A DNA stretch of 64,000 nt from Liolophura sinensis (taxonomy: Eukaryota > Mollusca > Polyplacophora > Chitonida > Chitonidae). A program made the position numbers and the translations under genes. How positions within the stretch are numbered: position 1 is the first letter of the stretch; each line of letters starts with the position of its first letter. Under the pieces are notes generated by a model that saw nothing but the letters and a program-made list of their open reading frames with translations, had not been told where the DNA came from and made no database searches. The DNA lies in the NCBI RefSeq assembly GCF_032854445.1, contig NC_088302.1, positions 7,559,338 to 7,623,337 of the forward strand, read 5' to 3'. This document shows positions 1 to 64,000 of the stretch, in pieces.

Positions 1-62
1 GAGACAACATAATGATCTGTGGATCAAATGCGTTAGTTTACAATACAAACATCACACCATAT

Positions 63-93
63 ACATGTACTTCGTTGACAGTTTGTAGACCTT
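63..93. repeat. 31-bp dispersed direct repeat, copy 1
   Basis: A 31-base stretch, beginning acatgtacttcgttgaca, recurs exactly at 971-1001. The flanks on both sides differ, so this is a short dispersed repeat and not a longer duplication. No function is evident. Confidence 0.6.
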
Positions 94-970
94 AAGCTAG
101 GTGTACTTCATTTGTTTTTGTTTTTTTTTTTTGTTTTTTTTTTTCAATTTTGATGACCCGCGTCCAAACAATTGTCTTTCTTATTTGGATAATTAACTTA
201 GTGTGTTTATAGAAAATGACTGTAGACATGTCTGCTGGGGGAGAAGAGGAACATTTTAATGTGCGATATTTCCAGTCAGTCACAGAGCTAACGGTGCTGC
301 ACCCTAGGCAGCACTAAAGTGCCACTAGCAAAGCTATATACATGTATATGTCAGTGAGTGTGTGCGAAAAAAGCTGTGGAATAGATTCAGATTTTACATG
401 ACATCATTTAACTGTACATCCAGGCCACTTCGGTAAAAACCACTTCTTTCTGTTAACCACTGAGTACGGCAAGTAAATGAATAAATATAAAACTCATACA
501 TTCTCTCTTAATGTAAATTATATATACTTTATGTGTCGAACATCGTCGTGTTCTTACACTCACGTGTTCCCCTCCCCTAATTAATGTACACTCAGCGTGT
601 ACAGCGTATTTTTCATTGTTTCATATTTTTTTGCAAAATAAAATAATAGACAAGTATATATGTAGTTAATAAAGAAGGAATTTTTCACATCACTCGTCTT
701 TTCTCAAACCATGCTCTATATACATGTAGATCACAAACTATGACCTTAATCCACGTGTTCTGCTCCTGTGTTCCTCATCACTTTGATTCACTTTGATTAT
801 TCATCCATGATACACATGTATCACAGATTGTAAACCGTCTATTACACATCGACATATTTTTAAAGTGGCTGCACCTGTTAATATTCATGTCCACTGATAG
901 ACTACCATTCAAATGATCTTAAAAAAGCATTAATATTTTTTTTCTTTCAACCCAGAAAAAGTTTAGTGAA

Positions 971-1001
971 ACATGTACTTCGTTGACAGTTTGTAGACCT
1001 T
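971..1001. repeat. 31-bp dispersed direct repeat, copy 2
   Basis: Exact second copy of the stretch at 63-93. It could be the end of an old mobile element or a filler sequence copied during break repair; the sequence does not decide. Confidence 0.6.
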
Positions 1002-2790
1002 CGTCTTGTCATAGTTTCAGCGCGTCTCCATTATCGACAGCAAGGTAACCTCACCTTTACTCTAGCTCTGTAACTTCGAAGGTATTTCCCGTATAATAGC
1101 CTAAGCAGTGCCCTATGGCAGATAAAGTTGTGGACTTTGGCGATGAAGGACCAAGTGACAAATAGCTTTCTCGGAAAATGGACATAATAGAGTGATGTTT
1201 TTTCCACTGCTTGAACTCCTCATACAGTATGCCTGCCATATCATTTATACAGTACGACTAGCCTGCAGATGCACGGCCGGGGTATTCCTGGTTTAGGTCG
1301 CAGCCTCCGTAGGGGTTGTACTGGTACCGATAATTATCGCGCACGTCAGAGAAAGCTCATCGGCTTAAACACCGCGTTTCAATAATTTCCCTGTGTTTTA
1401 TAAAAGAAAACAGAAAAATACCCCTTTTGTGTTAGAAAGACAGAGGACAAAACTTAAATTCTTCAGTTCTAATAATTTCAGAGAAAAGAAAATTAGCCTA
1501 TATTATAAGATTTAAATAATTTTGTGCATTGTCCGATGACATGCGGTCTTCGCATTCCGATAAACCCTCGGCATCCCTAATGAATTTTCACTGACTCTTG
1601 ACCTTTGTTATTTAGCAACGCAATGGTGACTAAAAGACAACATGGACAAGAAAAAATGAATTTGTATAATTGGAACAGCGTGTCTAAGTGGGCTTAATGT
1701 CTACTGGGGAGATGAATGCGGTTTGAGTGGAGACGATACGCTGTGTAGTTTCATTGAATAATACAAAGAGACATTCACAAGCCTTGTTTTGACGTGCAAA
1801 CCTTGTTTTTTGTTAAAAGCAAGTTGCGTGTCCCGATAATGATAGCACCACTGTAGAACTTCAACTAGTTCACCGTTTTGAGTAGTAGTGATATGGCTCA
1901 CTGAGGAGCGTCTGATAACAGGATGACTGAGGAGATTCCTTTCAAGTGGTTGGTTGTTTATAAGAGGCAAGTGAGAGACTAGGGGACGTTTTTGTAAAAC
2001 TCACGGAGATATTTCTCTGTGCGCTTGTGCAACCAAGTTGTCGCTTAGTGGTTGGATCTTTGCTGAAGATCGGAATATTTTCGTGGAAAGTTGTGTTTGT
2101 TCTGTGAGATAAAACTGTGTACGTACTCAACAACACTGGTAGGAAACGAATATTTCCGATTCGAGTGCGGGTGGGACTATAAATTGTTTGTAAAGTTGCT
2201 CGAATTGTGTGCTCGTGCAAGTGTAGCTTGGATGCAGGTTATTTCGTAAGTAGATCTTTGTTAAGGTGATTTTCTTGGGCAGAATGAAATAAAATTGCCG
2301 AGGAAATCGCCCAGATTACAACATTCCAAGATGGATGCGTGCCAGGAACTTAATTCAAACTCAGAACGAGGCACGTTTTGCATGAGACCATGGATTCTGC
2401 CGGAATTTTTTCACCTGTTAAGAGTGTAGATAAGGAAAGATAACTCCGTCCATTGGTCTATTTTCTCCCGTGCCTACCCTGTCTTCACATATAGTGCTGT
2501 CATCGCAACCTCCGTGACCTTGCCATGGTTCAAGATTTCTCTACAAAATTTGCTAGTGGTGGGAGTGATGCAAAGTGAATGCAGAGAACGAACCATGTGC
2601 TCTGAGTGTGTTTTGTTTAATATATATGTTTTTCAGTAGAGACGAGACCGTCTCCCAGCCCCCCCCCACTCCCCTTAGTTACCCTAAGAGAAGAAAGATC
2701 CAGTATTTCCTGACCACATCAGACATGCTTGAACCCTGGAGATACTCCATGATTCATGAAGTCAAACTGACTCATTTCTACAGAGGCCGT
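1002..2790. other. Intergenic, no gene recognised
   Basis: Short open frames exist on both strands (the longest about 90 codons), but none shows a recognisable domain, convincing codon bias or supporting splice signals. I see no repeat structure here. Confidence 0.5.
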
Positions 2791-2794
2791 CTCA

Positions 2795-3262
2795 TTGCCG
2801 TGTCAACAAGTGGCCCAGAGTTACTCCCCCTGAAATTCTCTCTCACAAATGGTATTGCTGATTCTTAAGTACGAAATACGGCATGGGTCTATACTGCATC
2901 GTATGATAAATACGTCCGTTTTAGTCGACGGTCTAACAACACCTAGGCTATCTGGAAAAGCTGAAAATGACACAAATCCAGCGAATACACTATCGCTGAC
3001 GTCGATTTGATAACAGATATTCCTATGTACTTTTTTTTTTTGCGGGACGAATTTCTTCACACACCCTGTTTGCAACCAGGCAAATCACGTGGTCTCTACC
3101 TTCTGGATTGTCATATAGAATAGCTTATCATGTCACACAATTATCTGTTGGTATCGGCAGTCATACCTTTTCATGTCTGTGCTGAAGCGAATAAAGGCGG
3201 GCGATGACCTAGCGAGCATGATGGCAAGTGGGCTTAGATGAGCCATACATCGCCATCTGTGA
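2795..3262 (+). repeat. Diverged tandem duplication, copy 1
   Basis: Shared blocks with 3560-3935 include the run from acctaggctatctgg through the AAAATGACACAAATCC segment, the TTTTTGCGGGACGAATTTCTTC segment, and the ACACAATTATCTGTTGG segment. Order and orientation are the same, with indels between blocks. Units start about 740 bp apart. It may be part of an unrecognised repeat family rather than a local duplication. Confidence 0.65.
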
Positions 3263-3313
3263 TGTCCCAATAATCATTGTTTTATTCAATTTTACATAAA
3301 TATATGCGTCAAG

Positions 3314-3540
3314 GTCCGACATTCATATACCATTCGTAGTCCGTAAAAGGTGTTCCAAGTCGATAATCGCAAGATCCATTTCCAAAACAACGTTTAACAC
3401 TAACTCCCAAAGACAAAGGTATGTAAGAAATTACATGCGTGCTTGCGTGCTTGGGGTTTAACGTCGTTCTCAACAATTTTTCAGTCATATGACGACGATA
3501 AGAAATTACACAAATAAGAAATAAATCTGTTTAAACAGGT
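3314..3540 (+). repeat. R1 interspersed repeat with a SINE-B fragment inside
   Basis: Starts gtccgacattcatatacc and is closely similar to 36208-36397, including the ccatttccaaaacaacg block. A short piece of another repeat (cttggggtttaacgtcg ... cagtcatatgacgacga), the 3' end of the SINE-B family found at 9150-9385, lies within it at about 3445-3505, splitting the R1 copy. Confidence 0.6.
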
Positions 3541-3950
3541 GGGCTTAGATGAGCCATACAGCGCCAAAGGCTGTTCCCCGTCTATAGCCGTGTCAACAAA
3601 CGACCCAGAGTTATTCTTCCTGAAATTCTCTGTAAAACACCTAGGCTATCTGGAAAGTTGAAAATGACACAAATCCAACGAATACACTATCGCTGACATC
3701 GATTTGCCAACAGGCATATTCCTGTGTAATATTTTTGCGGGACGAATTTCTTCATGTGGTCTAGCTTCTGGATTGTCTTATAGAATAGCTTGTCATGTCA
3801 CACAATTATCTGTTGGTATCGGCAGCCATACCTTTTAATGTATGTGCGGAAACCAATAGCGGTGGGCGACGACGTAGCGCACATGATGGCAAGTGGGCTT
3901 AGATTAGCCATACAGGCCGCCAGGCTCGTTAGACAAAAAATAAAAGCTGA
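3541..3950 (+). repeat. Diverged tandem duplication, copy 2
   Basis: Second copy of the 2795-3262 block. It lacks a segment of about 85 bp present in copy 1 and ends with the same gatggcaagtgggcttaga motif. The short open frames here on both strands are not supported as genes. Confidence 0.65.
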
Positions 3951-4074
3951 TTTCCCTGGTTGTAAACAGGGTTGGTGAAGAAATTTACCCCTCAAAAAAA
4001 AAAACCCCAAAAAAAAGCATTACATAGGAAAATGCCTGTTGTCAAATGGATGTCAGCGACTCATGTGATGAGTA

Positions 4075-4160
4075 TTACAATACTAATGTAATACTATACA
4101 CACTGTTACAATGTTACACTATACAATGCTATACAATGTTACACTATACAATGTTATTTT
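4075..4160. repeat. Short tandem repeat (TACACTATACAATGT)n
   Basis: Imperfect copies of a roughly 15-20 bp unit containing tatacaatg repeat four to five times. Low-complexity DNA; the overlapping open frame is an artefact of the repeat. Confidence 0.6.
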
Positions 4161-4269
4161 GCTCCCTTCTCGACCACGACTCCCTTATCCTCCTCGCTCA
4201 TTGCACGACGCAGCGCGGATCTCAAAGAAATAATCGAGCGGGAAAAGCAGAGCTGCTCTCGCGCGTGAC

Positions 4270-4520
4270 ATCAGTTTTGGCGCGAATGAAATAAAGCTCA
4301 CCCAGTTTTGGCGCAAACGACATGGAGCTCACCCATTGGTCTGTTTTGGCGCGAAATGGAGCTGATGCTCTCGCGCGTGACATTTTGACCCAACTGGCGC
4401 GACATGGAGCTGAAGGAGCTGCTCAACCCAACTTTACAAGCCGACGTTCAGATTTGGCGCGACAAATGAAGCTCACCCATTGGTCAGCTCGCGTAGAGCG
4501 CGGACTCAACGACACAGCTG
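4270..4520 (+). promoter_or_regulatory. Cluster of E2F-like sites with CCAAT boxes
   Basis: TTTTGGCGCG or a close variant occurs at 4275-4284, 4306-4315, 4344-4353, 4392-4401 and 4452-4461, matching the E2F/DP consensus TTTSGCGC closely. Inverted CCAAT boxes (ATTGG) lie at 4335 and 4479. The spacing is uneven, and the sites sit in partly repeated sequence (ggagctcacccattgg), so the cluster may be a degenerate repeat that happens to hold the motif. CpG density is higher than in the flanks. No convincing gene starts nearby; a SINE lies 60 bp downstream. Confidence 0.4.
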
Positions 4521-4576
4521 TCCCTCCTCAATGAGACACGTTTGCAACATTCTATACTACTAATGTCCAATTACTG

Positions 4577-4607
<31 letters not shown>

Positions 4608-4832
4608 TTGGTGTTTTACGCCGTACTCAAGAATATTTCACTTATACGTCGGCGACCAGCATTATGGTGGGAAGACAGAGCCCGGGGGAAACCCACGACC
4701 ATCCGCAGACCTTCCCACGTACGGCCGGAGAGGAAGCCAGCATCAGCTGGACTTGCACTCACAGCGGCCGCATTGGTGAGAGGCTCCTGGGTCATTTCGC
4801 TGCGTAGCGCGCTAACCACGGAGGCCCCCAGC
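4577..4832 (-). mobile_element. SINE-A (tRNA-derived SINE), near full length
   Basis: Reverse orientation: the TTTATTT tail comes first, then attggtgttttacgccgtac, the conserved central block and a tRNA-like head ending near gctaaccacggaggccccc. The same family recurs throughout the window and is of the kind common in molluscs. Its 5' head resembles a tRNA gene (box A-like ggctcagtnggttagcgcg in the forward sense). Confidence 0.85.
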
Positions 4833-5221
4833 CATTTACTGTACACGTACAAGTAATAAGTACACAAGATCCCTGAACACGTGTTTTGTGAAAGGGTCAT
4901 CATTACTGATCGACTAAGAGTTATTAGAGTTCGACTAAGTCATCTACCAGTAGTGTAACTGGTCTTTGTCACGCACGTGTCAGTGGAAACATTTATAGGC
5001 TGAAGAGTGTAGTTTAGGACAGCTGATGATAAATAGGTTACGTGCACGTGACACAATGTGTTTCGTGAGCAAAACTATTGTGATGTTAATTCTGTTTTTG
5101 CTACTTGTTTTACGCTTTTCTTAACCTGGACAATAAAAGACTTCAACTGGTAAACCTGGATTTGGAGTAACTTATTTCCCACCGAATCCCCCCATCTAAC
5201 AAAAATTCACTTAATTTTGTT

Positions 5222-5860
5222 TTTCTTTAGTTATTTGAGACACTGTCCCTTTGTGATCATTAGTTATTTGTGACATAGTCCATGTGTGATCATTAGTTAT
5301 TTGTGACACAGTCCCTGTGTGATCATTAGTTATTTGTGACACATTCCACGTGTGATCATTAGTTATTTGTGACACATTCTCTGTGTGATCATTAGTTATT
5401 TGTGACACAGTCCCTGTGTGATCATTAGTTATTTGTGACACAGTCCCTGTGTGATCGTTAGTTATTTGTGACACAGTCCCTGTGTGATCATTAGTTATTT
5501 GTGACACAGTCCCTGTGTGATCGTTAGTTATTTGTGACACAGTCCATGTGTGATCATTAGTTATTTGTGACACAGTCCCTGTGTGATCGTTAGTTATTTG
5601 TGACACAGTCCATGTGTGATCATTTGTTATTTGTGACACATTCTCTGTGTGATCATTAGTTATTTGTGACACAGTCCCTGTGTGATCGTTAGTTATTTGT
5701 GACACTGTCCATGTGTGATCATTAGTTATTTGTGACACAGTCCATGTGTGATCGTTAGTTATTTGTGACACAGTCCCTGTGTGATCATTAGTTATTTGTG
5801 ACACAGTCCCTGTGTGATCATTAGTTATTTGTGACACTGTCCCTGTGCGATCATTTAAAA
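5222..5860. repeat. 33-bp minisatellite, about 19 units
   Basis: Units such as tgatcattagttatttgtga followed by cacagtccctgtg repeat about 19 times with few substitutions. Because 33 is a multiple of three, the minus strand stays open and reads as an 11-residue repeat (SQITNDHTGTV). It has no splice signals, no upstream exon and no likely start, so I do not call it a gene. Each unit holds a small hairpin, cacag-tcc-ctgtg. Confidence 0.9.
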
Positions 5861-5997
5861 AGCCCAGGATTGTGATAAAGTATCGCTCGCTTACACACTT
5901 GCACGATACTTCCGCTCTACTGTTTTTTAAATAGTCATCAGTGTGAAATGTCAGTAACGTATATGCTGACCACTAGTCTAAATTTACTTTATCTGAA

Positions 5998-6035
5998 TTG
6001 TGCTTCACACCGTACTCAATAATATTTCACTTAGG
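5998..6035 (-). mobile_element. SINE-A tail fragment
   Basis: The stretch with caccgtactcaataatatttcactta matches the 3' part of the SINE-A family. Old, truncated copy. Confidence 0.5.
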
Positions 6036-6477
6036 TATGTTAAATCCAATTACTCTCCTTGAAAACATTCAATATAAACAACGTGAGTTGTGGTTCACGT
6101 GATCCGAGTGCAGGCGTTTGAATGGATTATTAGGGGGCAAAACTGGGATGAAAAGTAATTTGATTGGTGGAAGCAGGAGGAATGGCTCATTAATATATAA
6201 ATAGGTGGACGATATATACATAATCCAGACAAGAAATATACTGATAATAGTGAGCTCAAATATACTGATTTGGATGCTTGACAGTCCACATTTTCTGTTA
6301 CCATATTTCGCTATCCTGTACAGTTAAGGGAAATAGCTGAAGAATGACAAAGAAAAATACGAAAGTTGTCTCTTGTCTTCACCAGACGATAAAATTTGAA
6401 TTCAAGAGGTGAAACCAATAAGCATGTCCGTTCTATAACTAAACATGTAGGTTTGGCGTTAAGCAACAATCATATAA

Positions 6478-6560
6478 TTATTAATTAATTAATTTATTTG
6501 ATTATCCAAGAATATTTCACTTATAGGACGTCGGTCTGCATTATCATATTAGATAGCTAT
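6478..6560 (-). mobile_element. SINE-A tail fragment
   Basis: An AT-rich tail followed by caagaatatttcacttata and a diverged central block (ggacgtcggtctgcattat). The copy is truncated about 80 bp in. Confidence 0.55.
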
Positions 6561-6643
6561 ATATGTAAGTATGCTGAAGAATCCCTGAAGGGTACTGAAG
6601 AAATGAAATGAAACATGGTGGAATTAAATAATCAAGCTCTCAC

Positions 6644-6767
6644 CTCCGCCATTTCGATAACACACATACGGAAATCTCCAAACATTTCCAAATCCTACCC
6701 CAGCTCCCACAGTTGCAAACAAGAAATCCACTTTAATTGCCCACGTTTGTCTGGAATTTTTCTCCAT
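6644..6767 (-). CDS. Lone SLC6 transporter exon coding for helix 1
   Basis: From the ATG at 6767 the exon encodes 41 residues plus one base, holding [14 protein letters not shown] and the SLC6 signature [17 protein letters not shown]. It ends at a good donor (GGAG|GTGAGA), in the same phase as exon 1 of the two complete transporters in this window. The sodium-binding Asn (GNVWRFP) and the amino-acid-type Gly are present. The matching second exon, which should encode AFLIPY-like sequence, is not seen in the 6.6 kb to its left, so either that intron runs past the window edge or this is a stranded exon. An upstream acceptor (gctgcag near 6837) could extend the coding part beyond the ATG. It is closer to the exon at 37789 than to genes A and B. 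Confidence 0.7.
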
Positions 6768-7271
6768 TGTGCTCGATACTTGGCTCTTCGAAGTAATTCT
6801 TCTTGTCTCTGCACCCAACCGTAATTCACACTGCAGCAAACGACGCATGTACCATTTAGTGTAACTCATTCAGTGTAACGATGCATAAGGCATGAGGCTG
6901 CATGCATCAGACTGTAGCGCACTGGTCTATAGAAGCCGTCGTAATCAGAAGCGTATCCAGGGCCAGTTCGCAGAGACTGACAGAGGATATGGGACGAGTT
7001 AAATACGTAAGGGGTAAATCTGTCTCACAAGCTTCTGTTGAGTTTCATGAAATGAAGTGTTGGGGAATTCGGGCATTCTAAGCACATAGCGCTGTGCTAA
7101 GTGTTGTGTGATACCAAAGGATCTGTTCTCTCCTGGGATAACCACATGCGTTCAGTACTGTCTTACAAAAATATAACCCTAGACAGGAACGGAATAAAGA
7201 AACAGATTTCAGTCCAAGAAGCAGTAAACCAATACACATTTGTACACGTGATATACAGTATACTACGTGTA

Positions 7272-7520
7272 CACTGGATGAATGAATCTCTTAAATTTAA
7301 TAGATATTCTGTCTGAGTGATGCTAGAATGTATTCTGTTATTATAACACAATATTTTGTCATATTCAACATGACATCCCGTTAGCCTAATAGAGTGGTTA
7401 CGTTTAATTAAGAGAGTATATCTGTTATATTTAACAGAACAATCTGCTATAATAACTGATTACATTCTAGCATATCTTAGATAACAGACTTTCTGCTAAA
7501 TTTAACACTTTTTTTTAGAG
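7272..7520. mobile_element. MITE family M1, copy 1
   Basis: An inner inverted pair (ttaaatttaatagatattctg ... cagactttctgctaaattt, and gatgctagaatgta ... tacattctagcatat) resembles 47698-47921 and 23910-24148. The right end is followed by TA, suggesting a TA target as in Tc1/mariner relatives. It is non-coding. The left edge is diverged and approximate. Confidence 0.6.
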
Positions 7521-7816
7521 TATGTGAACAATTGTCAGAGGGATGTAAACGGGAATATAGAATTTCCATACCCATACTCAACACACTCACAAGATAAAAA
7601 TGCAAACCTATTAGAGATGTAGAAATAGGACGTCAAAACAAGAATTTTAGCTTGTAAATCGACGCTTATCTGACATGTATCTGTGAACGGTCTGGAAGAC
7701 AATGATTTTTTCCTTAGTGTTAAATTCCATGTAATAGAATATCGAGCAGTCGCACTCGAAACTGGCATGTCAGATTTGCGACTACAGTGAGCATGTGCGG
7801 CCGTTGAATGACATAC

Positions 7817-7895
7817 ATTTTTTTTTTCTGGGTGGCAGAAAAAAAAATTCAAAAAAAAAAAACAAACCAAAAAAAAAAAAAAACAGAAGCAGAAC
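7817..7895. repeat. Poly-T/poly-A low-complexity tract
   Basis: Runs of T then A form a loose foldback. The open frame translated through it on the minus strand is an artefact. Confidence 0.6.
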
Positions 7896-8034
7896 AAGAG
7901 TGAAGACAAATTATCCAGCACCTATAGATAAATAGAGATTGTGTTGTTTTTTCACTCCAAATGCGTTTCAAGTCAATAACTTCCACTGCCTATTTATGAC
8001 TATGAAGTTCAGAGAAAAACTGTTCCATTAAACC

Positions 8035-10262
8035 ACACCCAAAGTTTAACTGGGGTAGACTCAGACTCGACACTGCCCAATAAAGCAAGCTGTGTAGATA
8101 CTAAAAGAGCTAAAGACTAAAAGAGACAGCTCTGTTTCAAGTGAATTGTTGTCATAGCATTGAAGGCTGGTTCAATCTGTACATGACTATGTTTACAGTG
8201 TTTTGGCTAGGTTTGGCATGGAATGCTCGCGTCTACCCTCATCAGGAGTCCACGACAAAGATAAAGTTAGTATAAGCTATAAATTGGATTTATGCAGGAT
8301 TTCACCTATGTTCTTGCCTCTATGGTAGCCGAATAGAGGACGAAAAGAAAATATTTCATTAGAGTCTTTATTTCCTTCAATCAGATGCCAGTATTTGTTA
8401 AGGATGTTTCTAATATCCCTTTGACGATTGTGATAAGTAGTTATAAAGCGTATTTGTTTGTTGGACACCACTGTGGTAGTCTTGTTTTTCCGGAGCAGTC
8501 TCATAGGACCGTCCTCAAATTTTATTTTGTTGACACTGGAATCAAACTCATTTTCCGAGTATCCTCTCATGAGCAATTTAGATTTTAAGTGCCGATTTCT
8601 TAAAGAAATCCAGCGTATTGTTGCAGTTACGACACTACCTCATAAAATATTTAAAGCAGGACGAGTGGTGTGGCGACCCCCTTCGTAGATATTTCTTCGT
8701 TTCGGTGTGCTTTGAGTAACCTTTCAGAGCAAGGATGGAATACCGCTTGAATCTCCCTTAAAAATAGAGATGTCCAGAACGTTCATTTCTGAATTTGAAG
8801 TCCCATAAGTAAATTCAAAGAGTGAGTGTTTTTGGTTCGTAAGTCCAAAGAGATGTTCAGCCAAAAGTCTGTTAGACTTCATGATAATAAGTCCATCATC
8901 TCTGAATCGTTTGTGAAAGATTATGCTATAGCAATGCTGAAATTAGTTCAGGATCTGACTGATGTGCCTGAAAACGGCAATGTCGCAAAGTTCATGGGAG
9001 GGGACTGCACCCTGGGGCGCACCCACTATCTGCTTGAAATGTTTGTCCGTTAATTTAAACTCATTAGAGGTCAGCAATTTTCAAGAGTGGCTGATCAGAG
9101 AGGCAACTTATATCATATTCGATGTCATGGTAAAGGGACATGAAGCATGAAGGGGCTAGTGCAACGACTGGTTAACCCTTATCAGTATATTGACTTGAGC
9201 GGGGCGGCTTACTTGCCTTTGGTAAGTCGTCTCAGTAAAGCAGCACTAGAGCAATAAAAGAGCGGTGGAAATCCGTCTTGCAACAAGGAGGTACATTACA
9301 TACACCCTAAGGGATTCCTTCATCGTCATATGACTGAAAAATTGTTGAGCACGACGTTAAACCCCAAGCATTCTCTCACTCACTCTCCACAGAGTCATTA
9401 GCTAGAGGCTGGGTAATTTGATATTTGCGTTTAAAAGCAGTGTCCCTTTGCTTAATACCGCTCTTAGTATTGTGTAAGTGAAACTTAGTTCTCATGTGTA
9501 AAATCTGACATAAGGTCTAGAGGGCCAATATATAGGTTTCGGGCAACCTATATGTCCTTTAGATAGGAGAAGATTACGTCCTCCGTAATACACGACAGAG
9601 GTAACTGATAAACTGTTTAGCAGTGTCCAGCGCTTTTGCTTTTATTTTAAATTTCTCTGTAGTGAAACGTTCTATACATTTTGTCTTTAACTTTAGTCTT
9701 AAAAGAGAATATTTTTGAAGGCATTTCGTACTGAGCAAGTGCGCTTCAGAAACGTACGTTAACCCAAGCTTATGCGCTTCGACTAAGGGGTATGCTTATC
9801 CTGAAATAAGCAGTAAACGGTACTAAGCCTAGCATGCTGGGCTTGTGTACTACTGGGAGGGCTAGTCGACATTTATATGGGGTAGAGCGCCGACATCAAT
9901 GAGAACAGCAGCTGATTTCGCAGAGAAAGACAAAACTATGACCGGATTTGTGCTTCTTTATGCACAGTCTTTCTGGAAACATACATTAGCTAGCATGAGA
10001 CATAAGCTCAAGGAATTCCAGAAGATGTACACCACTGAAGGTGGGTGGATAGCGAATAATCTGAAGAGTTCAGAGGCAAAACCGCAAATCCAAGGGAAGC
10101 AGCCTGAAAAGCATGCTGAATGCAGGGCATGGCTGGAGTGTCGTGGGAGAATTGACATCATGGGTTCGGAGCCATGTAGTCTCTTTCAGCCTTGTATAAT
10201 TTACACAGCTTGCTGTAATGGACAGTGTCGAGTCTGATTCTACCCCAGTTAAACTTTGGGTG
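8035..10262 (-). mobile_element. Fossil retroelement with inverted ends and reverse-transcriptase remains
   Basis: The outer ends match in inverse orientation over about 65 bp with small gaps: acacccaaagtttaactggg at 8035 is mirrored at 10262, and agcaagctgtgta lies further in on both sides. Between them, minus-strand translations near 8277-9050 show reverse-transcriptase-like pieces, including RFRDDG, a FxYGTSNSEMNVLDISIFKG stretch, and a basic C-terminal part (RQRDIRNILNKYWHLI). Family: probably Penelope-like, given the inverted ends and this C-terminal type, but not certain. The element is clearly broken with several interruptions, is old, and carries a SINE-B copy inserted at 9150-9385. 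Confidence 0.5.
9150..9385 (+). mobile_element. SINE-B element
   Basis: Includes gcatgaaggggctagtgcaa, gcggggcggcttacttgcc, aaaagagcggtggaaatcc, caacaaggaggtacatta and the 3' end gactgaaaaattgttgagca followed by cgacgttaaaccccaagca. The same modules in the same order occur at 37270-37500, and 3' fragments at 3445, 13816 and 33205. It sits inside the retroelement at 8035-10262, so it is the younger insertion. Confidence 0.75.
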
Positions 10263-13200
10263 TCGCTTGCTCGATCAGTTCTTTCTGATCCATATTTCAC
10301 CTCAACAATTACATTTTTCTCCGCCACTGGACACCGATATGGGCGTCAATTATAAGAATTCAGCACTTCATATAACTTAATGTAGTTCCTAATTTTACAC
10401 GCTGGAAATTGCTTTCAATGTCTCTGCGGCCGTCCATTACACAATTGTCGTTTTGTCTGTGACGAGCAAAGACAAGTGTTATAAGTTTAATTTTGTGCAG
10501 TATGTTCATATTATTTCACCCTGAGCGTTAACACAGAAACAATAAGAGAGTTTGTTTTTGTCTGTTTTTGGGCCTGGCATATTCATGTAATGACGAGATT
10601 GTTTTCCCCTAGGTAAAGTGGCCACACAATAGATACACAGCCTCTGTGTTTTACGCAGCGGAAATGCGTTGGGAAGTCTTATAGTTTGTTAATTAAATAA
10701 TTGACCGAAATTGGTCATCGCTGTTTTTGTTCACGAATTTTGACTCTCATATCAAATAGATTTTGATTTAGATTTATTCCGGTTTGCATTAATCGCCAGG
10801 GCCAAGTTGTTCGAAAGTGCATTAGCTAAGACTGGTATTAAGTCACGTTGTATATTTAAATTTTCAGCCAAGCTCAGCAGCCAATGCAGATCTCCAAAGT
10901 TAAAGTATGTCATCAGGAGTTTTAGTTTATATTTAATATAATGTTGCATAATTTTTGTAGGCTATGTACAAAATTGAAGACTTGGCTTAAAATTAAATCT
11001 GGTATTAAGTCAGACCAATTTTGCCCTGATCAAGAGCTTCATGAAATTTCGGCCTGTGGTAGTATTTACATGTCACAGCACATGGTATAGTTATTCAGTG
11101 CTCTGCTGCGTTTTCATAGGAAGACATGTAAAAGAGGCACCAATAAGTTGTTACCGTTTGTTATGTCCAGAAGAACCATATTCACAAGTTTTCTTGTGAA
11201 CTGACTTTTGTGTCCACCGTATAGACAGTCTCGAAGACGGCTGTACTATATTCTTTCATCAAGAGCCTATCTAACAAGAATTATCAAACCTTCCTGTGTT
11301 TTTAGTAGTCCTGATCATTTCGGTGCCTCATTCTCTGCCATACCGACATCCCTTAACGCCACACTGGCAGTTTTTCAAACATATTGTAGCGACCAGTTGT
11401 TGAGCTATATAGGTCTCTAATAGTCTACGCGAATAGTCCATATTGTTTGACACATGGCTTTAGGTCCATTGGTATCTTGTTGAATTCGTTCTTTAAGTTG
11501 TTCTGTAAAGCTTGACACTTAGAAGAAAGCATTATTAGCTTGCAGAGCTCTCCGGTAATGTCCAAAGCAGCCTGTAATAGGCTGCAACTGCTACTAGGCC
11601 TATATAGTGTCGTTGACAGCAACACTTTCAAGACTTAACTCATCTCAACTTTAACTGGTTGTACGAAATTTCTCTTAATCGTTGAAGGCCGCGGGACTTA
11701 AAAATTCACCGTCATACACGTAACGACTGGAGTACATCCCCAGTTGAGCCCTGTTTTTATTTCGCATACACGAGCGCTTAGTTGGGTCCAGTTGGGCCTT
11801 AAAAGAGCATATCAATGACAATATTTTGGGTTGTACATGTACGGACTTTACCTGAACAGCCACTCCCTTACAACACTGGTATGTAGAGTTGATCAGTAAA
11901 AGGTTCAGACTTCTCAGAGTATCACTAACACTTGTATCTACTGTAACGTTTGGAATTCTCTAAAACTCAACAAAATATTCTTAATCGAGGCTCCAAGAAG
12001 TCATCAATCTACCTAAGCCAGATTGTTGAATCTTCTTTGTTTGAAAATGGATGCATTATTAGCTAGCTTCACGGAAAATGTCAGGCGCAATAATTGTGAA
12101 TTATTCATGTTTGTTTTGTCCGTAGTTTTTAGTCTGAAAAAATTGGAATCTTCATCTGCGTCTGACATTTTAAACCAATGCCTACAACACCCCTCTCCAA
12201 TCCCCCCTCCACCTCCCAAAAATCGAATGTTTCCAAAAGTTTTAAAATCATACGGAGATTGTCTTGTTTTTCGAGTGCCAGTGTGCCACATGTATACCCT
12301 ATGACCATACATTTCGTCCATGACTTACTTGTCCATTTTTCCTGATTCTGAGAATTCTATTGATTTTAGAAAGGTGTCTTGAGGTTTGCCGGGAACACGG
12401 GGTGATATTCTATTGGAAAATTGTGACTTTCAGCTCCTACAATAATATTTTGAGATACATATTTGCCTCTAAAAATGCACTTATCTGGACAAAGTGTTAG
12501 GTCATTCAGGACAGTCCCTATGTGTCCACGGTGATGTTGGGGGAATTAATCGCTTTGCACTGCTAAGCCCTGACAGTCAGGCTTTTGGTGCTTACGAAAT
12601 CCTTCCAAAGATTTATTCTTGTTCCAGTAGCCGTGTACGAGAAAACCTTGTTCTGCATTCCAAGCGTTGTAAAGTTCATTTCGCTGTGCAGCAGGTATAT
12701 ATGAGTAGCGCGTAACGCTTGGCCGTTAGAATCGTAATGTAACACTCTTAGGAAACATACCCTAACCATTGTAGATGGAAGGAGCCTCCAAGGAACTGGA
12801 TTCTTACACAAAAAAGACAAACTTCAATGGCTGGTTTTGGATTCACTGTAAGATTTTCCACCATCTGATCTGGTTTTTGAAGAGGGTTTTCAATAACACG
12901 GCATAGGCAAAATTCAGCCTACCGATCCTGGATCTTGTGTAGTTCCATGTGGAACATCTATAGCACAACATGGAGGCTTGCACATATCGGTACTCTGTGA
13001 GTTTATACCTTCGACTGGCATGTGAGATTTGGCTGATACATCTGACCCCGGTTCATATACTCGTTTGTGACTAACGAAGGGCACTAAATATTTAAAAGGC
13101 ACATATTTAAAAGGTTATCTTCGACTGAATCGAAAGAGTCCTTCTAGGCTGCACTCTCTATAGACGTTTAAAAAATCACTGTATTTATTATATAACAATG

Positions 13201-13600
13201 TATGAAACATTTATAATAATCGTTTATAGGTGCAATGCCGCTAACTGCAGATGTGACAGTCAATAGTAAAGTGGTTTACTAAAGTAATGGCTGTATGGGG
13301 CTTTTGGGTGTTTGTTTTTTGTTGCTGTTTATTTGTTGAGGGATTCTTTCGATTTTTTTTTGGATTTTTTTTTATCTGGGATATCGGTTCTGTTTATTAC
13401 ACAGACTTAAACTAATAAGAGCTTTGGTTTATATAAGGACGACCTAAATTAGCTTACATTTGTACGCCTGTAAAACATTGCTCGTAGAAGAACGGCTGTT
13501 GTTGATATTTAAACTTTTGATATAAATCTATGTGGCATAAACTCCAACAATATATTAATCAAATATCGGATAGGAAAAATGCGAAACATGCCGCCCGCTC
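10263..13600. other. Intergenic, no gene recognised
   Basis: AT-rich DNA with scattered frames of 60-100 codons on both strands, none with a recognisable domain or splice context. No strong repeats seen. Confidence 0.45.
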
Positions 13601-13610
13601 AATGAAGTGC

Positions 13611-13662
13611 ATGGGCGGGGTGGGGGGGGCGGGGGTGGGGGGGTGGGGGGGAGGAGGGGTGT
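13611..13662 (+). other. G-rich tract, possible G-quadruplex
   Basis: Several runs of three to eight G separated by single bases (ggcggggtggggggggcggg and onward) easily satisfy the G3+N1-7 rule. No promoter or gene is recognised within 3 kb. Confidence 0.5.
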
Positions 13663-13815
13663 GTGTAAATGGTATGTTCACATAGCTCGTTGAAATTTCA
13701 CGCTGCCCTACTGCCCTAATATGATACCAGATAAGCACCATTAAGCGAGTCAGAGGTCTCCAGACTTACCCTCACTGTGCAGTCATCATTCTAACTGTGA
13801 ATCCAGATCAAACTT

Positions 13816-13915
13816 GATGCACCAAGGAGGCACATTACATGCGCTCTTTGGACTCCTTCGTCGTCATATGACTGAAAAATGTTAAGTACGACGTTAAACT
13901 CCAAGCACTCACTCA
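13816..13915 (+). mobile_element. SINE-B 3' fragment
   Basis: Shows caaggaggcacattacatg, then cttcgtcgtcatatgactga and cgacgttaaactccaagca, matching the last 100 bp of the 9150-9385 element. Confidence 0.7.
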
Positions 13916-15365
13916 CATGTTAACTACTGCTATTGTACACTTTAAGTAACTCCTTAGTAATGAACCGGAAACAAATATTACCATATGTTTGAGCTTCGCC
14001 TCATTTGTAACTGTTGATTTTAGTACTATGATGGTGTGATATCTAATGACGATTCTGCTAGTGCGGGGTTACCGTGAGCGAAGACTACTTTCAATAAAGA
14101 AAGGTTCATGTACATTTCAATATCTTGATTCTCCATATGTTTCAACATGACAGAGTCCCTGACTACAAAACCACGTGACCAGTAATAACGTGGTTAACCA
14201 AGCTCTTGGTAACTTTCCACTGGCTATCGACAGCAGGACACCTTTACATCGTTACAGCTCTTAAACTACAGTTGCCATGGTAACACACATTTAAGTATTA
14301 GTTATTGTCTGCTGATGTGCCTGTTGTTGAGCGCATCTACCAAAAACAAAAAAACTAAAACTAGATGTATTTTTAGGCCTGGATAATACGCTGTCTGCGC
14401 CATCTACGAATTCTTATTTTCACAGTCGATCGCGCTCTGTGTTAGTCTGGACAGTCACGCTCTTTGTTAGTCTGGTTTGCATGGTAGGTATTTGGGACCA
14501 TCTATTGGTATTTATCGTCACTGCATAAGAATTCGAGTAAGTATGTGATGCATATCTAATAAATGTATTTGAATGTTAATTTGCCGTTTGTATGCAAACA
14601 TATGCATTCAATCTGAATTATGATAATATTTATGAATAAATTAAAATTATAAATATGACCAAATTCAGGTTGAACACATTTATTAGCGGAAGAGACCACA
14701 TTCTAGTGCAAATATATTTATTAAACATGTGTTACATCCTTATTTATAACATTATTACACAAAGACTATATACACCAAAAGGTGGTTCCAAATACCTACC
14801 ATACAAAAACTATTTTCAAGTGCCTGTTAGTATTTAACGGAAAATCGGCAAAATATTAAAGGCCTAATCAACTTTTCGCACTTTTTCATCTAAACTTGTA
14901 ATGTAATTTTTATGTTTTCTCCACCTTTAAAGGATACATGAAATGGTGTTATAAATCGAAATGTATGGTTTAACGACAATGAAGAAAGATAATTGATAAA
15001 ATTAAGAAAAAAAATTATTTCTTAATTCCTCTATTTTCCGTCAATGGTCGGAAATGGTAAGATCGATGAACATAACTGGAAACGCTGGACGAGCTGTGCG
15101 CCCCCAACTCGGGCTCTCCCTGTGAAAAAGTTAGTTTGACAGCTATCGCCCTTGACGCTACTTAATTTCGACCTTCAGGGCATTAGAAAACTATAGTTTA
15201 AAGCCGTCTCTACGCCCAAGAAGAAAGCTGAAAAGCTATTTGCACTTCTTTATGTTGGGCTGTATCATATCATTCGAATTAGAGAAAAACAATCGTTTCA
15301 TGTACCGTTTAAAGAAAACAGTATGCGCCCAGTATGCTGCACAAAGGAGAATATTGACTTTAAAT
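13916..15365. other. Intergenic, nothing recognised
   Basis: No supported gene or clear repeat. A few E-box/CACGTG-like hexamers (14173) occur but no more than expected by chance. Confidence 0.4.
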
Positions 15366-15399
15366 CGCTGGAATCACTAAACCCGCTATGAGAAATACA

Positions 15400-15565
15400 T
15401 CGAAACAGACATTCGTATACCCGGCCTCACCCAATAAGTATATTCGTCGAAACGGACATAGCACCCGTCAACCAATAATCGTTCCAGGTCAATAATCGCC
15501 AAGAACTAAGAAAGTAGAGAAAGTATGAAATTAGGTCGGAATCCTGCAAAGAGAAGCGGTCAGCA
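15400..15565 (+). repeat. R1 interspersed repeat, diverged copy
   Basis: Modules acattcgtatacccgg, ccaataatcgttccaggtca, aataatcgcc and agagaagcggtcagcagt match, in order, the copies at 36208 and 17665. Old copy with small indels. Confidence 0.5.
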
Positions 15566-16264
15566 GTATTAAATGATGTTTAAAGTATGTTCTGCGCGAA
15601 TGAGTGAGATCAATGTTGAAATCGTGCACCGTGCTAGTGTCTACGTTGTCGATAATAAAATATATGTATCTCCTTTGCGCATTGATTGGAACGTTCCTTC
15701 AACGTGGCGATCTATAATCCAACACGATGAAGAGACAAGCCCTAGCCGCGGGTTACAGATCTCAGACTAGATTATACACGCATTCCTCGATCCCAATTAC
15801 TAATATTTACAACACGACAGGTAATTATAAAATGCATCCTCATTGAATGGAGGGCATGTTTTCTATGACGCTGCAGGCCACAGGTATAGTAATGCAATCC
15901 GGTAGAAACTGAACGAGTAAAAAGTAATAAATTCGGTATTTGTTGGTCGTAATTAACTGTAATTTTGACCTATATGGAAGATCATGGCTTAAAGACGTGT
16001 CTTGTTTTTGAGGATGTTTTTTTTAATACACCAGGATTACAATTGCTTGCATCACAGTGACTTTCTTCTACTTTGAAGTATCAGGCCATCTTGTCCGCAC
16101 ACTGCGTCTAAAAGAAATAAAAAGGGTTGGATAGAAGCCACGGTTCTGCTGGGTCAGAGCTACATTCTTAAATCGTTATATAAAACAAGAAATCAGTGCT
16201 TGGTCACGTAATGGTTTACACGGAGAAGGCGCAAAAGGTAGATGTGGAAGGACGTAGCATATGT

Positions 16265-16520
16265 CGTTCGTGACTGCCTTCAACACCCAGTGGAGTGGCT
16301 CTTGTGACAGTGGCTTTCGGTAGCCAGAAGAGCCAGTAGTCGACGGTGCAATCCTGAGTTAGTCACTACATTGACAAAGGTGAGTGGTTTACTCCGTGGC
16401 ATTCGGTTTTCTCCTTCCATATAACTGCCCACCGTTATATAAATGAAAGACTCATGACCTTCATCCATGTGTTAGAAATGGGAAATTCTTGAGTACGCCG
16501 TTAAGATAAATCAAATCAAA
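16265..16520 (+). repeat. SINE-like repeat, separate family
   Basis: Contains gtggcattcggttttctcct followed by a 3' end gaaattcttgagtacgccgt and an A-rich ATCAAATCAAAAC tail. The 3' end resembles that of SINE-A while the body differs, as in SINE families sharing a LINE-recognised tail. Confidence 0.4.
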
Positions 16521-16928
16521 ACGAAACTTCCGATGCATACATATTTTGTACTTAACTTAATTTCATGCTAAATAAATTAAATTGCTCTAGATTTAGTTGG
16601 AACAAATAGTCTACGCTGATTAGTATGAGAAGCAATGCATATACAAAATTTGATTTTTCAGCAGAACAATAACCCTTCCATTTAAAATCGAATACGCAAA
16701 CCCTTGCTTGATGATGGGTGTAATATTATAAGTCCTTATTTGAACCTTAATGTTGACGATTAAAATTAGCTATCTGGATATGAGGGGATATCATTGTATG
16801 CACTCAAATGTCCCCTAGATACTAAACTTGTATGGCGCCAAAACATAGTGTTAAGTTGTGCAAAATGTAAATCGAGTCATTACAGAACGGAATTCTGCTT
16901 GAATACACCTTGTAGGAAAGTTATCTAG

Positions 16929-19900
16929 ATGGAAACGACAGAAAGCCCGGTTAAAAGGAGAGCAGAAGGAAGAGGGCAATGGAAGCGTCCAATAGAATTC
17001 ATCCTCTCGCTGGTGGGTTTCTGTGTTGGAATGAGCGGTGTCTGGAGGTTTCCGTACTTAGCCATGAGGAACGGCGGCGGTGAGTGCTCGGAACTAATTC
17101 ACACCTTTTTGGCTGGAATAAACCCCGTCCAGGCTATCAAACATCGTTCAACTTTTGCTAGCTCAACAGCAAACTGAATGCTGTTGAGCTAAGTAGAGCG
17201 CCCCGTCCACACTACAAATCAGATAGGTCAACATTGTCCTACACTGTTGTCGTGTGTTGAGATGTGTTTTTTTTAGCAAATTTCCGATAAATTGGAGGGA
17301 AATTTCCATCTTTCTCTCCAATGCATGAGATACAATGACTTTCTTTAATCCTTGTCTTTGCAATCTTGTAATCTTGTAGAGAGTGTTATACAGACAAGCA
17401 TATTTTTCATACTCCTGTATCAACAAAACTGTCTTCTCGTAAGACCAGTTTCATAAGACCAGTTTCTTAAGAAGGTCACGTGATTGCCTACTTTCACTCA
17501 ACTTTACTCAATTTGTTGACAAAAAATACACATGTACATTTCCCATTCAACAATGTTGGATGGTGTTGAGTGTCTTTGAATGAAGTTGAAGAACCCGTCC
17601 AGACTACTTAACACGGCTCAACACAAATACATTTCTTTTAGCATTTTTGAACAATGTCAAAACCGCAGACCTTCATATACCAGCCCTCAACCAATATGGA
17701 CGTTCCTAGTTAATAATCACAAAAAGGTCAATCCACAAAGATAACGTTGAACAAAAACCACCAAAGATCTAAAAAGTACGTAAAGTATGGAATGAACGAT
17801 TATGGCTTAACGCCATATCGGCAATATCTCAGCCATATCGTGGCGACGTAAAGTATGGAATGAAGAAGGATTTACGTCAGGAGAAACTGTCAAAAGTTTT
17901 CAATGTTGTGTGAGTGAGCGAGAGGGGTGGGAGTTGTACCCCAGACTATGTACATGGTAACACTGTATACTAGTGGTAAATCAGGTGGGACAGAAAATAT
18001 AAATAATAAATGGGGCTTTCAATGATAAAGGAATGCGAAAGGTAAGTAAACAAATCAGACGTTTGGAGGCCGGTATGAAAGCTAAGCCTTGACCAAAGAT
18101 CACATGCAGCCAGGAATTAACTGGAACCATTACAATATACTGTGACTTGTTTGGACAGGAAAACTGGTGTCTGCCTTATGACGTATTAGTCACATACCGC
18201 TCTAACAATGGTGGCTTTGGAATATTCTCCAATGTCATCATGATAACATATATGGCATTAAACCAAAAGGAAACAATCTTAATAAATAGCTTAATCTTTG
18301 ACTTTTTTCAGGTGCGTTTTTGATTCCTTACGCCGTGTTTGCTGTTGTTGTTGGGATCCCGTTAGTGTTCATGGAAACGGCTTTAGGGCAATATTTCCAG
18401 CTGAGCCCCCTCCTCGTCTTCAACATGTGTCCATTATTTAAAGGTGATTCTTTATATACTTAGAAGTGCTGAGTTTTAGGACAAAAGAACAGAAAGCACC
18501 CTATTAGCTGCATGTATAAATAAGTGAAACATTTTTTCCTCAGTTCGATTTCAATAGCCACGCGTGACTATTTGCTAATTATCTCTAGTTTTACTTTTCA
18601 TACTGTATAATTTTGTATTTTATCCCAAATGCCCTTGTTTTAGATAATAAAAGGCTATACAATACAATACACTGACAGAGAGGACTTCCCTGAAGTGTAT
18701 ACGTTTAGGCTCCCATGAACCAGAAAGAGTTTATTTGTGTATTTATTCATACTCAATTATATTTCACTTCCAATATACACGAAGGTGATCAGCATATATG
18801 GCAGGCGGAAACTGGGCAGAGCCCAACGAAAATCCACGTATAGAAGATCTTACCACGTATAGACCTATGAGAGGAGAGGAAGCCATCTTCAGCTGGACTT
18901 GAACTCACAGTGATCGCATTGATGAGATGCTCCTGGGTCAGATCAAGTTCACTATCTCTGGAAATATGAAAACCAACAGTAACGTATATTCATTCGGATT
19001 TTCTCTATTCAAGGACTTGGCATTGCAACAACGTTGGTGTCATACCTTGGCTTTGTCTACTATATGGTGATCCTGGCTTGGACGCTTTACTTCTTGGCCA
19101 TGTGTTTCACACCAGTCTTGCCCTGGACAACGTGTGATCAATCTTGGAATACAAACTCCTGTGTACCGCTGTTTAGGGAATCCAGCGACAATCTGGAGAA
19201 TATGTCTGTCATCAGACAATTTCCCGCCAATGTAACAGGAACAATGGCCACTGAAGAGTTTTGGACGTAAGTATTTTAAATCTGAAATCCGTTGTGCGCG
19301 GATAGGGACGGATGTATAGCTTTTGAAACTGCCTTGGATTGTTTCCCAACAGAAAGTGTTTCGAAACACAATGGCAATCACGCATTAAGTTTGTTGTACA
19401 TATTTCCCCTACTCATATAATGAAGACAGCTCGAAACCATGCTTTGTCTCTTTCTAGTTTTACTGGCTTGTTAGTTCATTGGCTATATCTTTTAAACAGG
19501 AACATGTCGTGCAGAAATGTTTAAATGTCACTGTTTTCGGTGTACAGGAATAATGTGCTGCAGATTTCGTCTGGTATCGAGGAACCTGGGCGCATTCCCC
19601 TACATTTGTTCCTAGCTCTAATGGCAGCATATGCTCTTGTGTACGTTTGTATCTTCAAAGGAATAGAGTCGTCGAGGATTGTAAGTGGTCTCCTGTAAGA
19701 CAGACTAGAGTGGATTTGCACTGGATAGTTTTAATAGAGGAACGTTTAAAATATTAGTAATTTAAATCTAGGCGTCGAATTAGACGTTCGTATACAAATC
19801 ATCATCCTTTAATTGACGTTCTAGGTCAATAAATCACAAGATACATTTCTAAAGCAACCTTCAACATAAATCACCACAGAATTAATTTTTCTTCTGTGGA

Positions 19901-22900
19901 AACGATTCCATCGTCATGAATAAAAAATCTTGTTTGGTGTTTGGCGCCGTTTTTGCAAACAATTCATTACGATATCAAAAAACTGTAAAAATGCTGCCAA
20001 AATCTTGTAACAAATATGGTCTCCAATGTCTTGTTGAAAAATAAATTCCATAAAGATATCAAAAACTAAGAGTACAAATACCACTGAACTTGTGAACTGC
20101 TTGACTATATAAACGAAACTAACACATTACTTAACATGCTGTGTTACGTTTATGTAGCATGCTGTATATATCACACCCAGTGCCCCGTGTTCGCTGTTTA
20201 ACATACTGTGCTATGTTTTATGTTAGCATGCTGTGTATATCACACGCAGTGCCCCGTCTTCTCTGTTTAACATATTGTGTTATGTTTTATGTTAGCATGC
20301 TATGTGTATATCATACCCAGTAGCCCGTGTTCGCTGTTTAACATATTGTGTTATGTTTTATGTTAGCATGCTGTGTATATCACACGTAGTGTCCCGTGTT
20401 CGCTGTATAACATGCTGTGTTATGGTTTATGTTGGCATGCTGTGTGTATCACACGTAGTGGCCTGTTTTCGCTGTTTAACATGCTGTGTTAATGTTAGCA
20501 GGCTGTGCGTATCATACCCGGTGCCCTGTGTTTGCTGTTTAACATATTGTGTTATGTTTTATGTTAGCATGCTGTGTATATCACACGTAGTGTCCCGTGT
20601 TCGCTGTATAACATGCTGTGTTATGGTTTATGTTGGCATGCTGTGTGTATCACACGTAGTGGCCTGTTTTCGCTGTTTAACATGCTGTGTTAATGTTAGC
20701 AGGCTGTGCGTATCATACCCGGTGCCCTGTGTTTGCTGTTTAACATACTGTGCTATGTTTTATGTTAGCAGGCTGTGTATATCACACGCAGTGGCCCGTG
20801 TTCGGTGTTTAACATGCTGTGTTATGTTTTATGTTACTAGGCTGTGTATATCACACGCAGTGCCCCGTGTGCGGTATTTAACATGCTGTGTTATGTTTTA
20901 TGTTGCCAGGCTGTGTATATCACAGTTAGTGCCCCGTGTTTACTGCTTCTACTCCTACTGGGCTGGCTTCTTTCCAGGCCTGGCTCCACAGATGGACTGA
21001 TGTTTTACATCACTCCTCGCTGGGAGAGAGTCGCACATTTTCAGGTAACTCTCACACCTGGTTTTCTTATTCTGTCATTTTTTCAAAAAGTTCAAAGTTC
21101 AAAACTTTTCAAACAATCTTGTAACTTGTTAAATTGTTGTAAAACCGTTTATGTATGTGCCAGGGTAGTACATAATGGACAGTCATTAGTGTCTCTGCAC
21201 GTATTATGTATTAAAATTTGCTGTCGCTGTGAGTTCAAGTCCAGTTCATTTTGATTTGACACGCTTAATAAAAATCATCTTTTGTATAATGTTATAACTC
21301 TAAATAAGGCTTGTAACTCCCTCTAAAATTTCTGCCGCTACCTTTGAAAGATGCTTAATTTGTACCAGAGTGATTATCAGTTGCATCTTGACAGGACCCA
21401 ATATCATGAATTCTTTATCTACATTTTTACGTCCTATATAGCAGCACCTAGGGGCAGTTATTAAAAACTATGTTAAAAGTTAAACCAGGATTATATGTTA
21501 ATACCGGTTTTGGCCGCCCACAAAACTAAGGGGTTTTAAACCAGCATAAAGTTAATACCTTTGTCTTTTCCAATGTCAGTGAGGTAATGAGTATGAAACG
21601 TCACGCTTCCATGCTGTGTCACGCCAGCGGGAAGACAAAAACACAAATCTGAAATCATCACCTGGGATATTATATTCACTATAAGCACGCATGAAATGAA
21701 AATATTGCTGCCTAGTTCAAGGTTTTGTAACTTATTGCCTCTACTTGTACGGTACGTATTATGCGTTCATTTGTACTAAAGGCATTAAGTAAAGTAGGTC
21801 TACACATAAATTCTTCTATTGTAGCACAGCATAAAAAACACAGGTTCTCGTTTGCTTTGTGTCAGTGTACTGCGACTAACGAGAAGAATGAAATATTTAC
21901 TTATTTATTTATTTAACGTCATCTTCAAGAAGTTTTCTATTATATGATAGCGGTCAGTTTTAAGGTGGTGGAATCTGGAGTACCCGTTGTAAACCACCGG
22001 CTATTGGCAAGTTGCTGACAACCTTTCTCTCTTGAGACGTGCAGACATTCGCGCCATGTTGGTGGTAGACGAGTGGTCTTCAGCGATTGTAGGTTTAAAT
22101 GAAGACTTAGCAAACAGCGACACAAACGCCGTGTTAGTATCACTTGGATCTCCACGGGCCTTAATGCATCTCGATTGATTTATTTATTTGTTTGATTGGT
22201 GTTTTACGCCGTACTCAAGAATATTTCACTCATACGACGGCGGCCAGCATTATGGTGGTTGGAAACCGGGCACAGCCCGAGGGAAACCCACCGTTGCTGG
22301 CACACCTTCCCACGTACGGCCGGAAAGGAAGCCAGCATGAGCTGGACTTGAACTCACAGCTCCTGGGTCATTACGCGGTAACCAACTGAACCACGCAGCC
22401 CCCCCCCCCCCCCCCTCTGGATTGAGATTAGCACCATATCGCTGAACCATCGCAAAACGAAATATTGGGAACACCACAGCAATCAATCACTCAATCAGTC
22501 AATCAAGTAATCATGTGCAGCACAAAAAGCATAGTTAATTTTACTTATTAACTAGAGATTTAATACAAAGTATAAATACTTCTGGCTGGAGTGAAGCACG
22601 TGACTTCTTTCCTCGAGGGCATGCCCTTGGCATCAAGGTATCTCCACAATATGCTGAAATAGTTTTATCTTAAATCATTCATTTAAAGCATCAAAACGGT
22701 TATCATTGGTTTAATCATTTTTATTTTGACAAGTTGATTGTTCTTATTATATTGCCCATCGACAATGTGACACAAAAAGGATCATCTACATAATTTACGA
22801 GCTAAAAGGTTCGAGAAATCTTTGAAAAACTTTTATAGATTTTTATTTTTTTCCGAACAGCCTTGGTTGGAAGCCTTTCTCCACGTGTTTTACTCCATGG

Positions 22901-25900
22901 GACCAGGCTATGGCGGCCTTATCAACCTCTCCAGTTTCAACCCATTTCATCACAATTGTCTCAGGTCTGTTCATCTATATTAAAACTCTTCATATGATTA
23001 TATCTTTACAGCAGGCACGCCATACACGTCATAACCAGTAATATATTTAAATAAATAGGCACATTTGCCTTTATTTATAAATAAATAAACCAAATGGCAC
23101 ATGTATACTGCGTGTCAGCCACAATGGATGCTAATTCCAGGTCAGTAATGACAGTGTCATTTGTTAGACTTTATCTACAGATCTCACAAGTTTGAAGAAA
23201 TGTTAACCTGAATATTAAAAGTTGTGCTCTAAAGCTTGACGAGTTAAGACACACGTTTCCACATGTTGTAATATTTTCACCTTGTATTTTGTTTTGTACT
23301 TCCAGAGATTCTGTAATAGTTGTGATAGCAGACATCACTACGGCAATTTTCTGTGGCGCTGTTGTATTTGCTGGTGTGGGGTGCATCGCTCACCAAGCAG
23401 GGTTGCCCGTGTCTGACGTAATCACTGCAGGTAACACAGCAACATGTAAACGTAATGATTTGAAAATTTGTAGATTTAGAAATACTCATAAATGACAGTA
23501 ACCTCCAGGCACGGTAATCTTCAAGAGTGGGGTATCCTTCCCATGCGCTTAGTTAGTTAGCGCGCTAGCGCAGCGTAATGACCCAGGAGTCTCTCATCAA
23601 TGCGGCCGTTGTGAGTTCAAGTCCAGTTCATGCTGGCTTCCTCTCCGGCCGTACGTGGGAAGGTCTGCCACCAACCTGTGGATGGTCGTGGGTTTTCCCC
23701 AGGCTCTGCCCGGTTTCGTCCCACCATAATGCTGGCCACCGTCGTATAAGTGAAATATTCTTGAGTACGGCGTAAAACACCAATCAAATAAATAAATAAA
23801 TAAATAAATCATTTCCCAAGCAGTAGTAACTTGGGATCAAGCTGAATTATTGTTCTGCCAAAGCCATAAGCCGTCGTCACAAAGGCAAGAATGAACAATA
23901 GCTAACATACACTCAAAAAGTCATCTATTAATTTAACGGAAAGTCTGTCTGGTCTGTCTGGGTGATGGTAGAATGGATTCTGCTTTTGCAGCCGATTGTT
24001 CTATTAAATATAACACACATATTTCTTTAATTCAACATAAAGATATTATGTTGATTTGCAAAATAATGTGTTATAATAGCAGAATACATTCTAGCATAAC
24101 TCAGACAATAGACTCTGTGTTAAAATTTGGAGATTAATTTTTGGAGTGTACATGTAGCTTAGACTCAAGTAACTTCCTGATAAGCGGGACTAGTATACAC
24201 TTCTCAGATTGTTTTTCTTTTTGGCAAAACATGGCATATAATATGTAGGCATATATCCAAGTAACAAGGTTTTCGATGAGAAACAAAACAAAAACAATTA
24301 AATTAATTAATTAATTATTTAAAATTACTGTTTTCAAACACAAAGCTTGGTTAAAATGTGCATGGTGCATCAGTGACATTTGTGAGTTTCATTTCAGCTC
24401 GATTACGTCATAAAATACCACCCGAATAAAGAATTTAAAGAGCTGTTACCTTCATCTCTGTCCTCTGCATAACTTCTCGGCATTTCCTGGTCTATCAATT
24501 ATAATCTACCCTCATGCTGTGGCCTCGATACTTTGTCCGCGGGTCCTGGTCTATCAGTTATAACCTACCCTCATACTGTGGCCTCAATACTTTGTCCGCA
24601 GGTCCCTGCCTTTCATTTGTAATCTACCCTCATGTTGTGGCCTCGATACTTTGTCCGCGGGTCCTGGTCTATGAGTTATAACCTACCCTCATACTGTGGC
24701 CTCGATACTTTGTCCGCGGGTCCTGGTCTATCAGTTATAACCTACCCTCATACTGTGGCCTCGATAATTTGTCCGCCGGTCCTCGTCTATCAGTTATAAC
24801 ATACGTTCATGTTGTGGCCTCGATACTTTGTCCGCCGGTCCTGGTCTATCAGTTATAACCTACCCTCATACTGTGGCCTCAATACTTTGTCCGCAGGTCC
24901 CTGCCTTTCATTTGTAATCTACCCTCATGTTGTGGCCTCGATACTTTGTCCGCGGGTCCTGGTCTATGAGTTATAACCTACCCTCATACTGTGGCCTCGA
25001 TACTTTGTCCGCCGGTCCTCGTCTATCAGTTATAACCTACCCTCATACTGTGGCCTCGATAATTTGTCCGCCGGTCCTGGTCTATCAGTTATAACATACG
25101 TTCATGTTGTGGCCTCGATAATTTGTCCGCCGGTCCTGGTCTATCAGTTATAACCTACCCTCATACTGTGGCCTCGATACTTTGTCCGCGGGTCCTGGTC
25201 TATCAGTTATAACCTACCCTCATACTGTGGCCTCGATAATTTGTCCGCCGGTCCTGGTCTATCAGTTATAACATACGTTCATGTTGTGGCCTCGATACTT
25301 TGTCCGCCGGTCCTGGTCTATCAGTTATAACCTACCCTCATACTGTGGCCTCGATAATTTGTCCGCCGGTCCTGGTCTATCAGTTATAACCTACCCTCAT
25401 GCTGTGGCCTCGATACTTTGTCCGCAGGTCCTGGTCTATCAGTTATAACCTACCCTCATGCTGTGGCATCGATACTTTGTCCGAGGGTCCTGGTCTATCA
25501 GTTATAACCTACCCTCATACTGTGGCCTCGATAATTTGTCGGCCGGTCCTGGTCTATCAGTTATAACCTACCCTCATGTTGTGGCATCGATACCTTGCCC
25601 GCAGGTCTTGGTACACCAGTTATAAACCTATCTCATGCTGTGGCCTCGATGCTTTGTCCACAGGTCCTGGTCTATCATTTATAACGTATCCTCATGTTGT
25701 GGCCTCGTTGCCGGTTCCCCAGCTCTGGGCAGTATTCTTCTTTCTCTTGATCCTAACCCTCGGGCTGGACAGTCAGGTGCGTATTGTACTGAACAGTCAG
25801 CTGTATACTGCGCCGAACAAACAGCTGCGTGTTGCACTGAGCAGTTAGGTGCGTATTGCACTGAACAGCCTGCTGTGTATTGCACCGAATAGTCAGTCAG

Positions 25901-28900
25901 GTGTCTATTGCGCTGAGGAGGGAGGTGTGCATTTCACTGAGCAGTCAGGTGCGTATAGCACTGACACATCGCCTGGCCCTGGATCTCGAAATTGTTTACG
26001 GAATGAAACATGACTTAGTCCTAACTTCAAAAAAATAAAATAAATAAAAAAAAATTACCCCCCCCCCCCCCCAGAAATTACTGCCTTAAAATCGTGACCT
26101 ACCTTAAGATCTCTTATTTTAATGCTAAAGGTTGTCTTACTTGCGTGCAAGTCTATGTTTAAAAACTTCGGACTGTTTCAAGTCTACAACAACTTCGTAA
26201 TCTCGGGGATGATATTCAACGTGCAGTGTAGAAACAGAGCCGTTAAAACCTCTATAACACACAAAATGATAACATATCAAAAAGAGAGGGATCAGTGCTT
26301 TCTCTGCAGTCGTCTTCTATCTGTCTTCCGATGATCACCTGCATGACCTAGGCTTGATTATACTGAATGTTAAATATGGTCAAGATATGACAAGAATTAA
26401 TCATATATTTGCAATCGTACGTTTAGAATGACACAAACTATCTTGATTGTAGGCCTGAATTAAAGCAAGTTACAATTCATGGGAGAGCATGTAGGACTTT
26501 ATTTACTTCGTGATGTTCCTGTATTTTTTGTTCTGGCTGACTTATCCATTATCCACACACGGCAATTGCTCACAGTCTCAACGATTCGTATATAGCTAAA
26601 TAGCCTCCCGCGTCTCGCCCAACACGGTTATTTTGAAAAGAATAGGGACTCGTACAAATACCACTCCATTAATGTACAAATCACTTGACAACAACCTAAG
26701 AATACGTGACTTTTGCGTTTTCCTAACAAATATAAGCTGTAGGATGTAAACAATGTAAAATTGCGAGTAATATCGTCAAAATACCATTGACAGTTATATA
26801 CATTCTGATCTTTTATTTCTTTTGCAGTTTCACAGTTTTAGAACAATGGCTATTGTATATTTTTCCAAAACCATGAAGAAACTAGAGGTACAAACGCATT
26901 CGACTGTAAACAAAGCACAGAACAAATCACTAAGGTACATCATAACCTTAGAAAATTTTGCCGCCATTAGGTTGAGATTTTGCTGGTTAAACCTTAAAAA
27001 AAGATTTCCTCATGACACGAATTATGTTTTGCTTGCGGCAGTTTGCCATGCTCAAGACCGTCACTTCGGGTCTTATAGACCTCCATCCCCGGATGCTGAG
27101 AAGAAGACAGCCACTGCTCGTGTTCGGTGTGCTTACCGTGTCGATGGTACTCTCGCTTCCCTTTATAACACAAGTAAGTCATTCTTTTGTTTAGAATTTC
27201 TGTCCAGGCCAAATATGACTGATTGCTGTGTAATGTACAAATCAAATGATTGATTCAGTTATTAAAATACTTAATTGGTATCGCTAAATAGAATTTATTT
27301 TCAAAAGCATCATTAACTTTGGCATTATTAATGTATAAGTGGGGTTAATGTACATATATCTGCATGCAGAAGAAACCAAACAGCACGGAACTTGCTGCCA
27401 AGGCTGAACTGCGATTTACTAATGAAAATGTACAATATACATTGCCATAATGTACGGTGGCCCATATATAACATTTTCCTTTTTTCTTAACTTGTGTAAC
27501 TTTTTCTTAGGTTTCCGTTTGGATAAGAACGGTTTCCACCTGGGTGAAAACCTTTTCACCCGAGTGGAAACCTAAGAAAAAGTTACAAAAGTGAAGAAAA
27601 ATGTCGTATATGGGCCACCGTAATACTGCTATGCTTTCTGTAGGGAGGAATGTATGTCTTCCAAATCGTGGACTGGTATTTATCCATTTTCACCATCCTG
27701 ACTGCGGCGTTCTGTGAATGTATCATTGTCGGCTGGCTGTATGGTAAGATGTAGGATATAATAGCAGTAATTATATGGAAATTGAAATTACGAGTGGCTG
27801 TATGATAAGATGTAGGACATAAAAGTCGTAATTAGATGGAAATTAGGACTAGCTGTATGGTAAGATTTAAGGCATAAAAGGCGTAATTATTCGGAAATTG
27901 AGCCTGACTGTATAACAAGATCTAGGATATAAAAGTCGTAATTATATGGAAATTACCACTGGCTGTATGGTAAATTGTAGGATATGTAACTCGTAATTAC
28001 AAGAAACATGTGGAATTTGCTCATTAAAAATAACACCTCAATGAAATGTGCTTGAATATGGATTCCGTTTGTATCTCATTATATCTCAAGTTTATATTAG
28101 GAGCCCGACAATATAAACCATTCGCCGTGGTTTCGTTTGGCTCTTTTGCTCGTTTCGTTTGAACTAATGTCGGCAATTGAGTGGAAAATATCTCAGTGTT
28201 TAGTACAAACAATATACATATTAACTGGGTATGCCTGCCTGTTATATATTTCTGTGATTCGAAATCGTATTTACCTAAAACTAATTTTAATATGATCGTT
28301 TATATGGAAAAGCCTATCTTGCCCTGACTCCTGCTCGAGCAATTTGCTGATTTATTTTTCTCTCATTTTTTCAGGTAGAATTTGGATGTATCGTGAATGC
28401 TATGCTGTTGTTATTTTTCCTGTCAGGTGGAGAACGATTTTTAGGAAACATACGAGAGATGGGCAATTTTTGCCCAAACTGGTGTCTGCAGTTTATGAAG
28501 ATTTGCTGGCAATTTATTGTGCCCGTCTGTATGTTGGTAAGATGTAGAAAGTCTAGCAAGGGAGTGTTCATTGGTTGTAGGAGGCAAATTTATGCTACGT
28601 TAATTAAATCCTCTTCTTTTGCTATTTAAAAACATAAGGTTTGACCACAAAAGTTTTAGATGTGGCAGAATAAAGTAACAATTTTTATCGCAGTGGTGAA
28701 ATCTTTTTTTTTTTGGTCGGCCATTACCTACAAGGCAGCAGATAGATTACGGTTTGTTCTATACGAGCTCATTTGATTCAAAGCTGGATTATCTTTTGTG
28801 CTAACGGCATGTAACAATTAAACGTTTGGTCGACTATATAAGGCTAAACGCTGTCAAACTTATCGCAGTTTGAATGCTCTCAAAAAATCCTGTGTTAAAT

Positions 28901-30434
28901 CCATTCATAAGTCATGACTGATTAAATGTTCCTGGATCTACCGAATTAATCGTCCCTAATAACGAATCAATCCTTAATTAGGAACAGATTTACTCGTTAG
29001 ATCAACACAAACGCAATCAGTCATCTCTTAAGAAACGGATTTAACTGCAGATTTTTTTGAGTGTAGGAGACTCACTCTGACAATATACGCCTTACTTCCG
29101 TAGACTTAGACTTCAATGTGCAAATTGCTGAAGTAAAACACTGACTGTGGACATACATGTACATGACCCTTTGCATTGTTTCAATGTGATTTTATATTAC
29201 ATGTTATGACAACACGGTATTTTGAATATGCCTAGACAAGGGACGTCTAATAAATTGCCATTAACATCACTAAACTGTACCTAATTCTGTTTAAGCCATG
29301 GTTCTAGTCTGGGTGTAAATGTTACTATTTGTGGATTTACATTAGAATCAACAATTAGAATAAAACCCAAACTGACGTAAACTGAGAAGAGGCCGTATTT
29401 CATCGGTTACATGTGACCATTTGCCAGCTATGACAATGTCGTCTCTGCTCTGGCTTTTACTGTCTATGCTGCACGCTTATCACTCTGCCTGCTTTTCCCC
29501 TGTATGCTGTACGTCTATCATACTGTTGTCGATGCTCTGGTTTTACTCTATGCTATACGCCGATCACACTGTCGTCGATGCTGTAGTTTTGCTGTCTATG
29601 CTGTACAACTTTGATTACGAGTTACATCAGCTGATAATGTATCTACACTAATATTTCAACCTTCCATTTTTGGCGTTGAAGCTATTCAAATCAGAAACAA
29701 GCAAATGTAGATGAACGCAGTTTGATAGCTATGAATAAAATACAGAAAGAAAATTAAATGCTTTCTTTCCAGTTTGCGATCGTGGTAGCTATGATAAAAT
29801 TTCGCTCTCCGACTTATGGAGGTTACGTGTACCCTGAATGGACAAATGTGTTCGGGTGGATGCTAGCCATCAGTACTTCCGTACCAATTCCAGCCGTAAT
29901 GGTTTATAAGCTGATAAACGCCAAGGGAACTCTAAATCAGGTATCCAGAGCATTGCTCGGCAAATCTATGTTCTGGCCTCATTGTCAGCCTTAAACTTTA
30001 AGTCCAAAGGGATTCTCTCGTAATTAACAAATTTGGTGTAAAGTACTTGCTATTCTGATGTTTTCTGTAACGTACACATTATCTGGATTGTCAACAAGTG
30101 GTTTTATCAGGCAAACTACTGTAAAAGACGAATAATATGCAAATAAAGTAAACAAACTAAAAATAGGCACTCTACGTCGTTTGTTCGGCGAAAAGATCTG
30201 CATTAATTTTCGTTTATTTTGTCTAGCTAGTCACACATACATGTATTCTTTCAAGCACGCAAACGATCGCTTGCAGCAACAACGTATAACAAAGACGGAT
30301 CAATGTCTTATTTCCAACAGAGATTCAAGTCCACGACTCGTCCACAAATCGAAGTTAAGGGTGTGATGAAGGGCATTGAGATGGAGGAAGTGGACGGATT
30401 GAGCAAAAATGACGAAGGAGAGGTCATGTTGTAG
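16929..30434 (+). CDS. SLC6-family sodium-coupled transporter, gene A (13 exons, 589 aa)
   Basis: Secondary transporter of the neurotransmitter:sodium symporter family, plasma membrane, 12 helices. Exons: 16929-17079, 18312-18443, 19014-19266, 19548-19680, 20910-21044, 22861-22964, 23306-23430, 25664-25776, 27042-27173, 27644-27743, 28427-28536, 29773-29940, 30321-30434. All junctions are GT-AG and phases agree, giving 590 codons with TAG. Helix 1 holds [18 protein letters not shown] (33-50); helix 2 has IPY and ETALGQY; the second extracellular loop has C135/C144 and glycosylation sites N157 and N167; helix 6 has FYSMGPG; GLDSQ (378-382) fits the Na2 site. G34, where monoamine carriers have Asp, points to an amino-acid-like substrate. 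Unusual: G37 replaces the Na1 Asn, D312 the second Na1 Asn, A316 the chloride Ser, H276 the chloride Gln. Exons 5, 8 and 10 abut tandem arrays containing their own splice sites. The substrate cannot be named. Confidence 0.9.
17655..17905 (+). repeat. R1 interspersed repeat in gene A intron 1
   Basis: Modules cttcatataccagccctcaa, acgttcctagttaataatca, acgttgaacaaaaaccacca and gtaaagtatggaatgaa followed by gtcaaaagttttcaatg match the other R1 copies. A short internal duplication (taaagtatggaatgaa twice) is present. Confidence 0.5.
18725..18945 (-). mobile_element. SINE-A, old copy in gene A intron 2
   Basis: Order is TTTATTCAT tail, atttcactt, ggcggaaactgggcagagcc, agaggaagcc, agctggacttgaactcacag, then ctcctgggtca. 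It is more diverged than the other copies, so probably an older insertion. Confidence 0.7.
19775..19885 (+). repeat. R1 interspersed repeat fragment in gene A intron 4
   Basis: gacgttcgtatacaaatca, acgttctaggtcaataaatc and acaagatacatttctaaagc correspond to the middle of the R1 family at 36208-36397. Confidence 0.5.
20161..20948 (+). repeat. 69-bp minisatellite ending in the exon 5 acceptor of gene A
   Basis: Unit starts at 20161, 20230, 20299, 20370, 20439, 20502, 20571, 20640, 20703, 20772 and 20841; the twelfth start, 20910, is the true first base of exon 5. Each unit has about 39 bp homologous to the exon start (gctgtgtatatcacacgcag and tgccccgtgtt) and about 30 bp homologous to the intron just before it. 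Units 4-6 were duplicated as a 201-bp block into units 7-9. Most spacings are 69 bp, a multiple of three, so long open frames run through. Several units keep an AG at the copied junction. Gene B has no such array at its exon 5. Confidence 0.9.
21897..22163 (-). mobile_element. SINE-C element in gene A intron 5
   Basis: A TTTATTTATTTA tail is followed by gtcatcttcaagaagtttt, gaatctggagtacccgttgt, ttggcaagttgctgacaacc and a head with gttagtatcacttggatct. Related sequence occurs at 56930-57200 (ttggcaagttactgaagaac). A third SINE-like family, directly followed by a SINE-A copy. Confidence 0.55.
22172..22403 (-). mobile_element. SINE-A in gene A intron 5
   Basis: Reverse copy with a short TTTATTTATTT tail, ggtgttttacgccgtactc, cagcattatggtgg, the central block and the tRNA-like head ending at a poly-C run (about 22400-22416). 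The head lacks part of the agcgcgctaacc segment. Confidence 0.85.
23545..23808 (+). mobile_element. SINE-A in gene A intron 7
   Basis: Forward copy: head gttagttagcgcgctagcgc, body ggcttcctctccggccgtac, ccaccataatgctggccacc, and tail ggcgtaaaacaccaatcaaa followed by (taaa)n. Confidence 0.9.
23910..24148. mobile_element. MITE family M1, copy 2, in gene A intron 7
   Basis: Ends read CACTCAAAAAG and the complement of TTTTTGGAGTG, each flanked by TA. Inner inverted segments (ttaatttaacggaaagtctg and gaatacattctagcataact) match copies at 47698 and 7272. Non-coding. Confidence 0.7.
24484..25706 (+). repeat. 59-bp minisatellite ending in the exon 8 acceptor of gene A
   Basis: Twenty units, starting about every 59 bp from 24484 (for example 24543, 24602, 24661, 24720), lead exactly to the true first base of exon 8 at 25664. 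A unit runs gtcctggtctatcagttata, acctaccctcatactgtggc, ctcgatactttgtccgcgg. The first 43 bp correspond to the coding start of exon 8 ([15 protein letters not shown]) and the last 16 to the pyrimidine-rich acceptor. Several units retain CGCAG|GTCC, a decoy acceptor. Because 59 is not a multiple of three, using a decoy would usually shift frame. Gene B intron 7 (350 bp) has no array. Confidence 0.92.
25768..25965 (+). repeat. 24-bp minisatellite starting in the exon 8 donor of gene A
   Basis: The last 9 coding bases of exon 8 plus the donor (gacagtcag|gtgcgtattg) form the first of about eight units of roughly 24 bp, such as gaacagtcaggtgcgtattg. At least two later units keep CAGGTGCGT or TAGGTGCGT intact. 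Exon 8 is thus bracketed by arrays at both splice sites, seeded from different sequences. Confidence 0.8.
26030..26075. repeat. A-rich then poly-C tract
   Basis: AAATAAATAAAAAAAAATTA followed by 14 C. Low complexity; possibly the tail of a lost element. Confidence 0.5.
27465..27620. mobile_element. Foldback MITE in gene A intron 9
   Basis: Nearly the whole element is an inverted repeat: cggtggcccatatataacat at the left is mirrored by the complement at the right, with inner arms aactttttcttaggtttcc and a short loop. TA flanks both ends, fitting a Tc1/mariner-type target. It would form a hairpin of about 60 bp per arm in the pre-mRNA. Confidence 0.8.
27735..28011 (+). repeat. 55-bp minisatellite starting in the exon 10 donor of gene A
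   Basis: Unit starts at 27735, 27796, 27851, 27906 and 27961. Unit 1 contains the last nine coding bases of exon 10 and its donor (ggctgtatg|gtaagatgta); units 3 and 5 keep tatggtaa, while the others have changed the donor. The remainder of each unit is intronic (taattatatggaaatt). Confidence 0.85.
28877..29063. mobile_element. MITE, M1-like ends, in gene A intron 11
   Basis: Left ctctcaaaaaatcctgtgtt plus aaatcc pairs with right ggatttaactgcagattttt plus ttgagtgta. The termini resemble family M1 but the interior (gatctaccgaattaatcgtc) is different, so it is a separate subfamily with shared ends. Confidence 0.55.
29460..29625 (+). repeat. Degenerate 46-48 bp tandem repeat in gene A intron 11
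   Basis: Four partial units around tatgct at 29465, 29503, 29549 and 29597, for instance ctatgctatacgccgatcac. No clear relation to an exon edge. Confidence 0.55.
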
Positions 30435-33200
30435 CTTGAGTGGATCATGAGTGAGTCGTCATCAGTGCCTTATCCTCTCATTCTCTTGATGGCCTTGCAT
30501 GGTGGTCTTTCTTAGGAATGGTTACCTGGTGCAAGTGGCCCGCTTTGCCAAACTTACACGTTTGCTATCTTCTGTGCGTGTTGATAGTTTAGATACCGTG
30601 AAGTTTTCGCAACCGCTTGAAGTGACAGCTTTTTCCTCCGGTCTCTCACTGTCCTTGACGTCATAATTAGACGTCAAGAAATTTTGTTTGTTTTACTTTC
30701 CCTCACACGTCTGGATACCTCCAGACAATATCATGAGCAAAAACTCAGACTAAAAGTAAGATAAATTTCTAAGCAAAGCGAATATAGATTCTAAACTGTA
30801 TAAACAATAGTGTCTCTGTTATATACGATGTAGGCAGATGTATGCAATATATTTTTGGGCAAAATATATCTTACAATGCCCACAAGTAGTTGCTTTTGTT
30901 TGTTGCCCCCTTACAAGGTTTTCTTTTTACACCTTCCATTGTTACCTAACCACGTGCTAAGCTTAAACGGAGCTAAAAGTTATTAGAAGCCATCAGATCA
31001 GCCAGAGTCTCACCTTTATTGTCATTAAAAACAGAGAGCTATCAGTCGTCTGCTGAGTCCGGCGATTAGCTAGCCGTGCATTATTTGAGGTTCAATTATT
31101 ACTCTACCCGCTATAAACATTTACCGTGCACCATGGTTTAACTTCTCTGAAATTGAGCAGTGATACCTTTATTATTGTATTCCGCTGTTTAAGCAGGGTA
31201 TAGACAAGGTAAATCCTGGCATAATGCAACCAGTTTACCCACAACCAGCGCTTCACATATTTGGCACCAGCCATTGCATGGTGAGACCATGTTGAAATCT
31301 GATTGGACACGAAAATCACCATCTTCAGGAGCACCTTCCTCAAAACCACCTCAGACGATGAGATATCGGGCATGAGAGTCCAGATAATATCAAACAAGCT
31401 GAATATTTTCTTCACCGCCTTCCGTGGCCAAAATCTCGGTAAAAGTTGCTTGCAAATGGGAGGTCGAACTGAGCTGAAAGCCACACGTGCCTGTCAGCTC
31501 AGCTCGGTCCGCGCTTATGCTACCCTTTTCAAAAATTCTTCACCGATATTATGTGGGTCAGTTTATGGATAGCGTTACGGGTGTTTTGACATGTATGGTG
31601 TTTGATTTTTTACGTCCTATAATGGTATAAAAGACTATGATCTGTTTCGTCATTTTATGGAAAATAACCAGAAATTTAGTCTCTAGTAGTCCAGGATGTT
31701 TGAAGATATCTACTTGGTTGGATTCAAGAGAAACAGTCCTTGTTTAAAATGCAAACCTAGATTTTCTTCAACTACAAAAGGCAACCTGCAGGTGGCCTAA
31801 TATCTTAAGCCTAACATCTTAATTCAGAGATTCTGGATTATCGGTCTATACTTGCCCTAGTAAATTATTTCAGCAAACCTTCTACTGTGTGGTGTGTTAA
31901 TGTATGCCTGCTTTACACTAATAAACTACTCCATGTTTTGTGAAAATTTGCAGTTTGTTGCCAATCATTTGTGACTGACTTAAAGCCATTAGCAGCCAAC
32001 TGATAATATTACGATGATATAAATATCAGACAGATTAACCTGCCATCATTTGTTTGGTTAAGGGAGACTTGCAACCGGTTGATGTGCGTGGTGCATGCTG
32101 AACGTGGAAATCCCACGTAGGTGAAATCTCAAGTACAGCTACTCGTACTGTCCCTGAAGTTTACAACAGGTACAAATCTAGTTCTAAAGGCAAAACAAGT
32201 CTCCATGAAGAACTGAAGTATCGAGGAGTAGGCATATATCTGCAACGTAATCTCACAAAGATGGGTCAATGTGCCAGTTTGTGGTTATGATTAACTTTAT
32301 CCCCTGGTCCTCTGATGGTCAAATACTTTAACAGCCCAGAGAGAAATTCAAATTTTGCGATTCGTTGTCTACAAAAACATGTTTAGGAGGTCACTGCAGA
32401 TAAGGACAAGCCAGGTGAAACTTTTTCTTGTTACAAGCCGATATCTCCCTTCCACCTTGGTGTACATTTCTTGAAGTGAGCGGGACAGCTGTGGATTTCA
32501 AAATTGACTTTTTTGCAGATGTTACAAAAAATATTCGAGAAATCTTAGTCATTTTGTGACAAACTAAAGCTTAAGTCTATAACTGTAATCTTGTTTATAG
32601 GTCGTTAATTGGTCCGAAAACGGAAGGTTCACTACACTAGAGTATTTGTGTTAGAGGATGTAATAGGTAACTTGTCGTACCACTGCTGTGTCTACTTATC
32701 TGATAGTGCGATCCAACACCATTATAGAGTGAGATAATAGAGAACGGTGAACTTACAGCTTGTTAAAATATAGAATGTGAAAGTTCAGATGGGTCTGAAG
32801 TGATCGTGGGTCTGGAGTGGTCATGGATCTGAAGTGGCCATGGGTTTGAAGTGGTCAGTCAGAACAAAGTTTTAGATAAGCTCTCAGACAGATTATTGGA
32901 ATCAAAAGTAAAACTAAAAACTAAAGAAAGTGTACAGAATTTAGACCACGGGATCAGACCTTTCCTAAAAATTATACCATTCCTGATAAGATCAGAGTAT
33001 TTAAATAGCTTAAACGGCGAGTTAATGTCAAAGTTACCCGTCACTAAACATCACTTGGCATAATTTGGAAAAGGATGTTGTCAGCGTTTTATGAAAGCCC
33101 ATTGCCTAAACCAGTATGATCTTGGAGGCTGTATCTTCACGTGCATAATGATGATTTCAAACCTATAGTATGCAAGTACACAGCATGCAGTGATGTGTAT
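30435..33200. other. Intergenic after gene A
   Basis: No supported gene. A minus-strand frame at 31484-31104 (126 codons, no ATG at its start) has a fairly protein-like composition (KVLLKMVIFVSNQ) but no family I recognise and no clear splice partners. The rest shows no repeat structure. Confidence 0.4.
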
Positions 33201-33204
33201 GTGC

Positions 33205-33262
33205 GCTTGGGGTTTTACAGCCTAAGTAACAATATTTCAGTCATATGACGATGTGGAGTCAT
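33205..33262 (-). mobile_element. SINE-B 3' fragment
   Basis: cgcttggggttttacagcct and ttcagtcatatgacgatg match the reverse of the SINE-B 3' end. Confidence 0.5.
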
Positions 33263-33344
33263 TAAGTGTGTGTACATAAATTGACGGTCTGCAGCAGATT
33301 GTTTTGTCTAGAACTTTATTTAAGATACAGGTGCACCCAAATCC

Positions 33345-33562
33345 TACTTTATTTATTTATTTATTTATTTGATTGGTGTTTTACGCCGTACTCAAGAATA
33401 TTTCACTTATACGACGGCGGCCAGCATTATGGTGAGAGGAAACCGGACACCGCCCGGAGGAAAAATACGACCATCCGCAGGCTGCTGCAAGACCCTCTCA
33501 CTTACGACCGGAGAGAAAGCCAGCATAAGCTGAACTTGAACTCACAACGACCGCAATTACAA
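33345..33562 (-). mobile_element. SINE-A
   Basis: TTTATTTATTTATTTATTTG tail, gtgttttacgccgtactcaa, ggcggccagcattatgg, gaaccggagag-like central part and agctgaacttgaactcacaa. The tRNA-like head is cut off after gaccgcaatt. Confidence 0.85.
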
Positions 33563-33741
33563 CGCGGAAAAAAATTTTTTTGGGTAGTTTAAAAATCACT
33601 TTAAGATCTTTATTCTTACTGATAACTGTTTAATTGTAAAATACAGGAATCAATGCGAATCAGTAAAAAATGTTTGAAATTTGGAATGGCACTAACAGGC
33701 CACCGTGAAAACCTGACGCTAAATTAAGAAATAATATTCGC

Positions 33742-33857
33742 GTCAGGGTAGTCTAACGGTAGTTTTACATCAAATCGATGTAGAAGAGTTTATATTTTAA
33801 AATTTGTAAACTCTTCCACATCGATTTGATGTAAAACTACCGTTAGATTACCCTGAC
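33742..33857. mobile_element. Long near-perfect palindrome (hairpin element)
   Basis: Arms of about 51 bp (gtcagggtagtctaacggta then gttttacatcaaatcgatgt) pair with the right arm ending gttagattaccctgac, around an AT-only loop of about a dozen bases. Few mismatches, so either young or under gene conversion. Looks like a foldback MITE; a hairpin-RNA locus is an alternative. Confidence 0.75.
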
Positions 33858-36200
33858 TCAAACACTATTTCTATTCTTTTACCTTGGTAGCAGCGAAATG
33901 TTTTCGTAATTATAACAAAAACGCCATTGCGGTATAAATTAACAGCTAAAAACGCCCCAACTTTCCCTGACACGTTGTTTTCGTGCATCCGAACGTTTTA
34001 ATGGGGCGTGACCTAATTCTGGACGAAACCCTCATGTGTCTTACAGGGCGATGCTAAATATTACGGACGTGCTTCAAGGCTAGAACAGATGATAAAAAGA
34101 ATACGTTTGTTTCTCGAAAACAATTGCCAATACAAAATATAGAACTATAAAATAAAACATCTGCTTTCATATTGTCTTGCTTTCAGCTAAGACTCTGTTA
34201 TCAGGGTAGGATTTGGTGAGACAGGCACGGTGTCAAAACAGCGACCACACTTGACAGTGAGCCAGAGAGGTTGCTCGTTGCTGACAGCGAGAGTTCGGGC
34301 AGGTCAAAAGATTTCCCAAACTCTGTCTGACAAAGCTAAAGGAGTTGGAAACCTCTGGCACCAGCAAAACGATAACAAAAGTGGGGATTTCAGCTGTTTA
34401 AACGTAATTTTGAATTACGTACGAAAAAAAATAATTGAAACACACAATAGTTTGAAACTGAATTTTACTTGGTTTGCTTGTGTAAATGCTTTGCGGTCAT
34501 GTTGTATTCTGCATCAAATTTATAACCACTGGGTAACGAATGTTGAAATAATGGAGCACTTCAATTCACATTTTCAACTCAATGTTAATTTCTCTACATA
34601 TGTTGATAAATAACAAAACAATAACAGCTTCATAGATATGTGTTTATGCTTATTATAAGTAAGCAAATAAATATATAATAATTTATATGTTCAAGGTGTC
34701 ATGAGGATAAATATAATGTAGTATTGTGAAATACAATGGGTGGCTATCACCCATTAAAAATTTTTAAAAAGTCATTAAATTTGTAATGACGCCATCTGTA
34801 CAAAGTTTTATGTACATTAAACCAGCCACGTGCACATGTTTCACTCAGTGCGCCGTGCAAGTTACGTAAAATATACGCGTCATGCATGATGTACCGGTCT
34901 TGAAGATCTGGGACAACGGCAATATATTGGCGGCAGTCAAACAACAGCGTTTACGGAGAGAAAGTATGAGAAAACGGAGTGAACATTGTGAATAAAAAAC
35001 AACAGTTTAACACGGATAAACATCAAACAAGAATTGGGAGTTGAAAAGGACGATCAGCTGCTAGTCCACTATCCTGAGGAAGTGAAGTTGATGTTATTTA
35101 TTGTTGCATTGTTGAACAAACCTCTAAAACTTTGAGGCGCGGCTGAAAACTGGGATTTTGCCATTTGAATGGTATAGGTACTGTTACGTGTAACATTACA
35201 GTCGACTGTGCCGGGCATTTGCACTGGGAGTGGTTTGGCTGACATGGGAGTATTTCACTCAACAGCATTTTCACTTTCAGTATTTTCTGATAACACACTT
35301 GAAGCATGTAGGATATTGCTGATTTCACGGCGTTTTGAAACGTACAGTTTGGGGACGTAACTCCGTACAATGGATTCATTGCGGTAGCCTGTCATCATAA
35401 ACCATAGGGTTTGTGGTCAACTGGGACGTTTGGGAGAGGCCGCTGAAAGAAAGACTTGCAGGAAAAATTATCAGGTGCGTATGTAAAAAAAAAATAAAAA
35501 AAAAAATAAAAAAATTGTGAAACCATTATTATCTCTTCTTATATCTTGTGTAATATTCAAACGTCCCTATGGGCTTTAAATTATCTGTAACCTGATAATT
35601 TTCTCCTTTAAAATAAACGTTCGCTCCAACAGAAGAAATAGTCATTTTGTTTCTTTCCTTATATTTGTCGTCTGCTTTAATCAGTGTAAACAACAACCTC
35701 TATCCACCCATAGAACTACAATAGACCCGTCCAGAAGTCGAACGCTTCTGTCTCGTGATCGGGGTATCTAAGGACGCAGATAATGTACACTTTGCATAGT
35801 GCCAAACAGCGCGTTGTATGTAATGAAAAGGAATCGAAGGGTAATAGGACAGCGTAATATTGTATTACCCTATCATTAGAAGGCCAGTTCATGTAGAGGT
35901 AACTGCAGCTCGACAAACATATCCAACACACCGCTTTCTACGGTCCACGTTCTAATTTAGCTCCCAAATTGGTAAATTTCCCAAAACTCGATACTGGATC
36001 AAAGCAAGCTAGAATATATTTGGCTTTGGTCTGTATGGACTCGCTTATACAAGTACAACAAAAGTGAACTTTGAAATCAAGAATGTTTTCGACGAAGCAA
36101 ATGATGAAAATGCGACGCACATTTCACACTCTGCGACAATTATTATTCTTTTGAACGTACGACGTTTTTGGCCAGGGAATTTTCTTTTTACAAAATATAA
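33858..36200. other. Intergenic, nothing recognised
   Basis: Contains an A-rich tract (35485-35515) and scattered short frames only. A 127-codon plus-strand frame at 34230 starts with GTG and has no recognisable domain, so it is not called. Confidence 0.4.
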
Positions 36201-36207
36201 GCTTCAT

Positions 36208-36397
36208 GTCCGACATTCATATACCATTCGTAGTCCGTAAAGGGCGTTCCATGTCGATAATCGGAAGATCCATTTCCAAAACAACGTTTAACACTAGCTC
36301 CCAAAGACAAAAGTATGTAAGAAATTCTACAAATAGGAAATTAAGCCTGTAACACACAAGAGAGAAGCGGTCATCAGTTTTCAATGATGCTGGGCAA
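36208..36397 (+). repeat. R1 interspersed repeat, best-preserved copy
   Basis: Runs from gtccgacattcatatacca through cgttccatgtcgataatcgg, ccatttccaaaacaacgttt, ctcccaaagacaaaagtatg and gagaagcggtcatcagtttt. Shared with 3314-3540 almost word for word and, more loosely, with 15400, 17655 and 19775. Non-coding; ends are not yet defined. Confidence 0.65.
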
Positions 36398-37189
36398 ACA
36401 GTGGATATTCCAGGCATGAATTCCATATCAAAGTTCAAATTCGCAGTCCATGAATGAGTTCCAGGGCAAATAACAATTAAACAAGGTATCTCAGTCGCGC
36501 TCTGATTGCAACTGCTCATAAAGGCATCATGCTGATGTAATGAGCATGGCTCCCTTTACGGCCCCTAGCCCCAGGTTAAGCGGTATTAGGTACAGTTCGA
36601 AAATGACGAGCGTTACAGACCTTAACCGAACACATTGTGATTCAAAAGTAACCGACGATTCCGTCTTCCCGTTGATATGCAAAGATCTCATACTACAAGA
36701 GGCGCCATCTATGATGTTACACATGATATGCTGGTCTGTATAAAAGCTGTCTACAAGATAGACGGTTACACTGGGCATCCAGCGCCATCTATGTTGTTAA
36801 ATACCATGTACGGGATAGATCTGTACATAAGGATAATTACGCTGTCTAGGTGGTTGATAACAATGCAGATCGCCAGAGATTCTGAACGCCAATACCTGCC
36901 AACGAGAGTGTTATATTCATTGTAAAATTTGAGAAACTTAAAATGAAGGCGTTTGATGGAGTATCCTTGACAAACTAGTTTTTGAACTAGCAACTTGTGA
37001 CGCAGATTAAAGTCATCACAATTAACGCAAAATCTTACAAATGGTACAAGGCGAGATATGTATACGCCATATGCAGCACCCTTTGGTATATTGCCATCCA
37101 AATAAGGATAATTTACAATATCAAAATTAAAGTCCGTCTTTATTAGCGAGTACATGTCTATAAAAAAGTAACTTTCTTTAGAGTCCCCT

Positions 37190-37510
37190 TCGGGAGCGGT
37201 TGTTCCAGGGTCAATCCTGGGTGGAGTCACACCTAAGACTTTAAAAGAGGAAGTTGTATCTTCCTCGCTTGGCGTTCAGCATGAAGGGGGTAGTGCAAAG
37301 ACTGGTTGATTCGTATCAGTATAATGACTCGGGCGGGGCGCCTTACTTGCCATCGGTAAGGCGTCTCAGTGAAGCAGTATTAGATAAAAGAGCGGTGGAA
37401 ATCCATCCTGCAACAAGGAGGTACATCACATGAACTCTAAGAATTCCTTCGTCGTCATATGACTGAAAAATGGTTAAGTACGACATTAAACCCCGAGCAT
37501 TCAGTAACTC
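37190..37510 (+). mobile_element. SINE-B, longest copy
   Basis: Includes an extra 5' part (tgttccagggtcaatcctgg, gtcacacctaagactttaaa, gaggaagttgtatcttcctc) before gcatgaaggggGtagtgcaa and the shared 3' half ending cgacattaaaccccgagcat. The ggttcgaatc-like segment could be a tRNA-type B box, seen here in complement. This copy shows the family is at least 300 bp. Confidence 0.7.
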
Positions 37511-37788
37511 ACATTGTTTAGATAATGCGGTTTCAAATCAGCTGGCCTATGCAATTGCCTTCACAGATCAGTGTGAGCTTGTGATGTTAAGACATTTATA
37601 GCTACTGTGAATTTCCAACACAGCGGTCTGACTACCCACAACACAAAGCTCCACACTTCATGCGCGTCACATATACTTCAGTCACACAGACAGAGTTAAA
37701 CTGGTTTAGATGCAAACGTGACAATTTTTCGTAGCCCGTGTAAATGCACGGCGAGGGGTACTTCATCGTGTTTATTTCCCCCTGCTAG

Positions 37789-37962
37789 TGACGTGGCTGT
37801 ATAATAGATTCAGGGTCAGTAAAACAGAAGGTGGAAAGTGTGAAGAATCCGCCCATGAAACTTGGGCAAACACTGTGGATTTTCTCTTCGCAACTCTAGG
37901 GTTTGCCATAGGACTTGGAAATGTTTGGCGGTTTCCGTACGTGTGCTACCGAAATGGCGGAG
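37789..37962 (+). CDS. Lone SLC6 transporter exon coding for helix 1, altered donor
   Basis: A strong acceptor (tttatttccccctgctag) precedes an open stretch ending in the SLC6 helix-1 signature: [18 protein letters not shown] then [16 protein letters not shown]. Both Na1 Asn (GNVWRFP) and the amino-acid-type Gly are standard. Where relatives have GGAG|GTGAGT, this copy reads GGAGTTGAGT, so the donor GT is lost at the expected position; the only nearby GT lies one base upstream and would change the phase. No second exon is recognisable before the hydrolase gene at 43.2 kb. There is no in-frame ATG between the acceptor and the signature. Best read as a stranded, probably decayed duplicate exon; a non-canonical or alternative first exon is possible. 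Confidence 0.65.
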
Positions 37963-39850
37963 TTGAGTGCATGGGTTGTTTTCAGATTCAATATTTCGTA
38001 AACGTACGCAAATATTTCGACTGGAATGGGTTTTCCGAAATTTCTGTGGAATTTTCTAAAGGAATCTGTCAAAATTGCATAGATTATATATTATGTATCT
38101 AGATGATGTAATTCATGTATTTATTTGACTGTTGTTAAATAATAATGGGTGAGAAGAAAACAGATTGCCGGGAAAAATTTTACGCAGTATGGTACAATTC
38201 TAGTCGTCGTGGATATGGTGTCCGGGCGACACTTGTTGTTTAGGTATGATAATATCAAGTCTCAGTTGTTCTATACAGGCCAATGCGTCTTTGAACATTC
38301 CAGTAGGCTGTGAGTACATGCTTGGCTGGGAGCCCGCTTCTCTCTTAACAGAAGCTTCTATATTTATTTATAACTTACTAACAATGTACTAGGCTCCGTC
38401 CTGGGTGATAAAGGAAAAGACCGAATAAATGTAAAGTAGGCGCCAACAGAAAGGCCAGTGAAAACTGACTATAGAAACATGTTTTTTTTTTACTAAAGTA
38501 AATGCAATCAGAAGTCATATATCACTGGTATAAAATACCCGTCCATTTTGTGTACCTTGTTTAATTTTTTTAGCTGTCTTTCATTTTAAAGGATACAGGA
38601 ATGGCTGGTGTTTTATGTTTTGATATAGAGTGTACGATGTGGCCAAACATATAAAAGTACACAAAAGTTTCTGGGCTTTCTTCTTAGGGTGTAAAAATGG
38701 CTTGAATGTACAGTTTTCCCAAAGCCCCAGCTGGCAGATTGGAAATTAATTAGCCTGCTCTGATGACTTCAACGGTAATAGCTGTGAAAACAACTTTTGG
38801 GAGATTGGGCGCCCTAAGCTGGTGCCGAGTTCCCAGTTCATCCATGACGACTTATCCGAATATTCCCGAGCATTGACAAGATCATATATGCATTAAAAAT
38901 AAAAACGAAAGCCCACGGAATGCGAAATTGGTCTATTGCTTTTCTTCTATTTTTTTTTAATTGTAACTAATGACCAATTCATCTTCTAGTACAATTCATT
39001 GGTCTTCTCCACCCACAAAAAAGGCCTATCAATTATTCTGTCTGTAATGGAGGACACGGCCCCAACTCATTATAACATAACTTTAAAGAGAATGCATTGC
39101 ACCAGAACGTCATATTATGATATACGGCAAGAAGTTTTTTTACAACAAAGTTGTTACTATTTCTGTCTGTTAGGGTTAGTGTAAACATGAATATTATTTG
39201 TACCACTGCCGTATGTGGCAACAGATCAAGGCAACATACGGTAATACAACACATTTGGGCATTGGAATTCCCCTATTAACTGTGTAAAGAGGTTGGATAT
39301 CATTACATAAAGGTTTGGCAGAAATGTATTTCTTCATTAAATGAAGTCGGCAAGGAGGTACAAAAGACATTAATAGTTATCCCCATTCGGAATGAATCAG
39401 CGTTTGAAGCTCTGAGTTTGACAAACATAAGGCTTGAATCTTCACTAAAAAAAGATGTCATAAAGATACAGGAATTAGCTTGAGTCAAAGGATTCTGTTT
39501 CACTGGTAAACTTCCCACCAAGCAGGAATCCAATGAAAGCTAGGGAGTATGCTGCTTCTATTAATAAGCCAATATAATAAATGGGAGAGGCATTCACCAT
39601 GTAGGACTGAGCATATTTGTTTTAAAATGGGAATATAACAGAAACTTGGTGGTTGTACTGCCTCACTTCCTACATGCGAGGAAGTTATCAGTTTTGTTAA
39701 CCAACAACTCGTTCCTTGTCAATGAGTAGATGCTTTATTAATGAAATGGAGATATGAAGTCACATGATGATCATAAGGTGCTGAGGTGATGAGAAGGTAA
39801 AAAGCTACAATAGAGGAGAAACAACGTTCGTTAGGTATTTTGTCATACAG
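37963..39850. other. Intergenic, nothing recognised
   Basis: AT-rich sequence without a supported gene, RNA or strong repeat. Confidence 0.4.
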
Positions 39851-39854
39851 TTAA

Positions 39855-40122
39855 ATTTATTTTATTTATTTCATTGGTGTTTTACGCCATACTCAAGAAT
39901 ATTTCACTTATACGACGGCGGCCAGCATTATGGTGGGTGGAAACCGGGTACAGCCCGGGGAAAACCCACGACCATCCGCAGGTTGCTGTCACACCTTCCC
40001 ACGTACGGCCGGAGAGGAAGCCAGCATGAGCTGGACTTGAACTCACAGCGACCGCATTGGTGAGAGGCTCCTGGGTCATTACGCTGCGCTAGCGCGCTAA
40101 CCGACTGAGCCACGGAGGCCCC
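39855..40122 (-). mobile_element. SINE-A, essentially full length
   Basis: The best reverse copy in the window: short ATTTATTT tail, cattggtgttttacgccata, ggcggccagcattatggtgg, cacgtacggccggagaggaa, then the complete head ctaaccgactgagccacgga. The forward head (ggctcagtcggttagcgcgc) is a recognisable tRNA A-box region. Confidence 0.9.
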
Positions 40123-42440
40123 TCATACAGTTAAAGGATATGCATCCACATATTATGAGTTCAATTATGACAAATGAATTAAATGCAATGCGCCCGGCAG
40201 TACACATATCTCAAAACTTTATAACAACATGTAAAATTAATTACATTTACAGTTCTACCTATTCTGACAACTTAAGAAATGGCAAAATTATCCCTGCCAC
40301 ACAGTGACGGACTACTTTTATGTTCATCTTGGTTACAACATAAGGGCCTTTCACTAGTAGCTGGAACGTAGTGTATTACTACGAGCCGGCAGAGGTATAG
40401 TTAGATGAAAGTACAACCGAACACGTGCTTATAGAGCTAACAGCACCTTAAACGAAATAACAAAGAAGGTATATCGTGATTAGATATTTACAGATCACAA
40501 TTACAGACACCCTAAGAATGTTATTTAGGCGAACATGTACGTGGTAATACAGTAAAGTTGACGCTTTTTCTCAGAGTACTTTCCCACTGCTATTCCCATG
40601 GGAATCATTAGGAACACTGGAGATGGCATTTCGTGGAAAGGACCTACCACAAAGCCATTATTTAACTTATATTACATATTTCTATAACTCCTTCAGGGTC
40701 TGACCCAGCTGACAGAAGTTTGTTGCAAATTTTGAACGAGACAGTGCTGAAAACTGGCACCTTGGTGTCGAAACGATGTTAGACACCATGCAGCAGACTC
40801 ACATAACTCAGAATGAGGACAACATTCTAATTCTGAAGCTAAATTTTTAAACATTTTTTTGGCATACTGGCAGCCGTAGCTTAGCCAGGATTGAAAAACT
40901 GCCAGTCCACTATCCCAGCCGTTGAGACCGAGGCCAAGGACACGCCGAGGACCCTGGAAGCTATGGATTGCGAGACGACCGGAGACGAATTTTAAGCGCT
41001 TTTTGGTCTAATATTCCAACTAACAGCTATATCAAAAAGTGTTGTTTACTGTCTTAAATAACCTGGGTAAATGTTTCTGACAAATGTAATTTAATAACTT
41101 TTTGTGAAAATAAAAGGGTACAAACCAAGTTATGCTTTTAAGGGGCAAATGTGCATGGTCTTTCGACAGTCTGATACATGCATCAGAGGTTGCTTAGCCT
41201 TAAAGAAACAAAAAGAGGTCAGGTTGGGGTTAGCAAACTCACACAGACAGTCAATGATATTGAAATTTTCTGCAAATTCTGAAAATACTGAACAACATAT
41301 AGTTATTTGGGTAGATATGTAGCCTATAAACATTACATATTCCGATTGTGTGTGTGTGTGTATATAGGGCAAACAAATGTCATCAATTACAAACAATATG
41401 TTATAATGTCAGTGACAAAATGGTACAGATAACTGGTGTACTAATTCAGCTGACATAAATGGGGTGCAGATTTAGTGAAGCCATTATCGAGATGTCAGCT
41501 CTGTCTTGGCAGCTGATCTGAGTGACAGGCACCTGGATCTGCGTTCAGTGAAAACAGTGCCATCAACCTTCGGGTTGAGTAAAAAACTAACGCCTAAAAT
41601 ATATGCATAAGCAGTTCTATCACTACCGAGTTAGTTTTGTTGTAAATTTAATTAAAATGAAGTCGGGGTGATCAGTCTTTAGTGAATTTATTTACATCGC
41701 CCAGGATGATAAACGTTGACAGTTAAAATATGTAAAACTAAAACTACATGAATTTTCACCACTCTTCTGTTTCGGAGGTTGAATACATTGTTATACATTG
41801 ATGTTATACAATATTATACATCGGTACCACAGGCATTTATGTGCTTTCCAAGCGTGCCTCCGCTGCGAAGGATTAGTATGCGCATGTTACATCAGCATTT
41901 CTTACACTATGGACTATCCTATCGGTTGCCAGAGATTATTGGCCCGTATTCGTTCGGACCTCAGACAAGGCTTCACGAACTTGAGGTCTTCGGCGCATTT
42001 CCATTTTTCATTTTTAAATACCTTAGTTCTGTGAGTAGGCTCCTACGGCGAAATTTTATCCGCTCGTCTTCTAACCCATCTTCAGATTTATTCCCCGTTT
42101 GCTTGGAAGAATTACCCGTCCAAAAGACGATTGGACGGGTCGCTGGCTACGCCCCTGGCTGGCAGACAATAGCCAGCTTTTTCATTGAAAATTCATAACA
42201 TAATCTAGTCATGACTTCTTGGCAGACTGTCTTACACTGCTGGATGGTGTCGGACACTTGGTAACCGTGTGGTCTTCTTTGCACCCCTTACAAATATTCC
42301 AAATTGTGTAAAAATCATTAACTGTTTAATCAACTTTCATTCAAACATATTTTAGATGATGCCATATCAGCTTGTTAGAAATCAGCAAGTTGCGAGATTA
42401 TATTTGTTGGCCTATATTGTGATAAAAGCGGCTGCAGTTG
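40123..42440. other. Intergenic, nothing recognised
   Basis: No supported gene. A short (TG)n run is at 41348-41361. Confidence 0.4.
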
Positions 42441-42443
42441 CCT

Positions 42444-42760
42444 TGTGTCGTCTTTCACTGGTCATGCATTGGTGTATGTTTTTGACGGGTTTTGTAATTG
42501 TGTCAGTTTTGAATTCATCTCTGAATTTGCAAGTTGCTATATTTCAATGCGAAAACCATAGAGGCCTATCTAGACCTATACATTTCTGCTATGGACGATT
42601 ATGTGTCGTCTTTCACTGGTCATGCATTGGTGTATGCTTTTGACGGGTTTTGTAATTGTGTCAGTTTTGAATTCATCTCTGAATTTGCAAGTTGCTATAT
42701 TTCAATGCGAAAACCATAGAGACCTATCTAGACCTATACATTTCTGCTATGGACGATTAA
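42444..42760 (+). repeat. 158-bp tandem duplication
   Basis: Two nearly identical copies starting tgtgtcgtctttcactggtc at 42444 and 42602. The differences are a few substitutions, so the duplication is recent. It lies 450 bp upstream of the first coding exon of the hydrolase gene. Confidence 0.9.
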
Positions 42761-43216
42761 TGTTGAATAGGCTATTGTGGTGTAAACCTATGTATATTGC
42801 AGCATGCATTAAACTCAAACAGAAAACGTTTGGATAATGGTTTACCACATCAAACAAATCATTTGATTTCACAAATATGCTACATGAATTATGCTACCTG
42901 TATCAAAACTTGGCTCAGTGTCAATTCTCTGTGGCCGGTAATTATCATACATATGACGACCTTTACCGGAGACTGACGAAGAGCGCCTCGCGCTTGTGGT
43001 GACCTGAATGCGGAACTGTGTCACTGAGAGTCACTTGGCCCTATGTCAGCCATGTATGTGTTTAATTGGTAGCGTAACACTTCATATGTGTGGCAACTCG
43101 CTGCTGCTTCTCAAATCAGAGTCATCAGGCCTAATACAGGGCTCTCATTAGTCCTAGGACTGCAAAGTAGGTGTAGCTGAACATTGTTGCGAAAAGATCT
43201 GCAGTTCAACAACAAC

Positions 43217-46200
43217 ATGGGCGTTTTGCTGAGAGCGGTGATGCGGTGGGTTATACTACGCCGTCTCTTGGCGTACGCAATCGGCTGTGTGTATGCTGTA
43301 CCAGTAGTATCTATGGTCTTCGTTTCCCTTCTGAGATCTAGAGGGGCAATTCTGCGCAAAAAAAGGCATGACAAAAAACCGGAATGCCTGGAGGATCCGG
43401 AGTATGGAGAACATAGGCTCGCCCAGGTCAAGGTACGGATTGTAGAACAGAGTGACCTCCCTTGTGTCTTGAATTTTCTATGTAAAGGACCCATGGCAAC
43501 TAGATAGGAAATGGCCTTATTTCGGTGCAGCAGTGAGGTGTAATTTTTTCACGCAGAAAAAGAAGTAAAACCTATTGAATATAATGTACAATTACTGAAG
43601 AGCATGTATGTGAAAACTTGGGGTGATGTAATTTATACTTTTTGTTCTATCAAAAGAAAAGTTGGGTCAAAAGCAGATTTGGCTATTTTAAGGCGTTTTT
43701 CTGCGGGAAAATTCCCTTCATAATTAAAATATGAGGGAGTAGTAAGCTATAGGGTAGTATCGTGTTGGTTCACGCAATTATATTTTTATAAATCGAAAAT
43801 AAAAACGAAATAGTTGGGAAGTTCAGAGCAACCCTACATTCACCATAATGTTTCGTGGCTTCTAATGCATTGTCCGCATTGGTCTAGCGGTGACGTGCGT
43901 ACGTTGATACCGCTGTGTCTAATAAGATAATGAGTTCGATTCCTGTATCTGCGTAGGTGTTTTTTTTTTAAGTGTGTTAATGGAGAATGGGGGGATAATT
44001 TGAACCACACAAGAGAGTCTTCAATTTCTTCATATATTATCCAGCTATGTTAGATGAGTTAAAATATATTATTGTAAGTGTATACAACTTATATACAATA
44101 TTCTTCTAATGAAAGAACAATGCTGTTTACTTCAGCCAGCAACATATCATACAATTACATTGAGAAACGGGCATCTGTTTATCTGTTTACCTTGGTAATA
44201 TATAATATATTCTTGGTATAATTCGTGAGACAAAACTTGTTTCAAATACAAACATTAGACGGAAAAGGATATCATTGTATGCATTTAACGGCATGCAGTT
44301 AGATGATGGTTCGTTGGGAATATTTTAGCTTGGCCTATTTCAACCGCATACTGGTGAAGCCATTGCGTCATTTCGCAGACGATCTGTCACTGTGTGTCGG
44401 CGTGAGGAACAAGGGGGTGATTTCTGATCCAGTTGCTAGTGGTCCTTTGCGTTGGGGCTCGGCGCTAGATTCGGTTGGAGTGGTAATATCGACGTTAAGT
44501 GAACGTAGAGAGCGGCGCATGTGCTGTGAGGAATATGAATAGCTGTCTCCTTGTTTACCGTGAATTAGAAACACCGTAACCAAGGCCCTAATTATCAGAT
44601 TCTTGACCTGCGCATCGGCTCAGGAATCGTAGCCTAAACGGGTTGCTTTTTTTCTTCCAAAAGTTAAAATCATTTTCTTCTTTTGTCTAATTCATTTTAA
44701 AGAAAAATTAACTTTACGGCCGGTGAATTAATGGTTTTGACATTTTATGTAATTTTTATTAACATGGGCCTCCTATCTTTTAACATGGGTTACTTACTTA
44801 ATTTACGACCTGAATGTAAGACGACACGAAGTCCTGAATGGTGGATAAGCCGATACTGGGTAGTGGCCTATCTCAGCTTTCGCGTCTTGCGCTTGTTATT
44901 GTCTCCATCACGCATATAACACATCGATGAAGTCGTTTAATTAGCATACTCCTATATCAAATGTCACCGGTAATGAACATACATTCCAAGTTAATTATCG
45001 GGTCGTTTAATTAGCATACTGTTATATCAAATGTCAACGGTTAATGAACATACATTCCAAGTTAATTATCGGGTTCAGAACCATTTCCATTAGTTATGAT
45101 AATTGGGTTACAGGATGTGCACATCCATTACGTAGTGGCTGGGAATGAAGGCAAGCCTTTGATGGTTTTTGTTCACGGATTCCCCGAATTCTGGTTCTCA
45201 TGGAGACATCAGATCAAAGAGTTCAAAAAGAATTACAGGTAATTACGGAAATGCACCTAAGGGTGTAAGATGCATCTTACCACCAACAGAGTCAAGCGTA
45301 TCCTTGTGTGGCATTTGTTAGAAAATGTGCATATTAGTATTGCTTTATCTTTGTCCCCATTGTACAAAGCACAACAAATAACCCATCAAAATAATCCTCA
45401 GAATACTTTGACTAGACACTAATAAAATCCTTTCTACTTATATGGCATTGTCTTGTGAGGCAATGGAATGGATAAGAGCATGCAGAACTTAATAACGCAA
45501 ACTGTGACACAAAACATGCCTTGTACATCTCTCTAGAGCATCCTACCCATATTTTTTAAAATATCTGGAACAACCGTGTCAAATTAATCATCCAAAGTTT
45601 ACAATTTATGTGTACATTTCTTTAGCTATTTAATAATATGATATTTTGAAAAAGCACAGGTGGGGTGCCCTGAATTATCAGACGAGGGTTGTTTTAAGAA
45701 ATAGTCAAAATCTGCATATGAGATAAGCATGTTTTAGTTCATGACATTGTTTTTGAACATAATTGGATTAGTCTTGATTATGGGTGGTTTTATGTGTTAT
45801 TGTTGGACTATGTTAGTATAAACCAAGATGTGGTCGAAAACAAATTTGCAAACATCAGACATTGGGAGACCCTTAAGTGCCAGTGTACTCATTAATGTGT
45901 TAATCTGATTCATCAGATTTACACATTTGTTTGTAGATGATTTTCATATTTACGTTTAAAAGGGAACCAGTTCAAGCTATTTTCTGCGTTTAAATGAACA
46001 CTGAAAAAGTGCTAATTGTTTTCTGTATTTAAGTGAAAAACGCTGACACAGTACAATTTATTTTCTGCGACTAAGTCAAAAGCTGAAACTATTTTAGGGT
46101 TGTTGCGATTGACCAGCGAGGTTACAACACATCGAGCAAACCTTTGGGAGTACTGAACTACACAGTGGATAAACTCGTGGACGATGTCAGTCAACTCATC

Positions 46201-48319
46201 ACAGCCCTGGGTAAATATACATACAAACTTTGAGGCACCTGTGTATTATGTCTGATTTGTTATTCCAGTGAAGTAATACTATAAATACATTGCTGCATCC
46301 GTAATAGCTTACAACAAAAAACATACCGTCGTGGAATTATGCCAACAGTCCAATAAAAGTAGAAAGACGTTTTTAACTCTTAGTTACTCTTGATGCAAGG
46401 ATCCTGTCGGCTTGAGCGATAGGCCTATATACTTTTGATTCATTTAGTTTATAAAGCAGGCTGCCTTACTTATTTTGGTAAGTATATTTTACCGATGCCC
46501 TCAAAATAAAATCTTTCATATCATGTTATAATCTTATGAAATGTATATTGATCAGTTTATCTGAGCGTTAAAATGGCTTAGTTCGAGGTCTGTAGTGACA
46601 AACGTTTCTCTTTTCGTTCTAGGCTATAACAAATGTATTCTGGTAGGTCACGACTGGGGCGGCGTCACGTGTTGGGGCGTGGCCATGAAGTACCCGGATC
46701 TAGTGGAGAGGCTGATTATCATGAATGCTCCTCACCCGAGCACATTCCTGCCTTATCTGAGCTCCACATGGACCCAGTTCCGCAAATCCTGGTATGCAAA
46801 TTAGCCGATATTGACCCTACATTCCACTGGGGCTTTGAACTTGAAAACTCAGTGAAGGGTAGCCTGTAAAACAAACACGTTTACCTATTTCCATTCAGCA
46901 GTGTGTAGAGATTTGCATTTTTATCGACAATTTGACACATACATTCTTTGTTTTTTCCTCAGGTATATGTTTCTTTTCCAATTACCATACCTACCAGAAT
47001 TTCTCTATCGATCAGACGACATGAGAAGTCTGAACCGCATCTTTTTGGGACGTAGGGCAGGCGTGAAGTCGGGCAAAATGAGCAAGGAAGATGTGGAGGC
47101 GTATAAATATGTTTTTTCAGCCAAAGGTACCATATACTTTCAATCCAAAAGGAATCCAGTGCGCTTTTTTTTTTAAAGTTAATGAACAAGCTACTTAATG
47201 ATTTAATATATTAAATTATAAAAATTATTTTACATATTTCATTTCACGGTCAAATACAAGGTCATTTTGATACCCTTTGAGGTGCCCAAATCACAGTACT
47301 AAAATCCCCAGACAAGGAGAATATTGCTTGATAAATTTAAATGTTCGGAAAAAGGCCCTATATTCACGTCAACTCACAGTTCAAAATAGGTTACTGAAAG
47401 CGTGCCCAAACTGAACAGCCGTATTTGACCATGTATTTGTTTGTCGAATGTAAGGCTGACACACTTACGTTTGGAGTTTATGGCCTTACGGACTAAAATC
47501 TGCTATTAATAATTAACCCTGTCGTCGTCACCATTTTCTGACCATGCATGTTCTTTTCCCGTTCCTGTCGAATTAGTAGAGCACATGCAAAACTTTTTCC
47601 CCAAGTGTTGTTATACATTTGCCCACGTGCAGTAGTTTTCCGCGAATCGAAAAAATTGACCAGCTCTTTCTGTGAATTACGTCATTAGTTATGCCTACTC
47701 TAAAAAAATTAATCAGTTAAATTTAACAGAAAGTCTGTTGTCTGAGTGATGCTAGAATGTATTCTGTTGTTATAACACAATGTTTTGTCATACAACATAA
47801 TTTTCTGTTAGTCACATAAAATCGATATGTAGAATTAATAAAATTTGTGTTTTATATTTAACACGATAATTCTAGCGTCACTCAGCTAACAGACTTTCTG
47901 TTAAATTTAACATTTTTAGTGTAGGCTCAAATCCAATACACAATGCACCATCTATAGAAATTATGTTTGTGATTCGCTTAAAATTTGCACCAACGTTTTA
48001 TAAAGTTTCTTCAGCCAAATTGCAAATAATATGATGCTTTTTTTGATTTTTTGGAGGTTCCTTCACTTTCCCCATCAACTACATCCGGGCAATGACGCGC
48101 ACGCGCCGTATCATCAGCGCTGATGACCAGGTCACGTGCCCTACCCTGGTCCTGTGGGGGGACGCGGACCAGTTCCTGGACACTGGTCTCATCCAACTCG
48201 CTGCTCCCTACGTACCCAAGTTAGACGTTCAGATCATTAAAGGCGCTAGTCATTGGGTACAGATGGACCAACCAGAAGCTGTGAATAGCCACATTAGTGA
48301 CTTTCTTGTTAGAAAGTAA
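43217..48319 (+). CDS. EPHX4-like: EPHX4-like epoxide hydrolase, alpha/beta-hydrolase (6 exons, 349 aa)
   Basis: Predicted membrane-anchored hydrolase that would open epoxides to diols by an Asp-ester mechanism. Exons: 43217-43432, 45114-45238, 46098-46210, 46623-46791, 46963-47126, 48057-48319; all GT-AG, phases agree, 350 codons with TAA (human EPHX4 is of similar length, about 360). The start is the first ATG in frame, in good context (aacaacATGg). Residues about 15-38 are a hydrophobic anchor. The oxyanion motif is HGFPEFW (93-99), the nucleophile D162 in GHDWGG, the acid D300 in LWGDAD, and the base H328 in [10 protein letters not shown]. The first lid Tyr fits Y209; the second lid Tyr position (human soluble enzyme Y466, in NWYRN) reads NYIRA here, so I272 replaces it. 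Intron 1 holds a tRNA-like sequence and a 70-bp duplication; intron 5 holds a MITE. EPHX1/2 are less likely because of the size, anchor and motif pattern. Confidence 0.9.
43874..43950 (+). pseudogene. tRNA-like sequence (probable tRNA relic)
   Basis: TGGTCTAGCGG fits the polymerase III box A and GTTCGATTC fits box B, about 50 bp apart, followed by a T run at 43960. The acceptor and T stems do not pair properly, so it is a decayed tRNA or the head of a tRNA-derived SINE, not a working tRNA. Confidence 0.4.
44932..45073 (+). repeat. 70-bp tandem duplication before hydrolase exon 2
   Basis: gtcgtttaattagcatact begins both copies (44932 and 45002); they differ at a few positions. It ends about 40 bp upstream of the exon 2 acceptor at 45113. 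Confidence 0.85.
47698..47921. mobile_element. MITE family M1, copy 3, in hydrolase intron 5
   Basis: The clearest copy: left ttaaatttaacagaaagtct and gatgctagaat pair with right agactttctgttaaattta and attctagcgtcactcag. Outer ends are CTCTAAAAA and TTTTTAGTG, with TA on each side. About 224 bp and non-coding. Confidence 0.8.
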
Positions 48320-48469
48320 GAAAAAACAGCAACTCCCAGCTGAGAGAGAACGAGAGCATGGAGAGAGAGCAGTGTTAATATGAGAATAATTAAGACATCG
48401 TGTAAACTACGTGTGTGTAATGTAGGTGATTGGGTAACTGAAGATAACTGTATAATGTTGATGACGAAA

Positions 48470-48705
48470 TAATGGATGATAATGTGTGTGGTGTTGATGA
48501 CGTGATAAGTGAGTGATGTGGGAATGCACCATGGTGACGGCATAATTTAAGACTTAATGACGGGAAACACTGACGTGTGTACTGATGAGAAAATTGAGGT
48601 TGACGTGTGTACTGACGATGACGGGATAATTGGGGATGACGTGTGTACGGTTGTTGGCGGGATAATTGAGGATGAGGTGTGTACGGTTGTTGACTAGATG
48701 ACAGG
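48470..48705 (+). repeat. Degenerate tandem repeat downstream of the hydrolase gene
   Basis: Units like gatgacgtgtgtactgatga and gggataattgaggatgac repeat about five times with an irregular period near 36-40 bp. Probably in or just past the 3' UTR. Confidence 0.55.
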
Positions 48706-51035
48706 AGATCAGATTTTATATCGTTTTACATATTACAGTATATTACAATACAATTGTTGTGTGTTGAAAAGAAACTATTTTTAATTTTTGGAATTTTGGC
48801 TGTAAAAATAGATATGTTCAAGTTTCATCTCGGGCGAAATCGTTTAACATCCATAAACCTTATGTATTCATATATAAAAAGGCCAATTCCATGCTAAAGA
48901 CAACTAGTCATCATGAAAGGACTTTGCCAATGTCTTTTTGTCGACATCAGCAAATCAGATTTCGATCTATAAATTCTAAAATACTCACCAGGAGTACAGC
49001 AACTGGTCTTCACGAAAGTTGAAAGTTTACGAACATATGTCACCTATGAAATAGGTATATATATACCGTATATATGTAACACGATAATTTTCCCAAGCGT
49101 ATTTCTTGTTTAAATTGAACTGTTAAATCCAACATTCGAATAAACATTGTGGCTTAAACGAAGCTCACTCTAAATTGGCAATGGAGGTAGGCCTACATTT
49201 CTGGCACAATCATGATGCAAATTCCCATGCACAAAATCCATAACTCTCACCATAATGCTGGCCACAGTCGTATAAGTGAATTTTTTTCGAGAACGCCCTA
49301 AAACACCAATCAAATGAATAAATAAATAAACAAACCAAAATCCAACATATCCGATATGTGAGATATGTGAGGTGAGGTTATGCAGAGATAATATATGCGA
49401 GTGGTTTGTATTTTAACGGTTGATTTCCTATACGCTTCAGTAAAACCGGTGCAACAGATGTTGTTTAATTGACGAATTAAGCTAACCCTGAGTTTGTTGA
49501 AGAAATGATCCTCGCCATGGCCGGGATAGGTAACTCGTTTGACCGAGTGTTCCGTACGGCCTACCATACATCAACAGTATCTTAGGGTTATCTGGATGAA
49601 TGGGGGACTATTGAAAAGATCTGTTCCAAGGATGCCATTTCTTTCATGCTTTCATCTGACACAGCTGTGGCATATTGAATAGGTCATCCACTGAGGCAAA
49701 TTAGGAGGTTGTGAACAGATGTTAAATAGAGGTCAGAATCCCCTTTTCGTGATTGAAAGATATCTGATTTCACCACGCTTTCTGTATGCTGCTCCAATAG
49801 AAGATATTGTGTGTGTTAACAGAGGCATCGTAGCGCGTTCAAAATGATGTCTCGAGGCACTTATAATTGATTGCAGACAGTTCCAATAACCTGACCCAAG
49901 CATTAGTGAAAATGTCCTGTCAAACAGCTTATGTCCGTCTTGAGTTCATTGAGAATAATTATGATTTCATGTCGTTTATGAGTAGACTGTCTCCAAAAAT
50001 TGCATGTAATATAGTCGATGAGAAACTTTATTCAGCTGTGTAGGATTTCTTTTGCATGGTTTCTCAATTAAACTTGGGAGGAGCATGACTGTAATGAGCC
50101 TTCAAGTCACCAAAAACAGATGTTAATGGCGAAAATAGCGTGGCAAGCAGTTAAAGCTTAATCTTCCATTTCTTCAAAAACTCCGGTTTCTCGTGAGTTA
50201 CAGCAAAGCTTAGATCTTTATTGGACTAAAGCTGGTGCACAGTTCGAAATGGCGTCGTCATTGTAAGAATCAAGATTCTAGGTACGTTAGTCCCGATGTC
50301 CAACATCAGTTCTGCCGAAGCTGTGACACCTGGATTCAGTTGCACGACTTGATCAAGTACTGATTATCTTCAGCGAGAGCAACACAATAGATAAAATGAT
50401 CAGATGCTGTGGGCCATTAAGAATCCACATGGAACTATCAGCTCGTTTCAGTATACATTGCAATCGTAAATAATTCATCAAGATACGCCTATAACGACTT
50501 TTTTTTTTTTTTGTAAAAATCCATAGGATAGAATTCCATGTTTAACTCATATGTTACTGACTGCATTTATCATCACCCATCCCAGGTGATAAGACATCAG
50601 TTTTGTTTCCTCAATGCTTCTCGATACAGAGGGCAGAGCTCGACATGTCAGTACAAAAGTCTACGTGCATGCGCAGTAAACAGAGCATGGAAAGTAAGGT
50701 GCGCACACGACCCCAGGCATCACTAGTTCAGCGACAACCCCTATATAGACAAATGCGTGATGGAAAATTTTAGTGCATTGAAGTCTAAGATATGTGGTTT
50801 ATTCATGATTATTTCTAAGTGTTTATGTCCTTCCGTCGATGTGCTGAGGCCGAATTAGTTAGTTCTCTGGGCCTGGCAGAAATGAAGGCCTCAAGTGAGT
50901 TATAATTTGACAGTTTTTCATTTCAGCTTATTTAAACCAAAAATACAACCTACTCTTTTGTGTAAAACACTTATAAGAGTACCTACGAGTTAGGCTGTAC
51001 TCAAGGTGGTTCTCAGATGGAGAAAACAAGAACGT
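48706..51035. other. Intergenic, SINE-A tail fragment only
   Basis: A truncated forward SINE-A 3' end lies at about 49250-49330 (ccataatgctggccacagtc ... caccaatcaaatgaataaat). No gene recognised elsewhere. Confidence 0.5.
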
Positions 51036-51039
51036 GAAT

Positions 51040-51565
51040 TTCACTAAAGCCCCGCCCCAGATATGTGTCATCACCACCACCCCGTCGACTTTAACCACAC
51101 CACCGCGTCAGATATCTAGCAACCTCCCTGACTTAACTGCAGTACCACATCAGATACCCAGCAAACCCCTTGACTTCAGCTGCAGCACCGCGTCAGATAT
51201 CTAGCAAACCCACTGACTTTGACAGCAGCACCACGTCAGATACCCAGCAAACCCCTTGACTTCAGCTGCAGCACCGCGTCAGATATCTAGCAAACCCACT
51301 GACTTTGACAGCAGCACCACGTCAGATATCTTGCAAACCCTTTGACTTTAGCTACAGCACCGCATCAGACATCTAGCAAATCCCCTGACTTTGACTGCAG
51401 CATCGCATCATATATCAAGCAAGACCCCTGACATAAGCTGCAGCACCGCATCAGATATCAAGCAAACCCCCCGACAGACTGCAGCACCACGTTATACGTC
51501 TAGCAAACCCCCTGACTTTAACTGTAGCACCCCTCAGATATCTAGCAACCCAGCGGCTTGGCGAT
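51040..51565 (+). repeat. 42-43 bp satellite, conserved block
   Basis: About eleven units of the form gactttgacagcagcaccac, gtcagatacccagcaaaccc, c(t)tt. Alternate units are more alike (an 86-bp higher-order step around 51180-51300). Read on, the same satellite continues in degenerate form at 52330-53370. Confidence 0.85.
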
Positions 51566-51579
51566 TGACACAGGGTATA

Positions 51580-52158
51580 ACGATTTATTTATTTATTTAT
51601 TTCATTGGTGTTTTACGCCGTACTCAAGAATATTTCACTTTCAATCAATAAATCAAAAGACCAATCTTCTCGGCATAGGGCAAATAATTCAACATGATAT
51701 CTTGTGAACGGCTGGAAACCTCAGAAAGTATTCAAACATAGATGGAGCAAAGTTCAACCAGTGTCAAAAACACAACTTAGAAATGGGCTTATTTCACTTA
51801 TTCGACGGCGGCCAGCATTATGGTGGGTGGAAACCGGGCAAAGCTCGAGGGAACCCACGACCATCCGCAGGTTGCTGGCAGACCTTCCCCGTACGGCCGA
51901 AGAGGAAGCCAGCATGAGCTGGCCTTGAACTCACATCGACCGCATTGGTGGGTGGAAACCGGGCAAAGCTCGAGGGAACCCACGACCATCCGCAGGTTGC
52001 TGGCAGACCTTCCCCGTACGGCCGAAGAGGAAGCCAGCATGAGCTGGCCTTGAACTCACATCGACCGCATTGGTCGAGACTCCTGGAGAGACTCCAGGAG
52101 AGACTCCTGGGTCATTACTCTGCGCTAGGGCGCTAACCAACTGAGCCACGCAGGTCTT
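51580..52158 (-). mobile_element. SINE-A with inserted segment and internal duplication
   Basis: The tail and atttcactt occur at 51583-51642, then about 146 bp of unrelated sequence, then atttcactt again at 51791 and the rest of the SINE. The repeated atttcactt looks like a target-site duplication around a later insertion. Within the SINE body a 125-bp stretch (starting 51822 and 51947) is exactly duplicated. The SINE itself interrupts the satellite. Confidence 0.8.
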
Positions 52159-52329
52159 TAAACATAACGACTTTAACTACTTATCTGCGCAAAATTACCA
52201 GACAACTAACCCCTAGGGCCTCTTGCACAAAACATTCGTAGCCTCTAACTAGCATGGCAACATATGGTTTCAACACGTCTCGCCATGGTTGTTACTTAGT
52301 CTCCGATCGCTTTTTGCAATGAGCCCTTC

Positions 52330-53370
52330 AACACTAATCACCGCACCATAGACCGCACAAACCCCCAGACATTAACTTTCACAAAGTGCCAAGTACCAGT
52401 CAAATCCCCAGTCTTCAACCGCGGAACCTTACCTAGTACCGAACAAATCGCCAGTCTTTAACATTCGCAAAGTGCTAAGCACCAGTCAAATCCCCAGTCT
52501 TTAACCGCGACACCATGCCAAGCACCAGACAAATCCCAAGCCTTAACCTCCGCACAGCGCCGAGTACCAGACAAATCCCCAGACTTTCACCCCTGCACCA
52601 TGTGAAGTACTAGATAAATCCCCAGAGTTTAACCCCCTTAACAATGTAAAGTACCAGACAAAACCTCCAGATTTTAACCTCCGCACAGTGCCAAGTATAA
52701 AGCAAATCCCCAGGCTTTAACCTCCGCACCATTCAAAGTACCAGACAAATTCCAGACATTAATCACCGTACCACACCCGATACCGGACTATTCCCTCGGC
52801 TATTCACAGCCACTTTGCTCTACATACCGGGCAAATCCCCGGACTTTAACCACCGTACCAACGTACCGCATCAGACACCGGTCAATTCCCTAAATATTTA
52901 ACGCCTGCACCGTGCAAGAAACCGGAAAAACAGCGGATTTAAACGCCACACTGCGCAACATACCAAATAAACCCCGAACTTAAACCAACGCACCGCACAA
53001 AAACTAATCCCCCGGCTATTTACAGCCACTCCGCCTCACATACCGGACAAATCCCCTGACATTAACCGCCGCACTGCGCCGAATACCGGACAAACCCCGG
53101 ACTTACCACCTCAGTTACCAGTGAATTCCCTCAAACTTTAACGACCGTACCGTGCCAGAAACCGGACAAACAGCGGATTTTAACCAACGTGTCGTACAAG
53201 AAACCGAATTAATTCCCCATCTATTCACCGCCACTCTGTCCCACATAGCCAACAAAACTCCAGCTATTAGTCGCCGCACTGCGCCAGATCCCGGGCAACC
53301 CGAAATTTAACATACCGTCAGAGATATGCGTACACTTACCGGACAAAACTCCAGTCTTTAATAAGGCAGT
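52330..53370 (+). repeat. 42-43 bp satellite, degenerate block
   Basis: About two dozen diverged units with recurring caccgcgcca, agtaccagacaaatccccag and actttaac words, the same family as 51040-51565. It ends about 220 bp before the likely start of gene B, so it may lie in that gene's upstream region. Confidence 0.75.
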
Positions 53371-53592
53371 AGCCAGTGGTAACGGGACTTCAAGTCGTGA
53401 AAATCTATTCGTTAATGCATGTATTAAGTTTTGCTCCATACGAGATACCGTACATGAGCTGTAAAGTCCCCTGCTTACCGCCTGAGGTCATACGTGAATC
53501 CAATGACTAGAGTTGGTCTGAAGCTGTGCACACCGCCCAAATCGAGCACATCAGTCCTGTATAACGGACGGAAAAATCCGAGGGACTCAATC

Positions 53593-56500
53593 ATGAAATC
53601 AAAACGCGAAAATTCTGATAAAATACACAGAGGGCAATGGAAAAGGCCGATTGAATTCATTTTGTCTCTGGTGGGATTTTCTGTTGGGATGGGAAGTATA
53701 TGGCGCTTCCCTTTCCTGGCGATGAGAAATGGCGGAGGTAAGTGTGTATGTTCTATTCGCTGCTATTTAATGATTTCTGAGTTTTCAGAACTAATGAGTA
53801 ATTAACTTAACATCGTTGTCCTGGTTAACAGTAAGACACCACCAGGAAAATGATTTAAAATGTTCACTGAGAATCACATTTGCCAATAATAACACCAAAA
53901 AGCAGAATGGTCACAGCTGGCGCATTATGGTTGTGAATTCTGTTTGTTTTAAAATTATTTTAAACGCTTTGAAATGTAAGGTATAAGCTTAATGATCAAA
54001 AAGTGCAACGAAGATGTCCCCGGTTTACTGTCACCCTACAATGCCGGCCACCGTGGTATAAGTGAAATATTCTTGAGTACGGCATAAAAACATGAAGATG
54101 TCTCGAACATTTTTTACTCTAAACTGTAAGGGCTACCAGTACTTTCTTCATGCACCCTACAGGTATCAAGGAACCTTCGTGGCTCAGTTGGTTAGCGCAC
54201 TAGCGCAGCTTGATGACCCAGGAGTCTCTCACCAATGCGGTCGCTGTTGTGCTGGCTTCCTCTCCGGCCGAAAGTGGGGAGGTCTGTCACAACCTGCGGA
54301 TGTTTATGGATTTCCCCCGGGCTGTGCCCGATTTCCTCCCACCATAATGCTTGCCGCCATCGTATAAGTGAAATATTCTTGAGTATGGCGTAAAACACCA
54401 ATCAAATAAATAAATAAATAAATACAGGTATCAAACGTCCGCCTTGTACTTTTACGAGAGGCCTAACAGTTAGTGCAAAAATGACGTGTTTATAAAGAGT
54501 GGAACCTGTCTTAATATTTTGAGTTCGGCCTCAGCTAGCAACAACCCTGACTGAAATAAGGGTCTGTCTTTATCCATGATTTTGTTTTGCGGTATTTTCG
54601 GCTGCGATGAACCATCTTTATGGGAAGTTGTTCTCGGTATTTCACTTCTTGTTTGGTACAGTCTTCTTGTTCTTGAGAAACGTCGCACCTTAATGCAGCA
54701 CCTCGGTCATTTTTCATGTTAAGGTTTGTACGCACCATACAAGCTGCCAGCAGGGGCTGTCTATGTATTACGCATCCTCTGTACACTGTTAATAAAGCGA
54801 ATGTGAAACATTCAAAAGTTATCGTGACAGGCGAGTTAAAAACAGTAGAGATGTTATAGGATAACAGGTAGACGTTAATGAGAGATTGTTACTCAGATAT
54901 TTCTGCTTTGTATTTCTTCGGTGGATATGAGCGTTAGCTTCAAAGCGAGGCATGATATCGCAGTGACGGCAGGTCTTTGGCGGAATGGAGTCGCCAAAGC
55001 CCTGCTTCAAGAAGCACCTTAGGTGTGTGTACAAAGTATATACACACACCTAATACCATATGATTGACAAATTGTTTAGGTCGATTAAAAATCACTAGCA
55101 GTCATACGTACATAACACTCTAGGCAAGGTCGTGTAATTGGTACACTATGCAGTGCTCATTGAAAATACTCAATGTTTTCCACACGATGTAAATTGCAGG
55201 CCCCAAATTAATAAAGTATCCATTCCAAAGCTTAAGAAAATATACATGAGTGTGGAAACGCAAAATTTGTAACGTCATCAATTTCTTTTTTTTTAACACT
55301 CACCACTGCTCGTATTTGGATCTTTAGTATAAAACTAGTATAATTAGCAGCTGTGGAGAAATTCGGACAGACACAGGGTTACAGACATATTCCTTCCTGA
55401 ATACAGTTGGATGAGATTAGATTTCGTCTGAACGAAATCCTAACTCGTTTCAATGGAAATAAAGGGACTTTTTATATTATTAGTGGGATTTTAATTATGA
55501 ATTAAAGCTGTTACTCTTCCTTACAGCGATACGGGTGACCAAGCATCAAGGCCCAATTGAATGTCATATTATAAAACACTATGAAAGTAATCCGCTGAAC
55601 TAATTTGCCATGATCGGACAAATTAAGCTTCGCAAAACATCGCTTTACCAACAGATACTAATACACATAACGACGAATAGCTATATTCAACTGCCGAAGT
55701 ACACTGACAATGGAGAATGAACCACATTTAACCTGCATGTACAAATCGTAACAGTATTTACAAAAACAGTCAACATGGAGAAAAAATGGTTGCCTCTTAG
55801 CCAATGAGAGTCGTTAAAACTGTCGGCTTGTTCGTCATTTCTCGGTTTCAGTGACAAGTTGCCAACCTATGGGGTAGATTGCCTGCAACAGATGTATAGT
55901 TATAGACAGTTACCTCCAAAGTCTCTGTTAACTGCAGAGGCTTACATTTCTATTGCCGAAGTAGGGTGGTATCATTTAAATATTTTCTAGCGAGAAAACT
56001 ATAGATCGTAGCTCAAATCAGCTGGCATGCACCAGAAACTACATGTCATGGGCTACAATTTGGTAAAAGTCTTAGGTTTGTAGCTTTCGTAGTTCTCGAG
56101 TTGCAGGTAATTGAAATTATGTGACTGAAAACAGTTTTTGATTATATCTCAAAATTCAAATTCAGGCAAAATCCAACAGCAGAGTTGCCAAATACACCAG
56201 AATACATGAAAATATTATCAAACTTAGACACTTATTATGACGTCATGAGTTCGACCATTGGCTAGCTTCCAAAGTTTTCAATGCATGTCCAAGATTATTT
56301 CAAACTTGTTATAACTGAGGTCACCCTACAAGTGAATGAAATTTCAAAAGAATCCATGCGATTGTTCTTGAGAAAAAGATTTTTAAACGTTTCGATCAAA
56401 TCCAAGATGGCCACCATGTCACGTGACCAAAGTTAACCAAAAAGCAGCCCAAATTTGCCTCGTAACCTTATCCCAAATATCACCAAATTTCTACAGCATT

Positions 56501-59500
56501 CAACAAAAACTTCTCTTTTTACAGCTCTTAAACCGTTTAAAAAAGTGTAAGAAACGGAGGAATAATAATAAAAATCCGAACGATTTCAATAGGTGTCGAG
56601 TGCCGGGCCACCTAATTATCATCTCGATGCATCCCTCCGATGTCATTCTTTGTGGGGTCCTTGTCGGTACACGGGGGAAAGTTCGTCAGTATCTTGCCAT
56701 AGGTCGATGGTTTACACCGGACACTCGAGTTTCCTCCACCCATGAAACATGGCATAAGGGGAAAAGAAGTGAGTATTGTTTCACAAGAAGCAAACATCTA
56801 TAATAAATAAATAAATAAATAAATGGATTGGGACGTGCCATCAAGAGGAGTTGTCTTTCCCTTAACATGGTGATAGTGATGATCGGCATAATGGCGTGTT
56901 CTCGTTCTTATGGGGACTGAGTAATCTCAGGACCGGAGTGAGCGACCGACCTTTGGCAAGTTACTGAAGAACTTTCTCATGCTTGACGTACATATATGCA
57001 CACCATACATTGATTGAAAACAAATCGTCTGTGCCTGTGATAAGACTGCACGAGCGACCACATGACCATTATCGACAAGCTTATTGTCGCCAAGAACCAC
57101 AAACAGTTAGAGTGGGGTAAACATGCGAATTCCCCGTCCAACCCTGGGTTTGAACTTGCACCTCCTGTTGCTTGCCACTTGAAAGTAAGGATCTTAGTGT
57201 GCCATAACACCCTGCAGCACATTGTGAACTTTAACATGTTATTTATTGTCTTCTTCTGTATATTTTAGGTGCCTTTTTGATCCCGTACATTATATTTGCC
57301 ATTGTCATCGGCATCCCGGTGGTCTTCATGGAGACGGCGTTTGGCCAATATTTCAGACTCAGTCCACTTCTAATATTTGACGTGTGCCCTTTGTTTAAAG
57401 GTAAATATTTTTCGTAATACTCTTCCCTTTTTCTATAATGCCATGAGCCTCATTTGCTTAAAAATGGGTATTAATATTTTTTTTCACTTCGTAATACCTC
57501 GCCCATTTCCCTAACTGTGTTGAAAAACGTTGAATATTTCCACTTTATTTCCTCCACTGACTTTTGTTTTACTCCATAATAATCATTTGCTTACGTATTT
57601 ACTTATCTGATTGTTGTTATAATGCCATACTCAAGATATTGTTCTGTATTGCATGTATGACTTCAAAGGTAACCTTTATGATATTGCGCTGTATTGCACG
57701 TTTGACTTCTGAGATGATTATCATGATATTGTTCTGTATTGCATTATAGATTTAGAGGTGATGATCATGATGTTGTTCTATATTGCATTTTAGGTATTCA
57801 GAGGTGATTATTATGACATTGTTCTATATTGAATGTATGGATTCAAAGGTGATTATAGTGATGTTTTTCTGTATTGCATGTATGGATTCAGAGGTGATTA
57901 TTATTACATTGTTCCATATTGCATGTATGAATTCAGTGGTGATTATTATGATATTGCGATGTATTATAAGTCTTACTTCAGAGGTGATTTTTATAATATT
58001 GCGCTGTAATTCAGGTTTAGGGTACTCAATCACGATACTGGCGTTTGTGGGATATCTGTACGGAATGGTGATCCTCGCTTGGGTGCTTTACTTTCTGGCT
58101 ATGTCCTTCGCTCCTGTTCTGCCGTGGTCTACATGCCATAATCCCTGGAACACAAACTCCTGTGTCCCTCTGTTCCCTGACCTGTCTGGAAACGTCACCA
58201 CCACCATTGCGAACACAGCAAATCTCAGTGGTCATCTAGCTACGGAAGAGTTCTGGAGGTAAAGTGACCGACGATGTCAAACAATATTTCGTAGATATCT
58301 TTGACCACGAAGTGTTCAATAAAACTGTGACAAGTGTGAAAGTTGGCCATAGTTGTACGTAATGGGTAAAATCCGGCATCCTGTCAGTTTAACTCAGGTA
58401 GGATTTTATTCTAACTGTTCAACTAAATGCTTAATAAGTAGCATCCTACATGACCCTTAGTATCCCCTAAGGTAAAATTATGTAAGACGTTAGTGGTCTT
58501 GAATGATTAAAATGCAGCATGTGCTGTCATATTTAAACACACTTCTCTGTCAATCAGGCTATAGCGTATAAGCCGGCTTATATATACTTTCGGCAATCAT
58601 GCAAGTTAAAGTAAATAGTGGATACCTCTAGTCCTTTACTCCTGGTTCATGTCTTCGGATAAAACCATCATCGTGGCCGAAGTAGGCCAGTGCGGTGCAA
58701 TGACCCAGTAGCACCAGTAACCAATGCGGTCGGTGTAAGTTCACATCCGGCCCATGTAGGTTTCATCTTCGGTCGTATGTTGGTAGGTCTGCCAACAACG
58801 TGCGGATGGCCGTGGGTTTCCCCGAGATATTTCTGGTTTCCTCCCACCATAATGCTGACCGCCGTAGTACAAGTGAAATATTCTTGAGTACGTCGTAAAC
58901 CCAAATCAAATACATAGACAGCTAAAAACATCATCACAACGTCGCAATTGAACATCGCACCCCGATAGTGTTAATATTAGGGGGCGATGTCACAGTAACA
59001 TAATAGTGGAGAATTGTGGAAATGAGACCATCGGGAGCCAATATAACGACGCGATGGGGATGCGATGTTAGGTCGATGGCCATATCCAGCTTCCATATTA
59101 CCATTCAGTGCACTCGGGGTATTCGGCTATGTGTCTTCTTTTCTCATAGGTTCAACGTCCTTGAAGTTTCTGATGGCATAGACAACCCGGGCTCTCTACG
59201 ATGGCAGCTGGTAATAGCCATGTTCGTGGCCTTCGTTTTGGTGTACGTCTGTATCTTCAAAGGAATCGAATCCTCAAGAATAGTAAGTTAAGAGGGCCTA
59301 GATGGGGGGCTGGAAGAATGCAAGAGGCATATTAAACATGGCGTATAGTTATTTTTGAGCATTTAGAAAACACGAGTTGTTCAGGTAAAGACAGTGCACA
59401 CCGTAACTTACAGCTGTAGGCAACATTGGCTATGAACTAGGTAATTTGAAGTCTACAGTACTGTAGAATTAAAGAAAACATGTATTCATAGCCCACAAAT

Positions 59501-62500
59501 TTGACATGTTCAGGACTGCCCGCTCGAAATGACCGAGTCACAGGTTACTGAATACCCACGTGCACGTATGTATTTCCGAAAGCAAAGCTGGGAAGAATAT
59601 AACAGATACAAATTTACGGCCTATGTAAGGCCTACGTCTTTCCCTTAAAGGTCTTTTTGGTTAAATAAAATGAAGCTCAAATCAAATCCTACCACCAAAC
59701 TTCATCATTACCGTGTACCACAAATAAAAACTTTCCGTTTAAAGGCAAAGATCCCTCAAAAATATATTTTGTTTTAACCAGTCACGTCACATAGGGTTTT
59801 TGCTACACATTAGACTACTACATTTCATCGTTCAAGATGCATATACATAAAGATCTGTGAATGCATTCGCTGATTTGACCTTGACTCGAATTATTTCAGG
59901 CAAAAGGTATTGATGTAACTTATTTAATACCTTCTGGGTTACAACAGACCACCGTAGAATCTGATCTTTTAATACAATTTCACTTGGTTAGAAACATTCG
60001 ATAAAAAAGCCAACTCTTTTCCTGGCCAGTTTTTAATGTCTTTCGTCTGATCTATACTTCATTTTAGACTGGTTTTTGCCTTTCAGCTTTTGCTGTCGGT
60101 TTTCTTCTTCATGTGGATACACTTATGTTAAGCATCCTCCTCAGCTTGTGTTGTTTCCTCTTCATGCTGTCTTTTGGTACTGAGTGTAATAATCTGTGGC
60201 ATCTGAACCCTCTGTGTGCAGGCTGTGTACTTGACGGCCACGGCGCCGGCTGTACTCCTCATCGTACTGCTCGCCTGGCTCCTAACCCGCGAGGGCTCAG
60301 TGGACGGACTGATGTACTACCTCACGCCCCGCTGGGAAAAAGTAGCTAATTACCAGGTAAGACAGACGCCAAATGCTTACTGTAAACTGTGGAAGCCAAC
60401 TACACACCATTTCTCCGATGTTTAACGCACAACTTTACATGGGTTTTTTTTATTGTACTTTACTCTGAATTTCAGTCGATTTCTATCGATTTCAGAAGCA
60501 ATTACACCTGGTCACAATTCCCTGCAATTGTTAAACCTTTGGGGAGAACGCTAAATTTGAAACTTAAAACAAATAATCGAACTGCATACATTTTCCTGAA
60601 GAGTGTTCAATGTTATTTTGCCTAATGTGTACCTTAAGGCAAAAATCTGACTACCATGGCTGCTGCATGTCACATACAGCATATGTAATTAAATAAATTA
60701 TGTAAAATAAAAGCATCACAACGAGTCATTTCTAAAACTGTTTCATTTTGTTGACGATAATTATCCCAGAAGGACGGGAAGTTATAAGAACTATAACGAA
60801 AATGACCTATCAGACAATAGGTAAATGTCTTTTATCTCAGATACATATCGAATTGTTGTCAGTATTACCCTACAAAATCTTTTCCTGATGCTCACATAAG
60901 AAAATAACTTCACATTTTAATATAATAAATTATTTACAAAAAACAACCATATCATGAGCAGACATGACAAAACACAATGCTTGGAGGAACAGGATTTGTG
61001 TGAATAGAGCTGATTAAACGTTTTTAAACAGTTTAAAGTCGAACTTCATCACTAATTCTAAAATTCAAAAACACTCATATTAGTACAATTGAATTTTGAG
61101 AAAAATAAGAATACAGCCAATTCACCTGCAGGCGACCTATTCTTGAATGGTGACATCGTGCAGTAAAAAAAGGCATTTGTGGAAATCGTCACTAGACATG
61201 CGGTTAATATGTGGCATCTGACACGTGATTTCATCCCAGAGAAAAAACTTGAGACCGGTCTGCGTGACTGCCACTTTGCGACATCAGATGTCATCTAGGT
61301 CACTTGTTGATCGAGCGCAAAGCTAAACTTGCTTTAAACACTACACTGTGTAATTTTATTCATTTTTGCTTCAAATTTCGCAAAAATAATCACAAACAAA
61401 AAAGGATATTTATAGTTCTCCTGTGTTTTACAAAAATATGTTTTCAGTAATAATAATCCTCTTTAACAGTATTTCATTGTGAGAGATATTGAATTTTCAA
61501 CAAACATTGATCCATTCCTTATCATTAGGACATATTCATGTTTAAGAAGCATGATAATATTGAAATGGTATCTTACAATATGTCAGCGTGTTGTTCTTGT
61601 CCGTGCACTGTAGACATGGCTGGAGGCTTTCTTCCAAGTGTTCTATTCCCTGGGATCGGGCTGGGGCGGTCTGATCAACCTTTCCAGTTATAACCCCTTC
61701 CATCATAACTGTTTCAGGTTGGTTTACGTCTTAAATTTAATCTGTGAGAATATCGATGTATGTAAAACCAGACTGAACATTGTTGGCTAAAATTATTGCA
61801 CAAATGTCTCAATTTTTTTCTTTATATCACTAAGCATGAGTTTATACAAAATCGGGTTAATGTTCAGGGCTCAAATGGTCAAAAGATCAGATTTAACTTA
61901 AAGCTAAGTGTTTAAGTCGCGCTTAGTCCAGAATTAATGGTGAACGAGTATATTAAACATAACGTAAACCTGCTGCTGCACCATATCGTTAAAGGCCAGG
62001 AACTGCCTGCACCCAAATACAGTTCATGAAGTCTATCAAATTGAATAGCTTATTGAATTTTACGGAAAATACTCTATATTCGTATTCTGGACTTGAAACC
62101 CCTTTCTTTTCCTTATGTAGAGATTCAGTCATTGTTGCTGTCACGGACACAGTTACGGCTATATTCTGTGGCGCAGTCGTGTTTGCGGGTGTCGGCTGTA
62201 TCGCACATCAGTCGGGATCTCACGTGGCTGAGGTCATCACTACAGGTACTGATGACGTCAGTGGGATGAAATACAACATTAATGACGCCCTAGCGAGGTC
62301 TGATCGTACATCGGATTTCATTGTATTTGGGGAAACTTTTGTCTGTGAACTTTTTCAGCACCTGCAGATTGTTACAAGGGGAAAATGTTATTGTCAAATT
62401 TATACAGCTACTCAAATGTATCTAATAATGTTTTAATTATTCTTGATTGTATTGTTACACTTCAACACTTTTGATTGAGGTACAGCTTACCTTAGTTGAT

Positions 62501-64000
62501 TTATGGCCGTATAAAAAATTGTTAAATAATTTACACTTCAGTTGTTGTATGTCCACTTAACAAACTTTTGATTAATTTATATATGTGGCCTTGCAGGTCC
62601 TGGATTATCGTTCGTGACCTACCCTCAAGTGATCGCCTCCATGCCTGTGCCACATTTATGGGCAGTCTTATTTTTCCTCCTCATTCTGTTTCTTGGCCTG
62701 GACAGCCAGGTAAGATTTGTCTATGTACATTAAGGGACATGAATTACTGGTGGCCACAAATCAGAAAGATTTTAGAAAATGTTTTTACTAATAGTTTCAC
62801 TTTTAAAAGTGAAAACAAAATGCATTTTAAAATCTGAGAGTAATATGAAAACACCTGGCATGGTAAAGGCCTACACCTGGCATGTTCAGATAGTCGTCAA
62901 TGCCTTGTTGAGTTGAACAAAAAACAAAGCCTTCACTTGAACAACATAGCAATAAAATTTCCATCGTAGAAAGTACAAACTTTTTGTTTTTCGAACCTCT
63001 ATCCAATGCAATCGCTGTGAGTTCAGTTCAAACCGGCTTCCTCTCCTGTTGAGCGTGGGAAGGTATGCAGCAGCTTGCGGATGGTCACGGATTTCACCAC
63101 GCTCTGTCTACTTTCCTCCTACCATGGCGTAAAACACCAGTAAAATAAATAAACGAATCTGTTACTTCTGGTTAAAAATATCCACTTTATTGAGCTAACA
63201 ACAATGGTTTCCCATTCCAGTTTGCGAATGTGAAGACAATTACTACAGGGCTCACCGACTTGTTCCCAGAAGTACTCTCTAACAGAAAGCCTCTGCTGGT
63301 TTTGGGATTCCTTGCGCTGTGTTTTATACTCTCTTTCCCTCTGGTAACACAGGTTAGAATGATGTTATTGTAATTATCAGTTGACTCCTACCAGACTGTT
63401 GGGGCGAGTTTGACTGGGGTCCTCGACATGTACAAGTCGTCACCTTATGCGGTATACGGCAGATGGTCTGTTATTGAACTTGACAATTTAGGAGTTTAGG
63501 ACAAAATGGAGGAATAGTTTTGTTATTTTAACAACAAAAAAGGCAATTTGATTTAAATTTTCTGTGTTTGACAAATTTTTTTTTATTTGATAATTAACAG
63601 TATGGACTGACCTCCATCGTGCATTCCCCTCCAACCGTACGTGGGAAGGTCAGCAGCAACCTGCGGATGGCCATGGGTTTTCGCCGGGTTCTACCCGGTT
63701 TCCTCCCACCATATTGCTGGCCGCCGTCGTAATCAGTGAAATTTTCTTGAGTATGTAAAACATCAGTCAAATTAATAAATAAATAAATCCATCGTGTAGT
63801 ACAGCACAAACGACACCATACCAAGGGAGGTCACTCTTCTGCTACCAGCAGAAAACTGACGGATTTTATGTCGGGGTGACACTGGCGTAAAAAATTTCTT
63901 ACATGACCTCAGAATTATTCGTATATTCCTATAAATTTCAATCGTCAAGTATTATTCAGTTGTTTTCGTTTCGCAGGGATGAGCCAATTATTCAGCTGAC
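53593..64000 (+). CDS. SLC6-family sodium-coupled transporter, gene B (exons 1-9, 3' end outside window)
   Basis: Tandem paralogue of gene A. Exons seen: 53593-53737, 57269-57400, 58015-58258, 59150-59282, 60222-60356, 61614-61717, 62121-62245, 62597-62709, 63221-63352 (421 codons); exons coding for the last helices lie past the right edge. Exon phases all match gene A, and lengths too except exons 1 and 3. The start at 53593 is chosen by comparison with gene A; an in-frame ATG at 53503 would add 30 residues. Helix 1: VGMGSIWRFPFLAMRNGG; loop 2 has paired Cys and sites NVT and NLS; helix 6 FYSLGSGWGG; GLDSQ at the Na2 site. Departures from the family: S35 for the Na1 Asn, D307 for the other Na1 Asn, A311 for the chloride Ser, and G109 where a binding-site Tyr is expected in helix 3 (LYGMVILAW; gene A has VYYMVILAW). 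Q271 at the chloride site is kept, unlike gene A. Confidence 0.9.
54040..54090 (+). mobile_element. SINE-A 3' fragment in gene B intron 1
   Basis: caatgccggccaccgtggta and aagtgaaatattcttgagta are the last 50 bp of the family, 5' truncated. Confidence 0.7.
54172..54425 (+). mobile_element. SINE-A in gene B intron 1
   Basis: Full forward copy with a good tRNA-like head (cgtggctcagttggttagcg), a small deletion near gtcgctgttgtgctggcttc, and tail caccaatcaaataaataaat. Confidence 0.9.
54426..56600. other. Gene B intron 1, unique sequence
   Basis: No gene or strong repeat. A small palindrome sits at about 55021-55052 (aggtgtgtgtac ... tatacacacacct). Confidence 0.45.
56610..56822 (+). mobile_element. 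SINE-like element in gene B intron 1
   Basis: gtgccgggccacctaattat, cagtatcttgccataggtcg, gtttacaccggacactcgag, tttcctccacccatgaaaca and an (aaat)n tail. Related in layout to the other tRNA-type SINEs but a separate sequence family. Confidence 0.55.
56925..57200 (+). mobile_element. SINE-C-related sequence in gene B intron 1
   Basis: ctttggcaagttactgaagaa and ctttctcatgcttgacgtac resemble 21999-22050. It ends about 70 bp before the exon 2 acceptor. Confidence 0.4.
57590..57640 (-). mobile_element. SINE-A tail fragment abutting a tandem array
   Basis: atttacttatctgattgttg and ccatactcaagatatt match the reversed SINE-A 3' end. The first unit of the following 45-bp array begins inside its last bases. 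Confidence 0.55.
57637..58041 (+). repeat. 45-bp minisatellite ending at the exon 3 acceptor of gene B
   Basis: Unit starts at 57637, 57682, 57727, 57771, 57817, 57862, 57907, 57952 and 57997, spaced 44-46 bp. The last unit carries the true acceptor: tattgcgctgtaattcag|gtttaggg. Its first 22 bases agree closely with unit 2 (tattgcgctgta identical), while exon bases further in agree only partly, so overlap with the exon is weaker than in gene A. The 45-bp step keeps one frame open from 57783 into exon 3, reading as a hydrophobic 15-residue repeat. Confidence 0.8.
58675..58925 (+). mobile_element. SINE-A, diverged copy in gene B intron 3
   Basis: Recognisable through aatgcggtcggtgtaagttc, ggtctgccaacaacgtgcgg, cctcccaccataatgctgac and agtgaaatattcttgagtac. 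The tRNA-like head is badly eroded. Confidence 0.75.
63000..63155 (+). mobile_element. SINE-A, internally deleted copy in gene B intron 8
   Basis: gctgtgagttcagttcaaac, gggaaggtatgcagcagctt, cggatggtcacggatttcac, then directly to ggcgtaaaacaccagtaaaa. The piece ccgccgtcgtataagtgaaa is missing. Confidence 0.75.
63620..63790 (+). mobile_element. SINE-A, 5' truncated copy after gene B exon 9
   Basis: Begins at ccaaccgtacgtgggaaggt and continues through cctcccaccatattgctggc to attaataaataaataaatc. Confidence 0.8.

Follow-up and report, generated by a model that had tools for sequence, protein, structure and literature searches.

Mirage-like minisatellites at splice junctions of SLC6 transporter genes in a chiton

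Minisatellites whose units straddle a splice junction are known from lancelets, where they are called mirages. The founding paper on them reportedly concerned the Adh gene. In the accessible portions of PMC3087553, lancelet mirages have units of 10-160 bp arranged in tandem next to the true junction, each reaching across an acceptor or a donor site, and excerpts of that paper and of PMC3902484 add that many, not all, of the copies carry AG or GT and that homogenisation proceeds block-wise. According to the same excerpts, regular splicing is reported to be undisturbed, length polymorphism and somatic instability are reported, and the inner copies are said to be homogenised and the boundary copies spared. 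The available text of PMC3902484 adds PGBD5 as a mirage case and cites TnC. A human relative is known from paralogs in segmental duplications, which carry internal tandem repeats at exon-intron boundaries (available part of PMC2812944). The literature that we searched, mostly as listed entries, yielded the lancelets and this human relative only, and no mirage was recognised in it for molluscs. A polymorphic intronic minisatellite has been described in abalone, its contact with an exon being unmentioned in the accessible part of the article (PMC6905558), and the terms tandem repeat, satellite, intron length and introns are absent from the accessible part of a chiton genome comparison (PMC12005716).

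Here we describe arrays of this architecture in a chiton. The window, that is the whole stretch of DNA analysed, comprises 64,000 nucleotides of an assembly that appeared under the name Liolophura japonica. The available text of PMC11068029 gives 632 scaffolds with a total of 609.5 Mb, HiFi sequencing at 14x and 28,010 protein-coding genes, and names five tissues for its RNA-seq; the species was later corrected to L. sinensis (PMC12441733). It contains gene A and most of its paralog, gene B (Table 1). Joined at canonical AG/GT, the exons of gene A give a 552-codon frame with no stops, and the product matches PF00209 (SNF, E = 7.6e-162; Pfam), with GABA transporter 1 as the closest solved structure in the PDB. 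The model of gene A covers its homology exons up to position 29940, later coding sequence being outside its scope, and in the model of gene B the exon 11 acceptor is without a firm position.

Table 1. Genes and tandem arrays of the window, with Tandem Repeats Finder (TRF) calls
Feature	Position	Strand	TRF call	Junction	Exon nt inside TRF array	Basis or remark
Gene A, SLC6/SNF transporter, 12 homology exons	16929-29940	+				homology, continuous frame, canonical GT-AG
Gene A, exons 1-6	16929-17079, 18312-18443, 19014-19266, 19548-19680, 20910-21044, 22861-22964	+				homology
Gene A, exons 7-12	23306-23430, 25664-25776, 27042-27173, 27644-27743, 28427-28536, 29773-29940	+				homology
Array 1, exon 5 acceptor of gene A, 69-bp unit, 12 copies	20131-20948	+	20131-20940, 69 bp x 11.9	20909/20910	31	
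Array 2, exon 8 acceptor of gene A, 59-bp unit, 20 copies	24485-25707	+	24485-25707, 59 bp x 20.7	25663/25664	44	
Array 3, exon 8 donor of gene A, 24-bp unit, 7 copies found	25765-25964	+	25770-25964, 24 bp x 8.0	25776/25777	7	
Array 4, exon 10 donor of gene A, ~55-bp unit, 5 copies	27732-28014	+	27733-27999, 55 bp x 4.7	27743/27744	11	
Repeat in intron 11 of gene A, 46 bp x 2.2	29503-29606	+				166 nt off exon
Gene B, SLC6 paralog of gene A	53629-64000	+				homology; exons 1-9 in window, 10-12 beyond
Array 5, exon 3 acceptor of gene B, 45-bp unit, 8 copies + junction copy	57635-58014	+	57635-58008			

TRF and the homology exons together place four arrays of gene A at true junctions, namely two acceptors and two donors, as an earlier note on this DNA had claimed. 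In all four (4/4) the true junction is the terminal copy, which in array 1 consists of the intron tail and the head of exon 5. The note had also described gene B as free of arrays at exons 5 and 8; indeed no array covers these junctions, and the same holds for exon 10. When the exon 8 unit was searched in the genome, all of the matches listed (at least 20) were inside array 2 itself. Array 5, at the exon 3 acceptor of gene B, was absent from the note. Its last unit extends beyond the TRF call into the AG at 58013-58014, so that it contains intron tail and AG and practically no exon bases, and TTCAG is retained in four of its eight other copies (counted by eye).

The region of 264 kb that includes the window was annotated by homology and holds nine gene copies of two families, the SLC6 copies A-F and three copies of another gene, S1-S3, which we take to be SLC27-like. 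The latter are AMP-binding genes (PF00501; Pfam). Junction arrays were found at the exon 10 donor of C, E and F and, recognised by its sequence, of D, a broken gene whose exon 10 is not annotated. They were also found at the exon 5 acceptor of E and D (placed at an improbable position in D) and, in the AMP-binding genes, at the exon 1 donor of S1 and S2 and the exon 6 donor of S3. Twelve of 172 junctions are covered by an array and one more (gene B exon 3) lies within 6 nt of one; for seven of the 172, the position picked by the script has no canonical dinucleotide. Gene D carries a stop and frame breaks, and frame breaks occur also in exon 12 of E and exon 9 of F, so some of the arrays sit in decayed genes; gene C reads without a stop. 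By blastn (same strand, E 1e-3) the gene A arrays had no match to the other junction arrays compared, in agreement with the earlier statement that different sequences were amplified. The arrays of C, D, E and F at exon 10, of D and E at exon 5, and of S1 and S2 at exon 1 match each other, and each of these groups was therefore counted as one event. Judging from these matches, arrays that are alike at the same junction in paralogs appear to persist through gene duplication. Within the 20 kb to the right, no match to SLC27-like or SLC6 exons was found. A codon score applied next to 29 arrays that lie beyond the annotated genes revealed no coding edge, in an assay whose positive control passed only three of 12 known edges.

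The number of arrays on junctions was compared with a null model in which one unit of length u may fall at any place within the intron or across one of its two ends, using arrays called by TRF with a unit of at least 20 bp and a score of at least 80. Among all arrays, 12 of 38 lie on a junction where 3.98 are expected (P = 1.5e-4). Counting paralogous arrays once gives 9 of 22 independent events against 2.23 expected (P = 7e-5), or 8 of 22 with gene B exon 3 uncounted (P = 5e-4), the 22 events being grouped by hand with rounded chances and blastn later confirming the grouping for the junction arrays only. Gene A was chosen for its arrays, so totals that include it are biased. Without it, 8 of 33 arrays are on a junction (3.33 expected, P = 0.01) and 5 of 17 independent events (1.59 expected, P = 0.013), falling to 4 of 17 (P = 0.059) when gene B exon 3 is uncounted. 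The excess is two- to four-fold, comes from few genes of one region, and is weak without gene A and gene B exon 3. The earlier claim that arrays at junctions exceed random placement thus holds for this sample. The stronger wording, that random arrays would miss four junctions, needs correction: in short introns chance is not negligible, and for the five gene A arrays counted the chances of landing on a junction sum to 0.64. Nor are the arrays always at an exon edge, as had been stated, since 13 of the 22 independent arrays are off junctions and the repeat in intron 11 of gene A provides an internal counter-example.

Base composition was considered as a cause of the excess and explains little of it. 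GC content is 47.9% in exons and 38.6% in array-free introns, and the excess survives GC weighting, 11 of 31 arrays being on junctions against 4.56 expected (P = 0.0015; D left out, gene B exon 3 uncounted).

The positions of the array ends nearest to the exon add to this picture. Of 31 arrays (D left out, paralogous arrays counted separately), 11 end 5-55 nt inside the exon, one ends in the first 60 nt of the intron and two in the next 60, and none ends more than 60 nt deep in an annotated exon. In the nine independent events the exonic overhang is 0, 5, 7, 11, 13, 28, 31, 44 and 55 nt, a spread compatible with a uniform distribution (Kolmogorov-Smirnov p = 0.19). Such scatter speaks for no fixed cut; it fits seeds that straddled the junction, opposes a process that cuts or templates precisely at the splice site, and lends no support to the earlier suggestion that exon edges are targeted as such.

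Our preferred explanation, to which we assign a probability of roughly 0.75, is that these arrays are mirage minisatellites, duplications straddling a junction that were amplified and were tolerated since the exon-proximal splice site is used. The founding step would have been a short tandem duplication that straddled the exon-intron junction by chance, and the copies would have multiplied through slippage or unequal exchange. With the exon-proximal site still in use, the protein would be unchanged and all further copies would be intron, free to drift, and many would lose their AG or GT. What we infer here is that the arrays arose by duplication and slippage, that the exon-proximal site is used and that selection tolerates them; the intact frame of gene A makes its exon-proximal sites compatible with regular splicing. 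If that site is used, the other copies are intronic by definition, and growth that is always outward, which the earlier note had listed as a fact of its own, is no separate fact. Against our explanation stands the junction excess, which blind seeding predicts neither for the independent events nor for the array ends, and the over-representation of junction-straddling seeds, by two to four times, is left without a cause. Three sources are conceivable: mutation may be biased at exon edges, arrays may survive longer when a constrained copy anchors them, or arrays that lie just inside the intron and disturb splice signals may be lost. The present data do not separate these three.

One rival is a process directed at junctions: transcription, R-loops, nascent RNA bound by the spliceosome, or the sharp change in base composition at exon edges would make these places prone to tandem duplication. 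The excess that remains after GC weighting argues for it, and so does the recurrence of two junctions with unrelated units in separate SLC6 subfamilies, the exon 5 acceptor having been struck both in A and in D/E and the exon 10 donor both in A and among C-F; by our own arithmetic, the chance that both subfamily-2 sites fall among gene A's four of 22 junctions is 6/231 = 0.026. Yet the overhang is scattered and not fixed, non-junction arrays are common, and the signal fades both in the events counted without gene A and gene B exon 3 and, under the GC-weighted null, in genes B, E, S1 and S3 only (4 of 13 against 1.72 expected, P = 0.073). We regard a junction-directed process as doubtful.

The copies themselves bear on the age and the growth of the arrays. 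Most are several substitutions apart, and in array 1 units 3-5 are exactly the same as units 6-8, as are units 1-2 and 6-7 in array 2 (units counted from 0), which indicates expansion later than the founding event. The terminal copy has a mean identity of 0.81 in array 1 (0.78-0.85 for the other copies) and of 0.85 in array 2 (0.79-0.93), values that give no clear sign of the boundary copy being spared from homogenisation as in lancelets. In the 44 nt of the exon 8 head that lie in array 2, the exon departs from the array consensus at four sites, and gene B has the array state at two of them and the exon state at the other two (compared by eye), so neither the exon nor the array has stayed as it was when the array formed or when A and B split.

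Among the non-terminal copies of the gene A arrays, AG is retained in 4 of 11 in array 1 and 4 of 19 in array 2, and GT in 3 of the 6 found in array 3 and 2 of 4 in array 4. The "many decoy splice sites" of the earlier note are therefore an overstatement: the dinucleotide is intact in 13 of 40 copies, and use of these inner sites would lead to a premature stop in 12 of the 13 and, at site 20841, to an in-frame insert of 23 amino acids. Such outcomes are what one would look for if junction arrays survived longer as extra edges or sites that aid or regulate splicing, for instance through poison isoforms, and GT is kept in 61 of 90 donor-side copies (eight arrays; D arrays left out). The donor GT, however, does not clearly exceed the remainder of the units in conservation (unit means 0.55-0.84), and AG, kept in 12 of 40 acceptor copies, lies under the unit means of 0.54-0.72. 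This acceptor set comprises four arrays and differs from the gene A set of 40; it takes 21 copies of array 2 where the per-copy count in gene A found 19, its row of gene B exon 3 is misaligned, and the D arrays are left out here too. Gene B also does without arrays at the four junctions that carry them in gene A, and selective retention appears improbable to us. Selection against decoy acceptors was considered as well, since AG is retained in a smaller share of acceptor copies than GT is of donor copies, as a first-AG rule would have it. Yet AG ranks only 12th lowest of 68 dinucleotides of the unit in array 1 and 12th lowest of 58 in array 2, the exon 5 array of gene E retains it in 3/3 copies, and the copies are not independent of each other, so this is at most a lead.

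Two further explanations are very improbable. Repeats are a classic source of mis-assembly and some units are exact repeats of others, but the PacBio HiFi reads (mean 8,347 bp, 14x; available text of PMC11068029) exceed any array in the window, the largest being 1.2 kb, most copies differ by several substitutions, and similar arrays occur in paralogs, which leaves little room for an assembly artefact or a chance alignment. Nascent introns or exons arising through tandem duplication, the Rogers-type intron gain that the accessible part of PMC3087553 proposes as a fate of mirages, hardly fit introns that are old and lie at positions common to gene A and its paralogs B, C and E.

The mirage reading places the chiton arrays beside systems that are already described; the earlier note had held that nothing comparable was known, and the lancelet mirages, as far as the available parts of PMC3087553 and PMC3902484 go, show this very architecture. 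As there, the unit spans an authentic boundary that forms the terminal copy in each of the four gene A arrays, acceptors and donors are both affected (two of each in gene A), AG or GT persists in part of the copies, blocks of units recur, and the units, 24-69 bp in gene A and 45 bp in gene B, fall within the 10-160 bp range given in the accessible text on lancelets. Unlike them, the chiton is a mollusc and not a cephalochordate, it has four arrays in one gene, its arrays were counted against non-junction arrays, and they are known here from sequence alone. The human paralog repeats share the minisatellite units at exon-intron boundaries and the setting in recently duplicated gene families, but, as the available part of PMC2812944 describes them, they either remain exonic or are removed by splicing, and novel introns can result, whereas the intact frame in the chiton uses the exon-proximal site. 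With the Rogers model (as cited in the accessible part of PMC3087553) the arrays share a tandem duplication that copies splice signals; the difference is that the chiton shows old introns lengthened and no new intron.

The chiton junction arrays are real, in excess in this sample, of a known kind and, as far as searched, new for molluscs. With them one can ask how the splicing machinery handles many nearly identical sites in a row and whether this is a way for introns to grow longer. A wider idea is tentative: exon-intron junctions in the chiton may be true hot spots for the birth of tandem arrays, through a process linked to transcription or splicing and shared with lancelets, which would make mirages a recurrent, animal-wide route of intron growth and of cryptic splice sites. 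If that were true, mirages would not be a peculiarity of lancelets. A mollusc with four mirages in one gene, with arrays in two gene families and with array-free paralogs alongside makes the hot-spot question testable.

Across the 264 kb annotated by homology (the window and its flanking pieces on the left and right), we found six copies of the SLC6 transporter gene (A-F) and three AMP-binding (PF00501) copies, here called SLC27-like, arranged in clusters. Tandem repeats with a period of at least 9, reported by TRF, cover 17.7% of the annotated introns in this region. Junction arrays, whose terminal unit covers or reaches a true splice junction, recur among the SLC6 copies: exon 10 donor arrays are present in C, D, E and F, that of the broken copy D being assigned by sequence similarity, and a fifth array within the window, overlooked in the earlier note, lies in gene B. 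Among the 13 intact inner splice sites tested in gene A only the one at 20841 is in frame, and its use would add 23 aa ahead of exon 5 with the frame kept; an isoform of this kind is possible.

Some SLC6 copies (D, E and F) show damage to the reading frame. Between the exon-1-like stretch and gene B there was no other matching exon among the matches listed.

Features located in the window and to its left (negative coordinates)
Feature	Coordinates	Strand	Source
Junction array, 45-bp unit, gene B exon 3 acceptor	57635-58014	+	
One of the C-F exon 10 donor arrays, 3.4 kb	-17011..-13578		
Copy D, stop and frame breaks	-57352..-46709		
Copy E exon 12, one frame break	-22858..-22680		
Copy F exon 9, one frame break	-12037..-11899		
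SLC6 exon-1-like stretch	37836-37961		
33-bp x 19 array, copy F intron 1 (by position)	5227-5855		
Direct duplication, 158 bp, 98% matches	42444-42759		TRF
Palindromic insert, gene A intron 9	27455-27620		by eye
Dispersed SINE-like element (others too)	4570-4800, 22170-22400, 23560-23800 (approximate)		by eye
125-bp tandem duplicate, similar to SINE-like element	51821-52074		TRF

The 33-bp array touches no junction; the minus strand there has an open stretch of 253 aa, and a relative is present in intron 1 of copy C. The 158-bp duplication is apparently recent. By eye, copies of the dispersed element carry the motif GTGTTTTACGCCGTACTCAAGAATATTTCAC, and the insert in gene A, with inverted ends of about CGGTGGCCCATATA and TATATGGGCCACCG, looks like a MITE.
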